Source: Polytrichum commune (Eukaryota > Streptophyta > Polytrichopsida > Polytrichales > Polytrichaceae). Taken from it: 64,000 nucleotides of DNA. Made by a program: the position numbers and the translations under genes. Under the pieces are notes generated by a model, which searched no databases, was not told the DNA's origin, and saw only the letters and a list, made by a program, of their open reading frames with translations. The stretch covers positions 3,904,001 to 3,968,000 of the forward strand of contig OX485809.1 in NCBI GenBank assembly GCA_950295325.1. Direction: 5' to 3'. Numbering within the stretch: position 1 is the first letter of the stretch; each line of letters starts with the position of its first letter. Shown in pieces: positions 1 through 64,000 of the stretch.

Positions 1-3000
1 ATGGGTTAGCTTGTAAATTGACTATGTGTTGCCCTAAATTTTATTGCCTCAAATTTGTAGCAATTTCTATATTCAAGATTTTATTTTATTTTTTGGTTTT
101 TGGCATTCTCCTTGGAGTTTGTGTCTCTTCGCAGGAAAAATAATCTCCCGATATTACTCCTCCTAAATGGATGCAAACTCTTTTATTTGATTGGTTATAG
201 ATGCCTTGACCTTACATATCGTTTTAGAGGAATCTATGGAACATACCTCAAATTAGTATAGACAGACTAGAAGACTAGAACATGTGACCAGTTGGACTTG
301 GAAATCCTAGAATTTTGACCAATTATGCCCAAACACCTCCCGGGACACTAACACAACCTACACAACATACCGCATCAAGGATGGACATTAGGATTTCGAT
401 TCACAACGCTTACCATGGGGGTTGTGTTAAAACCATGTCTTTCCTAATTCATTGTTCATTTGTTTCAATAGGGTTTCATTATACCAAATTGAGACTCTGA
501 CCCCAATATTGGGGTCAATTCAGCTAAAAGTAAAACAATGAAGGTATACAATGTTCTCTTTATTTATACACCGGTTTCTATAAACACGTGTGTCTTTATT
601 TTTATGTCCGTTCCTAGATCCACACCAAACTAATGATCATACACAACTCAAATAGAGGTGTATGATTAAGATTAGTGGCAATGTTAGACCCACTTACCTT
701 ATTTATTTGACTCTGATCTAAGCAACAATCATCTCTCAAAAATGACTGAAACTTCTAGGCCTCCTTTACTACACTAGAGATTGAGTTGAGAGCTTGATCT
801 TGAAATTTTGGGGGGCCTCATATTTGGAGTTAAAATTCATGGAGGTCCATCCAAAGCTCAAACCGTTGAGAGCTGTACAGTTCCTCTTGAAAGCTCACAA
901 TAGTCTGAGCAATCGTAAAGTTCCCATGACCAAAGTAAGGAATAAAGGGGAGAGGGTAAAAATATAAAGGAGAATTCACAACATGCTAAAGAATACTTTA
1001 AAATAGTCATTAAAAGCAGCTATCAAGGACAAAATGGAAAGTGGAGTACTCAAGTGAACAAGTGTGTGTAAGAGGCTTCTCGCCAATGAGAAGGCTCCTT
1101 CCTTCAACCTCAATCTTCGGGTTCGCCACCTCTCCATTGTAAAGGGGCCATAGTTGTTACAAGTGTTTGAAAGTTTCAAACAAATTGTAATGAAATGGTG
1201 AAGTGTTCCGTGGGGTGGCTTGGTTACTATCATATCAATCACATATTGTGACGAGTGAGTGCCACATGCCCAACAACAAAATGCCATGAAACATGGTCAC
1301 ATTTTCATCCATGATGCACATTAGATGCTGCAAATTCATCTATGCAATATCTCATCATGATCATGGTTTACATCCTTGAATTACATAAGCAACATGATTG
1401 TTTGTTGTTGTTGAATGTGCAACATGTTGGTTGCTAGTTTGTGTGTAAGGTAGCCCAGCAACTACGTGTTGTTTCTAAATCTAAACTAAGATGGAGCATG
1501 TGATCGGCAGTGAGGCCTATGTCCACATCGCTTCCCACCATTCTGACAACGACGGCATGTTGAATTGTCAGTGCAGGGCTTGCTAAGAGGCCATGATAAT
1601 TTCCCTCATAATATTTATGGTTTGTATGATTATGTAAATCATGATCTATGGCTAGGATTCACGTCCACCATGAAGTGGTCATATAAGCCCCCCACTTGCC
1701 CCCCAAATTATGTGGACTATAGAGCCTACAATGGTTGACATATTTTGAGCATATAGTTCAATCTCTTTTAAGTAGATTTTTTTTTGCATCCAATGTTGGA
1801 GCTGCATCTAACATTGTACAACACAGATGTGGGTGTTTGATTAAGAAAGGTAACCAAATTAGGCACATCTACCTTACAACTAGCAGGTTATGAGAGAAAA
1901 ATATATGTTTTAAACCTGCATATATCTTATACATAAAAGTACAGACTTTTGCTATCAACGTTTGGTGTTGTACTAAATAAATGAGACATGTTTAGGGCTA
2001 TTGGCTAGGGGTGCAAGGTGGATATAGTTACGGGGCCAATAATGGGAATGGCCAACAAGAGGGTGGGTAGTGGCCTGTCACGGTTGGCTATGCTAGTGAT
2101 TTTAACTGGAAGCTTCCCAAATTTGGCTCTATGTTAACTATATAATAATGGGATAATACATCAAATGGACAATCAAAATGTATTGACGGGGTGTAATTCA
2201 TGTCCATTCATGTGGTAGTGAAAAGCTTTGTTAACTTTCCATAACAATGGATTGTCATTAAAATGCGTCATCTTCATGCCCCCTTCATGGAGAATTCATA
2301 GGTAACTTCTCATGTAAATATTAAACACAACTAGATTGTGTGGATGTAAAGAAGTTCAAAGTTTCACATATTGGACAAATTCTTCTAGAGAGCTCACCAA
2401 TCCACCTAAGCCAATGTTACAAAGGATACAATCACAAAGGCCAAATTTGGACATATACATGTTTAGTATAATGACAACGTAAATCACAAGTTAACACCTT
2501 GGCCCCACAATCTTGGGAGATCGGAACGACATGATACTCATTCATGTGCTCATTATTCATTTAGGGCATGGGACCCATTTGATTCACCCAATGCAATGGA
2601 ATAAAAATGGTCAACAACCAACCTCCAAACCTCACATTATAATTTAGTTTCCCATTTCCAAGTTGGTTTAATCAAAATACGTGGAATATGGATGGCATAC
2701 TTTGGGAAGGGTGTGGATGAGTGTCCAAGTTCTCTAAGGGTTCTCAATCCCACTTCATTTCATCGTCCTCTCCGAGTTCATAGCTCCACATGGTTATTTT
2801 ACCTCACATGAAGAACTTGACTTGGAAAGTAACAGCCATCGACCCAGATTTGATTATGGGGCAAGCCTTATAGTTGGTAGCTTGCGGCAAAAGATGGCAA
2901 AAAGAGGGTGGAGCTACGCCACCATGACCTTTGGGCAATGAACATGTGCGTCCAAGCTTGCAGTCCCCAAACAAGGTGGTGGCCTATGGGTGGATGTATA

Positions 3001-6000
3001 GTCTATACATAGCCAACTGTGGCGGTGAGAAGAGCAGCGTAGGGAAAGAAAAGTTTGTTGTTGGCGATGAAGATACCACCATCACATAGGAGCGCCTAGT
3101 GGAAGATGGGAGCAGCAAGACACCTTAACTGCGTATGAGAAATTGAGAGCCAATAAAGTTTCATTGGCTAAAGTGGCAATGCAAGCAACGATCCGATATG
3201 TGAGATGGATTCTAGCCTCTTCCTCATATTTGCGTTGTTTGGTGAGTAATTTTTGGTTGTCATGGTTTTTTTTCATGTTGGGTTGTTGCCAGAGGGTACA
3301 AAAATGGTCCTCTTGCTTTAGGGCAAGCAAAATTGCTTGATTGAATTTTGTGCAAGGACAAGAAGATTTTGCCGTTCTAGACGCACCCTCCTAAGGTGTG
3401 TGGGTGTTTATTGGTTTATTTTTCTTTAGGGTTGTTGATAGCTTTGGGTTGTGCATCCCACACTCTTGGCACTTTGTTTACTCGCAAACTCCCAAGAATA
3501 GTGTTATTTATCTCTTCATCTATGAACTTCGCAGCTATCTGATGTTTGTAAATGTTGTATGCATACTACTAAATCTAAGGCCATGTGATGTTGCCATACA
3601 TTTAGTCACCATTCACAATTGGCACTTTTAAGGGTTGTAGATAAGCATTGGATGTGCTCTGGTTACTTGCAAACTCCCAAGGTAAGTGTTTTATATCTTT
3701 ATTCTCTTGACACTTAAGGTCAGTTTGCTGCCACAAAGGGATGTTTTTTTTGTATGATCTCCCCATATGTGATCTACACATCTATATGTAGGTGACCTCG
3801 CTCATTTATTTATTTTTGTTATCCATGTTGGATGCATATTGTTGGCTTTGGTGCTATGTGATCATGACATCCATTTGTGCATATGCATAGGCACATGTGG
3901 AGGATATCAAGGTTGTAAGTCCAGAGGTGTAGACACAAGGACATCAACAATAGAGACTTGCTTGTAGGGCTCACTAGCAAACAAACATCATTTTTGCGTT
4001 AAGCTAATTATACGTGCATGTTAGATAATGGTCATTAGACTTAGAGGCGCATCTTAGTATACTTAGGTAGTTATAAAATAGCCATATTGCACTTGTGCTT
4101 CTTGTGCATTGAATATGCGTCGTTCAAATGTTTTGAAATTAAACAGCAAAGCTGCAATAATTTCCTCATGAGGATTAAATTATGCTAGACAGTTCAGTAT
4201 CCAGACAAGAAAACATAACCGGTTTAGCTCTAAATCCAAAGTTACCCACTAGAAGACTTTCCACAACATTGATTCCCTTGGGCGAATGAATGCAGTCTTC
4301 TGGAGGGTGTGGATGGCTACCATTAAATATTCCATTGTTAGGACTGGGTATGGAATAGGAGCAAGGCACGAACGACATGACAAGGCATGACAAGGCATGT
4401 ATCCATTGGCACAACTGTAGTTGATGCCGATGCAATTGTGGAACCATCTTGGGATGCAACAATTTGATTATCCTTCAGCACAAGCACTCCAACAATACTA
4501 GAGGGCACCTGTACCGTACCCATAGTACCCACTTGGATTTGGATATCCAATGAAACACCCAAATTACAACTATTCGCAATATTATCCAACACATCCTCTT
4601 GCCAACAAACAACAAGGTTTTGTTGGCTAGGCCCCCATGGGACCTTTTGTGGTACATATGCAAACCTAAGAGATACATGGAATGCAACATGCCACCACCG
4701 TGCATGGAAGCACAAAAGGTGCCAAAATGCCAAGCACTAGCAACACTCATACCCCTTCAAAGGACAGTATGCAATTGACGACTAGCAACAAAGGCTATGA
4801 ACGCAATGGCCAAAGAAAGCATGCATTTTGCTGGAGGAATATAAGGGAAAGTTGTCGGAATGTACCCAAAGGCAACACAAAAAGGAGGCATTTGAAGAGG
4901 AGATGAAGACATGCGTGGCGAAAGGCAAGAAGCTACAAGTAGTTTGATGCACTGATAAGGGAAATGTGGATGATTGTGATGTTTATAGGCGACTATTCTT
5001 TTTTGAGTACATGAGGGCCTTTGCAAATATGCATATGGATGTCTCCATTCAAAAAAATGGCAAAACTAAAAACAAAGGATAAGAAAGCAATGAGGCATGA
5101 AGTAAAGAAACGGTGTTGTAATGTAAATATGTACACTGTATAGATGTGTACGTATTTAGAATTGCATTGTGATTTTTGTACCCATAGGTTACTCTTAGTT
5201 ACCTATGCTAAAGAATAGAAATAGATTACCTTTTTGTTTACTCATAGTTTACTCTTGCCTTTTAGTTATCTTGAGTTACTTTGGACCAATAGGTGATTAG
5301 AAGCCATGTGATGGGGATAAGATGGAACTTTGTCTCAGGCATTGAGGGGGGAGAGGCATTGTGAAGAAAAAAGTTGTGGTGTTGTTATGGTATTGAGGAG
5401 GTTGTAGAGAAGAAGGGACTTGATTTGAAGCATGATGTGTGTTGTGTTGAGAAGAATTTGAAATAAAATACGGAGGAGTTGTGATTCAAAAAGTTGTTTC
5501 TTTAAGAGTGATATCACTTGTTTGTTTTGAAGTTAGCAATCGAAATCTGTGCTAGTTTGAGTGGAGGGAGGTTTGTTGGTTCTTAAAAAAGAAGAGCCGA
5601 GGCTTCGACCGACCATAGAAGACAGACAGATTTGAAGATTTGAGAACTTCACAAGACTCAAGAGCGTTGTTTGTTGTGTTTTTTTTTTGTGATTCCAAGC
5701 CGGTTTTGGAGGCTAGTTGCATTTGTATTTTTCATCGTAAATTTGTTGCGGGTTATGTGGGAAACCACAAACCCCCGTTTCATGTTTGTGACAACGAAGT
5801 AGGATTGATGACCCACAAGGTTGTTTCATGTTTGTGACAACGAAGTGGGATTAATGACCCGCAAGGTTGTTTTCTATCGTTCCCATTGGTGAGGCGCGAT
5901 TGCTGGTCACCGTGGGTTTGAAAGTTTAGGAGCCAATCTTTCGGACGTCAGCTCATGTTCTGACGTCCCGTTTTACCCGTCCGAGGCCTGTGGTATCTTA

Positions 6001-6440
6001 CCACCCTACCCTTACCCTTGACCCATATAGAGCCGCAATAGGATAGGTCGACGGGAAAGAGTTTGAAGACTTGAAGAAACTGAAGACCAAGACTCTTGAA
6101 GACTAGAAGATTCGACGGTCCAGTAAACAAGTCCAGTTGCAGCCAAAAGCCCAGTGCATTCCCAAGGCGGAACCCTCTCTACCCGACAACGGTTCGAGTT
6201 TTTAGAGCATGATCTCTCTTCGGCCGGGAGGGCAACTGCACTAAAAGACACCATGAAGAATTGGAGGGGCACAGTGAAGAGGGCATGGTTGTCCGACAAT
6301 GATTAGCCATGCCCTAGAATTGCACCAACCCAATATGAGAGGTAAAATAAGGTGTGGCTAACACCAAAGGCACAAAAAGTGTCACAAGTTAGTGTTCATG
6401 CCCTCTTTTTTTGTTTTGCACAACGGGTTCAATGCCATGG
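1..6440. other. Gene-poor AT-rich DNA, no gene recognised
   Basis: No reading frame here resembles a known protein, and codon-like continuity is lost within about 100 codons on both strands. A short stretch near 228-345 resembles, in inverted orientation, the dispersed repeat also found near 28.3, 38.7 and 53.9 kb. The coding-looking bits near 4.2-5.0 kb are open on both strands and overlap each other, so I do not treat them as genes. Confidence 0.5.
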
Positions 6441-9400
6441 ACAACCCCATAGATGTGGCCTTTGGCCATCACGTCACGTCACAAATGATGTGATCACATC
6501 ACATCACATCATGTGTGGGCATAACACCCAACGGACAATATTGTGATAGTAATTTTATTTACCACAAGGTATTTTCTTTACATTGTTACCAAAAAATTGA
6601 CTGCTACAAAAATAATTGACTCTGCAATCGACTGCTATTATGGCATCCAACTCCATATGTGGGTAGGCATATGGGATATAAAACATGAAATGGAAAAAAA
6701 ATAACAATAGTTTTTTTTTAAGAAAAAATGGTTTTATCACAACAAAGGTAATATTAATATACCAAAATACTACAAACAATTTCATGTCAAATGATACATG
6801 CGTATTAAGTAAATGGAAACCCCATTATAAAACTAGAAAACTTAAACACTCTTAATGCTAGCATTGTTCTCAAATCTCTAGCAGTCCACATAGTGATTAC
6901 ACCTCACATGGTCCATTTGCATCCAATGTCTCACAAAAGCAAAGTCAATGCGGCTCCCCAAGGTATCTTTGCACAAAATTTCTAGATTCATGGTGCAAGA
7001 TTTATAACCCTCCCAAGTATGGAGTTTGGATTCATAAAGTTGTAGTTTAAGTTTGCCGACCATAAAACTCTTATCCTCCTTGGTGTAATATTTAGCCAGA
7101 AATTGATGTCTCCTAATGTGGACCCTAAACCATTTGAGTGCCACCCAAAATTTCTTCTTTTTCAAATTTTATTGGCATCTTCGATTTTCGCATACCACAA
7201 TGATTCATCATTCTCACACATATGCAATGCGCACCTCCAATCACGCACTCCAATCTTTAGGCTTTTGTCTAACTCCCAATCGAGCATAATGTTGTTTATG
7301 AAAAAAAACGTTGTGTTGTACATTACATGCAAGTACAACTATAATTGTGTAATAATTGCAATTCTAACACGATCCATACCAAATTTCATGACAACTTTAC
7401 CCTCGTCTTCTAAAACCAATCAACTTGGTCTCATTGTTGCCATTCAATTGGATCAATTAGCATGATGTTGATATTTGGTCCATGCGTTCTATCTCGGATG
7501 TACATTTCTCATAGAGTTCCCCCGTTCCACCATAATGTGTAGCCCACATTGGTATCATTATTGATTGACCAAAATTTGATGGAGCTAGGATGCAAGTTTT
7601 TTAAAACACATGTCTTGGCACTGGCTTGGATTTGAGTTGCTTGCAAATTGATGGTCTTTGGAGTATTTTGGGCGCATGTGATATATGGAAACAAATGTTC
7701 ATCACCCACAACCTTCACCTTGTTAATCTTTCCGTACCCCCCACTTTTCTCTTGGTAGTGACCACCTCTACGCATTGGTAATTCATAGTAATTGGCATGG
7801 GCAAGATGCCCTTAATCCTTTCTCCAACGTCTATTTCTTCCAATGCATTCCTTTATCAGTTGTCTTGGAAAACCCTTTGGCCTAGAATTCCCACCACGCA
7901 ATCAATGCCCACATTTTCACCGCTTAAGGATCACCACGTCAATTGCTTTAGGGAATGGGAATACATTATCAACCGATTGCTTGAGGTTGAAAACTCCATA
8001 TATGGCCTTATTCATCCAATAATCAAGATATGCAAGATTTCACTCCTCAATAAATTTGGGTTCATCTACTGTGTATTGAATGGCTTCCTTGATTGACTTC
8101 GGCCGGTCGGCCACTTGATCTTTTGGAGGAAACTTAATGAATTTCCACTTGATGTCGTCCTCATTGCGCACACACTAGTCTATGATGGCGTCATGGATTT
8201 TTGTTTGTTATAGCTTCCAGAATTTCACCTTGAGCTTCTCAATTTTAGTGGATGAGCCCTAGGCCTTAGAGGTTCCTCCTTGCCCACATGAGTGGGCATG
8301 AACAATTGGATGCAAAGGCACAATATCTTCTAAACGGTGGATAGTTTGACCCCATAGAATGAATTGATCCCATGTTTGAATGCCTTTACCTTTTATTAGG
8401 CCGTTTGAACACCCTATTGGAATCCTCTAGCTCATCATCTCCCATCATCCAACATTATTTTGCCATCATGCTTAATAATACACTAAACCAATGTTTACAA
8501 ATATAATTCAAACACATTCACAAACATGGCGACATTTACACCTCCATGCCGTAAAAATCCAATCCAAAATTGGCAAGGGTTTGGGCCCGTCACCAATCTT
8601 TAACTCCCCTTGATCCTCTTCAAACATTGGGCAAAGTACACTAGGCATGCTTGGTCCCAATGTCCCACTTTAGGCATGGTGGTTGAAAGTAAGGTCGATG
8701 AGGCACCTTATATAACAGGTTGAGAAAGTCTCACACGCCTTGAGTTTGATTTCTCCGATCTTGATCATTGGAAACGATTGCATCCATTGGTGAAAATGGA
8801 TAAGATATTTCGTCAACTAGAAGGTAATAGTCAACCCAAGCAAAATATTGTTACTTAGAAATTGACTGCTTATTGGGGGCAAGCACATAAAAATGGGCAA
8901 TCTTTGATCCTTGCACTCATACGTTATAAGTGAATTCACCACTTGTTGATACCATGGGAATGTGGGAGGAAACATAGGAGTACAAAAAGGAAACCGCATG
9001 GAACATGGAGCTTTATTCCACTCTATGTCACATAAAATATCCATACATTTATTAGAATCCTACTTGATATGCTTTCTAGACCCAATGGTCCCAAAATTGA
9101 AAGGATCTCAAGTTTATTAATGGCCGTGTGAAGCTGTATAACCAATGGATGATTGTAGTTTGCTAAATCTATGGACGTCATGTGGCCGTGTCAATGGGGC
9201 GCTTTATTGAGGTTGGATTCTATTCAAAGTGTGCATCCTCATGTTCGCGACGTTTGGAAATTGGTTGCGAAGAAATTGATCCACTTGCAGGATATTCTTG
9301 CCTCCACCGTGGACGACTGCCATATTCATCACAAGATCAAAGTGAAAAAAAACAAAGGAAAGCAATAAAAAAACTAAAGGAGAAATGCCTACAAGGAGCG

Positions 9401-9450
9401 ATGGGGAGAACAAAGTCCACGAGATCAAAATTAAGCTAGACGCTCCGGCC
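6440..9450. other. Degenerate, possibly once-coding DNA (unidentified)
   Basis: On the minus strand several stop-interrupted stretches read like protein, for example around 8,900-9,044, 7,800-8,170 and 6,880-7,165, with many tryptophans and a balanced composition. Frames change repeatedly and no catalytic motif is visible. An old transposase or another mobile-element gene is the likeliest source, but the family is not recognised. Near 6,450-6,530 there is a run of TCACATCA-like short repeats that recurs near 14,780-14,815. Confidence 0.25.
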
Positions 9451-11650
9451 TTAGCATCACATGTGATGACTGAAGAAGAGTGTCAAACAACAAAGTGTGA
9501 CCGAAAGAAATTCATGAGGACTTGTGTGTAAAGAACTTTGTCTCATTGCTTTCAAGCTCCCTGGAGCAGTCTAAAATCGCAGACAAAGAGTTGACTTAAT
9601 GGGACATGATGATTTTGGCTATTGAAGGTCGATCTACTTCATTCACTTGATTTAGGAGAGCCCCAAACCCTAGCCACAACTGAGAAATTCATCCTTAGGA
9701 GTGTGAAATCCTATCCACATCACTTTTAGTTGACTAACTCCACCACAAACATAGCTCCCATTAGAGATCATCCAAAGTTAAATGTTTTATCTTGATTTAC
9801 GCCTTGGCTTCCCATGATGATAAAATGTTAGATCTTCTTCCATGATTCCCTCATCAATCTCAGTTGCATTCCTAGTACTCCTTGCATAAAACTAGTGGAT
9901 CAAGCATTTTATTACATAAAATATCAAATTTTGACTATGCAATTTTTAAAATTGAAATTGTAATATATTGGAAATTAATTTATCACGATCTTCATTTATA
10001 TGATACTATAAGGATTTCAAAATGAATGAACAAAAAACATATAACCCACCCTTTGATAGTATCATAAGTAAAATTGCCAAATTTGTGTTTCCTCGGGGGG
10101 GGGGCAGTGTGTTAAAAAGTTAAGGATATAGGTGCGAACAACCACTATTTTATAAGGGGGTATTACTTTCAATTCTCTTCTTTTTTTCACATGCTATCAT
10201 TATGTAAATTTCTACTTTGGGTTAATAGAAAAATGGCTTGCATTACTTATAATTCCAAAATACCTATTATTCCATACCTTATAGTACTTTAAAGATGTCC
10301 AGTGCCATTTTTGATACCCTATATTACTCTTAAGTCCATTTATAATTTTTAGCCCCCATGTTTTTAAAATACCCTATCATTTGTTCGCACGTATATTGCT
10401 ACTCCAACCAATGACTACCCCCCCCCCCGAGTGTGTTTCATGCTAGTGTGTCTTACACTGAAATGCAAGGTTTTGTTGATTTTTTTTCCAACAAATATGT
10501 GCAGACAAGTATGTTCTAGGTCATCATACAAAAATTCTAATATAATATGTTGTTAGGAGATTAGTTATATGTCGTTTTCAATCATTTGCAAATCATGACG
10601 GGTTTGCGTAGGTGGTGAAAAATGCATATAAATATTATAGAACACATGTTTATTCACTTTTCTTTCACTCACCTGATTCCTATATCAGTTGCAATAGGAA
10701 TTATTTTTTTGTTGTTTATTAGATAGAAAATCAAGTGTAAAAAGGGGTCAAAGTACCAATTATTTTGATGGTCACGTGTTAAATGTGAGCCATAGTCTAG
10801 GAGATAGAAAAAAAATAAAAACACAAGAGTTTAATATGAGAACTTGTATCCTTCAGAATTAGAGATTGAACTTCTTTAAAAATGTGGAGAGAGGAGAAAG
10901 AAGGGAGTTTGAGAAAGTGATTGTAAGGACAAGAGTTTTGGGACCAGGGATTGATCCTTCTTTGAAATAAAATTATCTTGGACCATAATCTATTATGACA
11001 ATTTGATTACATGGGAGTGATTCCATTGACCGCTCATAGTCATAATATCAAAACTCTACTTATTTTCGAAGTTACAGTGCGTCAATTGTTTGTGGTAATG
11101 ATAATGCTCCAATTTGTCGAGAAATTGCCATAGCTTGATTTCTTCAAACTAGTGATTGTTTGATTGTATATGCTTGTTGTTTGATTACATAAATGCTTAA
11201 CTTAATGGAAGTGCAAATAAATGTCAGGCTATAGTCTGGTGGGGAGTATGGCATCCTTCAGTGCCTATATACCCACGAATGTACTCTCAGCAAGTGTGAG
11301 TGAATTGTCCAATCTATGTAGAGAGGATAAGGTTTGTGTGCTCCCATAATAAGTTTAGCACATGTTGAACATGCTTATTAATGCAATATAATCTTTTATA
11401 TTCAGTACGGGCAAATGCGTTGGGGCTATGAAAACCCCCTCCTCAATGACACTTAGCATTCCCATCGACTTTATTTGACCTTGACCTTTATTTTTCTTTA
11501 GACATCATTACAAGTGGAGAGAGGTAGTAGACTAAATTGGTATAGGTATGCAAGATGAATGGAAGCCTTGACCGTACATGACCAAGGAGTGGACTCCATC
11601 GTCCATGAAGATGGAGTGCAACTTTTGCAAGTTGGAATTAGTGTATAAAA
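9450..11650. other. AT-rich spacer with poly-G and poly-C runs
   Basis: No gene is visible. The stretch contains a run of ten G at 10,095-10,104 and a run of eleven C at 10,418-10,428, both unusual in DNA this AT-rich. Confidence 0.5.
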
Positions 11651-11699
11651 ATCATTGTATGGTTGTCCATTTGGGATATATAAAAAACACCGGCAAAAT

Positions 11700-13808
11700 G
11701 TGGGGTGGGGAATGACATTGTGTCAACATCAAGGGTTGGTCATCAAAGACTCATTTGCCAAGTGTGGCGGTGTGTGGCTGGAAATTCCGGATTAACTTTT
11801 TGATGATTACATTGAGGACGGGGGAGACAATGTGCTCTGCTCCCAACAACAAGAGGTCATCACGATGTGCACAGTCCAACATGAACGGCAATCAAACTGC
11901 TCCATCATCCCCCTCATTGTCAAGGGCCCAAGAGGTGGTGTACAAGCAAACTTCCTTATCCCAATATGTTCTCAACGTCAAATGGGCCTAAAGAAAGGCA
12001 TGTAAAACTCCAAGAAATGTAAGTTGGATTAAAATTGGTCACAAACCTTCTATGCCGCTGATTTCTCCATTGGTATTGTCCGTCACCGCATTCATCAAGG
12101 CCATGAAGGCATCCAATACCTTGAAAATCACGGAGTCGAAGACAAAATCAACTATCCACAAATATGGTTGCATTATTTGTTTAGACGAATGGGAGAATGT
12201 TGTCTACTAACATTTAGTGAACATCATGCAAATTTGTCCACCGGGTAACATGTTCTTTGGTTTTATCGACACGACCAATATCACAAAGGATGACAACCAC
12301 GTCGCTACCTAGGTCAAATGATATATCGTTGGAGTGGACCCAAAAATGTCTTCCAGGTGTGCATCAACAATATGGCAGCCATGAAAAAGACGGCTAATAT
12401 TTCCAGCCATGAATATGCATATACATATTGGCAAGGATGTGCGACGCATTACTTACCCTTGTTGTTGAAGATTGGAAAAAATAACGATGAACAAAGGACT
12501 CACTAATGTCCTATGATGGTCTGCCTTATTTACTCGCCCATTTACGATTGAAGATACATGAGTCCACAAAATTCGTCATTAACTTCCTAATGATTGATCG
12601 GCTCGTCAAGGTTAGACATGCATTGATACAAATGGCCATACAATCCGATTGAATGGCTTATATGAACAAATTGAGTCAAGAAAATGATGATTGAAGGAGA
12701 AATGCCACCGAGGGGCATGAAATCAAAGCAAATATGAACGACAACAATATTTGGGTTAGTTGTAATAATTGTTGTCACATGTTGGAGGAGGTATTGAAAG
12801 CACTAAGAGTGTTTGATGGCGCAGAACTAGTAATGGGCAAGGCTTGGTTGATGGTGAAGAACTTGGAGAAACATGTGCTTAGCCTTAGAAATCATCATTT
12901 CAACTTACCCCACAAGCTTGTCATGTTGGTCAAAGAAGATATCTATAGCCGGTGGCTATGATGACCATGGACCTCCATCATGCATGCGTAATGTTGAAAC
13001 CTTATTTACTATATGACCTTAGCATCCATGAAGATGCCACGATTAAATCATGATATGTGAGTGTCATGGAGAGGTTGACCACATGCATAAAGGTCAATAC
13101 AGTCATGTACGGTTGTGGTTGAATTTGAAGCATTTAAGGTGCATAGAGGTGCATTTGCCAATATGCCTCTAGCCATGAAGGCCAACATTCTACCCCATGA
13201 GTGGTGGGACCTTGTGGGCAAAGATGACACACACTTGACCCCTTTGATCAAGGGCATATTGGACTAGGCGTTTTCCTCTTCATCATGTGAAAGGAATTGG
13301 AGTGATTGATTATTTGTGCGCAACACAAATTAGGAATTGGTTGAGTTAAGCTAGGGTTGTAAATTCGGTTTACTTTTATATCAATGTACGGTTAGCGCGG
13401 GAGAGGGTGGACCAACACTTGGCCACATAATAGCTAATCAACATGATGTCCAAAAGTCATGACTACTTGGCTGACAAGAGTATAAATGATGACCCACCAT
13501 TGAGACCCGACATAGATTCTTGGAGGCCTTCAGACAACAATAGTGATGACAAGCATGGTGGAAGGAACTTAGGCCTTGACAACCCCAATGATCCGTTTGC
13601 ATTTGACAGTGATGATGCCATGGAAGACAATGAGCTTCACATGTGCTCCAACATTGTCGCTAAGACATTTCTCTCAAATGTGAATGTGCATCCCGCTACG
13701 CCAACAACAATCATACCCAATGTGCCGGTCGATCTTGAACTTGGTGTGCATGAAGATGTTGTAGCCAAACCCACCATGCATGAGGTTGTTGAAGAGGATG
13801 GCAACTAG
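11700..13808 (+). pseudogene. Decayed hAT-superfamily transposase
   Basis: A heavily mutated transposase can be followed on the plus strand. Near 12,330-12,490 the order VFQVCINNMAAMKK then YWQGCATHYLPLLL matches the core hAT/DUF659 pattern of a VVTDNAANMKKAG-like stretch followed by CaaHclnLLL. At 12,570-12,720 a FVINFLMIDRLVK-like stretch matches the following helix. At 12,790-12,960 an ALRVFDGAELVMGKAW-like stretch matches the LR-x-x-D-x-x-x-P-x-M-G region. At 13,190-13,300 the words LPHEWWDLVG and SSSSCERNWSD correspond to the C-terminal hAT dimerisation region. Many stops and frameshifts make it non-functional. An acidic open stretch at 13,443-13,808 is probably the C-terminal tail. Terminal inverted repeats and the 8-bp target duplication expected of hAT were not located. 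Family assignment rests on motif order read by eye. Confidence 0.75.
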
Positions 13809-16800
13809 ATTAACATAAATAAAGTCCAACCACCCGCTTCTCATATTCATCCATTGCCCGATGATGTCCCCCCCCCCCCCCCCTCTTATTTTGCCAACAC
13901 CAAGTCAACAATCCATAAAGATTACACCACATGTTCCCGTTCTAGACAGTGAAGGCACATCCAATATTGTGGCATGTGCACGTCCATTGCAAGGTAGACC
14001 ATCACATTCCATAGGTGATCAAATGACATACTCCAACTCGAAGGTTACCTTGGTGCACTAAGTTGCACGGCAAGCCCCAACAATAACCCCCCCCCCCCCC
14101 CTACATGGGTGCATGGGTGGTCAATGCCACTATCAGCAAAGGGATTCGGCTAGTGGTTGAAACATATATTGATGATGAAAAAATTTATGTTATGGTTGAG
14201 GTGCTCGTTTCCTTAATATATTTTGTTCATAATAGAACCTTCTATAATTTTCATGTTTTGATTATTGTGGTTAGATATTGGAAGAGATACAAAGTAATTA
14301 TGAAGGCGAAGCCCTTTTAATCATTTCTAAAGAATTGAATCTCTAAAAGGTGGATAAATATTAATGGCATTTACATGGCGCTAACCTTAAAGAGTTCTAT
14401 TGTATTGCTCAAGATAATGACGCAAGAATGGTAAGTGAGTATCCACTTTTACTTATAGTAATGGCTATAGAAGTCAATGACATTATTAACATTTACATAC
14501 TGGTCCAAAATGAAGAAATGAAGATGATAAGTAGATGTATCTAGAAAAAAAATTATATGGGAGGCACAATACAAAGCAATATCAACTATTGGCCAAAAAC
14601 TTTGGAAGATGACGAACAATTTATAATATGTTTTCTTGATTTGGAGGTGGCACTTTTTGATGAAAATATTTTCCAAGCAAGGTGTGTTGGAATAGGTATG
14701 ATCGATGAGTGCTCTTCAAAATGTTTTTGGAAAGGGTACCGGATGCCGCACATGGATCTGCACATGGATGTGATGCAACCATTGGCCGTTACATCACATC
14801 ACAAATGATGTGGCGCCTACGGATGAGGTAATTTTTTTATTTCACCAATTCCTTTGTAGTTTTTTTTTTTTGGTTTTTGGTTTTTGGTTGATTACTCTAC
14901 TCAAAAAAAAATTTTGAAAATTTTGAAATTGAATTTTTATAGAAAACTTGAACTGTTAGATATTGTTGGATGCAAGATCTAATCGCCCAAAAGGTTTTTA
15001 AAAAATTGATTTTTTTTTGCTCTTCATAAAAGTCGATTGCTTTTGGTGAACTGCTCTTGGTCAACTACTCTTGGTCAACAATAGTAGTCAATTTTGAGCA
15101 GTCAACCTTCCTAATTGATTGTTAAATTTCAAAATTTTCTAGATAATTTTCTAGATTGTTAGATTTTGTAGCCAACAAATCTAATGGTCTAGAAATGTTT
15201 GTAGGATTTTCTTTTATGTTGTTGATAAGGGGTTTAATATGTGAGTTTACGCCTAAATAAACAATTAGATTTATCCCCCACTGATGTGACGTTTTTGGGT
15301 CCATCACCACATCGCTATGACGTGATGGACATGGATGTGAAATTCATTATGTCCCATAGCTTCATTATCGCGGTCAATTTGACTACGATACATTTGAATT
15401 ATAAGGACCTCCAAGTGTTATGTGGGATGACACATTTGAAAACCCTTGGTGGCTCAATTGGATTGTGAGGCATGTGGAATTTGTACAAATTTTGTTCCAT
15501 TGATTTGAAACATACTACATTGCACTTCTCACATTATTTTTTTGAAGACAGTTGAGGATTACAAAAGTTTTCATAAACATATCGGCTTACAACTGATAAA
15601 ACCTAATAATAAATCAATAGATATAGATGATGATGACACCAACAACATCTGTAATAACAACAGTAATAATATTAACTACAACAATGATGATGACTTCGGT
15701 GATAAGGGCAATGTTCATAGGGATAAGTGGTCATGATGATCAATTCCAATGTCATGTGCATCAAAGGTTAAAATATGGATCATTTTTATTTAGATTGTTC
15801 TTTATGCAAATGCAATATCGTATAATTTAGATAGAGGATTACAATTTGTATGGATTTTTAAATTTTTTTTTTGGGTTGCTTCAAGTATGTCTTCCAAAAG
15901 TACCTATGTTAATTTTAAAGATACGTATTAAATGTTTAATATGTATATAGCAACGTGGAGATTTATTAGTCAATTAAATTTATTGTTCAATATTAATTAT
16001 TCAATTATGCTAATGAAAGATCATTATTGTTCATTACCCAGGTTAGGATTACGACCTACGTGTTGATAAAATCCATTTGGGATTTCTTAGTAAGGAAGTT
16101 TGTGAAGAGTGAGGCTTGTCGGACCCTATACTTATGGTAAAATTTGAAGGTGATAGAATGAATGTAGATGTATACAAGAGTTCAAACAAAGGGATCCTAC
16201 ACCATTCGCATACATCAATGCCTAAGATTGGAGGAAATTATGCAATCCTAGATGAATACAAGATTCTTAGGAGCGATAATGCAAGCAACATACTTTCTTT
16301 TTGAAGTATGAAGGTGATTGAATATTTTATTTTATTTCATATGAATGATATTTTCATCGCTCATATGTACATGCCGTGAGGCATTTGTAAGAAGATAATA
16401 TTTAACCTCAATTTTGGGATGAACTTCAAGAACTTATCTCTTATTGTTTGCAACAAAATTATGTTGTTTTATTTTATCTTCCAACAAGGGAAAAAATTTG
16501 AACTTATAAATAGATCTACTCCTAAACACATGCATGAGGAATCTATAGATTTGGTCAAGATTGATTTTAATAGATGTTTGTGTAGAGACTCCGACAATGG
16601 ATAACTTCTTATTTTTTGAATTACATAACCCAATTGCTTATATTTGCTACTTGATTACATAAACTTGGATATAATGAAAGAGATGACCTTACTTCTTGAT
16701 GATTCAATATGCAAAAACATTTTGGATAAGCCCTATGGTGTTGTCCACCCAAACAGTTTCAATTTGGACAATGAAGATAGGGAGCAAGCATGGTGAAGTA

Positions 16801-17348
16801 TACGGAAAAAATGCTATGGTATATTAAAACCATCGATGTTTTGGTCAAATGCTTCAAAGTAGTATCAAAGTGTTCTTTAGAATGGGATTTTTTCATGATG
16901 GCCTTTATTGTTGTGTTAGGTATTCAAATATAGAATATCAAGACGACATCTTCAAAAACATTTCATTAAAAGTACTACTCAAAGGGTAATGGCTAAATTT
17001 AGGTTTGGATATAGATTTTATGACCTTAAATATTTAGAACTTGGATTTTTTTTCATAGGCCTTGAATTCACTATAAACTTGAGGGGACTATCACAAAAAA
17101 AAAAAAAAAAACATCACTTTAATGTAATTTTATCATTTTTAAACAAATCTTAGGCAATTATGTTTCCAATAATTTTGTTTGCACACACTACTTGCACCAT
17201 CTTTTATGTAGACTTTTCATGATATTTATTCTGTCAACATAAATTGCCTAGCTTGTAGATTAATATGTTTCTCCAATGTTTATAATTTTTTCCTTCATAA
17301 AATTTAAAGTTAGTATATAGTTTTGAAGAACTTTCATTAAAACCTATA
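13809..17348. other. AT-rich spacer, no gene recognised
   Basis: The stretch is rich in A/T homopolymers, with C runs at 13,868-13,883 (16) and 14,087-14,101 (15). Short open stretches exist but show no family motif. A TCACATCACAAATGATGTG-like segment at about 14,790-14,812 resembles one at about 6,475-6,495 and may mark the ends of an older element around the hAT relic. Confidence 0.45.
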
Positions 17349-17868
17349 TAGGGTGTGGGAGCCCAAAAATCCACGGAAGTCCGGATTGGCTTCCGAACCG
17401 GATTAGTACCCGGATACTACCCTGAGATTGTTATTAAAGTAGGGATTCCTAGGGTAGCTAGGTTAGTTGTTTTAGGAAATAAGGTTCTAGGCATCCGCCT
17501 TACGCGTTCAAATGGTTAAAACGGATACTTTGGCCGGACTGGATATTAACCGGATAAGACCGTTTAGGAACGGTCTGGTCCGGAGCGTCCGGACCGGGAG
17601 ACGGTTACAACGGACTCCGAACGGTTGCGGGGGAACGCTTACGGAACCATACCCGTTAGAAGAGAGAGAGAAAGAGGGAGATAGTACTTAAGGGAAATTT
17701 TCCTCCTCTCCGAGCCATTTGTGCGAGCGGCTTTGTTGAGAGAACGAGTGGTGAGTTGCTTTTTCGAGTCACCAGCAGTTGGTTTGCTAGGATTCCATAG
17801 TGATTAGCGGGTAGAATTCCGGAAGAGAGAATCCGGGTATTGTTGAAGGTTTGAGGTCGCGAAGCAAA

Positions 17869-19971
17869 ATGCCGGAAGCACGAGAGGAAGATGAGACGGA
17901 ACAGGTCCCGATTCCAGTGAAACCCGTATCGCCTGCCATCCCAAAGAAAGAATCTGAGTTGAAGGAGCTCATGGAGGATCTTAGCCGGATGGGTTGCGAG
18001 GGACTACTCGCCAAACCCTGGAATCTCCGGGCGGAGGCCACATTGCGCGAATTTTTATTCGAGAGAGGCAATCAATGGTTTAGGATGATTAGGCAGGATC
18101 CAAAAAAATGGACAGCAGAGGTATGGGCTGGGGTTTACGGATTTCCGCAAGGAAAGGGCGAGGGTTGGGCTAGCTGCCGGGATAATTTTTATGTAGGAAA
18201 ATTCCGAACGGATTCTGATCCGAAAGACGGATTCCATCCCGGGAATTACCGGAACCCTAGAGAGCGGAGGGTAATAGAATTCATCCTCCCCATCCTTAGT
18301 CCGGAAAAACCCAAGCGGCTTAGCATTACCATGGCCAACACCCTGTTCGGAGCGATGTCCGGAGTCCGGCCTGTCAATTGGGGAAGGTTAATTCAGGAGT
18401 ATGTGGAGAAATCTCTCCCCCACATTGGCCGGGAACCCTCCTACCTTTCTCCCTACATTATCCATCTCTACCAGCACCACGGCTACATCAATGAAGCGGA
18501 AGAGAATATGTTGACGATAGCGGAAGACGAGGTGGTGTACAAGCTCGGTCCGGAAGTCGAGATTGCGGAAAGCGGAACTGAAGACTCTAGTGACACCGCA
18601 GTTCCGGAACCACCTCCCGCTCCGTCCCCTCCGAAAGTTCAGAAACCAGCCTCACCACCATCACGACAGGAAGCCGAATCCAGCCGGGAAGTTCCTTGGA
18701 GGGACATCGACCTATCGACGTTTGAGTTCCCGGAAGCCCCCTTTAAGCGCGTCCGGGAGGAGTTGACGGAACTCTAGAACCAATATTTCCGGATGGAACA
18801 TATCACTCGCGGGGTGAACCGGGCCTTAGACAACTGTGGACCTGGAAATATCCTCCGGGAGTTGGCCAAGCGGACGGACCGGAAGCAGGTAGAGACCCTG
18901 GAGACGGAGAAGGCGCAGCTTGCCGCGCAGGTGGCCACTATGACGCAGGAGCTCACCCAGAAGAGCGAAGAGATCCGGAAGTACCAGGCAGAACAAACTG
19001 TAGTCCTAAGCCGGGTCCGGGAATTAGTGGGCCATCCGGGAGAAGTCGTCAACAAGGCGCATCTCTATGACCAATTGATGGAGTCAGTGGATCCATCTTC
19101 CGCCCGAAAAACGCTCCAGATCCTGGTGAAGTACTCCCGCTTGATGAAGGATCTGCTCAAGGAGATCTAGAAGCTTTTGCCTCCAAGTGGTACCCGCAGA
19201 CGGATGCTCTATCCGGGTCCACCCGGATCTCCAACGGGCACGCTGTATGAGGTTATAGGGGAGGTTGAACTAGTACCGGCCTCTCAGGCGGGTGTGGGGC
19301 CCAGTCAGCCAGCAAGAACTTCTAAGCCACCGGAATCTGGAAGATTTCCGAATCGGGAGAAGACTCCTGTCCCGGAACGGACCCGCTCATCCCAGGTTCG
19401 ACGGAAGAGCACAAAGCGGTCAGCCAGATCCGGACGTGGGCAATCATCGAATCCGGATCGGGGCAGGGCATCAGAGCGGTCCAGAACACCGGAGAGGACT
19501 TGAACTCCGGAAAGGATGAGGACACCGGATCAGACGAAAACTCTAGATCGGGGTAAGGTGCTGATGTCGCAGGCCTCGCTAGCTCCTGCTCCGGATTGTA
19601 TGATATTGGAGTAGTGGGCACCCCCACCCTCACACGCGATGTCAGCTAGGGATCCTCGGGCGACTTCAGTTTCTTGTGGCCGAAACAGGGAGCGGACCAT
19701 CGGGAGTGACCCTTTACCCATCCAGAGCTCCCGGAAGGAGAAGAAGGCTTCCGGAACAGCGCGGTCCGGATCGGGTGACGGACCAGGAGAGGATCCGTCC
19801 GCTGCCGGCGACTCCGAGGAAGAAATCGCCCCCTCCCCAAACATGAGGAGGGTATTTACGAGGCTGCATGAGCGTTGGCTTTTGACCCTCGAAGGAGGTT
19901 CCTCCGCCATTAGTGGGCCCGCGAGTCACTCCAAGGATAGGACAGCTTCGAAGAAGCATCGTACCACTTAG
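17869..19971 (+). pseudogene. Long retroelement ORF (about 700 codons) with four in-frame stops
   Basis: One frame runs from ATG 17,869 to the stop at 19,969-19,971, broken by TAG (18,775), TAG (19,168), TGA (19,501) and TAG (19,612). The protein character continues in the same frame after each stop, so these are point mutations and not gene ends. Residues 1-240 form a compact domain with a tryptophan-rich start (WFRMIRQDPKKW) and an RPVNWGRLIQEYV-like segment. It resembles in style the N-terminal 'putative plant transposon protein' domain found in plant gypsy/Athila-type elements, but this is not certain. A proline/serine linker follows, then an Arg/Glu-rich coiled-coil-like region (about codons 310-430), then an RS/RTPER-rich basic tail. 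No protease, RT or integrase motif is present, so the unit is non-autonomous. All four stops are explained by one C-to-T change each (CAG or CGA). Confidence 0.6.
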
Positions 19972-20199
19972 TTTAGACTTAAGCATGCGGTTGTAGGTAG
20001 ATCAGAATTAGGCAGGCAGGGTTTAGGATACTTTTGAGTTTTTGGCCAAACTGTAAATTCAAATTTCTGTCAGTGCAAAAAGCGGATCGAGATCCGGAAA
20101 TTCCACAAAGGGCAAGCTTCCGGATTTCTCGCTAATAGGGTTTTTTGGGCGGCCAACTGGGCCGCCACCCGTAGTTAGGGATTCCAGTCTCTACTTAAG

Positions 20200-20272
20200 G
20201 CTAAATAAAGAGCAGGAGAAGGGTTCTCTTCTCTGATGTTGTGTTTTGTCGCTCCCCACTCAATAAAACTTT
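20200..20272 (+). terminator. Poly(A)-signal cluster after the retroelement ORF
   Basis: AATAAA occurs at about 20,204 and again at about 20,261, downstream of the long ORF and inside the LTR-like unit. A TTCTCTTCTCTGATGTTGTGTTTTG-like T/GT-rich stretch lies between them. This is the arrangement expected of a polyadenylation site. Use in vivo is inferred. Confidence 0.4.
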
Positions 20273-20421
20273 AGTTCTCATTCTATTATGATTTGTTTGG
20301 TGCACGGACTGTTAGGAGAATGTTGCAAATCTAGAGGGAATGAATGAGCAGGAAGTACGGATAGGACAAAAGAGAGGAAACCCGGATCGGATCCGACTGC
20401 AGTACTATGGATCATTTCTGA

Positions 20422-20880
20422 GTGTAGTGGGAAGGAAATCTCATTATTCCGGATGTTTGGGTAACGTCTATGTGAGATAGCCGTCGTTAGAATTGGGTAA
20501 GATCAGGGAGGTGCCGGACTTACGCCATCCGACCTTCTGAAGAGGTCTCACAGTCCTTGGGCGGGGCAATCCGGAAAGTGGTACGGATCGCCCAGTTATT
20601 TCAGACTTAGTAGAGCCTAAGTTCGCTGTAGCCGGATCGGTTTGTCGGAAGGAGGAGAGAAACCGGAGCGGTTAGGATTTTGGTCCGGAGATCATTTCCG
20701 GCGTGTAGTGGGAAGGAAACCTCATTATTCTGGATGCCTGGGTAACGTCCATGTGAGATAGCCGTCGTTAGGATTGGGTAAGATCAGGGAGGTGCCGGAC
20801 TTACGCCATCCGACCTTCTGAAGAGGTCTCACAGTCCTTGGGCGGGGCAATCTGGAAAGTGGCACGGATCGCCCAGTTAT
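20422..20880 (+). repeat. 178-bp direct repeat inside the LTR-like unit (period 281 bp)
   Basis: Positions 20,422-20,599 and 20,703-20,880 are nearly identical, starting GTGTAGTGGGAAGGAAA and ending ATCGCCCAGTTAT, with only a few substitutions between the copies. They are separated by about 100 bp. It looks like a tandem duplication within the 3' untranslated part of the unit. No coding potential. Confidence 0.85.
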
Positions 20881-21930
20881 CCTGGATTAACAAATCTCCG
20901 GACGAATCTTGACCTTTCTGTCGTTGTAGTTCCGGGGAACCATCCGGATTCTCTGTGTGACCTGCTAGGAAAGATTAGGCCGATCTGGACTGAATGTGAG
21001 AGAAATCTGGATTCTGACCATACAGGGACGTCTTCACCGGATGAACCAAATCATCATTGGAGGTAGGACATAGATAGGTAGGTATTGAGGAAAGAGGCAC
21101 GTAGGAATAAGACGTAATTATAGAGGTTCAATACGGAAGGCAAGTCCTGGAACAAGGACTTCCAAAGGACCATCCGGATCCGGAAAGCCGATCCGGCCGG
21201 TGGTCGATTTTCAAGCAGGAAAAGAGGGTCCTTGACATCCTACACTTCACAAAATCCCTGGACAATACTCGGATCATCCGGACAGACCGGGTTAGGCATT
21301 GAAAAACGCCTATCTGAAAACTTTTGGTGTTCGTGTGCTCCCACATAGGGTAATGAAGTTGTCTACTTGACCATGCTTGCGTCCAATAGTGGTTTTCTTG
21401 TTAAGAAGGTGAGGCCATTTCTATTTGGATTGAAAAATTGTAAATTACATGTTCTTAAATATTTCAAGTCTAGATAAAAAGTGATTTAAAAAAACTACAT
21501 TGCTCCAAAGCTTTATTTGAACACAACCAATATATTTACTCAAATTATTTTTCAAAACAAGATTGGTTATGAGTTTGTAAATGATTCAACTGCCAGTATA
21601 ATTATCCATATTATATTGGCAAATATCTAGATAAAGAATAAATTTAAACAAATAAACACAATTGCCACACAAAATATGCATTCTAAACTTATCCATATTA
21701 TAAGACAACTAGAAACTCGACAATCTATTGCTAACCTACACGGCCCACCGTAGATCATACACGACTCAACTAAATATTTATTAAGATAATTTTTAACCAC
21801 AAACATATAGTGTCTACTCCCTATAAAGGGTGAGGTAGTTCTACATCTAACATTATTACCGTTGGGTATGGATGTAGATATTTTACAAATATACAGTGCT
21901 AAAGACGTAAAATATGGGACGTAAAATGCA

Positions 21931-22470
21931 GCTTGACTTTTATGTACCTTGAAAAAGATTACCATAATTATTATTGAGTTCGACATAATATTTTAATGCT
22001 TCAAAGAAAATTTCCATGTGTCAATTTTGCATTTGGTTAGGACCCAAAAATTCCCATGTGAAAATTACGTTTTGGTACTCAAAGTGCTAAACCAAATAGT
22101 CCTCTCTAGGTAAGTATGGATTGCCATTTTTAACATTTGATTGCATTAAGGTCTTCCTTGATAATTTTTTGCAAGAATCACAATGATCAAATCAGATTAG
22201 AAGTTTCAAGAGAAGTGGATAATAGAGTTATCCTTTAACTCAATGGGACGTATATGGGACCTCTTGTCATCATAAGATGGTCCCCTATAATTTCTCATTG
22301 GTTGTTTGCATACAAAATAAACTGTCTTTTCTTTCCACTTGTGGTGCATGATGCCTGCTAGTAGTATTGGAAATGGAATGAAATACAACCTAATCCGATT
22401 CATTTAGCACTTCTTGACATGTCAAATCAACATTTGACCCTTAATGAACCAATATAGAAATTATGTTCTT
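21931..22470 (+). repeat. Dispersed repeat A, copy 1 (3' arm lost)
   Basis: This copy matches copy 2 at 29,681-30,316 from GCTTGACTTTTAT onward through AGAGTTATCC (22,224) and the CCACTTGTGGTGCA block. Its mirrored right arm is largely missing. Confidence 0.7.
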
Positions 22471-24377
22471 TGTTCAAACCATCCACCAAATAGCCATCAA
22501 ATATCTCACATACCTAGTACTTAATAAGAGAAAACTCTACAATAAACAAGAACCAGTACCCCCCCCCCACACACATAGTAAATGGATATCAAAACAATAT
22601 ATTTTACTTCAATTTATTTTTATATATTTTTACAAACAAGAGCCCACCCACCGCAAGGTAGGCAGTAAACCCGAGCCTGCACCAAGGGGGAACATGGAAG
22701 AAGTTGTAATTCAAACCTAGCCTATCATGGCTGTTGCAATTGGAGTCGCTCCATCTTATTAAATTGATCCCCTTAAGGCATGTGGGTGTTATTTGGTTTG
22801 TTTTTCATCTTCTACCGATTTGATTTACATAACAAAACTCTCATGTTGCATTCATCAAGGATGAAACATTTGCAGAAACCAGATTCAACATCGGTTCGGA
22901 CCTCCCTTGATTTGGTTATGGTTATCAAAAGTGCGTGTTTGTTGATTTCTAATATGGATACATAAGACCTCCCAATTGTGTGCACTATTGGGTGTAGAAT
23001 AGTTAATAATATTTGAAGATGTACTCCAATCTCTTTATCTTTATGACGTTTGCTCTTTGATCCTCACCAAACCACGTACCAATCAAATGTTGGGGTCCGA
23101 TCGAGAAAACGGGCCACTTTAGACCCATCTGCCTGGACCTTGGAAGACTTTGGATTAGAAGAGTGCACGCGTTGTCATCTGTTTTCGTTCTCGGTGGTGA
23201 AGCAAGGACTACGGTTGGGGCACTCCATGAGTTATATTTATTAAGAGCCATCTATATAAACCGATTGCATCCTTGAATACCGATTCAGCTTCTCCCAAAG
23301 AGGACCAAGACGGAGTGGAGTGGCTTTGGTCGGTCGGGAGCACCTGAACTTTGAGCGAGGAATTGATGGCAACTATACATCATCCTTTGCAGAAAGTTTA
23401 GTTGAGCAATTTTTGGGGAGCCGGTTCATTTGGTGATATTCAAGTAGTTTGGCCGTCAGGTTGCAACACATTGACACCTTGAAGGAGTGCCTCATCCAAT
23501 CCGTGAGTGTGTTTGTCGCTGGCTGTGTGCACTCTCTAACTTAAAATGAGTTTCCTGTATCTCAAATCATCAGATTGGCATGTCCCATCTTTTGGATTAC
23601 CAGGAACAGGAGGATGTTGAACTGTGTCTTGCATTGTGGTGGGAGTGCCTATAGTATGCGATGGATTGTGAGCTTTTAGCATTGGGTATGCAATGAAGCA
23701 GCCTCGGATGTATTTGTGATGTTTTGTGGTGATTCATGTTTCCTTGCTTGTGGTTTCTTACTCCGCGATGGTCTCACTTTATCTGTTCCAAGGATTCTCA
23801 GTTTATTGCCAGCACTATAATTTCTGGTGCCAAAGTGGGGCACAATTACAAGCAAGACTGCACGCTCCAAGACTTTGTGTTTCTCTTTAATATTTGTTTT
23901 GAGTTGTTTCCAAGGCTCTGGCAATATTGTTCATGCAGAGGAGCTCCGATCCTGTGGTCGACCCGTAAGGAGTAGATAGATCGGTCGGTCTATTCTTTTC
24001 TTGATGTTTTGGGCGTTCACTAATCTCTTTTTCTTGTTCTCGTGCAGCCTCTCAAATCTGAGCGCATTGGATTGAATGTCACAAGCTAGCCTGATTCTGA
24101 AAAGCAATTTGTTCGTTCGCAGGGTTCCTTGATGAAACTTCTAAATTGCAAGGCTTCCAACGTCGGCAAAGGGCTGGATGCTCGAGTTAGTGTCCTGCAG
24201 GAGGCTTGTGACGGTGACCGCATACTCTTGACTCAGGTGGAGTACCTGCAGCGGCTTGCAACTGCGGCGCAATGAAGATAAAGTCGCATAGGACTTCTTT
24301 CCTATGGCCACATTCAATCGACAGCACATCACGAAAACCTAACCTCAGTGACTGGCACATCCCTCGATCTTAATCTT

Positions 24378-24379
<2 letters not shown>

Positions 24380-24411
<32 letters not shown>
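24380..24411 (+). repeat. (CT)n microsatellite
   Basis: About sixteen uninterrupted CT units upstream of the lipase gene. Confidence 0.95.
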
Positions 24412-24414
<3 letters not shown>

Positions 24415-24941
24415 CTCTACTCTCAGTTTGCGCCAATCGCGCGGTGCCTGCTTTTGGTCGTGCGGTCGCTTTTCGGGTGGGCCACACGGTATTCTTTCCT
24501 CCTCTCCTAGATTCCCACGTCCTGCGCGAGCCTATTTTGTCTCAATTCCTAAAAATTAGTCAACGAGGCCCTGGGACATTGGCTTCCGCCAACAGGGAAC
24601 TCTAGAAGGCCGCAGTGCGCTTCAAAATCCGCACCAATCTTTGTTTCTTTTGACGAATTCTGTGAACTTGAAAAAAGCTATATCTAAACACTCCCGAACT
24701 TCAGTGGTCACAATGGTTTCCTTACGTTTTCTTCATGTCCTCTGGTCCTTATAGTACTTACTATTAAAAAAGTTTGGGAAAAAAGAATTCGATCTATTTT
24801 TTCGGATCCAGCCGGGGGTGGCCCGGTGCATGGGTGACGTCCGCCGATCTGGAAACCCCTTCCGCTGCTTCCAAGTCAAAAAAACAAACAAACAAAGTCC
24901 GTGGCTAGTACGTTAAAGCATCGCAAGTTGTCAAGGTTTTG

Positions 24942-25660
24942 TAGCCGGGATCTTTAAATAGGGCCAGGACATCCGGAGTTTACCTTCTTGCGGTCCTCAT
25001 TCGAGGCTCATTCGAGGCTCATGCGAGGAGTCCGATGACTACGAACTTGAAGAACAATATCTTCTAGTCTTTCGCAAGCCTATTTCAATGAGAGAAGGGT
25101 CGAGATTCTGCATCCTCTGAACTTTGAGGCTTAGTCCTGGAGAGTAACTTCAAGGGTGCCCAATCCTCTCTTTGGAGACAGCTCTTTGGAGCCAGGGCCT
25201 ATTAGCCGGTATCTTTGAACAGGGCCAGGACTTCCAGAGCCTTCTTCTTGCGGCCTTATTGGAGTCTGATGACGAACTTAAAGAATTTCTTGTCTTCCGC
25301 AAGCCTATTTCAATGAGAGGTTAAGATTCTACATCCTTTGAAATTTGTGGCTTAGCCCCGGAGACCGACTTCAATTGTGCACAATTCTCTCTTCGAAGAC
25401 AAACTTTCACTCTTGGTTGCCAGGGTTTATTATTATCTGGGATCTTTGAACAGGGCCAGGACTTCCGGTGCCTTATTCTTCCAGTCCTTATTGGAGTTGG
25501 ATGCAAAACTTGAAGAATATCTTGACTTTCTCAATACTATTCAATGAGATAGGGATTGGGATTCTACATCCTTTGAAATAGCATTTTGTGCACAATTAAT
25601 TTGCTCTTTGGAGACAATTTGTTCGCTCGTGGTGGCGACAACAATTCTTAAGAGCTAGTT
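24942..25660 (+). repeat. Three tandem copies of a ~240-bp unit upstream of the lipase gene
   Basis: Units start near 24,942, 25,203 and 25,434. Each carries the block ATCTTTGAACAGGGCCAGGAC, then AAGCCTATTTCAATGAGAG or a close variant, then GATTCTACATCCTTTGAA or a variant, and CTCTTTGGAGACA or a variant. In the first copy the block reads TCTTTAAATAGGG, which resembles a TATA box. The array ends just before the lipase start codon, so it probably makes up its promoter and 5' leader, with duplicated core-promoter-like segments. Confidence 0.7.
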
Positions 25661-25671
25661 AGTTAGTTAGC

Positions 25672-28600
25672 ATGCTGATCGAGGTGGCAGGTTGGGTGGC
25701 CCCGCACGGCAGCCTAATCTCCTCTTGGATGGCGTCGGTCCCGCGTGCATTGCTCCTACTTGTGCTGCTTCTTGCGGGTGCTCTCATTCTGTTTTACGGC
25801 AGATCACTCTATTCCTCCGCATCCACATGGAGAGCCGCCTTGTCGGGAGTTCCACCCGTGGCCTGGATGCTCTCCAAAGCTTTCAAGGGGAGTAATTCGC
25901 CAAAAAACAAATCTGACAAACGAACATGCGTGGTGGAGAAAATACCTAATCAGGACACTGTGGAGGGTCGCCGCTTGTCCAGAAGCGAATTCTATCGACT
26001 CAACAAGCAATTCGATTACAACTCTTCTCCTGTGAGTGATCCATCGCCCTCTCTCTCATTTTCTATCTTTGGAAATTCATTAACATGCATTGCTGCCAAA
26101 TACCTTGTACACGTTGGAGAAATTTTCAGCCAGATTTCCGAAGCGGATAGATGTTCTCCTCACGAGTCTTTCTGCAAGTTATCGGTGCCACGATTGGTAC
26201 ACTAGACTTCAGTGACAGACAATTTGGCTAAACGAACTTTGACTCATCCTGGTCTGTCTGTCTGTCTGTCTGTCTCTCTCCATCGGCATGCATTGTTGTC
26301 GAATACCTTGTGCATATTGAAGCAAATTATCTGCCAGATTGCCCAAGTGGATAGATGTTCTCCTCACGAGTCCTGCTTATTGATTGTTACTGGAAATCAC
26401 AGATAAATTCTTTATACTTATCTTGACTGATCCTGGTAGCATGCTCCGTGTGAGATCTTGTGAGTCCATCTCTCCTGGACCAATTGAAGTCCATCGGCAA
26501 GCATTGGTGCCGAATATCTTGGACACATTGGAGCACTTTTTTGCCAGATTGTCCAACCGGATGGGTGTTCTCCTCGCAAGTCCTGCTTATTATTGTCACT
26601 AGGATTTACTGCCAGACAATTTTCAAAAAACTCATTTTCAACTGATCTTGAAAGCATTTTCTGTGTCTCTTTTGAGTCCATCTCCCTCTCTCCCTCTGTT
26701 GACATCCATCGGCATGCATTACTCCGAAATACCTTGTGGAGAAATTTTCTGTTGGATTGCCGAAGCAGATGGATGCTGCGGCTAGTTCTGCTTGTTGATT
26801 GTTCATGGAATTCAGAGACAACTTCCTAAAACCAAATTTGACTGATCTTGGAAAGCACTTGCCTTGTGAGATCTTAGGAGTCCATCTCCCCCTCTCCTAT
26901 TGAAATCCATTGGCAAGCATTGCTGCCGAATACCTTGTACATAATAGAGCAATTTTCGTCTCTTATTGCCACTGAGATGAGATTGTTGCAGGTGGTCCTT
27001 CTAGTTTAACAACCTCAATGCTCCTCTTCTTCGTAGAATCCTCGCTTCCATACTCCTCGTTGCCCCGTGCTCTCATTGGTTGCTGCTATTTTAATTTCTA
27101 AATTATTTATTGAGCTTTCCACATTAGTGACCTAAAAATGGAGCAAAGCACACATATGTACAAAAGTGTTAAGATTGTTATCGAGATTCACAACTCTTTG
27201 GATTATACTTAAAGCATTTTCCAGTGTGTCAATTCCCCTCTCTTTCTCTCCATCTCTCCGGCAAATGAAGAAATCCAGCGTCAAGGATTACTGCCGAATT
27301 CCATATTAGACCAATTTTTTTTTTTTTTTTTCTTGTTGCCCACTGAAATTGGTATTGGAATTCTCAAAACTGTGGATTGACCCTGGAAGCATTTTTGTGT
27401 GTGTTGTGCAGCATAATGACAAGGATCTAGGGCTCAAAGTGACAGAGGTGAAAAAATCTTCTTTCTTCAAGTCCCTTCGCAAGTACTGCATGCATGATGA
27501 CACGTGCATATATATATATGTAAAATGTATAATAATTTATATAATGTACATATATATGTATAATTTATTTATTTATGGTTAAGGTTGGTCAAGCTGACGA
27601 TTTGGCATGCCAGCATAGCATAGGCTAGGCTTTTCTTAACCACTGATGATTTATTTGTCTGATATTAGGCATTTGTGAGGAATTCACGGGGATTGGAGAT
27701 TTTTGTTAAGAGCTGGGTGGCCGTGGAGGGTGAACCCAATGGCCTCATTTTTCTTTGCCATGGCTATGGAGATACTGTCACCTTCTTCACTGAAGGTGAG
27801 TCTCAAGTGTAGCAGAATCACATAATTGAATGTTGTATTGTTTTCTTCACCAAATTCACACAAATACACGTGTACCATAAGGTGCATTGTTTCCACTAGG
27901 TGCAGTATATCCCGTATAAGACTAGACTGCAGTATACCCCTAACTTTTCTCTTGAGAAATTTAAAGATGATTGTGATGCCTTGTGATTCTTAGTACTTTG
28001 TATTTTGGTCGTGAAACTCTTGATGTTTGGGGATCAATGCAGGTGTAGCACGTTCTTTGGCACTAGCTGGCTACGCTGTCTATGGCATGGATTATCCTGG
28101 ACACGGTCTATCTGAAGGCTTGCACACCTATATTCCAGATTTCGACAAGCTTGTTGACGACGTCATAGAGCAATACGCCATGATAAAAGGTTCACTAAGC
28201 TTTCTTTGAAATCACTTCACCAGATTTTTCTTTGTTAGTTGGTAGGCTGTAATGTAGGGTTTCCCTCATCCCCCGCCCTGTTCCTTTTTGGGTAGGACAT
28301 CATCAGTGTTTGGGGAGATTTTTGGGCATAATCTGTCAAAACCCCAGTGTTTCCTAGTGCAACCGGTTACATGTTGGGATCTTTTGGTTTTCCTTCATTA
28401 ATTTGAGGTATAATACAGAGATTCTTCTTAAATGATACGGAATTTTCGTGAAGTCTTCAACTTCAACTGGTTATTTCCCAATCTCAACCAGTTCATCTGT
28501 AACTCATGGTCAATTCTCTCTGTTCATTGGACATCATTGCTCGACAGGACATTACAAGAGTATGTTATACACCCGGTTCAAATCAATTGTTGAGTTTTAA

Positions 28601-31600
28601 GTAGGGCAAGGCCCTTCTGGTTGGGCTTTCAGGATATGAAGTGTAATCTCTGGGGGGAGGGGTCTTCATTTTTGGAAAGCCCTCCCTTTACCCTACATTT
28701 GGAGCTCCTTGTTTGAATAACCCAGATGCTCGGGACTCATGCATTGTGTTGACCTTGCTAGCATTTGCATCTTAGATCGATTATGGTTACATTATTTTTA
28801 TTTTATTTTTTCTTGCATGCTAATAATTACCTTTGGAAACCCTGCATTTAGAATGTTTCAAACAATTATCAACTAGGTTTTGGAGGATTTCTAAGAGGGG
28901 AGCTCGTGAAAGTGCTCTTAAGCATAATTAGGGCGTTGTCTCAAATAAAGTCTACATTGGGGTTAAATTTGCCTAATCTCTCTTGGTTTTCTTGTGTCGA
29001 AGTTGAGGTCTAAGTACACATGCTATATAACAATCTGCTTGAATCTTCTCATTGCCTTTGGAGTGTTGGCATTTGAGCATTAGTACTAATCATAAGGCTA
29101 TATCCACACTGACACCTATGATTGTGCTTTGTCATTTGCTAGAGTTCCATCTTGTTACAACTTTCTACTAAGAGTATCATTTTCTGTCAAGTTACTTTGT
29201 AAATTATGCTCCTTGATGTGCATACGAATTATTTATGTTATCTAGGTGAAATTATTACATCATTGGTAAAAAGTTACAACAACGTGTCACTTCTCCACAT
29301 GGTAACCACAATAATAGGTGTAGAAGGTGCAATTACTAACTTTGGAGTACTGGGTGCAGGACGGCCCGAGTTTGAGGGCCTCCCTTGTTTTCTTTTTGGG
29401 GAGTCAATGGGAGGAGCGGTGGCTTTGAAAGCGCATCTAAAAAACCCAAGCATGTGGGATGGGGCGGTTCTTGTGGCTCCCATGTGCAAGATTGCTGAAA
29501 CTATGTACCCACCATGGTATTTGGTCAAAATTATGATCGCGCTCGCCCACATCATTCCCAAGGCCAAGCTTGTTCCCAACAACAATATTGCGACTATTGG
29601 TTGCCGTGACCTGGAGAAGAGGAAAATTGTAAGTCAAATGTCAACAACTTCGAGACTTTAGTAAACAAAAAACACATACAGCTTGACTTTTATTAACCTT
29701 GACGAAGATTACCACAATTATTATCAGGTTCGACATAATATTTCAATGTTTCGAGGAAATGTGTCATTTTTGCATTTGGTGAGGACCCACAAATTCTCAT
29801 GTGATAATTATGTTTCGGTACTCCAAGTGTTGAACCAAACCATCGGCTCCAAGTATATGACCTTGGTTGGCATTTAACTTTTGATCGCGTTATGGTCTTT
29901 GTTAGATATATCTTTGCAATATATCGCAAATAACCAATCGAATCAGAAAAGTTTTGAGAGAAGTGGATACTAGAGTTATCCTTCAACTCAATGGGGACTT
30001 GTCATCAGAAGTCGGTCCCCCCATGATGTCTCGATGGTTGTTTGCATGCAAAAAAAAGTAAATGTCTTTCCACTTGTGGTGCACTCTTGGGGTAAGGGTT
30101 TGAAATTTGAATGGAAAACAACCTAGTCTGGTTTGTTAAGACCTCTAGATAGACCAAAATAAATTCAATTCTCAATGAACCAATATAGATTGTTCCAATC
30201 TTCAAACCTCCACAATATTTTCAAACATGTACCAAAAACTTACTATAGACGAAAGATGTTGTATGCGTAACAACCAATTCCCCATCAAAAGTCTTGTTGA
30301 GTTAAAGGATGACTCTAATATCACAAAAGCATATTCATCTTGCATAGGTAATCTAGGGTAAACCTGAAGGAGGCTTAATAGAAGCGATTTTGGAGTGAAT
30401 GGAATTCCTCTTGAAATCTAACTTGTGTGGTTTTTTTTTTTTTTTTTTTTTTTGCAGGCAAGTGTCAATCCGGTTGCTTATGTTGGGAATCCTCGTCTTG
30501 GAACGGCATTGTCTTTGCTCCAGACAACAGATGATATTGCGAGCAAGTTGCATGAGGTTAGATGGCCATATCCTAGCTATAAATGTTGGTACATGTTGAA
30601 GATTTGGTGTAATGATTTTTTTTTTGATTTTGAACATATTATATATGTGGGCCTTGTTACATTTGGGGGAAATTAGTGTGGGAAGCCTCATAAATGTATT
30701 TGGAAAATAAATAGTAGCAAACCATTGCGAGCAAGGGTGAAGGGTATGAAAGTAGAGGTGAGTAAGTATAAGTAGACTTGGTGATAGTAACAATCATTGA
30801 GAGCAATACTCTTAAGAACCGAAATTATATGGGCCTATCAAGTCGGGTGTGCATTTCTTGGACAGTCATGAGCATTGCCACTAAATTGAAGGATGCATTG
30901 GATGTCCAGTCAAGACCATCAATGTAGTATGTCTTGTCTTACTTTCTTGGGTAATCCATCGCTTTTTGCAAGCCTTTGCTTTATTTTTCGAACACAATCA
31001 TAATTTTGGAATTTTCTAGATTTTGCATGAACACGATGTAAGTTGTATGAAGGCAATAAAAGGCCTGAGGAATGCATAAGGTAAGAAGAAAGGAAGAGAG
31101 GGGGGGGGGGGGGAGGGAGAGGGTAGGTAACTTGTACTTGTTTTTGCTAGACAATTTGTACTTATCTTTCAAATGATGTGGCACCTCTATAAACTTTGTT
31201 TTTTCTGAACATTTCTAGGATGTTGTTAAGGGGCTCCATTATTGCATAACATTACTCAACAATGTGGGCCCTTGGAATATAACAATGGGTTGCTAGGAGT
31301 TCAGCGTGAATTTGAGTCTCCTTGTGTAGATTTTCGATCATCTCACTGTTATATTCCAAGGACCCAGAGAACGAGTGCCAAGTGTTGAGTAATATTATGT
31401 AGAAGTAGAAGTGAATTCACCTCTACTCATTCGATTAAGTAAGGCGGGCATACCCAAACCGAATACATAAATCAAAAGCATCACCATATACCAACTATCA
31501 TACATTTGAAGCCCCCAAATTTATGATTAAGATACTTAATGTGGGTTTTTAGGATTCAATGTTGGTTTTGGATATGCGTACCTCAGACTTGATGAATATA

Positions 31601-31995
31601 TTTGCAAACTGCACGACACATTCTGCTGAACTAAAAAAATTCCCTATTTGCTTGTGCAGGTCTCTTTACCAATGCTTGTTCTACACGGTGCGGCAGACCA
31701 AGTCACAGATCCATCGATCAGCAAAATTCTATTTGAGAAGGCCAAGAGCAAAGATAAAACAATCCAACTCTACGAAGACGCGTGGCATTGCCTCTTACTC
31801 GGTGAACCAGATGACGTTGTGAAGCGTGTCATGAAAGATATCATCAGCTGGCTTGACACCCACTCCAGATCCAAGTCCACAAAACCGGAGTCACAAACAT
31901 TTGAGCGAGAGTTGAGTGGGAAAAATTTGGAAGAGCGCGTCACAATTGCTGCAGAGACGCTCATCCGCTTTGGGAAACTCGAAGTCATTCAATAA
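25672..31995 (+). CDS. Monoacylglycerol lipase / caffeoylshikimate esterase-like alpha/beta hydrolase (7 exons)
   Basis: Predicted exons are 25,672-26,031, 27,412-27,447, 27,669-27,795, 28,043-28,189, 29,360-29,628, 30,458-30,556 and 31,660-31,995. All have GT/AG borders and compatible phases, giving about 457 residues. The product is a serine hydrolase that cleaves monoacylglycerols or caffeoyl-shikimate-type esters in plants. The oxyanion motif HGYGD is in exon 3, and DYPGHGLSEGLH is in exon 4. The nucleophile lies in GESMGG in exon 5, followed by VLVAPMCKI, typical of the plant family. The acid D is in HGAADQVTDP and the base H in DAWHCLL, both in exon 7. The first exon adds about 90 residues with a strongly hydrophobic LLLLVLLLAGALILF segment, a likely membrane anchor, which is longer than in many soluble relatives. 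Exon 1 and the 12-residue exon 2 are the least certain. Introns 4 and 5 hold dispersed repeats, and intron 6 holds a run of 14 G. Confidence 0.88.
26040..26960 (+). repeat. Five degenerate tandem copies of a ~205-bp unit in lipase intron 1
   Basis: Copies are centred on CATCGGCATGCATTG-like words at about 26,084, 26,287, 26,499, 26,713 and 26,914. Each is followed by a CCGAATACCTTG word and a GTTCTCCTCACGAGTCCTGC word. Spacings are 201-214 bp. A weaker sixth copy may lie at 27,230-27,300. The copies fall wholly within intron 1. Confidence 0.7.
28305..28512 (+). repeat. Dispersed repeat B, copy in lipase intron 4
   Basis: Shares blocks such as GGAGATTTTTGGGCATAAT, GGTTACATGTTG and TCAACTGGTTATTTC with copies near 38,676 and 53,905, and in reverse with one near 33,333. 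Coding potential is absent. Confidence 0.7.
29681..30316 (+). repeat. Dispersed repeat A, copy 2, with fold-back core (29,972-30,316)
   Basis: The core starts AGAGTTATCCTTCAACTCAA and ends TTGAGTTAAAGGATGACTCT, an imperfect inverted pair of about 20 bp. Inner blocks also mirror each other (AATGAACCAATATAGA against its complement in other copies). A non-autonomous, MITE-like fold-back element is the best description. It sits in lipase intron 5. The part 29,681-29,960 is shared with copy 1 and shows the repeat is longer than the fold-back. Confidence 0.65.
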
Positions 31996-33332
31996 ACTCG
32001 ACTCTTGATTCAAGGAAATGAAGGTCCTCGGAGTGGATTCCGTTTCCCACCACTTACTATCAGGGGTGCGGTAAAATCTGCCCCCCCACCCTCCTCCATA
32101 AAGTTTGTTGTTGATTCATCCCAATTAAAAGCTCATTGGATTCATTTGGGGTTATTGATCCCGATTTAGATGCTAAATCCTTAACAATAACAATCCCCGG
32201 GCTATACGAAGTAGTCAACGATTCCACCCAACTTGTTGTTGGTAAGTGTTGTGAACGTCAACCCCCTCGGTGTAAGAATATGTGACTCCAGAGTCTGTTA
32301 AGTGAGACTTGCAGAATGGACATCATCAATTTTCAACCTTAGGCATGGATAATTGACATTCATAATACACCATATTCAAGACCTAGGCAGAGAGTCCATA
32401 GTGACGCATAATTTTCCAAGTGGAGCGGATCTCTCGTTGCAAGAGGGCTTTAGTATCAACCCACAAGCTTAACATGTAGGAATAGGTTGTTCTGACAACA
32501 TCAAAATTCTTGTCCTTGATGGTGCATTTTGCACTTGTAACATTTGGCCACTTATGCAATTGAATGTGTTGTTTGCTTGCCTGTCACTCATCACCCAAGT
32601 GTTCCTTGCACAATTATCACTCTCAAGAGATTTATCTTTTGTGTGTTTTAGGTTTGTCAAGCTTTAGAAGCGCTTTGTAAAATTTTCTCACAACATAGCC
32701 AATCTACGTTACTAGATGTGATTCTCAAGCATGGGTCTCTCCCCAATTTATTATTTGAAGACCTCCATGAAGCGAACCGGACAACACAAGGCAAAATTCA
32801 ATTTGGTGGACATGTTCATAAAGGCTTATTTTTTTAGAAACAATTCTAGCCCTTGACCTTTAAGTGGCTCACAAAATGAGAAGTCTTTTGACTAGCATGG
32901 TCAAATTTCATCATGAAATGAATAGTTTTGATTGGAGGATAGATTGGTAGTAAGTATAAAAGATGATAGGTCCTAAAGGTTTAATGTGAAACATTGCACA
33001 TTGCACAAATGTCTTGGTCCCTATCAAATACAAATACCCCGAGAGCATATGAGACCATATATGGACAAGCGGAAACTTGACCCTAAATGTCTAGGAGATA
33101 GGGTACACGGTTTTGCAGTACGATGGTATGAGTGAAATATAGGTTGCAGGGTACCATGGGGTCATTGTCTCTCTTCACTATGTTATCTACTTGGAGATGC
33201 CTTGGGCAAACTACGGTGATCACATGTTCTTACCACTAGATGGAGTTGTATGAAGACGGGGAAATTTTTGTGACATCTACCATGGAAGAAGGTAATAATG
33301 CATTGTATCGTCCTAAATTTTGTTATTTTAAG

Positions 33333-33535
33333 CCAAATTGACCCAACGAACAAGGAGAACAGACATCTAGTTACAAATGAACCAGTTGAATTTGAGAATT
33401 AACCGATTGATTGGGAGGAATTTACAAAATATTCCTCAACTTAATAAAGGAAAATTGAATGATGCTAACATGTAACTGGTTTGTATTGGAAACAATAGGA
33501 TCTCAACCGTTTATGCCCAAAAGCCTCCCCGGACA
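33333..33535 (-). repeat. Dispersed repeat B, reverse copy
   Basis: The reverse complement resembles the 28,305 and 53,905 copies, including AACCAGTTGAA and TAACATGTAACTGG as complements of their counterparts. Confidence 0.55.
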
Positions 33536-34744
33536 CTGACTTGACCCCTAGTAAATCGGGGTCAAAGACCTATGTATTTAATGGGAACCATAAATTGGAG
33601 TTAATTTTGCAACAAACATGGGAGGGCCATGTCTTTGTCGCGATCCCCATGGCGTTGTCGTGAACAAAAGTGCTAGATCCATTCCCATAGACTTTTTTTC
33701 ACCATCTAGGACACTTATTATCCCATTTAGTGTGTGCTACTACTATTCAAATTTACGCAGTATAATAACTATGTAATGAGAATGTAATAATTTTACCAAG
33801 CAAAGTCATTTATGTTCTTTAACAATGTTCAAACAACCTATTGAACTTTTGTTAGTAAAAATTGAACTCCTGACTAAGATGTATGTTATTGCATCGCGTG
33901 ATTCCAAATAGTAACACACACTACATGGGATAATCAGTGTAGTGACCAGTAACGAGTGGTAAGTCCAAGGCACTTCCGTAGTGTTGGGTGCCGTTGAACT
34001 TCCACAAAAGTCCAACAACAACACTCCATTCTTCAGAGATTTCCTCTCTGTAGATATCTTTGCCTCTGTAGATGTATATCTTTCTGCACTTGCGATTAGA
34101 GATGTTGAAGATGGAAATAATCACACATACATCCTCATGGAAACCACAGTTATATCCACTTTGATTATTCCCTACTGTGGCTCCAAGAAATAAAAATTGA
34201 TGATTTTTTTTCCATCTTGCTGAACAAAGTGAGACATCTGGTATTGTAGACACGAAGGTGAATACATCTGTGTTTTGGTGGATATTTCCTGTGGTTCAAA
34301 ATCTAAATTAGTTCCATGTCACTGCTATGCAAGATTGATACTGGAATTGATGCTACCCAATTGCCTAATTCCTCTGTAAACTAGTGGGATGCTCCTTACC
34401 AACATTTTTGTAAAGATTAAAGCACAAAGGTGTTGATCTCAATTGTAAAAAATGTCCACGTTGTCTGTCAAATTAGGGTTAACAGAAATGTGGTCATGTG
34501 CATTGAATTTGGGGAGAAGAAAAATTAGTCGTTCCATGTCCATAGTGGGTACAGCTGTGCTAATTGTGACAAAAAAAAATTCTAAACTTAGTCTATATTT
34601 TAGCGACTATCATTGTTTGTCTGCCAAAATATTGGCAGATATACAAAAACATTGAAGTGTCAACCCTAATGATCGCAAGATGCACAAATGCTTGCATGAC
34701 AATTGCGCACTATGTGCATTAGATCAACTATCATCTCAAAATGC

Positions 34745-34990
34745 AAGTGACCGGTGTAGAATGTTGAGTCAGCATTTATACATGTTTCTACTTTCTTAAC
34801 ATTTAGCAACTGATGCATTCAGCATCAATGTAACTCATAAATTCAACCTTTAGGTTTTGCAACTATAAATGTGGAAACAAGATATTAAAATTGCAACCTT
34901 ATGGTTGGTAGGCATTGTTTTAATGGTGTAAATTGATGTGATGGGAACCAATGTAAAATCAATGTTGATGATATATGAATCTAGAGGTTT
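34745..34990 (+). repeat. Dispersed repeat C, copy 1
   Basis: Carries the blocks AACTCATAAATTCAACC, TTGCAACTATAAATGTGGAAAC, GGTAGGCATTG and AAATCAATGTTGATGATATATGAAT. The same blocks recur at 43,940-44,118 and in tandem at 44,440-45,105. Confidence 0.7.
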
Positions 34991-35142
34991 GTAATGATGA
35001 CTCTGGTGTTTGCAACTACCAACACCTAATTGATCTCCAGGTTTGTTTAGATGCAGGAATTTTATCGTCAACAAGCTTACCTGTAAATTTTCAATACCTT
35101 GGACCTTTTGCTTGGTGAGTGATAAGAAGATCAAATTAAGCA

Positions 35143-35865
35143 ATGGAACCAGATGGGCCGAGTGCAAACCCTCGAAGGGCAGCTATGGAAAATTACGGGG
35201 CCAGGCCTGATGTTCATGACCTGCTATCTCGTTTTATGACAGACCTTCTCTGCACACAACCAGATAGTAAGTTTAACTATCACAAACTTCTAAAGTCATA
35301 CATCATCAACACTGATTTCACATTTATCAAACACATCAAAGTACTGTAACATTCAGTCAATGCCCACCAAGTTAGGGTTGCAATTTTGATCTTTTGTTCC
35401 TATGTATTATAGTTGCAAGTGCTGGGCAGAAGGTTGAATTGTGAGTTGAAAGAATACTTCATTAGATGTTGAGTTAGCACTGAGCAGATATTAAGCCCCG
35501 AAGGGTAGGTATCAATGCCAACTCAACATTATACGTTCACCATTCGCATTTTAAATCTCATCAGTAACTTCTATATTGATATGTCACAATGATTTCAAAT
35601 ATACTCGATCTTATCAAAGTACCACATTGAGCCGTTGAAATGTTGAGGAAGGGCTGGAATTAATTAATGAAGGCCCTGAAGGGTATGTATCAAAACTGAC
35701 TCAAGATTGAACACTAGCAACATGATTCCACAATATCTGATTTAATTTTGAATCGTTGCTTTTTTTTCTTGGATAGATGCTGCAACTTTCATGTCAGAGT
35801 GGGTCCAAAAAGAACTAGCAGGGAAAGGGGGATCTCCTGCCCCCCCTCCTGCTGCGAAGAAGTAG
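35143..35865 (+). CDS. Small RIIa/DPY-30-like protein (2 exons, 70 aa)
   Basis: Exon 1 is 35,143-35,266 and exon 2 is 35,777-35,865, joined by a GTAAGT donor and a pyrimidine-rich TAG acceptor in frame, ending in TAG. The product has a short acidic/basic start, then a helical stretch centred on DLLSRFMTDLLCTQPDN and ATFMSEWVQKEL, then a Gly/Pro/Ala-rich tail ending AAKK. The pattern of a hydrophobic helix, QPDN and an aromatic F...W helix matches the two-helix dimerisation/docking fold of PKA RIIa, DPY-30 and RIIAD1-like proteins. In algae and animals these often serve cilia (radial spokes) or chromatin complexes. Family assignment is from this short pattern only. It suggests an organism with motile cells if the ciliary reading is right. 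The neighbouring genes are unrelated. Confidence 0.65.
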
Positions 35866-37530
35866 CAACAAATAGAATCATTTTGTCATAGTCAATTTCC
35901 TACAAGTTTGGCACTACTGCAAAACAAAGATGTTGTAAACATTCTGAAGACATTTGCTATGACAAGCCAGACCTAAAGGTCCAAGATCTTTTGATATTGA
36001 AGGAAAATAGAGGGACCTTAGAGATGTGTCTCAATGTTGATGCAGTGAGACTTCATCTCCTGCAGTGTTTAAAGTGAATATATGTTGGTGCATTTCACAA
36101 ATTTGCATTTCGCAATGCATTTGATACATAAGGTAGACGTGTCTTAAGCGGACACTTTTCTGAGATTGAGGCCTTCTTATGAGAGATTTTGAACACTCAG
36201 GTTTGTGAGGTACTTGCAAATATGTGTGGGGGAAATAGCAAAAATTCACTACCAATTCGAAGTTTGTGGGAATTTGCTATGAATCTCTAAATACAAAAGT
36301 CTGATAGCAAATTTTTTACAAGCTTTCGTCCTTATTAAGAAATGCTAGCATAATGATTTCTCCAACCCACCAATTGAACAGCCATATTGATCTGTGGAGT
36401 TGGAAGTGTCCACAATAGGCATGCATACTTTACAAAGCTTGCACAATACAGGATGAAAATAATCTCCAGAGCATCCTCTAGAATGCACAATATGTAGGGT
36501 ATGAAAATGCAGAGAAGGAATTGTGATAATTTTACAGTAAATAAGGTGTAACCCCTTGACAAAAAGCTGCACCCAGCATACAAAACAAGGGTGGGGGGTC
36601 CTGTTTGTGGTTTTGTGTGGAATTTAGAAAACACAAATGTGATCTGGAGTTTTAAGGGTTTACAACATAAATATTTTCCTGTGCTATGCATTGAAAAGAA
36701 TGCATCTTAGCTAGGTCAAAAGTTGTCTATGTTATAGCTAACGGATGTGCCGCGACACCATTTGATCAATTGCCTTCAAGTCAGGGTCACAACATGTGCA
36801 GCCTACACCATGTGTCTTTGATCTGCATGAATAGTTGGCATTAGCCATAAAGTAGCAAAGGAAGTGTTCATTAAAGCAAGCAATGGGACTTTAACTCATG
36901 AAACTTTTCCTCGGGAGCTGGCCCCCTATATTTTTATATTTGTTGTTCTGCACACACTATTGTTGACTTTTGGTTAGGAGTTGCTTGTTTTGAATTCAAA
37001 ACCTTCTATGTTTAGTAAGTTAATGGTGCATGCTTGGAGGTTTGAACAAAGAACATCCTATATCAGTTCACTAAGGGTCAAACTCATTTTGGCCTGCCAA
37101 GAGGTGGTAAAAATGAGACTGGTCCTCAATGAACCGAAATAGGTTGTTCTTCATGCAAATTCAGACCCTACCTCCAAGCATGCAGCACAAGTGGAAAGAA
37201 AATTAATAATGTTGTATGCAAAACAACCAATGGCAAATCATACGGGATGAACTCCCAACCAAAAGTCCTATTGATATTAATGATTTGTTTCCACTCATGG
37301 TGCATGCTCAGAGGTAGTATTTGAATTTGAATACAGAGCAACCCATTTCGGTTCATTGAGAGCCAAACTCATTTTAGCACCTCTTGCATGCCGCCATGAG
37401 TTTCACCCTAAATGAACCAATACAGAATATTCTTAATTGAAACCTCACAGTACCTCCACGCATTGCACCACAACGTTACTGAACATGGAAGGTGTTGTGT
37501 ACAAAACAACCAACTCCTGACCAAAAGTCA
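35866..37530. other. Intergenic DNA between the convergent RIIa-like and CobW-like genes
   Basis: No gene is visible. The right part (from about 37,010) belongs to dispersed repeat A. Words such as TGCATGCTTGGAGGTTTGAAC and TCAATGAACC followed by AGGTTGTTCTTCAT recur. Confidence 0.45.
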
Positions 37531-37552
37531 TGTCAAGTTAGAGGGTAACTCT
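37010..37552 (+). repeat. Dispersed repeat A, copy 3 (probably two overlapping copies)
   Basis: Several blocks of repeat A occur twice here in both orientations. The stretch ends AGTTAGAGGGTAACTCT, the right arm seen in copy 2. The end of the last CobW exon overlaps this repeat. Confidence 0.6.
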
Positions 37553-40500
37553 ATTGATAACAAATAGAGAATGCATGCATGGATATCTGTCAATTTTTGT
37601 TAAGAGAGGACAGCACCTTCTGTGGATAGACTCAGTAGGTGTAACTGCAACAGGGTCAGGAAGCTCAATCCATGCATTTGGTCCCCCTTCCATCTGTGTA
37701 GGAGTTTAATGTTACAACCTCAACCACAGGACGTTAACAACACATGATTTCTGTTTTCAAAAAATCAAGCAATACTTGTAGAGCAGTATCAAATTAGATT
37801 CACGAGTCTTATATCAGCAATCTTATCAACAAACCTTAGGGGTACTTATACACTAGAGCTTGAGGGCCGTAACCATTGTAATCTAAAATCTCTCATTGGT
37901 GGAAAATGCTGAGACCATCTCACTTTTACTTTTACTTCACACTAGAGCTTGGGGTCTAAGGGCCCAAGGAAGTTTGAATGGCTAGAAGAAAAACACGTAT
38001 GGGGTCCTACATGGCATGCAATGGATAATGTTTCATGGTGTTCCGGAATTTGCGTCAAGCCCACCTCAAAGAGTGGGTGTAACACAAAACTAGAGCTCAT
38101 AGCACTTCAAAAGCTCACAACCCTTGATTTATTGTGTAGAAGGGCCCACATGAGTAGGATTGTAGCGAAATAGCATTTGGTTGAGAGCCCAGTCATGTAG
38201 CTTTACACTAAACTTGAAGGCCTGGGACCACAAACAATTCAATTTCAATATTCCATGGTATGGCCTTTGGGTGAGTTTCAAAGGCCCTCACAATTTCATG
38301 GTCACGGCCATTGGACAGTGTAAAGTGGCCCTTAGATTATACAATTCATATCCATTTTAAGAGATTCCAGTTTTAGTGGAATAAAATCACCAGGGAAGTT
38401 TACGGCTCAATTACCTCCTGCACAGTCAACAGGCAAGAGTTGAGTGCTTGCCGGACAGCTACTTCATCCATCTCTTTAGTTCCAATGAAGATAATCTGCA
38501 CAAGTTACAATGAGGTTCACATTATATTGAGAATGATAAACCCACTATTATTAATTTGAATCTTAGAGCTCTAGCCTAGGGAACAGAAAAGACTATTGAT
38601 ATAAACCCCCATACCTATATGGAGTACAATTTCATTCAAGTGAATGTTAATAGCTATCGTATACCTAATCAAGAGCAGTGTCCAAGGAGATTTTTGGGTA
38701 TAATCGGTCAAAATCCTAGTGTTTCCAAGTCCAACTGGTTACATGTTGTGATCTTTCAGTTTTTCTTTATTGATTTGAGGTATATTCTATAGATTCCTCT
38801 AAAATGATACATAATTTTCCTGAAGACCCAAGACCACATGATATCTGCACATATAGAGCCAAGTGAAGTGATAGGTTATTTGACTTGGGGATTACCTTAG
38901 TACCTTATCATTTTAGGCACTTTGCTTGCCAAAGTTGTATTTATTATCATGCCACATCCACTTTTTCACATGTACGACCTAACCACTACATAACAGGTGG
39001 CACCTTCACTCAATAAAAATAAAAAAATTGTGCCAAAACTGATAAGGTACTATGATGATGAAGGCATTAAGACTCACTTCTTGGCACCTGTCACCATAGA
39101 CCTCCCCACTTTTAAGTTTGTCCTCTGTACCTACTGCTGCTGTCTTGGACCATTTCTATCACAACAGAAAAAACGAGTATCAGCCCACAAGTTTTTTTAA
39201 CAATAAAACTACTTGTGTTAGGTGGATATACTAGTGGTATGAATTCAGGCAGATCTGTAACAATAATTCAGCATTAAATATCTGAAAAGCTCAAATTTTA
39301 CAAACAAGTAGGTCAAGAACCATGCACCAACAACATCTGTATGAGAGACGTTATAATGTATACAGAAAATTATCTGGGTTAAACAAGAGGATGTTGTCGC
39401 GCCCAAATATGTTTGGTAACAAGCACCTGCTTCCACGAAGCACCATTGTGAATATGAAGAGCTTCTCCGACTTGTGCCCACTCCCTGCACTTGGTGACAA
39501 AAAAAATTTCCTATTTAGAATATACATTCTAGTAAGGAAACTTATTTGTTGTAGTTGTAGACTAAAGACACAAGGAAGAATTGCAGAACATGCCCAGAAT
39601 TTTCAGCAGATTCAAGATAATCGTAGAATTATCCGCAAAGTAACCATGTACTGTGAGGAATCCAGACCCTCCAAGTGGGCTTCAAAGGAGAGAGAGTTTC
39701 AGAGAGTGAAAACAAATTAGGTCAACCCCTCCCTTTTTGGCATTTTTCAGATAACTCTAATATCTTTTGACCAGCCCTCTTTGTTTTGTTCTTTCAAATA
39801 TCATGCAGAAACCATGACACTATACATCTACAATGTACAGTAGATTAATTGTGTGAGAATTTTAAAATTAATAATCTTAAAAATTAATGAAAAGCAAAGA
39901 AAAAATATTCTGATTATCTTGGTACCAAACATGCCAGATGATCAATAGCTACACCTTGATTTCTCCATGTCAGTTGCCAACCATATCAGGCCCTTCGACC
40001 GCAAAACCCCTCGTCCCACATTTGCCTTTGATTGTTGCCGCAAATCCCTAAGGAGACCCACCAAGCGCTGTGGATGGAAAGGGCTTCGAGACTTGTACAC
40101 AAAACTTTGGACATGTGGTGAGCTGTGGTCCTCATGATCATGGTGGTTGTGGTTTTCTTCATGGTCAAAATGAGCATGGTTATCATTGGGGATTCCTTTT
40201 TGACTCGTCTGAGAAAGGAAACCGTGTTTCCTTTTTGTACCAAGAATTATTGACGGAAAGACAGCTCCAAATGATGCATACTGCACAACATACATCTTAT
40301 TCAAATCACTTTGCATGTCCTATAGTGAATTTATGTACCTCATTATAACCTTGATTGAAATTATATTTTTGTACTCAAAACAGTTATTCATTTGTATTCA
40401 AAAGCAGTGGAACCCAAAAATAACAACCTCTAAACCAAGAATTATAGATGGAAAGATGGCGTACTACAAGACATATATCTCTTCAATTTTATTTTTAAGT

Positions 40501-43500
40501 GCCACATAATAAAACTCATATGCCTCATTATAACCTTGTAAAAAAAACTACTTGTATAAAATTCCGAAAGCAGTGGAACCCTAAAATAACAACATCAAAA
40601 TCACAATGTTCATAAAAGTCTCAATAAGATTTACAACGTTCCTTTGGCATATGCAAAGGCAGTACTTACAAAATCAAGAATGAGAGGCTCACCTGTAGGA
40701 GTGCTTCAGACTTGTAGTATGGCAAAAATGAGTACAAAGGAATTTGAAAAGATCAGAAGTTTAATTGGAGCAATTTTTCAGGGCTTGTATGTATAGAAAG
40801 AATCAACACCATCCAAATTGTTGAGACCATATTCCATTCCCAATTTTTGAAAGTAAGCAGCATACCTCTAGAAGCGCATCTGGATTTAATGCTGTGATGG
40901 CAGCACGACATTTGCCAAGCTGTGCTTGCAGCAAGCAGTCAACTTTACTAAGAATAACAACATCCGCACATTCTATCTGCAAGTAAAGATGTATGCAGTG
41001 ATGTAAGACATTTTAGTGACAGAAATTTTAGTCACAATATACAACTTATACAATTCTACAAGCCTCACCAAGTCTTTTGAGGGCATCCATGGGCATGTTG
41101 ATCTGAGTATATAATAAAATTCCACAAAATGCATGCTAATCAAAGAAACAATCACTGAATACGGTAGAGGGGACTCTATTCCAACAAAATTAAAAATTAA
41201 AATCCCCCTCAACTTCTGCCTCGTGTCATACCCCACAATGGCTAAGACACACTTGAATCCCACATAGAAATTACATTCCGGCACTAGTAAACATGAATTA
41301 AAGCACCTCTACGGTATCATTTGAAAAGCAACAGCCACCATGTAAGACAGGAGACAGATAGTCACCTGCTCCACCAACAATTCTGATAATCTGCTAGTCT
41401 CCTCATTCGAATTTGTGCTTGATGTCCCATTTGCAGCTTCTAACCACTTCAGTAATGTCCTCCCATCTACCACTGTAACCTTCATAGACATCCCATTCTA
41501 CAATTATTAGCTTCAAAACGAAAGTGAAATGCAACCCCTACATTTTCAGCCCTTTGAAAAACCACATACTCCAGAGAAATGTTAGAACTTACAAGGTGCA
41601 AAAATGCAAATGGTCTAAGTTAAGTTTGTTCCATTACAACATGCTATGGATGTGATTTAACCTAATACCTTCTAAACCTACTGATATAAAATTATCTTTG
41701 TCATGCATAGGACTAATCCTACTGCTCCGCCACTGCCTTCACCAATATTTAATGGTCAATACAAATTCAAAAGTAAGAAAGTAAAAATGAGTGAAATATT
41801 AAAATTATCCTTTTAACTCATTGGGACTTTTCGTCAAGATTTGGTCCCCTATGATTTTCCGTTGGTTGTTTTGCAAACAATATCAATAATTTATTTCCAC
41901 TTGTGATGCATGCCTGGAGGTACTAAAAGAATTTGAATGAAGAACAACCTATTTTGGTTCATTGAGGGCCAAAATCAGTTTGACCCTCAATGAACCAATA
42001 TAGAATGTTCTTCATTCAAACCTCCACAACACTACCATGCTCTGAAAACCTACCGAATATGAAAGGTGTTGTATGCAAAACAACCAACTCCCGACCAAAA
42101 GTCATATTGAGTAAGAGACAAACTTTAATTACTTCAGCATCTATAAACTTCAAAATCTTGGCCAATTGAGAACAAGGAAGCCAAATAAAGACAGGTACAT
42201 GAAACTAACACAAACAGGTCTTGCAACTGTAGCATACCTTAGGTTTTTTTGTTTTTTTTTTAAAAAACATTTCTGGAATGGGGGAAAAAGTATCTTACCA
42301 GTTGGCTAAGGTATGCACAATTTGTGAAGTGAGCCTCTAATTCCGCTTTGGCAAACATCTCCAAAAGGCTGCTAGGCTTACATCAGGCAAACCGGAACCC
42401 CATCAGACATGAACAGAAGTTACTATTTCCAAATTTCATGTGTGTTGGAAAAAAACATTCCTTCAAATGCCCAACTATAATTAAGCTGAAGGTCTGTCTA
42501 CAGACAACTCCTTGAGTGCTTGTGGTTGTAGTTCAGATTCACCTTCAACCACAACTTTGATTTTGTTTACAGTTGAAGACAAGGTGTGGTTGAAGTTGAA
42601 GAGTGGATTTGGAATCAACTATCGTTCCTCCTAGTGGAGCAATATGTAAAGTGGAGACAAACAATCTATGGGTTCTAGTGGAAAGTTTGTCTGAACACAA
42701 CTGCCTCCTACTAATCATCTGCCATGCTTTGGTGTTGAAGTTGTTCTCTCCCACCTAGTCACTACAAACAAAATAGAACCAAAGAAAGTAGAACTACAAC
42801 CACCACAATCACTCCCAACTACACCTTGTATCATAGTTGAGCAAGTTAGAGTAGTTGTGGTTGTGGTTGTCATCAATGCACCTAATTCCTCCTCATCTCT
42901 CAAACATAGAATCAAAGAAGGTAAACCACAACCATCAACCACCGAAATAGTGTTTTGTGTAACAGTCTTTACTTGAACTTGGTTGGGAGAACAATGTGTA
43001 AAGGAATATGCATAAATGGGAACCATTACTCAAATAGTGTCCTCAACCAGTAAAAGGAGTAGATTAGAAACATAACAACCATTATAGTGTTGCTTGTTGT
43101 ATAAAAAAACTCTTCAGATGGCGTGGCTGAGGTAAATTCGTACCTGGGCCATACCGGAGCACTCAATCACCAAGTGGTCAATTTGGCTTCTGTCTTTCAG
43201 CAGCTCTATAATAGTTCCCACAAGATCCGCCTCGGCAGTACAGCATACACATCCTACCAAGTGCACAAAAGTTTTGAGGAATTTAATATAACGTAAGTGG
43301 GCCTAAAAATGGACACTTTAAGCTCTGCACCCACTTCTTCTAGGACATTGAACACACAAGTAGTATGAGATGATTAGCAAATCCAAATCGAGGCTGTTGC
43401 CATTTTCCTCATAATTTTTAATGCTCATTTAAATTGATCTTATTTACTATCTTCGTCTTAATGATCATATAGGTCCCCCCCAATTATGTTGACTTCTGAA

Positions 43501-45282
43501 TCTAGAACAGTTAACAAACTTTGAGCAAGTAGTCAAATGTTTTATAGACACTTGTCTTTTGGGTGTCTGTTCTTGAATTCACACGTGATCACACACCACT
43601 CAAATACAGGTGTCTGATAAAGATAAGTAACCGAATTAGGCCCTCATTCCTTAACACTTGAGACAAAATTCCAAAAGGAAAATGAGGGAGAGGATAGGAT
43701 TCACCATCTTCAATCTGGCCAAAGGCAACCATGCTTGAGCCTTTGCCTTTCCTCTGCACTAAATTTGCATCAACATTAACCTGCATGAAGAATGCCAAAG
43801 GTGACATAAATTCTGAGTGAGATGAAAAGTGCATCACAATAATTTCAAACTGCAAGCGACCAGCATTTTAAAGTGAAGTCAAAGACGTTGATGCATACCC
43901 TTATGGGTTAAATATCTTTCCAGTGCATACTTAAAAAATATCTAGTATTCACTCAACATTGATTCAACACATAACTCAACCTTTTAGGTCAAGCAACTAT
44001 ACAATAGGGAAAGGAAAATAAGAATTGCAACCCTATGTTTGGTAGGCGTAATTCAATGTTGTAGATTGATGAGGTTGTCAATGTGAAATCAGTGTTGATA
44101 ATATATGAATATAGAGGATTCTGATAAACTGTGTTCACATATGTCTCAAAGATGTGTACCAACAAGTACCAACCTCTGCAAGGTCATTCACAAGCACAGC
44201 AATGCGAGATCCCTTCGCCGCATGTAACAGCTTTGTCAACAAAGTCGTCTGCACCACCAACAAAAAATTTCATCAATTTTTCAAACTCAGCTTGATCCAG
44301 CAATAGTTAGGTGGTGAAAGAGAAATAACAAACATGCCTTTGTTTCTGCACCACCATAGTGCCAAGTCCCCAGCTCATGTGCAGTCAGATTGGTAAAGAA
44401 GGCAAAGAGAAAGAGAGATTGCAAATGGAACAGCATCTCAAAATGCAAGTGATCAGCGATTAATGTTGAGTCAGTGTTGAAACATACCCTTCAGGATAGA
44501 ACTCAACAATCTAATTCATACATATGGCTAACTCAACATTTTAGCTAGTGATTCATTCACCATTAATTCAACTCATATTTCAACCTTGTAGGTCTTGCAA
44601 CTATAAAATGTAGAAACAAAAGACCACGATTGCAACCCTATGTTTAATGGGCATTGATTCAGTGTTATAGGTTGATGCGATTGAATCAATGTGAATGTTG
44701 ATGATGCGTCTCAAATTGCAAGTGACCACAGATATAGCATGATTCAACTCATAATTCCACCTCTTTGGTCTTGCAACGATCGAATGTAGAAACCAAAGGT
44801 CAAATTTGCAACCCTATGTTCAGTAGGCATTAATTCAGTATATAGATCGATGTGATTGAATCAATGTGAAATCAATGTCGACATAAAAGTTTCGAATTTT
44901 GTGATGCATCGCAAAATGCAAGTGACCAGAGACATATCTAGATTCCACTCATAATTTAACCTTGTGGGTCTTGCAACGATCAAATGTAGAAACCAAAGGT
45001 CAAAATTGCAACACTGTGTTCGGGAGGCATTGATTCAGTATATAGTTCGATGTCAATGAATCAACGTGAAATCAGTGTTGATGATGATGTATAAATTTAG
45101 AGAGTTAGTGATGAGAGACACACCTTACCTGCTCCCAGAAACCCTGAGAGAATGGTTATTGGAACCCTTCGAGGCCTCCGGAATGAGCACCATGACCTCC
45201 AGGCAACCATTGCTGTCGCCATGGCTGCGGCGACCATGACGACGCCCAATCGATGCCCCGAGCTTCCATCGATCATCGCCAT
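37538..45282 (-). CDS. CobW/COG0523-family metal-chaperone GTPase (11 exons)
   Basis: Predicted exons, in coding order: 45,282-45,124; 44,248-44,174; 43,780-43,705; 43,253-43,144; 42,376-42,299; 41,479-41,366; 40,976-40,866; 40,280-39,955; 39,484-39,427; 38,495-38,415; 37,693-37,538. Borders are GT/AG and phases agree, giving about 447 residues. The family binds GTP and delivers metals (Zn, Co) to client proteins. Visible marks are Walker A SGFLGAGK|TTL split by intron 1, the metal-binding GCVCC motif, IECSGMAQ near switch II, the SKVD base-recognition motif, a His/Asp/Glu-rich loop (NDNHAHFDHEENHNHHDHED) and the C-terminal RSPFHPQRL...SKGLIWLA domain. The start ATG follows an in-frame TGA. 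The hydrophobic N-terminus could be an anchor or targeting peptide. The last exon, after GPNAW...DP, runs into a dispersed repeat, so its end is uncertain. Confidence 0.87.
38676..38830 (+). repeat. Dispersed repeat B, copy in CobW intron 9
   Basis: Nearly the same order of words as the 53,905 copy, for example GGTTACATGTTGTGATC and ATTCCTCTAAAATGATAC. It lies between CobW exons 9 and 10. Confidence 0.75.
41801..42131 (+). repeat. Dispersed repeat A, copy 4 (palindromic) in CobW intron 5
   Basis: A clear imperfect palindrome. GAATGAAGAACAACCTATTTT and GGTTCATTGAGGG on the left are mirrored by CCCTCAATGAACC then AATGTTCTTCATTC on the right. Outer blocks TTTTGCAAACAA and TGCAAAACAACCAACTCC also mirror. 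This copy shows the fold-back nature of repeat A best. Confidence 0.75.
43940..44118 (+). repeat. Dispersed repeat C, copy 2 in CobW intron 2
   Basis: Same block order as 34,745-34,990: TAACTCAACCTTTTAGGTC, then AATTGCAACCCTATG, then GAAATCAGTGTTGATAATAT. Confidence 0.7.
44440..45105 (+). repeat. Tandem array of repeat C (three units) in CobW intron 1
   Basis: Units start with GCAAGTGA near 44,445, 44,718 and 44,919 and share CTCATAATT, GGTCTTGCAACGATC, GTAGAAACCAAAGGTCAAA and ATGTGAAATCA words. The period is about 200 bp, with an extra insertion in the first unit. The array fills most of the first intron. Confidence 0.7.
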
Positions 45283-46780
45283 CCTCTGCAAGCCTTTCTT
45301 GCTTCAAGTCACAAGTCCTCAAAATCTCAAAACCCTAAACCCAAACCCTAAAGCAACACAAACATATTACAGGCTGGGTTCTCCGCGGTCTCGCAGATCA
45401 CGAATTCAACGACCCACGAATTGCATCAATCGCAGTTAGTTGATGAGTTTCTCTCGCATCCCTACGTTGCTACGGTGATGAAAAATATAAGAATTTGTGA
45501 CTTCCTCTCATTGACATTCATTTTGTCTTTGCTGCCATTTGAAGCTTACGATGAAGTCGGCGACTTCGCTGAATTACGAAGATCAATTGGGATCCAAGAA
45601 TTTCTTCATGACTGCTTTGGAAGCCCGGCCTGTTTTCTTCCCCAATCCTTTTTATGTTGTTGGATCTGTCCCATTATCATGGGATAAAGGCATTATGGAG
45701 ACTGCCTTTTAGTGGTAAATGGGTCTTGGTAATACATGTCATAATGTAATGAATAAGGTTTGGTGAAGTTCAGTGGAAGCTCAGTGAATTTCCAATTTAA
45801 TATGGAAAGAGCTACACTATAAGTATCTAATTAGTGTGAGTTATCATTTGGAATTACACATTGTTAAAACGTTTTATTGAGAGTTTCATGTTTTACCCAA
45901 ATAACATAAATAGATAGTATTCACACCGAAGAATATGATATAACTTAGTTGGTAAAAAATGATAATGTCAGTAAAACGTTAAAGGACTGTGTAACTCATA
46001 ATGGTAACCCACACTAATTAGACAAAATAGTGTAGTAATTATATTTTTATTTTTATTATATTTATTGAAACGGAAACTACGTGTATACACTCTAGACACA
46101 GTATTATCACGTTTGTGGCAACCACAGTGCACATGATATTAAGGAGTTTTGTAGTTGTTAACATGAATGCACGATAAAAGAGAATTAGTATAGCATGTGA
46201 CATTATGGAATAACACAAAGTCAACATTTTAATAATGATAATGATGACAATGATGACAACGTGATGTGTGCAAACGTGTGGTTTGAATTCTTGGTGATTT
46301 ATTTTAATGTCAAAACCCATGATATATGAGAGGGAAATGTGATAACAAGGAGTGAGATTTAAACTAAGAACATACATTCCCTAGGGTTTTGGGATATGAG
46401 AGAGAGAGAGTGACACTAAGCAAGTTGATATTACGGAGTTTAGAGTGTAATTGAAAACATTGATTACAAGTCTCGTGTCATTGAAGCTTATCGGCCAAAT
46501 TTTCACAACCAATTTAAATTGCATTAAAACTTCCAAATACTCTTCCAATGTTTACCAACAAATCATCAACACCTCCATTCATATAAACATTGATGAACAT
46601 TTTATGACAGAGCATCTAGTGGCAAACCCATATTCCCTTGTTTGATTGTTACCAAGGGAAAAACCACACAATAACCAAACTCGTTGTTGTGAGAACAATT
46701 GGGTTATCAACACACCTAGAGTAGATAGATCCATTTTTTATAACTTTAGCAATTTTGCAAAAGTGTAGTACAAGTGTGAT
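45283..46780. other. Upstream flank of CobW gene and AT-rich spacer
   Basis: The first 200 bp (45,283-45,480) presumably hold the promoter and 5' leader of the minus-strand CobW gene. A CCCTAAACCCAAACCCTAAA-like stretch (45,341-45,360) is an accidental telomere-like word common near plant 5' leaders. No other gene is visible to 46,780. Confidence 0.4.
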
Positions 46781-48094
46781 ACTACACCCTAACCTTGATA
46801 ATGTCACACCCTCCGTTTCACCAAAAAGTGTGATATAAACAAGGTGTGACATACTTGATAATGTCACATTTTGTGCATAATGTGATATTATCAAAAAATA
46901 TGTAGAAAATCAAAATATAATTACAATTTAAAAAAAATAACAAATACGAGACTTCAATGTTTTTGAATGTAAAATCTAATTCAAAATTGTGAATAACAAC
47001 AAGAGCACATCATAATGTGTCATTGAGATCAGGTAAAGACCTCTCACTAGAGACAAAGAAGCTTCTAATGTCACATTGTTTTGTTGATGTTAAATGTGCA
47101 ACACCAATTCTAATGAGTTTGTCATGGATTTTTTCCATTTCTAACAACTCATGAGTGCTGAAAATCTGAGAACCTTGCCCACTATGCCCGCATGCAACAC
47201 TTGTTCACCGATCAAGGTTGGTGCTCAATGAACAGGTGAAGGTCAAGACTTCAGGAAAATTATTGATATCAACATATTTACAAGCAAGAGCAAGGACAGA
47301 ACTTAGAACCAAACATTCAAATTTGTGGAATGCAAGTTATAAGGGGAAGAAACCCACCACCACCACCAAGTTGCTGTGAGTCGAAAAATCAGCAGGAAAA
47401 ATCAGCAGGAAGTGTATCTGTGTGTTTGTGAACTTCCACCTTTGGCCTCAACTTACAGACAACTGCGAGTATGTAGAATTGAGCATTTGGACTCCGAAAC
47501 ACGTACCAAATTTGAAATTACACAAGGCATCATAGTCGGGGTTCGGGGGGTGGTCGTGCGGGGGGTAGGTATCTTAGGTTAATTCTCCCTTTTGCCGTAT
47601 CCATCCCCAAATCTACACTAGTGCCCTTTAGTGTTGGGGGGGGGGTTCTCGTCTCTCGGGCCCCCTTGGACGGCTTACCGGGGCCTCGTTGGGTTATTTC
47701 CCAACGAGTTAATCCTAGTGTTATCTTTCACTAGGTTTTAGAACAGGCTTTGTTCTAAGGGCAAATATTCGGTTGTCCTCTTTATTTATGTATAAATTGA
47801 GACTTTTTACACATCTCCCGGTAGGTGGTTGGTGTCGTCCTCGGTTCGGGACGGTCCTCACCTCCGCCGAGACGGGTCGTGGACCCCAACCTAGTCTTAA
47901 CTTTATTAAAAATTGACTAAGGCCCGGAGGCGGATTTGAGAACCTAAGCTAATCTAGACCTAGTTATATGGGTGGCCGGACGGATGGCCTTATTGCCTAT
48001 CCGTCCATCCTCCCGAACTCTTAGAGTAAGCACTACTCTAAGCCGTAAAAGACAGACCTTTTACGGCTACTTTATTACCCTAAGATATTTGGAT

Positions 48095-51000
48095 TTACGG
48101 CGGTGCTCCTTGCGCCCATCTAGCGGCATTATTTAGCACTTTGTAATAATATTTGTCGATTTGTGTTCGGTTCGGCATTTGGGGTCGTTCCACCGTCGCT
48201 TCTCGTGGTTGGACCTCCCACTCTTCACGTTGCTGTAAATTCTCGCAATATTTGAAATACTCCCTTCTAAGCCATTGGCAATGCGGGACCCACGTTCCCG
48301 CCGCTTCATTTGGAAAATTTCGGCGTCGATTGTGTAGCTGATCGCGTACTATCCACAACTTGTGGTTGTGATTGCCTATCACCTGGATGATCTTATGGAT
48401 CACCCAGGACGTTTGCGCTTGAGGTTGGATTTCGCGCATGACTTGTTTGATCGAGGCCGGGATGGTTCCCATTATTCCAACCACCATCGCGCGGAACCGC
48501 ACGTCGCTATGCGGGAACCTGCGGCATAATACATCGACTAGCTCGTTGTACTTATCCGTTTTTTGCCGTTTAGCCAACGCGATTGCATTGTCCATCGTAA
48601 CCGAGATCTCCCATATCTCGATTTGATGGTTTCGTCGAATCATCTGCCCGTCGTCGCCTCGCCTCGCCGGGGGCTGATATTGGAATATTAAATCGGGCCT
48701 TCGACTTGCGATTTGGGTATCATTCAGGATGTCCGGGAATATTAGGGCGTTTTCTGCCGGAACGCCCCACGTATTCTCGGCCATCCAAATTTGGAACGAG
48801 TTTAGCCTCCCGAGTTTACCCTTCTCCGCTCGTAGTTTTATCCAACAGTAAAATTCACAAACTACCTTGTCGTGGCGTTTGGTGCGGATTGCCTCATATA
48901 ACGGATATCTACACCTGCAAAATAGGTGTTTGACCGTTTCTCTCTTCCGTTCCCGGCAGTTGTCACAGAAAATGTTACCGTGTCTCATCCAGGTTGTTAC
49001 TACCGATTTTACCGGTAGTACATTGAACGCCACAACGATCATCGTTTTGTATTCAGGCATGCTTAGGCTCGCGGTCCGGATCCATGTTCGACTTCCCGTG
49101 GCGTGGGCCCCACTATGCGCAAACTGCTTCGAGGCGATATTCTCGACAATTTCCAATCCGTCTCGATGGTGTACCGCCTCTTTCGTATACGCCTTCAGTT
49201 CTAACTTCGCCATTTCTAACTTCTTTTGCGCATTTGGACCCGTCACGTCGCTGAATAATCCAATGACTTTTACCCTTTCAAGCCCTTCGAGGTCCCCGTT
49301 GCGGATGTCCACCTTAAATGGGCTCTCCGCCGTGATTCTTACCCCTAGGGCTTGACATGCGTGGTATAAAAATGCCACGTAAGTCCGGTCTTTGCCCTTG
49401 CCCCGCCTTCCGATTTTACGCCTTGCCTTAGGGTCTGTCCGGGTTGGCTTCCAATACGCCAAACTTTTAGTCTTCGTATTCTTGTCGCGTACGGTGTTGC
49501 CGTACGCCAGGTCCCAGTCCATGAAAATCTTGCCTTGCAGGGCCCGCGGAATTCCAGCCGCCACGCGTGCCTCTTTCACCATATGCCGAAATAGGATTCG
49601 TATTTACGGGTCTAGATTGTTTACAAACGCGTACGCCGTATTTACCAACATTGAATCCCGTATTGTCCGGAAATTCGGTAACCTTAACCTGAGATGATCC
49701 GTGCTCATCTCGAATTGCCGTTTGCCCCCTCTTCGGGATGGCCATCCCAAAATCCGCCTCGCCACGCTGTGTTGGATCCTGGTTGCCTTGTCCAGGATGT
49801 AATTCGACGGCGGGTTCATCGGGCAAAGGATTTCTATCAACGGCCGCGCTGCCTGAGATAAGAAATCCAATTTGCCCGCGTAATGGAGCTTGTGGATGCG
49901 CGGGGTGTCTAATTGAGTCACCCTCGCCTTAAATTTGGCGAGGGCCTGCTTACCTTCGTGGGCCTCCCGACGTTCGTCATCCGGGCCCCGCGGCAACGAC
50001 GGCTTTTGATTGGTCTTTGCGGCTGCGGGGGCCTTATGTTCACCTAGATACTTAAAGGCTTCGTAACCCGCGAGCTGCGGGATTGCCTCGCCACAAAGGT
50101 TGAAGTTGGCTAGTTCCACATCTTCCCCTCGTCCCCGTACGAACTCCTGGCCCCAATACGCACATTTATGAATGCCGAAACGCATTCCCGATCACTCGGC
50201 GAATTCGCTTTGAATTGTCGTCATCTTACGTATTTTCTCCTCCGTATCGGCGACGCGCACTTCGTCATCTATATAATCCATTCATTTTACCTCGATTTCC
50301 GCTATCGCATATCCGCGGCATTTCCGTTCAATCCACTTCGCGACCGTTTCCTTAACGACCGCGAAGGTCAAAGGACTGATGGTATTACCTTGTGCTACCT
50401 CCCTCGTTATCGTAATCGTTTCTGATGCCTCGCCATTCACGATTAATCTTATTTGATTACCCGGTGTTGTCTCTTTCCACATGTTACGTAGAATCGGGCA
50501 GATGGGTAAAATGTCAATCGTTTTTACGATCAAACCGAAGGGTAGCGAGGTAAACGCCCCCTTAAAGTCGGTAAATAGGCAATATAGGTTGTTTTTCCTA
50601 TGCCTACTATCCTCCAAAACTGCCGTAAGTTTAAGGTTCGCATCCCGGCAGCCTGCCACTCTCGGATTTACCCCCATCTGAAAAGTAAAGGGCGTATGTA
50701 TATACGCCCCCCGAACCGTTTCCCGCATCGTCTCGTACGCCACGAAAATAATATACTTGCTGAAAATCTTAAAAAACACCGGCAATAAAATTACCGGCCG
50801 TAAATTTGGAGCTTGTGTATTTGGTGCTCCGGGTTTCGGGATATAGGACACGAATCCTAGCTTATAGGCTGGGTAGATTAAACCTAGTTTAGTCTGCAAG
50901 CTAAACGTGTGGATTAGCCACATTATGAGGGGCATCTTCTCGCATTGCCGTAAAGTCCGATACGTGATTTGATCGTATCCCGGCCCCCAGTTGCCATCAC

Positions 51001-51818
51001 CCTCTCGTAAAATCCGCCACAGCTTCTTTATTACTGGGTCATTTACGTCATTTTCAAGTGGCTCGATGCGGAACGGGGTCCTTGGCGCAACTTCATTCTG
51101 CCATAATGCCCTTAAATATTCGTCGCCCCTCGGGAACGAGGCGACTTGCTCCGCCGTTACAACTTCTCCCGTAAAACTGGGGCGGGCAAAGTCGTATAAC
51201 TCCGCCGTCGTGGCCTCCACATTGGCCCGACTCGCCCCCCCCCCCCTCGTACATCCAGCGGTGGAACTTGTGCACTGAGCCGATGTATCTTCGGTTCAAT
51301 GCGGCTTTACCTTCGCGGCGTAATCCGTTCACGGGGCGTTCGTCTTCGCGTGGCTCCTCTGCGTGGACCCCCCGCATTGACGTCGCCGGCCAGTGTTTTA
51401 CCGTCCCGAAGATTCTCGTTGCCGCTAGGTTGAGGGCCCACCATACTACCATGTCTACCTTCTCCCCTTTAATGGCATCCATTTCCCTTTCTGCCTTTGC
51501 CAACTGTTTAAGGCCATATTTAAATATGGCCTTAGTTACTCATTTGAACCGTTTCCGCATTTTTGGTTCAAAATTCTTTACCATCGCTGCCGGTCGAAAA
51601 CGTAGATCTTCAATGCTTTCATTATTCCGTAAGATCATTGCCATCTTCATCTTGAAGTCGGCAATGATTGTGTTATCATTTGTCATATCTCCTACTACCG
51701 GTTTTGTGGTCCATCTCATAGCCCGTCCAATTTGGCTATGTGTGGCCCGCCATTCCCTATTCTTGGACGTCCAGTCTCCCTCCCGAAGGTCGATCCGTGC
51801 TCTCTCCTCCGGTGTCAT
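48095..51818 (-). pseudogene. LINE ORF: reverse transcriptase + CCHC knuckle + restriction-like endonuclease, four stops and one frameshift
   Basis: About 1,240 codons run from ATG 51,816-51,818, which follows an in-frame TGA. RT signs are RPVILLPVFFKIF, catalytic Asp in LFTDFKGAF, REVAQGNTISPL, YIDD (about 50,270) and YEAFKYLGE in the thumb. The C-terminal part has C-x2-C...H-x4-C (starting CDNCRERKR), then RRPDLI, IEIWEIS and KTDKYNELV, matching the PD...E/D...K-x-x-K-Y layout of the restriction-like nuclease. In-frame stops lie at 51,540 (TGA), 50,282 (TGA, right before the YIDD segment), 50,192 (TGA) and 49,604 (TAA). A change of frame occurs at the run of 12 G on the coding strand (51,235-51,246). 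The protein otherwise stays conserved in style, so the copy died fairly recently. Confidence 0.85.
51235..51246 (+). other. C12 tract causing the LINE frameshift
   Basis: Twelve C on the plus strand. Upstream the protein continues in one frame up to HRWMYEGGG, downstream in another frame from the same point. Slippage of the run (one base gained or two lost) explains the break. Confidence 0.75.
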
Positions 51819-52089
51819 CTTACCTCATACCTACATCTCACTTTCTTTTGGTTAGTAATTTCCGCTTTTTACGCAACTACGCCTAGGTTGGTCCTAAGTG
51901 TACTCTCGCTAACCCCGCCTACTCCTAGGCTAGTTCAAGGTATCTCCTCAGTCTCGTTATGATTTCTCGCAAGTATGCGGTATCTATAACTTCGGTAATT
52001 CCCCACTTGTGGTAACTTGGTATTTCCCCTCGTGTGGTAATTTTTTCCGGTAACTCCCTCTTCTATTGTTTCCCCTTTGCCTTTGGTTT

Positions 52090-52450
52090 TGCTTCTTTCC
52101 CCTCCTTGTCCCTCATTCCTCCCGAAGGGAGGAATGAGTAACATTTTACCGTCCTCTTTGTCTCTATTGTTTCCCCTTAGCATTCTATCTTGCTTCAGTT
52201 TACCTCCTTTGCCTCATTCCTCCCTGCGGGAGGAATGAGTGGCATTTTACCTTCCTCTTTGTCTCTATTGTTTCCCCTTAGCCTTCTATCTTGCTTCAGT
52301 TTACCTCCTTTGCCTCATTCCTCCCTGCGGGAGGAATGAGTGGCATTTTACCTTCCTCTTTGCCTTTATTGTTTCCCCCTTAACCTTCTATCTTTGCTTC
52401 GTTTTACCTCCTTTACCTCATTCCTCCCGGAGGGAGGAATGAGGAGCCTT
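52090..52450 (-). repeat. ~101-bp tandem repeats, each with a perfect 12-bp hairpin, in the LINE 5' region
   Basis: Four palindromes CTCATTCCTCCC-NNN-GGGAGGAATGAG occupy 52,112-52,138, 52,213-52,239, 52,314-52,340 and 52,417-52,443. The spacings are 101, 101 and 103 bp. Loops are GAA, TGC, TGC and GGA, that is variable while the stems are identical. The intervening sequence is also repeated (TTTGTCTCTATTGTTTCCCC, TATCTTGCTTC and similar). They lie just upstream of the LINE ORF, as promoter monomers do in some LINEs. Confidence 0.9.
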
Positions 52451-52652
52451 TTACTAGTCCTTATGTTTATCGAAATTCCTCTTAGGGTGGCAACATTGTT
52501 AGTTGCTCCCTTTCTTATTCCTTTCGTAAATTCTCTTCCACCTCCCTTGATATCGTGAGCATATTAACCTCTCCCTCGGGTACGGGATGGTTCTACTTAG
52601 CGGGGCGTCTTTTCTTCCTCTTTGTTTAAGTGATTGTTGTTTTCATCGGCCC

Positions 52653-52670
52653 GGGGGGGGGGGGGGGGGG
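52653..52670 (+). repeat. G18 homopolymer
   Basis: Eighteen G on the plus strand, next to the LINE's 5' end. Confidence 0.95.
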
Positions 52671-52676
52671 CTCGAA

Positions 52677-52715
52677 CTTGGATTGTTCGGACGCACTTTA
52701 GACCGCGGAGACAGG
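52677..52715 (+). other. Partial, inverted copy of the 28S segment (arm of a hairpin)
   Basis: Contains TTGGATTGTTC, TTTAGACCG (52,697-52,705) and GAGACAGG (52,708-52,715), in the same order as in 28S rRNA but with the bases between shortened. All three blocks are exact inverted partners of blocks in the 28S-like segment at 52,746-52,817. Confidence 0.6.
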
Positions 52716-52745
52716 CTAGGCGCTATGACCACCTCCGCATCAATG

Positions 52746-52799
<54 letters not shown>

Positions 52800-52817
52800 A
52801 TTGGTGGGTGAACAATC
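52746..52817 (-). other. 72-bp 28S (25S) rRNA gene fragment at the LINE 5' border
   Basis: Read on the minus strand, this is the highly conserved large-subunit rRNA stretch with GATTGTTCACCCAC, then GGGAACGTGAGCTGGGTTTA, GACCGTCGTGAGACAGG and TTAGTTTTACCCTACT. It lies in domain VI, a little 5' of the sarcin-ricin loop. The match is from memory of the conserved sequence and looks almost perfect. Similarity stops abruptly on both sides. The fragment has the same orientation as the LINE and sits immediately upstream of it. Confidence 0.88.
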
Positions 52818-53108
52818 GGATCACTATGCCGAAAGCATTGAATGAGAGCTCATTCAATGACCCCCAATATGCTTTGCTTTAGCCCATGCTCACCCATGAA
52901 CAATAATATCGAACCCATGCCCACCCATACAATCCATCCATACTTGATATTATCACATTTACACTACGGATTTTGAAAAAAAATAATGACATTATCAAGG
53001 GTGATAGGGATAATAACGAGGGAGTTTTACACTATGAAAATCGGTTTCAAACTTTTAGGTGACAATATCAAGGTGTTCTATTAACAAGGGTGACATTATC
53101 AAGGTTAG

Positions 53109-55008
53109 ACTGTAGAGTGATTTTATACAAGCATGAAAATTGATATCCCAATGTTTAACAAAAAAAAACACAATTTATTTCCAAGTTTTGAAATTGTTAT
53201 AAATTTTCAAAGGCAATTTTCTCTCCCAACCCATATATCACAACATAGGTGGACCTAATTTTTGATAATTGGGAGATGAAAACTTGAATACACTTAAAGC
53301 CCTTTATAAGGAACCCAAATTTGTGCCCTTTGACTTAATTTTTTCCTTCACATTGAATATGAAGGCTACATGTGTGATTCTTCACAGTTTTTTCCCATCA
53401 CAGTTTTTGCATAATATTAGTATGTATTCTTAATGCATCACTCATAGACATTATAAATCATACCACAAATTTCCAAATGGTGATGCATAATACAGTATTC
53501 ACCAAGTGGTGTAAAAACATGGAGAATAATAAATCTATTATGTTCATACATTATAATTCCATGTTGTAATAGTGAAAATTATTAAAATAAGCATTCTTTC
53601 ATTACAAACATAGTTAGGTAATTAGGATGTTATTTTATGTCTTATCATTTTGATTTTGATTATGTTGTCTTTGGAAGCTACCAAAGCGATAAGTGATACA
53701 TATTACACTACACTTGAAGGCATACAACTACACAAAATCCAATTTCAATTTTTCATGGTATAACCTTTGGATGAATTTTAAGGGCCCTCATAAATAACGA
53801 TTCCCTTTTTGAAGGCAAAAAAGACATATTAAAAAATATTAAAATGAAAATAAAATATTACATCATTTTAAAATGGATGAAACCACCAAAAACACCCCCA
53901 AAGCAGTGTTTGAGGAGATTTTGGACATAATCGTCATAATCCTAGTTGTTTTCAAGTCCAACGGGCTACATGTTGTGACCTTTTGAATTTTCTTTATTGA
54001 TTTGAAATATATTCCATAGATTCCTCTAAAATGATGGGTAATTTTCCTAGAGTCTTGACACAATTTTCATCTTCAACTGGTTATTTCTCAAACTCAACCC
54101 GTTCATTTGTAACTCCACTAAATATTGTATATAGTGTCACCAATTCTATTTGCCTTGTTCAATACTAATTATGGACTGCCTGCCTAGTGTCACCAACACT
54201 AAATTGGGCATTATAGATTTTAAATGTTGCAATTATTGTCACTTACTAAGTAAATTTTCATCCAATAAGTGATTGCACTCACTCATTCATGACAACATTT
54301 CATTACATAATTGATTTGGGTGCAAATATACCAAACTTTGTTTCCATAATTGACATTCGGATGAACTAAAAGTAAGTTGGGATGACAATATTGAGAAGTT
54401 TCATTAGACAAGTTACCGCAATGACATTATGACATAAAAGATTAATTTCCAGGTCAAATCTACATTTCCACTAAAATATGGTGGGCGAGTGACCTACATT
54501 GACTACCTAACTCTAAATACAATATTAAGTGTAGCAAGCAGCCGGTTCTTTCCTTTCCCCAAAATCATGAAATTGGATGATAATGCATATTATGGATGAA
54601 TATGCCCACGTCTGGATGAGATTCAAAGATATCATCCACATGTGGTTTCATCACTCCCAAATCCGTGTCTCCTTATAAGGGTTTAGGGTTTTAGTTCGGA
54701 GTTGGGATGCAATCTTCAGATGCGAGAGCCAGCAATGTTGGAGGAATAATTTTTTAATTCTATATCAACGAACTTAGTTCCACATTTGAGGGGGTTTTTC
54801 AAGGTCACATTTCGAACATCGCATTCTCTTTCACATCAATTTCTTCCTTGCTCGCTCCGTCCTTTTTCACTGTAGGTCAGTGGCCTGTACTACCTCGAGC
54901 TTTTAAATCCTTTCTAGCTCGACAAGATTGTTACTGCGTCCACTATCAGTTCTCGGTTGGATGCGTGTAGTCCAAAATTGAAAGGAGATGTCCAAAAGTT
55001 ATCAGGTG
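53109..55008. other. AT-rich spacer with a repeat B copy
   Basis: No gene is visible. Repeat B occupies about 53,905-54,118. The 3' end of the gypsy element's LTR should lie in or just before this stretch but is not recognisable. Confidence 0.45.
53905..54118 (+). repeat. Dispersed repeat B, copy 4
   Basis: Shares GAGGAGATTTTGGACATAAT, GCTACATGTTGTGACC and CATCTTCAACTGGTTATTTC with the 28.3-kb copy over about 200 bp. Confidence 0.75.
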
Positions 55009-55241
55009 TGTCGTGCACTACTACATCGTGTGCCAACCATATCGGGTCATGAGTGTGTGGTCGGCTTACTTGGCAATCCTGACTAGCCTAACAAGCTACT
55101 GCCTGGCATGCTGTGGTTCACATGCCATTCCAGACCATACTATGGTAAGTACAATACTGAAAATGAAAAAGAACTCAACAATAAGAAGCCCACAAGTACA
55201 CACCATGTATCCAATACAAGAGAGGCTCTCAGCCCTTTACT
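55009..55241 (-). repeat. Second copy of the 3' LTR head
   Basis: Identical by eye over 233 bp to 55,539-55,771, offset by 530 bp. Both copies include, on the minus strand, AGTAAAGGGC followed by TGAGAGCCTCTC. Confidence 0.85.
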
Positions 55242-55538
55242 AATGAATATGCAAATACAACAGGATTCACATAATACTAACTTGTCACAATAGAACCCGA
55301 CGTCAAATGTGCATGAATGCACTCCGTCAATGGAGACCAGATTAGGTCCTCGGAAGGCTCTACTTGTAAAAGATGAGCCCTTCCTTGACCTAACTGATCT
55401 AATGAGGTGAGAGAGAAGGATATAACTAGTTATGTTATAGCCCCATTCACACTACCTTAATGGTACTTCTCTACCTCCTAAGCAGAGCTAATGGCTATTA
55501 GGACGCTATAAGCTAACTACACCGTAACTCATGACAGC

Positions 55539-55771
55539 TGTCGTGCACTACTACATCGTGTGCCAACCATATCGGGTCATGAGTGTGTGGTCGGCTTACT
55601 TGGCAATCCTGACTAGCCTAACAAGCTACTGCCTGGCATGCTGTGGTTCACATGCCATTCCAGACCATACTATGGTAAGTACAATACTGAAAATGAAAAA
55701 GAACTCAACAATAAGAAGCCCACAAGTACACACCATGTATCCAATACAAGAGAGGCTCTCAGCCCTTTACT
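55539..55771 (-). repeat. 3' LTR head (starts TGAGAGCC at 55,761) with polypurine tract
   Basis: On the minus strand GCAGGGGGCGAGTAAAGGGC (about 55,781-55,762) is a plausible polypurine primer, directly followed by TGAGAGCC. The other LTR ends ...TTCTCA at 63,811, so TGAGA...TCTCA would be the LTR tips. The copy is repeated 530 bp further on. Confidence 0.55.
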
Positions 55772-55828
55772 CGCCCCCTGCAACACCACGAATCCCCGGT
55801 CGTTGTGTCGCACATTGGGAGTCTTTTG

Positions 55829-58800
55829 TCAAGATGTAGCAGCTCCGGTACATCGAGGACACCTCCACGTGCCCCCCGGGATGTGTGATAGTGGGGGTGA
55901 CAGACATTGGGTGTGCCACCCCGTCGAACACTGATCACAAAGGATCATGGTCGCTGCTCCTTGAGCCCTGCCACAGAGCATACAACGGAGGCTGGCAGGA
56001 ATGGAGCCGAGAGTAGTATCGATGCGTCCATCGATGTGAGGCAGATGGCAAGGAGCACAATTGCGTGCATGATCCTTCCATATACGTCCATCTCTGCCCT
56101 CCAATTCAAGCACACCGCTAACCAAAACCTTCCTTACCCGTAAGATAATCCGTCCCGCAGTGATGTCCAGTGTCGTAGGTGCTGTTTGCTGTAGGTAGAC
56201 GTAATCTCCCTTAGCAAACCTCCTCAATTGCGGACGATAGCCCCCCCCACGTATGGTAGCATACCGTAAGGTATCTCGGTGTTGAGCAATGGCCAAGTTG
56301 TCGAATGCCATTGGCATGGCTTGCCGAAACAACTCCGCTCGCGCTTCGCACACTCGAATCCAAGTCGTGGGATCATCAAGATTCACTACCGTCTGCACCT
56401 CTCTCCGAATTGTTCCTGGAATCACAGGTTCCCTCCCGTACAAAAGAAAGTAAGGTGAGAAAGTGGCTAACGAAGCTTGTTTGCTAAAACAATAGCCCAT
56501 GGCTAGCCAAGGAAGTTGGGCATCCCAGTCTTGGTGATGGCCCTTCTGAACTCCATACTTTCGTAATCCTCGTTTTACTGTCTGCACCATCCGCTCCGCT
56601 AGCCCATCAGCTTCGGGATGGTCCCGGGACGTAGTCCTGTGGTCAATAAATGCCTGTTCACAGAGGGCTTGGAATTCCCCTTGGAATTCCCGACCCTGGT
56701 CAGTCAAGACCTCAGCTGGTGCTCCAAACCTGCTCAGTATCCGGTCCAATAGGGCATACGCCGCTCCTTCGCTTGACTTGTCCGGCAAGGCCACCAATTC
56801 GACCCACTTGGAGAAGTGTTCGATCATCACCAGCACATACTTGTTATGTCGCTTGGTGATGGGTAATGGTCCTGCAAAATCAACACCCCAGCGATATCCT
56901 AGACCCATAATTGGTAAAGGTTGCAAGATGGGAGTAGGAGCATTGAAGGATGCCCTTACCCTATCGCAAACCCGACACCGTGCCACGGTTTGTTGTACCT
57001 GTCCTTGCATACCAACCCACCAATACTGTGTTTGGAGTAGGCTATGTGTTCGCTTGACGCCAAAGTGGCCTAGCTCCTCATGAACCTGCTTCGTGAGCCT
57101 CTCACGCTCAAGTGGTTTGGGCACCACTTTTCTCCTCCCGTCTGAGAACACTCTGAGGAGCTGAGTACCCTCCCACGCAAACCGTTTTGCGCGTTGAGTA
57201 ATGCGGTCTCGCTCCTTAGGTGCAACACCTGCTGGGTACACAGAGTCCTGCAAGTAACTCAAGACTGGACCATCCTGGTGAATGTCCACGACGCCCCTAG
57301 ACTCCTCCTCACCCTCCCGTCCGTCGGTAGAATGGCTCGGGATGTCTCCTCGGTACGCCAACAAGCTGAGGCATGCCGCATGCCAGCTTGGGACTTCCGC
57401 TTCACCTTCACTCACATGCCATCGCGCACCCGTGGCGTCCTTCTGGCTTGGACATGGGTTGCGGCTAAGGCCGTCAGCATCCATGTTCACTAGCCCTGCT
57501 CTGTGTACAACCTTGAAGTCGTATTCCTGTAGCATCAACGCCCACCGCGCAAGCTTACCTGTGAGTTTATCGGACTCCATCAACCACCGAAGCGGTTGAT
57601 GATCCGTGACCAACAAGAATTCTGACCCGTACAAATAACATCTGAAGTGGGCAATTGCCCAAACAGCGGCCAAGCATTCCCCCTTGTAAGAGCTATACTG
57701 TGCCTCTGCATTGTTATTTGACCGGCTGGTGTATGCCACCACGAATTCTTGTCCTTTGTCATCCATCTGGGTCAAGACAGCTCCTATACCTAGCGTGCTC
57801 CAGTCCGTATGCAGTTGGTATGGTCTACCTGGTATTGGCCTCCTCAAGATCGGTGCTGATGCCAATCTTGACTTCAATTCCAGGAAAGCATCCTCCTGCT
57901 CGTCTCCCCATATCCAATCCTGCTCGGTCCTTGTGAGTAACGTTAGTGGTTTAGCAATCTTGCTGAACGATTGGACAAACTTCCGATAGTAATTTGCCAA
58001 TCCAAGAAAAGCTCTTAACCTACTAACATCACGAGGGCGAGGAATGCCATTCAAGGCTTCTATCTTACTGTTCATGACCCCAATGCCGCCTGGATATATC
58101 ATATGCCCTAGATATTCCACTCGGTTGTAGAAGAATCTACATTTACCCGGATGCAACTTGAGTCCATGTTGTATGAGTCTCTCCAACACCTGCCGCAGAT
58201 GTTCACGATGTTGCTTCCGGTTCTTGCTGAAGATGAGGATATCGTCTATGTAGCATTTGGCAAACGGTAAGCCTGCCAACACTCTATCCATCACTCGCTG
58301 GAATTCAGCTGGTGCATTCTTGAGTCCGAACGGTAGGAACTTCCACTGATAAAGTCTGTCCTTCCCAAACTCATCAATACCCCAGAAAGCAGTCTTCTGT
58401 TTGTCCTGCTCCCGAATCAACAACTGATGATAACCAGATCTCAGGTCCAAGGTGCTAAACACCTTTGCATGACCTATGGAATCGAAAATCTCCTCCGGTG
58501 TCGGCATTGCATACCTGTCTGATTTCGTCCGGTTGTTGAGGGGTCGGTAGTCTCCACACATGCGCTTCTCCGTCCAATTACCATATATGTCCTTCTTAGA
58601 AGGCATCACTGTGGCCGAAGCATACTCTCCGTTAGACATCTCCACTAGACCTACGTCCCACAGCTCCTTGGTGCGTGCCTGGATAAGCTTCTTCTCTGCA
58701 TCACTGTGCCTATATGGTTTACGGAATATCGGCGCATCGTCTGTCAAGTCAATTCTCACCTCTTCCCCCTTTAGCACTCCTAGGTCGTGGAGTCCGAACG

Positions 58801-58930
58801 CGAAGCAATCCTTGTGTTGTCGTAAGAACTGTCGCTCCTCCTGCCTCTCTGCATCCCCATCAAGTCCCACATCCGGCTCCCAGTTGTCTCCGATGACTGG
58901 TGGCTTGATCTCCTTCTCAGCAGAGGGCAT
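55829..58930 (-). CDS. Pol: RT, RNase H, integrase and C-terminal PHD finger
   Basis: An intact 1,033-codon stretch copies element RNA and integrates the DNA. RT has LDLRSGYHQL (D162), LPFGLKNAP and CYIDDILIFS (YIDD 227-230). RNase H has HTDWSTL (D376), YKGECLA (E418), VTDHQPL (D443) and MDADGLSR (D486). Integrase has an HHCC finger (H617, H622, C652, C655) and a DDE core (D684 in GVDFAGPL, D744 in LTDQGREF, E779 in DGLAERM). After the integrase C-terminal beta region a PHD finger follows (about 983-1028): CMLC...CDQC...GWHTQC...WRCPRC, a zinc module that usually reads histone H3 tails. Where chromoviruses carry a chromodomain, this element has a PHD finger. The ATG at 58,930 lies five codons after a UAG in the same frame, so translation may come by readthrough and not from this ATG. 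All catalytic residues seen are present. Confidence 0.92.
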   Translation of the reverse strand: MPSAEKEIKPPVIGDNWEPDVGLDGDAERQEERQFLRQHKDCFAFGLHDLGVLKGEEVRIDLTDDAPIFRKPYRHSDAEKKLIQARTKELWDVGLVEMSNGEYASATVMPSKKDIYGNWTEKRMCGDYRPLNNRTKSDRYAMPTPEEIFDSIGHAKVFSTLDLRSGYHQLLIREQDKQKTAFWGIDEFGKDRLYQWKFLPFGLKNAPAEFQRVMDRVLAGLPFAKCYIDDILIFSKNRKQHREHLRQVLERLIQHGLKLHPGKCRFFYNRVEYLGHMIYPGGIGVMNSKIEALNGIPRPRDVSRLRAFLGLANYYRKFVQSFSKIAKPLTLLTRTEQDWIWGDEQEDAFLELKSRLASAPILRRPIPGRPYQLHTDWSTLGIGAVLTQMDDKGQEFVVAYTSRSNNNAEAQYSSYKGECLAAVWAIAHFRCYLYGSEFLLVTDHQPLRWLMESDKLTGKLARWALMLQEYDFKVVHRAGLVNMDADGLSRNPCPSQKDATGARWHVSEGEAEVPSWHAACLSLLAYRGDIPSHSTDGREGEEESRGVVDIHQDGPVLSYLQDSVYPAGVAPKERDRITQRAKRFAWEGTQLLRVFSDGRRKVVPKPLERERLTKQVHEELGHFGVKRTHSLLQTQYWWVGMQGQVQQTVARCRVCDRVRASFNAPTPILQPLPIMGLGYRWGVDFAGPLPITKRHNKYVLVMIEHFSKWVELVALPDKSSEGAAYALLDRILSRFGAPAEVLTDQGREFQGEFQALCEQAFIDHRTTSRDHPEADGLAERMVQTVKRGLRKYGVQKGHHQDWDAQLPWLAMGYCFSKQASLATFSPYFLLYGREPVIPGTIRREVQTVVNLDDPTTWIRVCEARAELFRQAMPMAFDNLAIAQHRDTLRYATIRGGGYRPQLRRFAKGDYVYLQQTAPTTLDITAGRIILRVRKVLVSGVLELEGRDGRIWKDHARNCAPCHLPHIDGRIDTTLGSIPASLRCMLCGRAQGAATMILCDQCSTGWHTQCLSPPLSHIPGGTWRCPRCTGAATS

Positions 58931-58942
58931 CCGCCTTGGCTG

Positions 58943-58945
58943 CTA
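58943..58945 (-). promoter_or_regulatory. UAG with CARYYA readthrough context between methyltransferase and RT
   Basis: On the coding strand the stop reads TAG CAG CCA. UAG-CAR-YYA is the known leaky-stop context of tobamovirus-type readthrough. Gag, protease and methyltransferase end here, and pol continues in the same frame. The position is what a gag-pol expression switch needs. A simple CAG-to-TAG mutation remains possible. Confidence 0.45.
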
Positions 58946-59884
58946 CGCGATGCCCACGGATACAGCCTCTCTAGCTGCACCCGCCATACTCAACAGATCT
59001 CGTCTGTCGAATACGTATCCGCGCCAGTCCTCTGGTTCAGGGTTCTGGTTGTGGAACAACTCTTCCACGTACTCCATCAACGATTTGTCCCCCAACTCCG
59101 TTGCAAGTCCTGCCATTTGCTCCGCCTGTTGGTGTGGATAAAGGTAATCCTTCTCCCACCTATGCCACGGATGCTTTACCGGTCGTACGCCCCCAGCTAC
59201 CTTGACATTCATCCCGGAATTCAAGTAGCTTGACCACGCAATAGGTGATGCGTAGTGGCTAAGTACAGGCTCGCGCTGAGCATCAACATGATGTTGCTCT
59301 GCGGTAGCAATAGCCAAAAGCCATGTGACACAATTAAGGTCCATAGCTTGCCCCAAAAGGGCCCGTCGCTGCATCTCAGAGATGGGGATCCGCGGTACCT
59401 GTGTAGTCCCGGTGGGGAAGCCCATCGCTCGCTCCCGTTCATCAGCATTGGGTTCATCAGTGCTGTACTCCGCAGTACTGGTATCAACCACTGTACCTGG
59501 ACCATCCCCGCGAAAAGCGTATGACCTGGCAAAACTGAGAAACGTGGGGAAAGCCTCTCGGGGCCTTCCCAGCCGGTTAACAAGGGCATACGGACTCTTG
59601 TCATCCCACCTCACCTGTCGAGGTTGCCTGTTGGGGTCAAGAATATCTTGCACCAAAAGGTTGGGAGGCCGAAGAGTATGCGTATAAGCCGCTTGAAGTA
59701 CCTCGGTGGGGATGATGTTAGTCCACCATTGCCGATATCGGTGAGCACGGGAGCCGATTTGGGCAGCGTCTATAGACACTGACGGTCCCAATACGGTCTC
59801 AATCCGCTTAAGCCCTGCCAAATTCCGTGCACTGGACTCATTCACCACTGGTACATTCTCCACTAGATATCCGGGACCACTCGT
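58943..59884 (-). CDS. Methyltransferase C-terminal half (motifs VI-X) plus linker
   Basis: The stretch is in the same frame as the upstream gag-protease-methyltransferase ORF and separated from it only by the UAG at 59,885-59,887. It opens with motif VI (LVENVP), followed by SRAHRYRQWWTN (motif VIII, in the style of DNMT3's AAHRARYFWGN), ERAMGFPTGTT and RRALLGQAMDLNCVTWLL (motifs IX/X). About 115 residues of linker follow before the second UAG at 58,943-58,945. Nothing indicates a separate start, so on its own this half would be neither translated nor active. Confidence 0.8.
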   Translation of the reverse strand, partial: TSGPGYLVENVPVVNESSARNLAGLKRIETVLGPSVSIDAAQIGSRAHRYRQWWTNIIPTEVLQAAYTHTLRPPNLLVQDILDPNRQPRQVRWDDKSPYALVNRLGRPREAFPTFLSFARSYAFRGDGPGTVVDTSTAEYSTDEPNADERERAMGFPTGTTQVPRIPISEMQRRALLGQAMDLNCVTWLLAIATAEQHHVDAQREPVLSHYASPIAWSSYLNSGMNVKVAGGVRPVKHPWHRWEKDYLYPHQQAEQMAGLATELGDKSLMEYVEELFHNQNPEPEDWRGYVFDRRDLLSMAGAAREAVSVGIA

Positions 59885-62800
59885 CTACAACAATTGCAAC
59901 GTCCGAATGATTCGGATCATCTCCCCAAAGAGAGCAGTCCTCCGGTCTTGAAGACCGTTCTGGTTACCCGCCATGGACATGCCTTGACAAGGCCATCCTG
60001 CAATGACAAGGTCCACGCGTCCTAGTAACCTCAGCTGCACATCATCAACAAGTCGAATGTCATCAGAAAGAGCCGTGAAGCAACGCCTCGTGGCTTCACG
60101 GGGTAACAAGGTCGGGTATCGCTGCCTCAGCGTCCGAATGTGAGCCCTGGCTACCTTTCGTGCTACGGGATCTATATCCACGTACACATACCGTCGTATC
60201 TTGATGCCCGCCTGAAGAGTGGCCGCTAATCCGGTAGCAATACCACCAAACAACTCCAATAGACAAATGCCCTTACTAGAGGGCTTCCATGGAATGGGAG
60301 TAGTAAGGACGGGAGAGAGAAGAGGAATAAATTTTGTCGGCTTATACCGACTGACCCACTCCTTGTCAGTCCACACCTTGTGGATTACCTCTGCTGCTTG
60401 CCGATGCAACGCAGTCCCATCTGTCCATACTCGCGCAGCTCTGTTCACCTTAGCACGGTGGTGGTTGTCAAGAGCTGGATCTGTTGGTACTGTGAGAGGC
60501 TGACAAGCCTCATCCTCCGATGACCAATCTTCCGATCCTGCCATTGCAAACACACTATGAAGTCCTGGTTCGCCACGAATGAACTTCGTCGGTAACGTTG
60601 CTGTTCTCCCATCCCCGGCTTGCCAACCCGGCCGGTATGATGTAGTCTCGCTCCAGAAATCCATGAGAAATCCCATGGGATATAAGATTGTAGCACCCAC
60701 CAGCACGTCGTAAGACTCTGCTTGAGTAACTACAGCCTGAACCTTGATGGCGGATGAATCCATCACGTCATCAGGTTTAAACTTCACCACCAACGGTTGG
60801 GCCGTAAGGCCATAGGCCTTCTCAGATCCTCCCGTAGATGTATTGATGGTGAATGGACATACTTCCAATGTCCCCTTGGTAAGCCCTAGCCCTTCGATGG
60901 CTGCTCGTCCCAACATGAGAGGTTGTGCTCCCGAATCCAACAGTACCCGTGTTGGTGTGAAGACTTGTCCTGTAGGCCCAACCAACTGCACGACACCGTT
61001 CCCGTTGTCCACCATAACCACTCCGGGTGTAATGGAGGAACGTTCGATGGCTGGTCGCCTAGGCATTGTCTTCACGCGGGAGATGGCTGCACAAACATCC
61101 ATATCCGAGGAAGCCTCTTCCTCTTCGTAGTCCCCCTCTTCCACCATAGCCGCTATGGCGGTCGGGCCCTGGCCTTGTGGTTTACACACGGTGGCTGCCA
61201 TCTCAAAGATAGACGCCACATCTATCTCGAGACTAGTAAGTTGTTGTGCTGAAAATAGGGGCACCTGCAACAAGGCCTCAGCCACTGGTGCCACACCAGT
61301 TGCTGTTGAGGTCGGAACCACCGTTGGCGCCGTCGGAAGTGAACGCCCCCTGATTCTTCGCTGCAACAAAACAGGATTGGAAGCTGGAATATCTTCCAAT
61401 CCAAATGACTCCGGAAGTCTGACCTGCCTCCGAGCCTCACCCATCTGAGGATCCAGCACACTGTCGGCTCCCCTCGGCACATCTACATGTGTCTGAGCCC
61501 GTGTACTGACAAACCCATGCCGGTTGGGTTCACTGAACCCACAGAACCTGTCATCGACGTCACCGAGGAAAGAAGCCTCTTCCTTCCGCGCCGATGAATC
61601 CGTAACCTTCAGTGAAGAGACCAATGTGGCCAACTGAGCCTCAATTGTCCTCAGTCGTTCAGCATGCTTGCTAACCTTCTCCTTCTTGTCCATCGGTTTG
61701 TTCTTCTCCTGGTCTGATTTGATTCCTGCACCCTTGGCCGCCTTGGGCCGATCTCTCGGCTTAGACTGACCAGCAGGCCTCATCTCTGGATGTAATATCC
61801 AGCACTTCGCTGCGGCATGAGTCTTAGACCCACACTCCGAGCAAAACTTCTCTCTTCCGGCAGGGGAAGTAGACACATCCCCGTGTGCCGCTACTACAGC
61901 TTTGGGTTGCTTGGTTTTCTCCGTCAAAGCCTTCTTATGCAAGTTTGGTTGAAGTGCCTTCTCTTTGGCCAAGTTAATGGCTATGGCATCCGTGATCCTA
62001 AACACGGCTTCAAGAGTTGCGGGTTGGTCAATGGGCATACCCAACACTCTCCCTCGCACTAACTCCTTCAATTCGGCTTCTAGAATACCATACCAGTACT
62101 GGATCGATTGCGGAACCGTGATGCCTTCGGTGCTGTCCACCAACCGCCTCAGCCGGTGGTATGCGTCCTGATAGCTCTCCTTGTCCTTCCGAGAAAAATT
62201 CTGAAGCTCAACCATCTTGTCCAGCCTCTGACCTTGATAGTTAAGTTTCAGTAGGTTGAAGAACTCCGCGATGGGGTTGAAGGACGGTGGAGTACGACTG
62301 CTCACCGGAGGTCCCTTGTCCTTCTCGTCGGGAGATTCTCCACTGGTGGCTGCCTCAGCCGATATGATCCCACCGCTCCCTATCTGGCGTCCTCCTATCA
62401 GGATGGAACCTCCAAACAGGTTCTTGAAGTCAGGGGCCCAATGCCTCCTGAAGGCTTCAATTTCGTTGGGATACCTGGCCTCGAACTCCGCGAAATCTCG
62501 CATGGGAGCTCCCTCCAGATGTTGGAAGAGAGCTTGCCATGTGCTGAAGGGTGTAAACCCTGTTCGCCGTTCTGACTGGCCGTTACACCATCCCCCAAAT
62601 TCGATGATGAAGTCATCCAATTCGATGGTGCCTACTACTCCGGAGAAACGTCGTATGCCCTTGCTGGCACCGTAGATGTGGGCCATCTCCTCGTCACTAC
62701 CGTACGATTCGGACCACCCTCCGGGCTCCTCAGGGTCTACGTCCGCTTCCTCCCTTGTAGCTAATCCAGGGATAGAAGCCTCTTCTTCCCCTGGATCTGG

Positions 62801-62920
62801 GAGCTCCTGCTCCTCAACCTCTACCTCCTGATCACATAGGGATTCCGCCTCGGTAACCTCGGTAACCTGGTAGGGTCTTCCACTGCGAGTGATCCCTCCA
62901 ACTGTCTCCAGCTTGATGCT
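59885..62920 (-). CDS. Gag, aspartic protease and N-terminal half of a C5-cytosine methyltransferase
   Basis: The frame is open from 62,920. The first ATG is 62,686, giving 933 codons to a UAG at 59,885-59,887. Before the ATG the frame encodes an acidic stretch with ITRSGRPYQ, so real translation may begin further upstream. From the ATG: gag (about 1-260) with a CX2CX4HX4C zinc knuckle (C282, C285, H290, C295), a linker, a retropepsin-type protease with LLDSGAQ (D584), and about 140 residues further on a methyltransferase. Motif I is LLELFGGIATGLAA (809-822). Motif IV is AGWPCQGMSM with catalytic Cys 900, followed by GLQDRRTALF. The motif order (I-IV-VI-X) is conventional and unlike plant DRM enzymes. 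FGGIATGL resembles DNMT3's FDGIATGL. The UAG cuts the enzyme between motifs IV and VI. Confidence 0.88.
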   Translation of the reverse strand, partial: SIKLETVGGITRSGRPYQVTEVTEAESLCDQEVEVEEQELPDPGEEEASIPGLATREEADVDPEEPGGWSESYGSDEEMAHIYGASKGIRRFSGVVGTIELDDFIIEFGGWCNGQSERRTGFTPFSTWQALFQHLEGAPMRDFAEFEARYPNEIEAFRRHWAPDFKNLFGGSILIGGRQIGSGGIISAEAATSGESPDEKDKGPPVSSRTPPSFNPIAEFFNLLKLNYQGQRLDKMVELQNFSRKDKESYQDAYHRLRRLVDSTEGITVPQSIQYWYGILEAELKELVRGRVLGMPIDQPATLEAVFRITDAIAINLAKEKALQPNLHKKALTEKTKQPKAVVAAHGDVSTSPAGREKFCSECGSKTHAAAKCWILHPEMRPAGQSKPRDRPKAAKGAGIKSDQEKNKPMDKKEKVSKHAERLRTIEAQLATLVSSLKVTDSSARKEEASFLGDVDDRFCGFSEPNRHGFVSTRAQTHVDVPRGADSVLDPQMGEARRQVRLPESFGLEDIPASNPVLLQRRIRGRSLPTAPTVVPTSTATGVAPVAEALLQVPLFSAQQLTSLEIDVASIFEMAATVCKPQGQGPTAIAAMVEEGDYEEEEASSDMDVCAAISRVKTMPRRPAIERSSITPGVVMVDNGNGVVQLVGPTGQVFTPTRVLLDSGAQPLMLGRAAIEGLGLTKGTLEVCPFTINTSTGGSEKAYGLTAQPLVVKFKPDDVMDSSAIKVQAVVTQAESYDVLVGATILYPMGFLMDFWSETTSYRPGWQAGDGRTATLPTKFIRGEPGLHSVFAMAGSEDWSSEDEACQPLTVPTDPALDNHHRAKVNRAARVWTDGTALHRQAAEVIHKVWTDKEWVSRYKPTKFIPLLSPVLTTPIPWKPSSKGICLLELFGGIATGLAATLQAGIKIRRYVYVDIDPVARKVARAHIRTLRQRYPTLLPREATRRCFTALSDDIRLVDDVQLRLLGRVDLVIAGWPCQGMSMAGNQNGLQDRRTALFGEMIRIIRTLQLL

Positions 62921-62927
62921 TCAAGCC

Positions 62928-63635
62928 TTAAGGAAGATAGTAATTCCACGCAACGTGTGATCCAGGCTTAGCCGGTTGGTAGATAGTCTCCGCTATCTCG
63001 TAATCCACCCGCTCGCCGGAAGAAATGTCAATTGCTGTAGCTGCCCTCTCCAACCAACCTGTGAGTTCTTTATGCCAAATAGAGCAAAAGGAATAATTCT
63101 CACTTCGGAAATCGGAAAACACGAGGGAATACAAGGGTAAGTTAAGAAACTCTGCCCTGGATACCCACTCAGCGCGTGATCGTAATCCCTGGTTCTTGAC
63201 CGTCAACACCTCTCCTTCGATGATGAAATCTCGGAAGTTTACGAAGCCCCGTTGTCTTGGCTTCAGTGAGATGTATGTACGTCGAGTGTCCTTGAGAGTC
63301 TGCAAACAATTAAACCCTGGGCCGTGACTCCAGTAGTCTATGGACTTGGGTCCAAGTACCTTGGTGCCTGGTTCGGCAAATCTCTGCCGTCCCAACCTGG
63401 ATTCTGCTAGAGATGACAGAACAAACGTCGCAGATGTAAGAGTAGGAAGAGTTACCGTCGGTGAGTTGTCCCTCGGAGTTGCCTCAACCCCAACCAATTC
63501 ACTCCCTCCGGTGAGTTGGACAGTAACCTCCACCTGACGTCCTTCCAGTTCCGGGTAATCTCCCCCAGACACTTCTCCGCGAATTCTGACCTTCTGTAAT
63601 CTTTTAGTCAATTCTTCAGCACTTGTGCCAACCAT
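62928..63635 (-). CDS. Retrotransposon ORF1, 235 aa, unknown function
   Basis: The ORF begins MVGTSAEELTKRLQ and ends AWNYYLP-stop, eight bases before the gag frame opens in a different phase. The sequence is not low-complexity. The first 90 residues are rich in Val/Thr/Gly, the middle carries SIDYWSHGPGFNCLQTL and RGFVNFRDFIIEGEVLTV, and the end has WHKELTGWLERAA. I recognise no family. It lies between the 5' LTR and gag, where most gypsy elements have only a leader. It could be an N-terminal gag part split off by a frameshift, or a separate accessory protein. The stops at the end of ORF1 and just before gag rule out a simple overlapping frameshift as the sequence stands. Confidence 0.6.
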   Translation of the reverse strand: MVGTSAEELTKRLQKVRIRGEVSGGDYPELEGRQVEVTVQLTGGSELVGVEATPRDNSPTVTLPTLTSATFVLSSLAESRLGRQRFAEPGTKVLGPKSIDYWSHGPGFNCLQTLKDTRRTYISLKPRQRGFVNFRDFIIEGEVLTVKNQGLRSRAEWVSRAEFLNLPLYSLVFSDFRSENYSFCSIWHKELTGWLERAATAIDISSGERVDYEIAETIYQPAKPGSHVAWNYYLP

Positions 63636-63789
63636 CCTGTATATGACTATCCATGAACAAGTGCTTATGTTCTACCGTTCTCTATTCGATTCTACACGCG
63701 GAGGGATGGATTTTACTTAATCGGTGAGGTGTTATCCTTATAACAACCGTCCCAATCTGGGTTGGCATAGGGTGTCTCTCCCTGAGTAC

Positions 63790-63810
63790 GTACCCTGACG
63801 CCCCCAAAAT
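63790..63810 (-). other. Candidate primer-binding region
   Basis: Directly after the LTR tip ...TTCTCA the coding strand reads ATTTTGGGGGCGTCAGGGT. A GG-rich stretch one or a few bases after the LTR is the usual site of tRNA priming. I cannot match it to a specific tRNA. Confidence 0.4.
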
Positions 63811-64000
63811 TGAGAATGTTCACCGAAACCCCCCTGTAGAAGAAGAGAGATAGCGATAGATAAGATAGAATTGACCTAGCAAGTTGGTAAGAAAACATGC
63901 ATACTACCCTATCTAATGACAATGGTTGCATTCAAACATGCCTATGACAAGAGGAAATCATAACGCAATTTAAAACGTGGTGTTAGGGTTGTGGTCCTAG
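63811..64000 (-). repeat. 3' part of the 5' LTR (truncated by window end)
   Basis: The LTR border is placed at TTCTCA (63,811 on the plus strand is the T of TGAGAA), which pairs with the TGAGAG at the 3' LTR head. The visible 190 bp have no match elsewhere in the window, so the 3' LTR must be incomplete or rearranged. Confidence 0.5.

Follow-up and report, generated by a model that had tools for sequence, protein, structure and literature searches.

DNMT-bearing Ty3 elements with DIRS-like repeats have been reported from Klebsormidium (de Mendoza 2018, PMC5890265), the paper to which the original prediction had correctly pointed for retrotransposon-borne DNA methyltransferases (DNMTs). As described there, KnitGypsy-Dnmt3 of Klebsormidium nitens resembles the family analysed here in its Ty3/Gypsy domains and DNMT3-related domain, as well as in its DIRS-like repeat layout and the purifying selection on its DNMT. 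The same account places the enzyme in the Pol polyprotein ORF, whereas in the present family it lies in the Gag-Pro ORF, behind a UAG-CARYYA stop. Further differences from KnitGypsy-Dnmt3 as described are the PHD finger at the C-terminus and the target duplications of 4 bp in the present family; neither "readthrough" nor "PHD" occurs in the main text of PMC5890265. The Klebsormidium Gypsy DNMT had no visible activity in yeast, a result its authors called inconclusive (PMC5890265). SymbioDIRS-Dnmt3, from the same study, shares a DNMT3-type enzyme and A-coding-B-A-B repeats with the present family and differs in its tyrosine recombinase and DIRS-type RT, the present family having a DDE integrase; the SymbioDIRS enzyme is reported to methylate CG in yeast. 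DIRS elements with a Dam-like methyltransferase are cited there too, and a 2025 survey (PMC12344493) reports DNMT3 members in retrotransposons of streptophytes and dinoflagellates. In our own searches, no DNMT match carried a K. nitens name (most matches are nameless), and the pol relatives found from K. nitens include one with a PHD finger (P0097).

SIRE1 is a plant element with a leaky stop, Ogre elements pass a stop by splicing or through a separate RNA, and chromoviruses are Ty3 elements with a C-terminal chromodomain, a chromatin reader placed after the integrase. Where chromoviruses have that chromodomain, the present family has a PHD finger, along with split repeats and a DNMT. To our knowledge the leaky-stop plant elements (rice gypsy, SIRE1) carry no DNMT. 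PMC2754532, citing work on RIRE2, names rice gypsy elements as candidates for readthrough; these resemble the present family in a stop that would be bypassed for the downstream part. We did not find the combination of features described below in the literature searched (mostly titles and abstracts, on liverwort DNMT elements, readthrough, split repeats with a DDE integrase, circle palindromes and PHD elements). Against that literature, what appears to be new is the position of the DNMT on the Gag side of a readthrough-type stop, together with the target duplications, the PHD finger and the two domain orders.

The window, a stretch of 64,000 nucleotides from contig OX485809.1 of Polytrichum commune, contains a 9.78-kb (9,780 bp) Ty3-type retrotransposon on the minus strand, the first 0.8 kb of which lies outside the window. 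Its order on that strand is A1-5' leader-ORF0-gag-protease-DNMT-TAG-RT-RNase H-integrase-PHD-B1-A2-B2, with four ORFs of 247, 1011, 313 and 1037 codons. The 1011-codon ORF (59885..62920) encodes gag, with a CX2CX4HX4C zinc knuckle at 61802..61843, the protease, with a DSGA motif at 60926..60937 and weak matches below the Pfam cut-off, and the N-terminal part of the DNMT. The C-terminal part (motifs VI-X) and a tail follow at 58943..59884, and pol (RT, RNase H, an H2C2 and rve integrase, PHD) at 55829..58942. A Ty3/gypsy-type element with a C5-cytosine DNMT between protease and RT had been predicted, and both Pfam and the motifs bear this out: all four profiles proposed for the frame were matched, namely DNA_methylase and, on the pol ORF, RVT_1 (1e-31), rve (2e-14) and PHD (1e-9), with RNase H in addition. 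The PHD finger (approximately 55850..55984) lies outside the segment first proposed for the element. The claim of a continuous frame fared less well: gag-protease through RT do share one phase, but two in-frame TAGs, at 59885-59887 and 58943-58945, had been missed and separate the last three ORFs. The RT, RNase H and DDE integrase, in that order and with Ty3-type domains, place the element in the Ty3/Gypsy Pol lineage. The integrase is of the rve type, with no match to the tyrosine recombinase profile PF00589 in the four ORFs scanned, and viral contigs searched with pol gave no relative. An extra 5' ORF also exists as predicted (ORF0, at 62928..63671 upstream of gag, with 247 codons between stops). 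We rejected it as a family trait, as its sole match in the host genome is itself and it has no match among 57 ORFs of at least 70 codons in the 5' parts of nineteen fetched copies. No homolog turned up among 206 collected proteins and no Pfam or NCBIfam family matched, and ORF0 looks private to the window copy.

The DNMT domain (59294..60298, minus strand) has the expected motifs in the order claimed, between the gag-protease part and RT: I (60250-60230), IV (GWPCQG with the catalytic Cys, 59981..59998), VI (ENVP, 59860-59849), VIII (RAHRYR, 59749-59732), IX (GFPTGTT, 59422-59402) and X (GQAMD, 59353-59339). The Pfam DNA_methylase profile, which spans only part of the domain, matches the first piece at 2e-10 and the whole at 5e-12 when the stop is read through as X; the C-terminal piece alone has no Pfam match. 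In sequence and in its complete predicted fold the domain is DNMT3-like, with ordered motifs and a catalytic fold that the window copy presents only when read through with X. The 50 matches listed by VIA-align include no DRM or CMT entry, which carries no weight for the placement of the domain. Because a premature TAG (59885..59887) lies inside the domain, between motifs IV and VI, the enzyme of the window copy is broken as read from its sequence. We rejected this stop as a family trait: none of the nineteen other copies read, a set picked for long frames, has it, and the four other DNA_methylase matches that contain a TAG all have it at different codons from the window copy. With a second stop ahead of pol, the window copy probably depends on other copies for any movement it may still make.

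The host genome that we searched comprises 408 Mb in 64 contigs, of which seven of 42-78 Mb contain nearly all the sequence. From 352 candidates the profile search returned 123 scored DNA_methylase matches, all above the cut-off and distributed over the seven large contigs. Many of them show no stop within the match and belong to frames of 1,350-1,386 codons, compared with 1,325 codons and one TAG in the window copy. The window element stands alone in its genome, where its next gag-pro-DNMT relatives are 31-41% identical (45 of 702 candidates scored), and the nearest pol that we found (P0039, 93% identical) comes from a metagenome. A recent arrival from elsewhere and a nearly extinct lineage would both fit these results. 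Among the relatives that bear a name are Marchantia, Calypogeia, Riccia, Sphagnum and Klebsormidium, and others come from metagenomes. Relatives with a C-terminal methyltransferase-like domain were also seen.

The second TAG lies at the junction of DNMT and RT, in a readthrough context (TAG-CAG-CCA, of the form UAG-CARYYA; 58937..58945, minus strand) that is family-wide. Of 123 junctions examined, five could not be aligned (L054, L063, L071, L073 and L107, perhaps cut copies or native genes); all 118 others have the TAG and 114 have CARYYA after it, with the remaining four one base off, though these 118 represent only three lineages rather than independent tests and the hexamer is also coding. 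The hexamers in the STD group were CAATCA (49), CAATTA (1) and CAACCA (1), and those in the SSH group CAATTA (45), CAGTTA (16) and CAATCA (1), while the window copy has CAGCCA. The two groups are near synonymous saturation, with dS of about 2 to 3 in most parts. CAR YYA after UAG is reported in PMC2754532 to be essential for readthrough in TMV. The stop after the DNMT may be older than the host's subfamilies, because two Marchantia proteins, P0159 and P0160, likewise terminate a short way past the DNMT. The layout is not universal, since P0011, P0064 and P0083 join DNMT and RT in one frame. As the DNMT lies on the Gag-Pro side of a stop in readthrough context, it is predicted to be made at the dose of Gag, and the polymerase by readthrough as a small share. 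The family thus appears to make its DNMT together with its structural protein.

Selection was estimated between nine STD and four SSH copies, from twenty ORFs chosen by length and by the presence of GWPCQ. On the Gag side of the stop, dN/dS was 0.124 (gag-protease), 0.116 (DNMT) and 0.63 (the tail that follows the DNMT); in pol it was 0.042 (RT-RNase H), 0.037 (integrase) and 0.067 (PHD finger). By these estimates the DNMT is under purifying selection between subfamilies. Within STD its dN/dS is 0.60 at a dS of 0.02, with very few changes, and within SSH it is 0.17 at a dS of 0.13. Comparisons with the window copy were mostly saturated.

The repeats are arranged as A-coding-B-A-B, that is, as split direct repeats of the kind found in DIRS elements and not as two full LTRs around the coding part. 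Reading along the minus strand, B1 (55539..55771) comes directly after a PPT-like GCAGGGGGCG and is followed by A2 (55242..55536), with the identical A1 at 64494-64788, past the window end, in L009. B2 (55009..55241) then forms the 3' end of the element (...CGACA), and directly after it comes the target duplication CACC (55005-55008, with its partner at 64789-64792 in L009). A1 and A2 have 0 differences over 295 bases and B1 and B2 have 0 over 233; given zero differences across 528 repeat bases, the insertion is to all appearances young. The element ends are TGTCA...CGACA, of the TG..CA type, and a perfect 4-bp target duplication is present in all thirteen testable copies among twenty (nineteen fetched plus the window; L015 has an unresolved 3' end, in four the stretch fetched contains no 3' repeats, and two lack a 5' repeat). 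At the B1|A2 joint sits the palindrome GACAGCTGTC (55533..55542, minus strand), which consists of both element ends joined by GC, and this CGACA-GC-TGTC joint occurs in fifteen of the nineteen fetched copies and in the window. A G-rich tract is immediately 5' of B1 in fourteen of fifteen copies compared. By eye we recognised no ordinary tRNA primer site after A1. An RNA starting in A, copied by ordinary Ty3 reverse transcription, would yield terminal repeats B+A. Because the palindrome joins B1 to A2 and the ends are TG..CA with 4-bp duplications, the sequence suggests that the integrase acts on a circle-like intermediate. HIV-1 integrase is reported to cut its own 2-LTR palindrome in vitro (PMC1905944).

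The nearest solved relatives of the PHD finger are KDM5A (5.6e-15), CHD4, PHF12 and KDM5B. KDM5A PHD1, CHD4 and PHF21A recognise H3 tails that are unmethylated at K4, which by analogy suggests tethering away from active promoters.

According to the original prediction, the element may write CG or non-CG methylation to hide from host silencing or to tune it. A C-to-T excess is present in young copies in CG, CHG and CHH contexts on both strands, in eleven STD and seven SSH copies (18 of the 19 fetched, L025 being excluded). This excess is no pointer to self-methylation, because a LINE control (4 copies, 1.5 kb) has one of the same shape, though weaker. The CpG observed/expected ratio is 0.71 in the element and 0.61 in the rest of the window, so it is not lower in the element.

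We constructed a DNMT tree of 68 rows (DNMT domains plus one outgroup of DNMT3A fragments) with a quick method that left some long branches. In this tree, the forty-six rows in which the DNMT sits between RNase H and integrase cluster together (SH-aLRT 99), and the remaining DNMT rows are those placed between protease and RT, with Marchantia rows nearest to the window. Domains under 240 residues were dropped. As pre-integrase we counted rows that showed no RT ahead of DNMT-INT and, by hand, P0015; P0003-P0010, in which the ORF stops after the DNMT, were assigned as pre-RT. The RT tree (133 rows) likewise unites forty-nine pre-integrase rows with two rows in which no DNMT was seen (support 99); 68 of the 133 rows have no DNMT in the same protein, and their elements may lack one or encode it elsewhere. 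The two domain orders could reflect one switch of position or two captures of related enzymes.

Our main reading, to which we give a probability of about 0.68 as a whole, is that of a young Ty3-type copy with a DNMT3-like enzyme on the Gag side. Most ribosomes would halt after the DNMT to give Gag-Pro-DNMT, and a minority would read through and add RT-integrase-PHD. The DNMT would be packaged at the level of the structural protein, freed by the protease, and then act on the double-stranded DNA of the element itself, methylating it before or during its integration. The integrase would open a circle-like form at the internal palindrome GACAGCTGTC and insert the DNA, so that the integrated form would correspond to a two-repeat circle cut at the palindrome, not at the repeat-repeat joint, with two bases lost. 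The PHD finger would tether the complex to H3K4-unmethylated chromatin.

Several alternatives bear on the coding part. That the domain is an assembly chimera, or a host gene beside a retrotransposon, can be practically dismissed: the matches lie on seven large contigs, 118 of the 123 share the DNMT-TAG-pol junction, further long ORFs follow the long methyltransferase ORF in all nineteen fetched copies, and relatives occur in Marchantia and in metagenomes. The domain could also be a passenger or a nucleic-acid-binding part of Gag with no methyltransferase function in the family, as the stop that splits it in the window copy and the partial Pfam coverage might indicate. This seems quite improbable to us given the dN/dS of 0.116, the full DNMT3-like predicted fold, and the conservation in the long-frame ORFs of ENV (20/20), AHR.R..W (19/20) and a GQAMD-type motif (18/20), GWPCQ having been a selection criterion. 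The stop between DNMT and RT might be bypassed through splicing or a separate RNA, and the Marchantia gene models P0002, P0112 and P0115 do run from DNMT into RT, perhaps across an annotated intron. Such a route is improbable, however, as the hexamer after the TAG varies only within CARYYA in three lineages (except in 4/118) and pol follows right after the stop in the same phase in the window and most long-frame copies (not L013, L020, L025 and L028).

Others concern where the enzyme acts and how the element integrates. Instead of the element's DNA, the DNMT might target the host in trans, methylating loci of the host, competing elements or host silencing targets; the high copy number and the predicted Gag-level supply would mean much enzyme, and host effects in Symbiodinium are discussed by de Mendoza 2018 (PMC5890265). 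We consider this unlikely, since fusion to Gag-Pro predicts confinement to particles and selection on the DNMT is similar to that on gag-pro, as for a particle component. A stronger competitor, to which we give somewhat less than even odds, is that DIRS-like templating during reverse transcription directly yields A-coding-B-A-B as linear DNA, which is then integrated by its ends, with no circle opened. Most copies of a subfamily share one and the same A2|B2 joint, as expected if the joint is templated. Against linear templating, Ty3 reverse transcription of the standard kind, given the PPT-like tract ahead of B1, would produce a B+A terminal repeat, and the B1|A2 joint consists of the two ends plus GC, as from a circle or end-to-end joint.

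Returning to self-methylation with circle opening, we also set down a broader and speculative reading, which is unlikely to hold in full: that DNMTs travel with retroelements that integrate through circular or end-joined DNA, suggested because DIRS-like repeats are common to DIRS, SymbioDIRS-Dnmt3, KnitGypsy-Dnmt3 and the present family. In this family a DDE integrase would cut GACAGCTGTC in the circle, and Gag-level DNMT would mark unintegrated DNA as self and pre-silence it. The new copy would then be tolerated, and the PHD finger would direct it to chromatin unmethylated at H3K4.

An element that makes a silencing enzyme in structural amounts would reverse the usual picture of host methylation directed against transposons. 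Why it does so can be approached directly from the readthrough dose, from the palindrome and from the PHD finger. Some of the DNMT genes counted in liverworts may belong to elements and have been annotated as genes of the host (e.g. P0160, whose UniRef name starts with 'DNA (cytosine-5'). With its many copies in a chromosome-scale plant genome and its presence in Marchantia, the family makes the question approachable in living material.

The retrotransposon in the window (55009-64000, continuing to 64788) is a young singleton within its genome, and its pol shares 93% identity with a metagenome protein recovered in the database searches (P0039). It is possible that the element is a recent horizontal arrival. 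ORF0, a frame of 247 codons on the minus strand (62928-63671), matched only itself in its own genome and had no match among the 206 related proteins; it may have been captured or may be private. Among the family copies, members of the STD subfamily, one of two main subfamilies in the host genome, have tandem repeats spaced about 144 bases apart in their 5' leader (loci L010, L011, and L013-L020, at about 1186-1620).

Elsewhere in the window, a LINE-like stretch on the minus strand (48098-51539) includes a reverse transcriptase (PF00078, 1e-7) and a weak zf-RVT match, and one LINE ORF has three more copies at 93-94% identity. Approximately 1.2 kb from this stretch lies a partial large-subunit rRNA sequence (52760-52852, minus strand; Rfam RF02543), which raises the possibility of an element that targets rDNA. 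A 101-bp tandem unit occurs in four copies at 52062-52467, with 64-78% likeness to the first copy. Two exon-like segments on the plus strand (29203-29658 and 31630-31992) encode parts of an alpha/beta hydrolase (Hydrolase_4) and probably belong to a host gene.

Thirteen Marchantia gene models (P0002, P0112, P0159, P0160, P0166, P0167, P0170-P0172, P0174, P0188, P0191, and P0196) appear to be gag-protease-DNMT ORFs of such elements that carry a host-protein annotation. Several other relatives, including P0012, P0019, P0022, P0023, and P0119, carry LDPWAGxG and TSPxF motifs in a C-terminal domain after the PHD finger, and in these proteins the DNMT is placed between RNase H and integrase. Judged by its motifs only, the C-terminal domain resembles an amino-methyltransferase, and such relatives would perhaps encode two methyltransferases per polyprotein.
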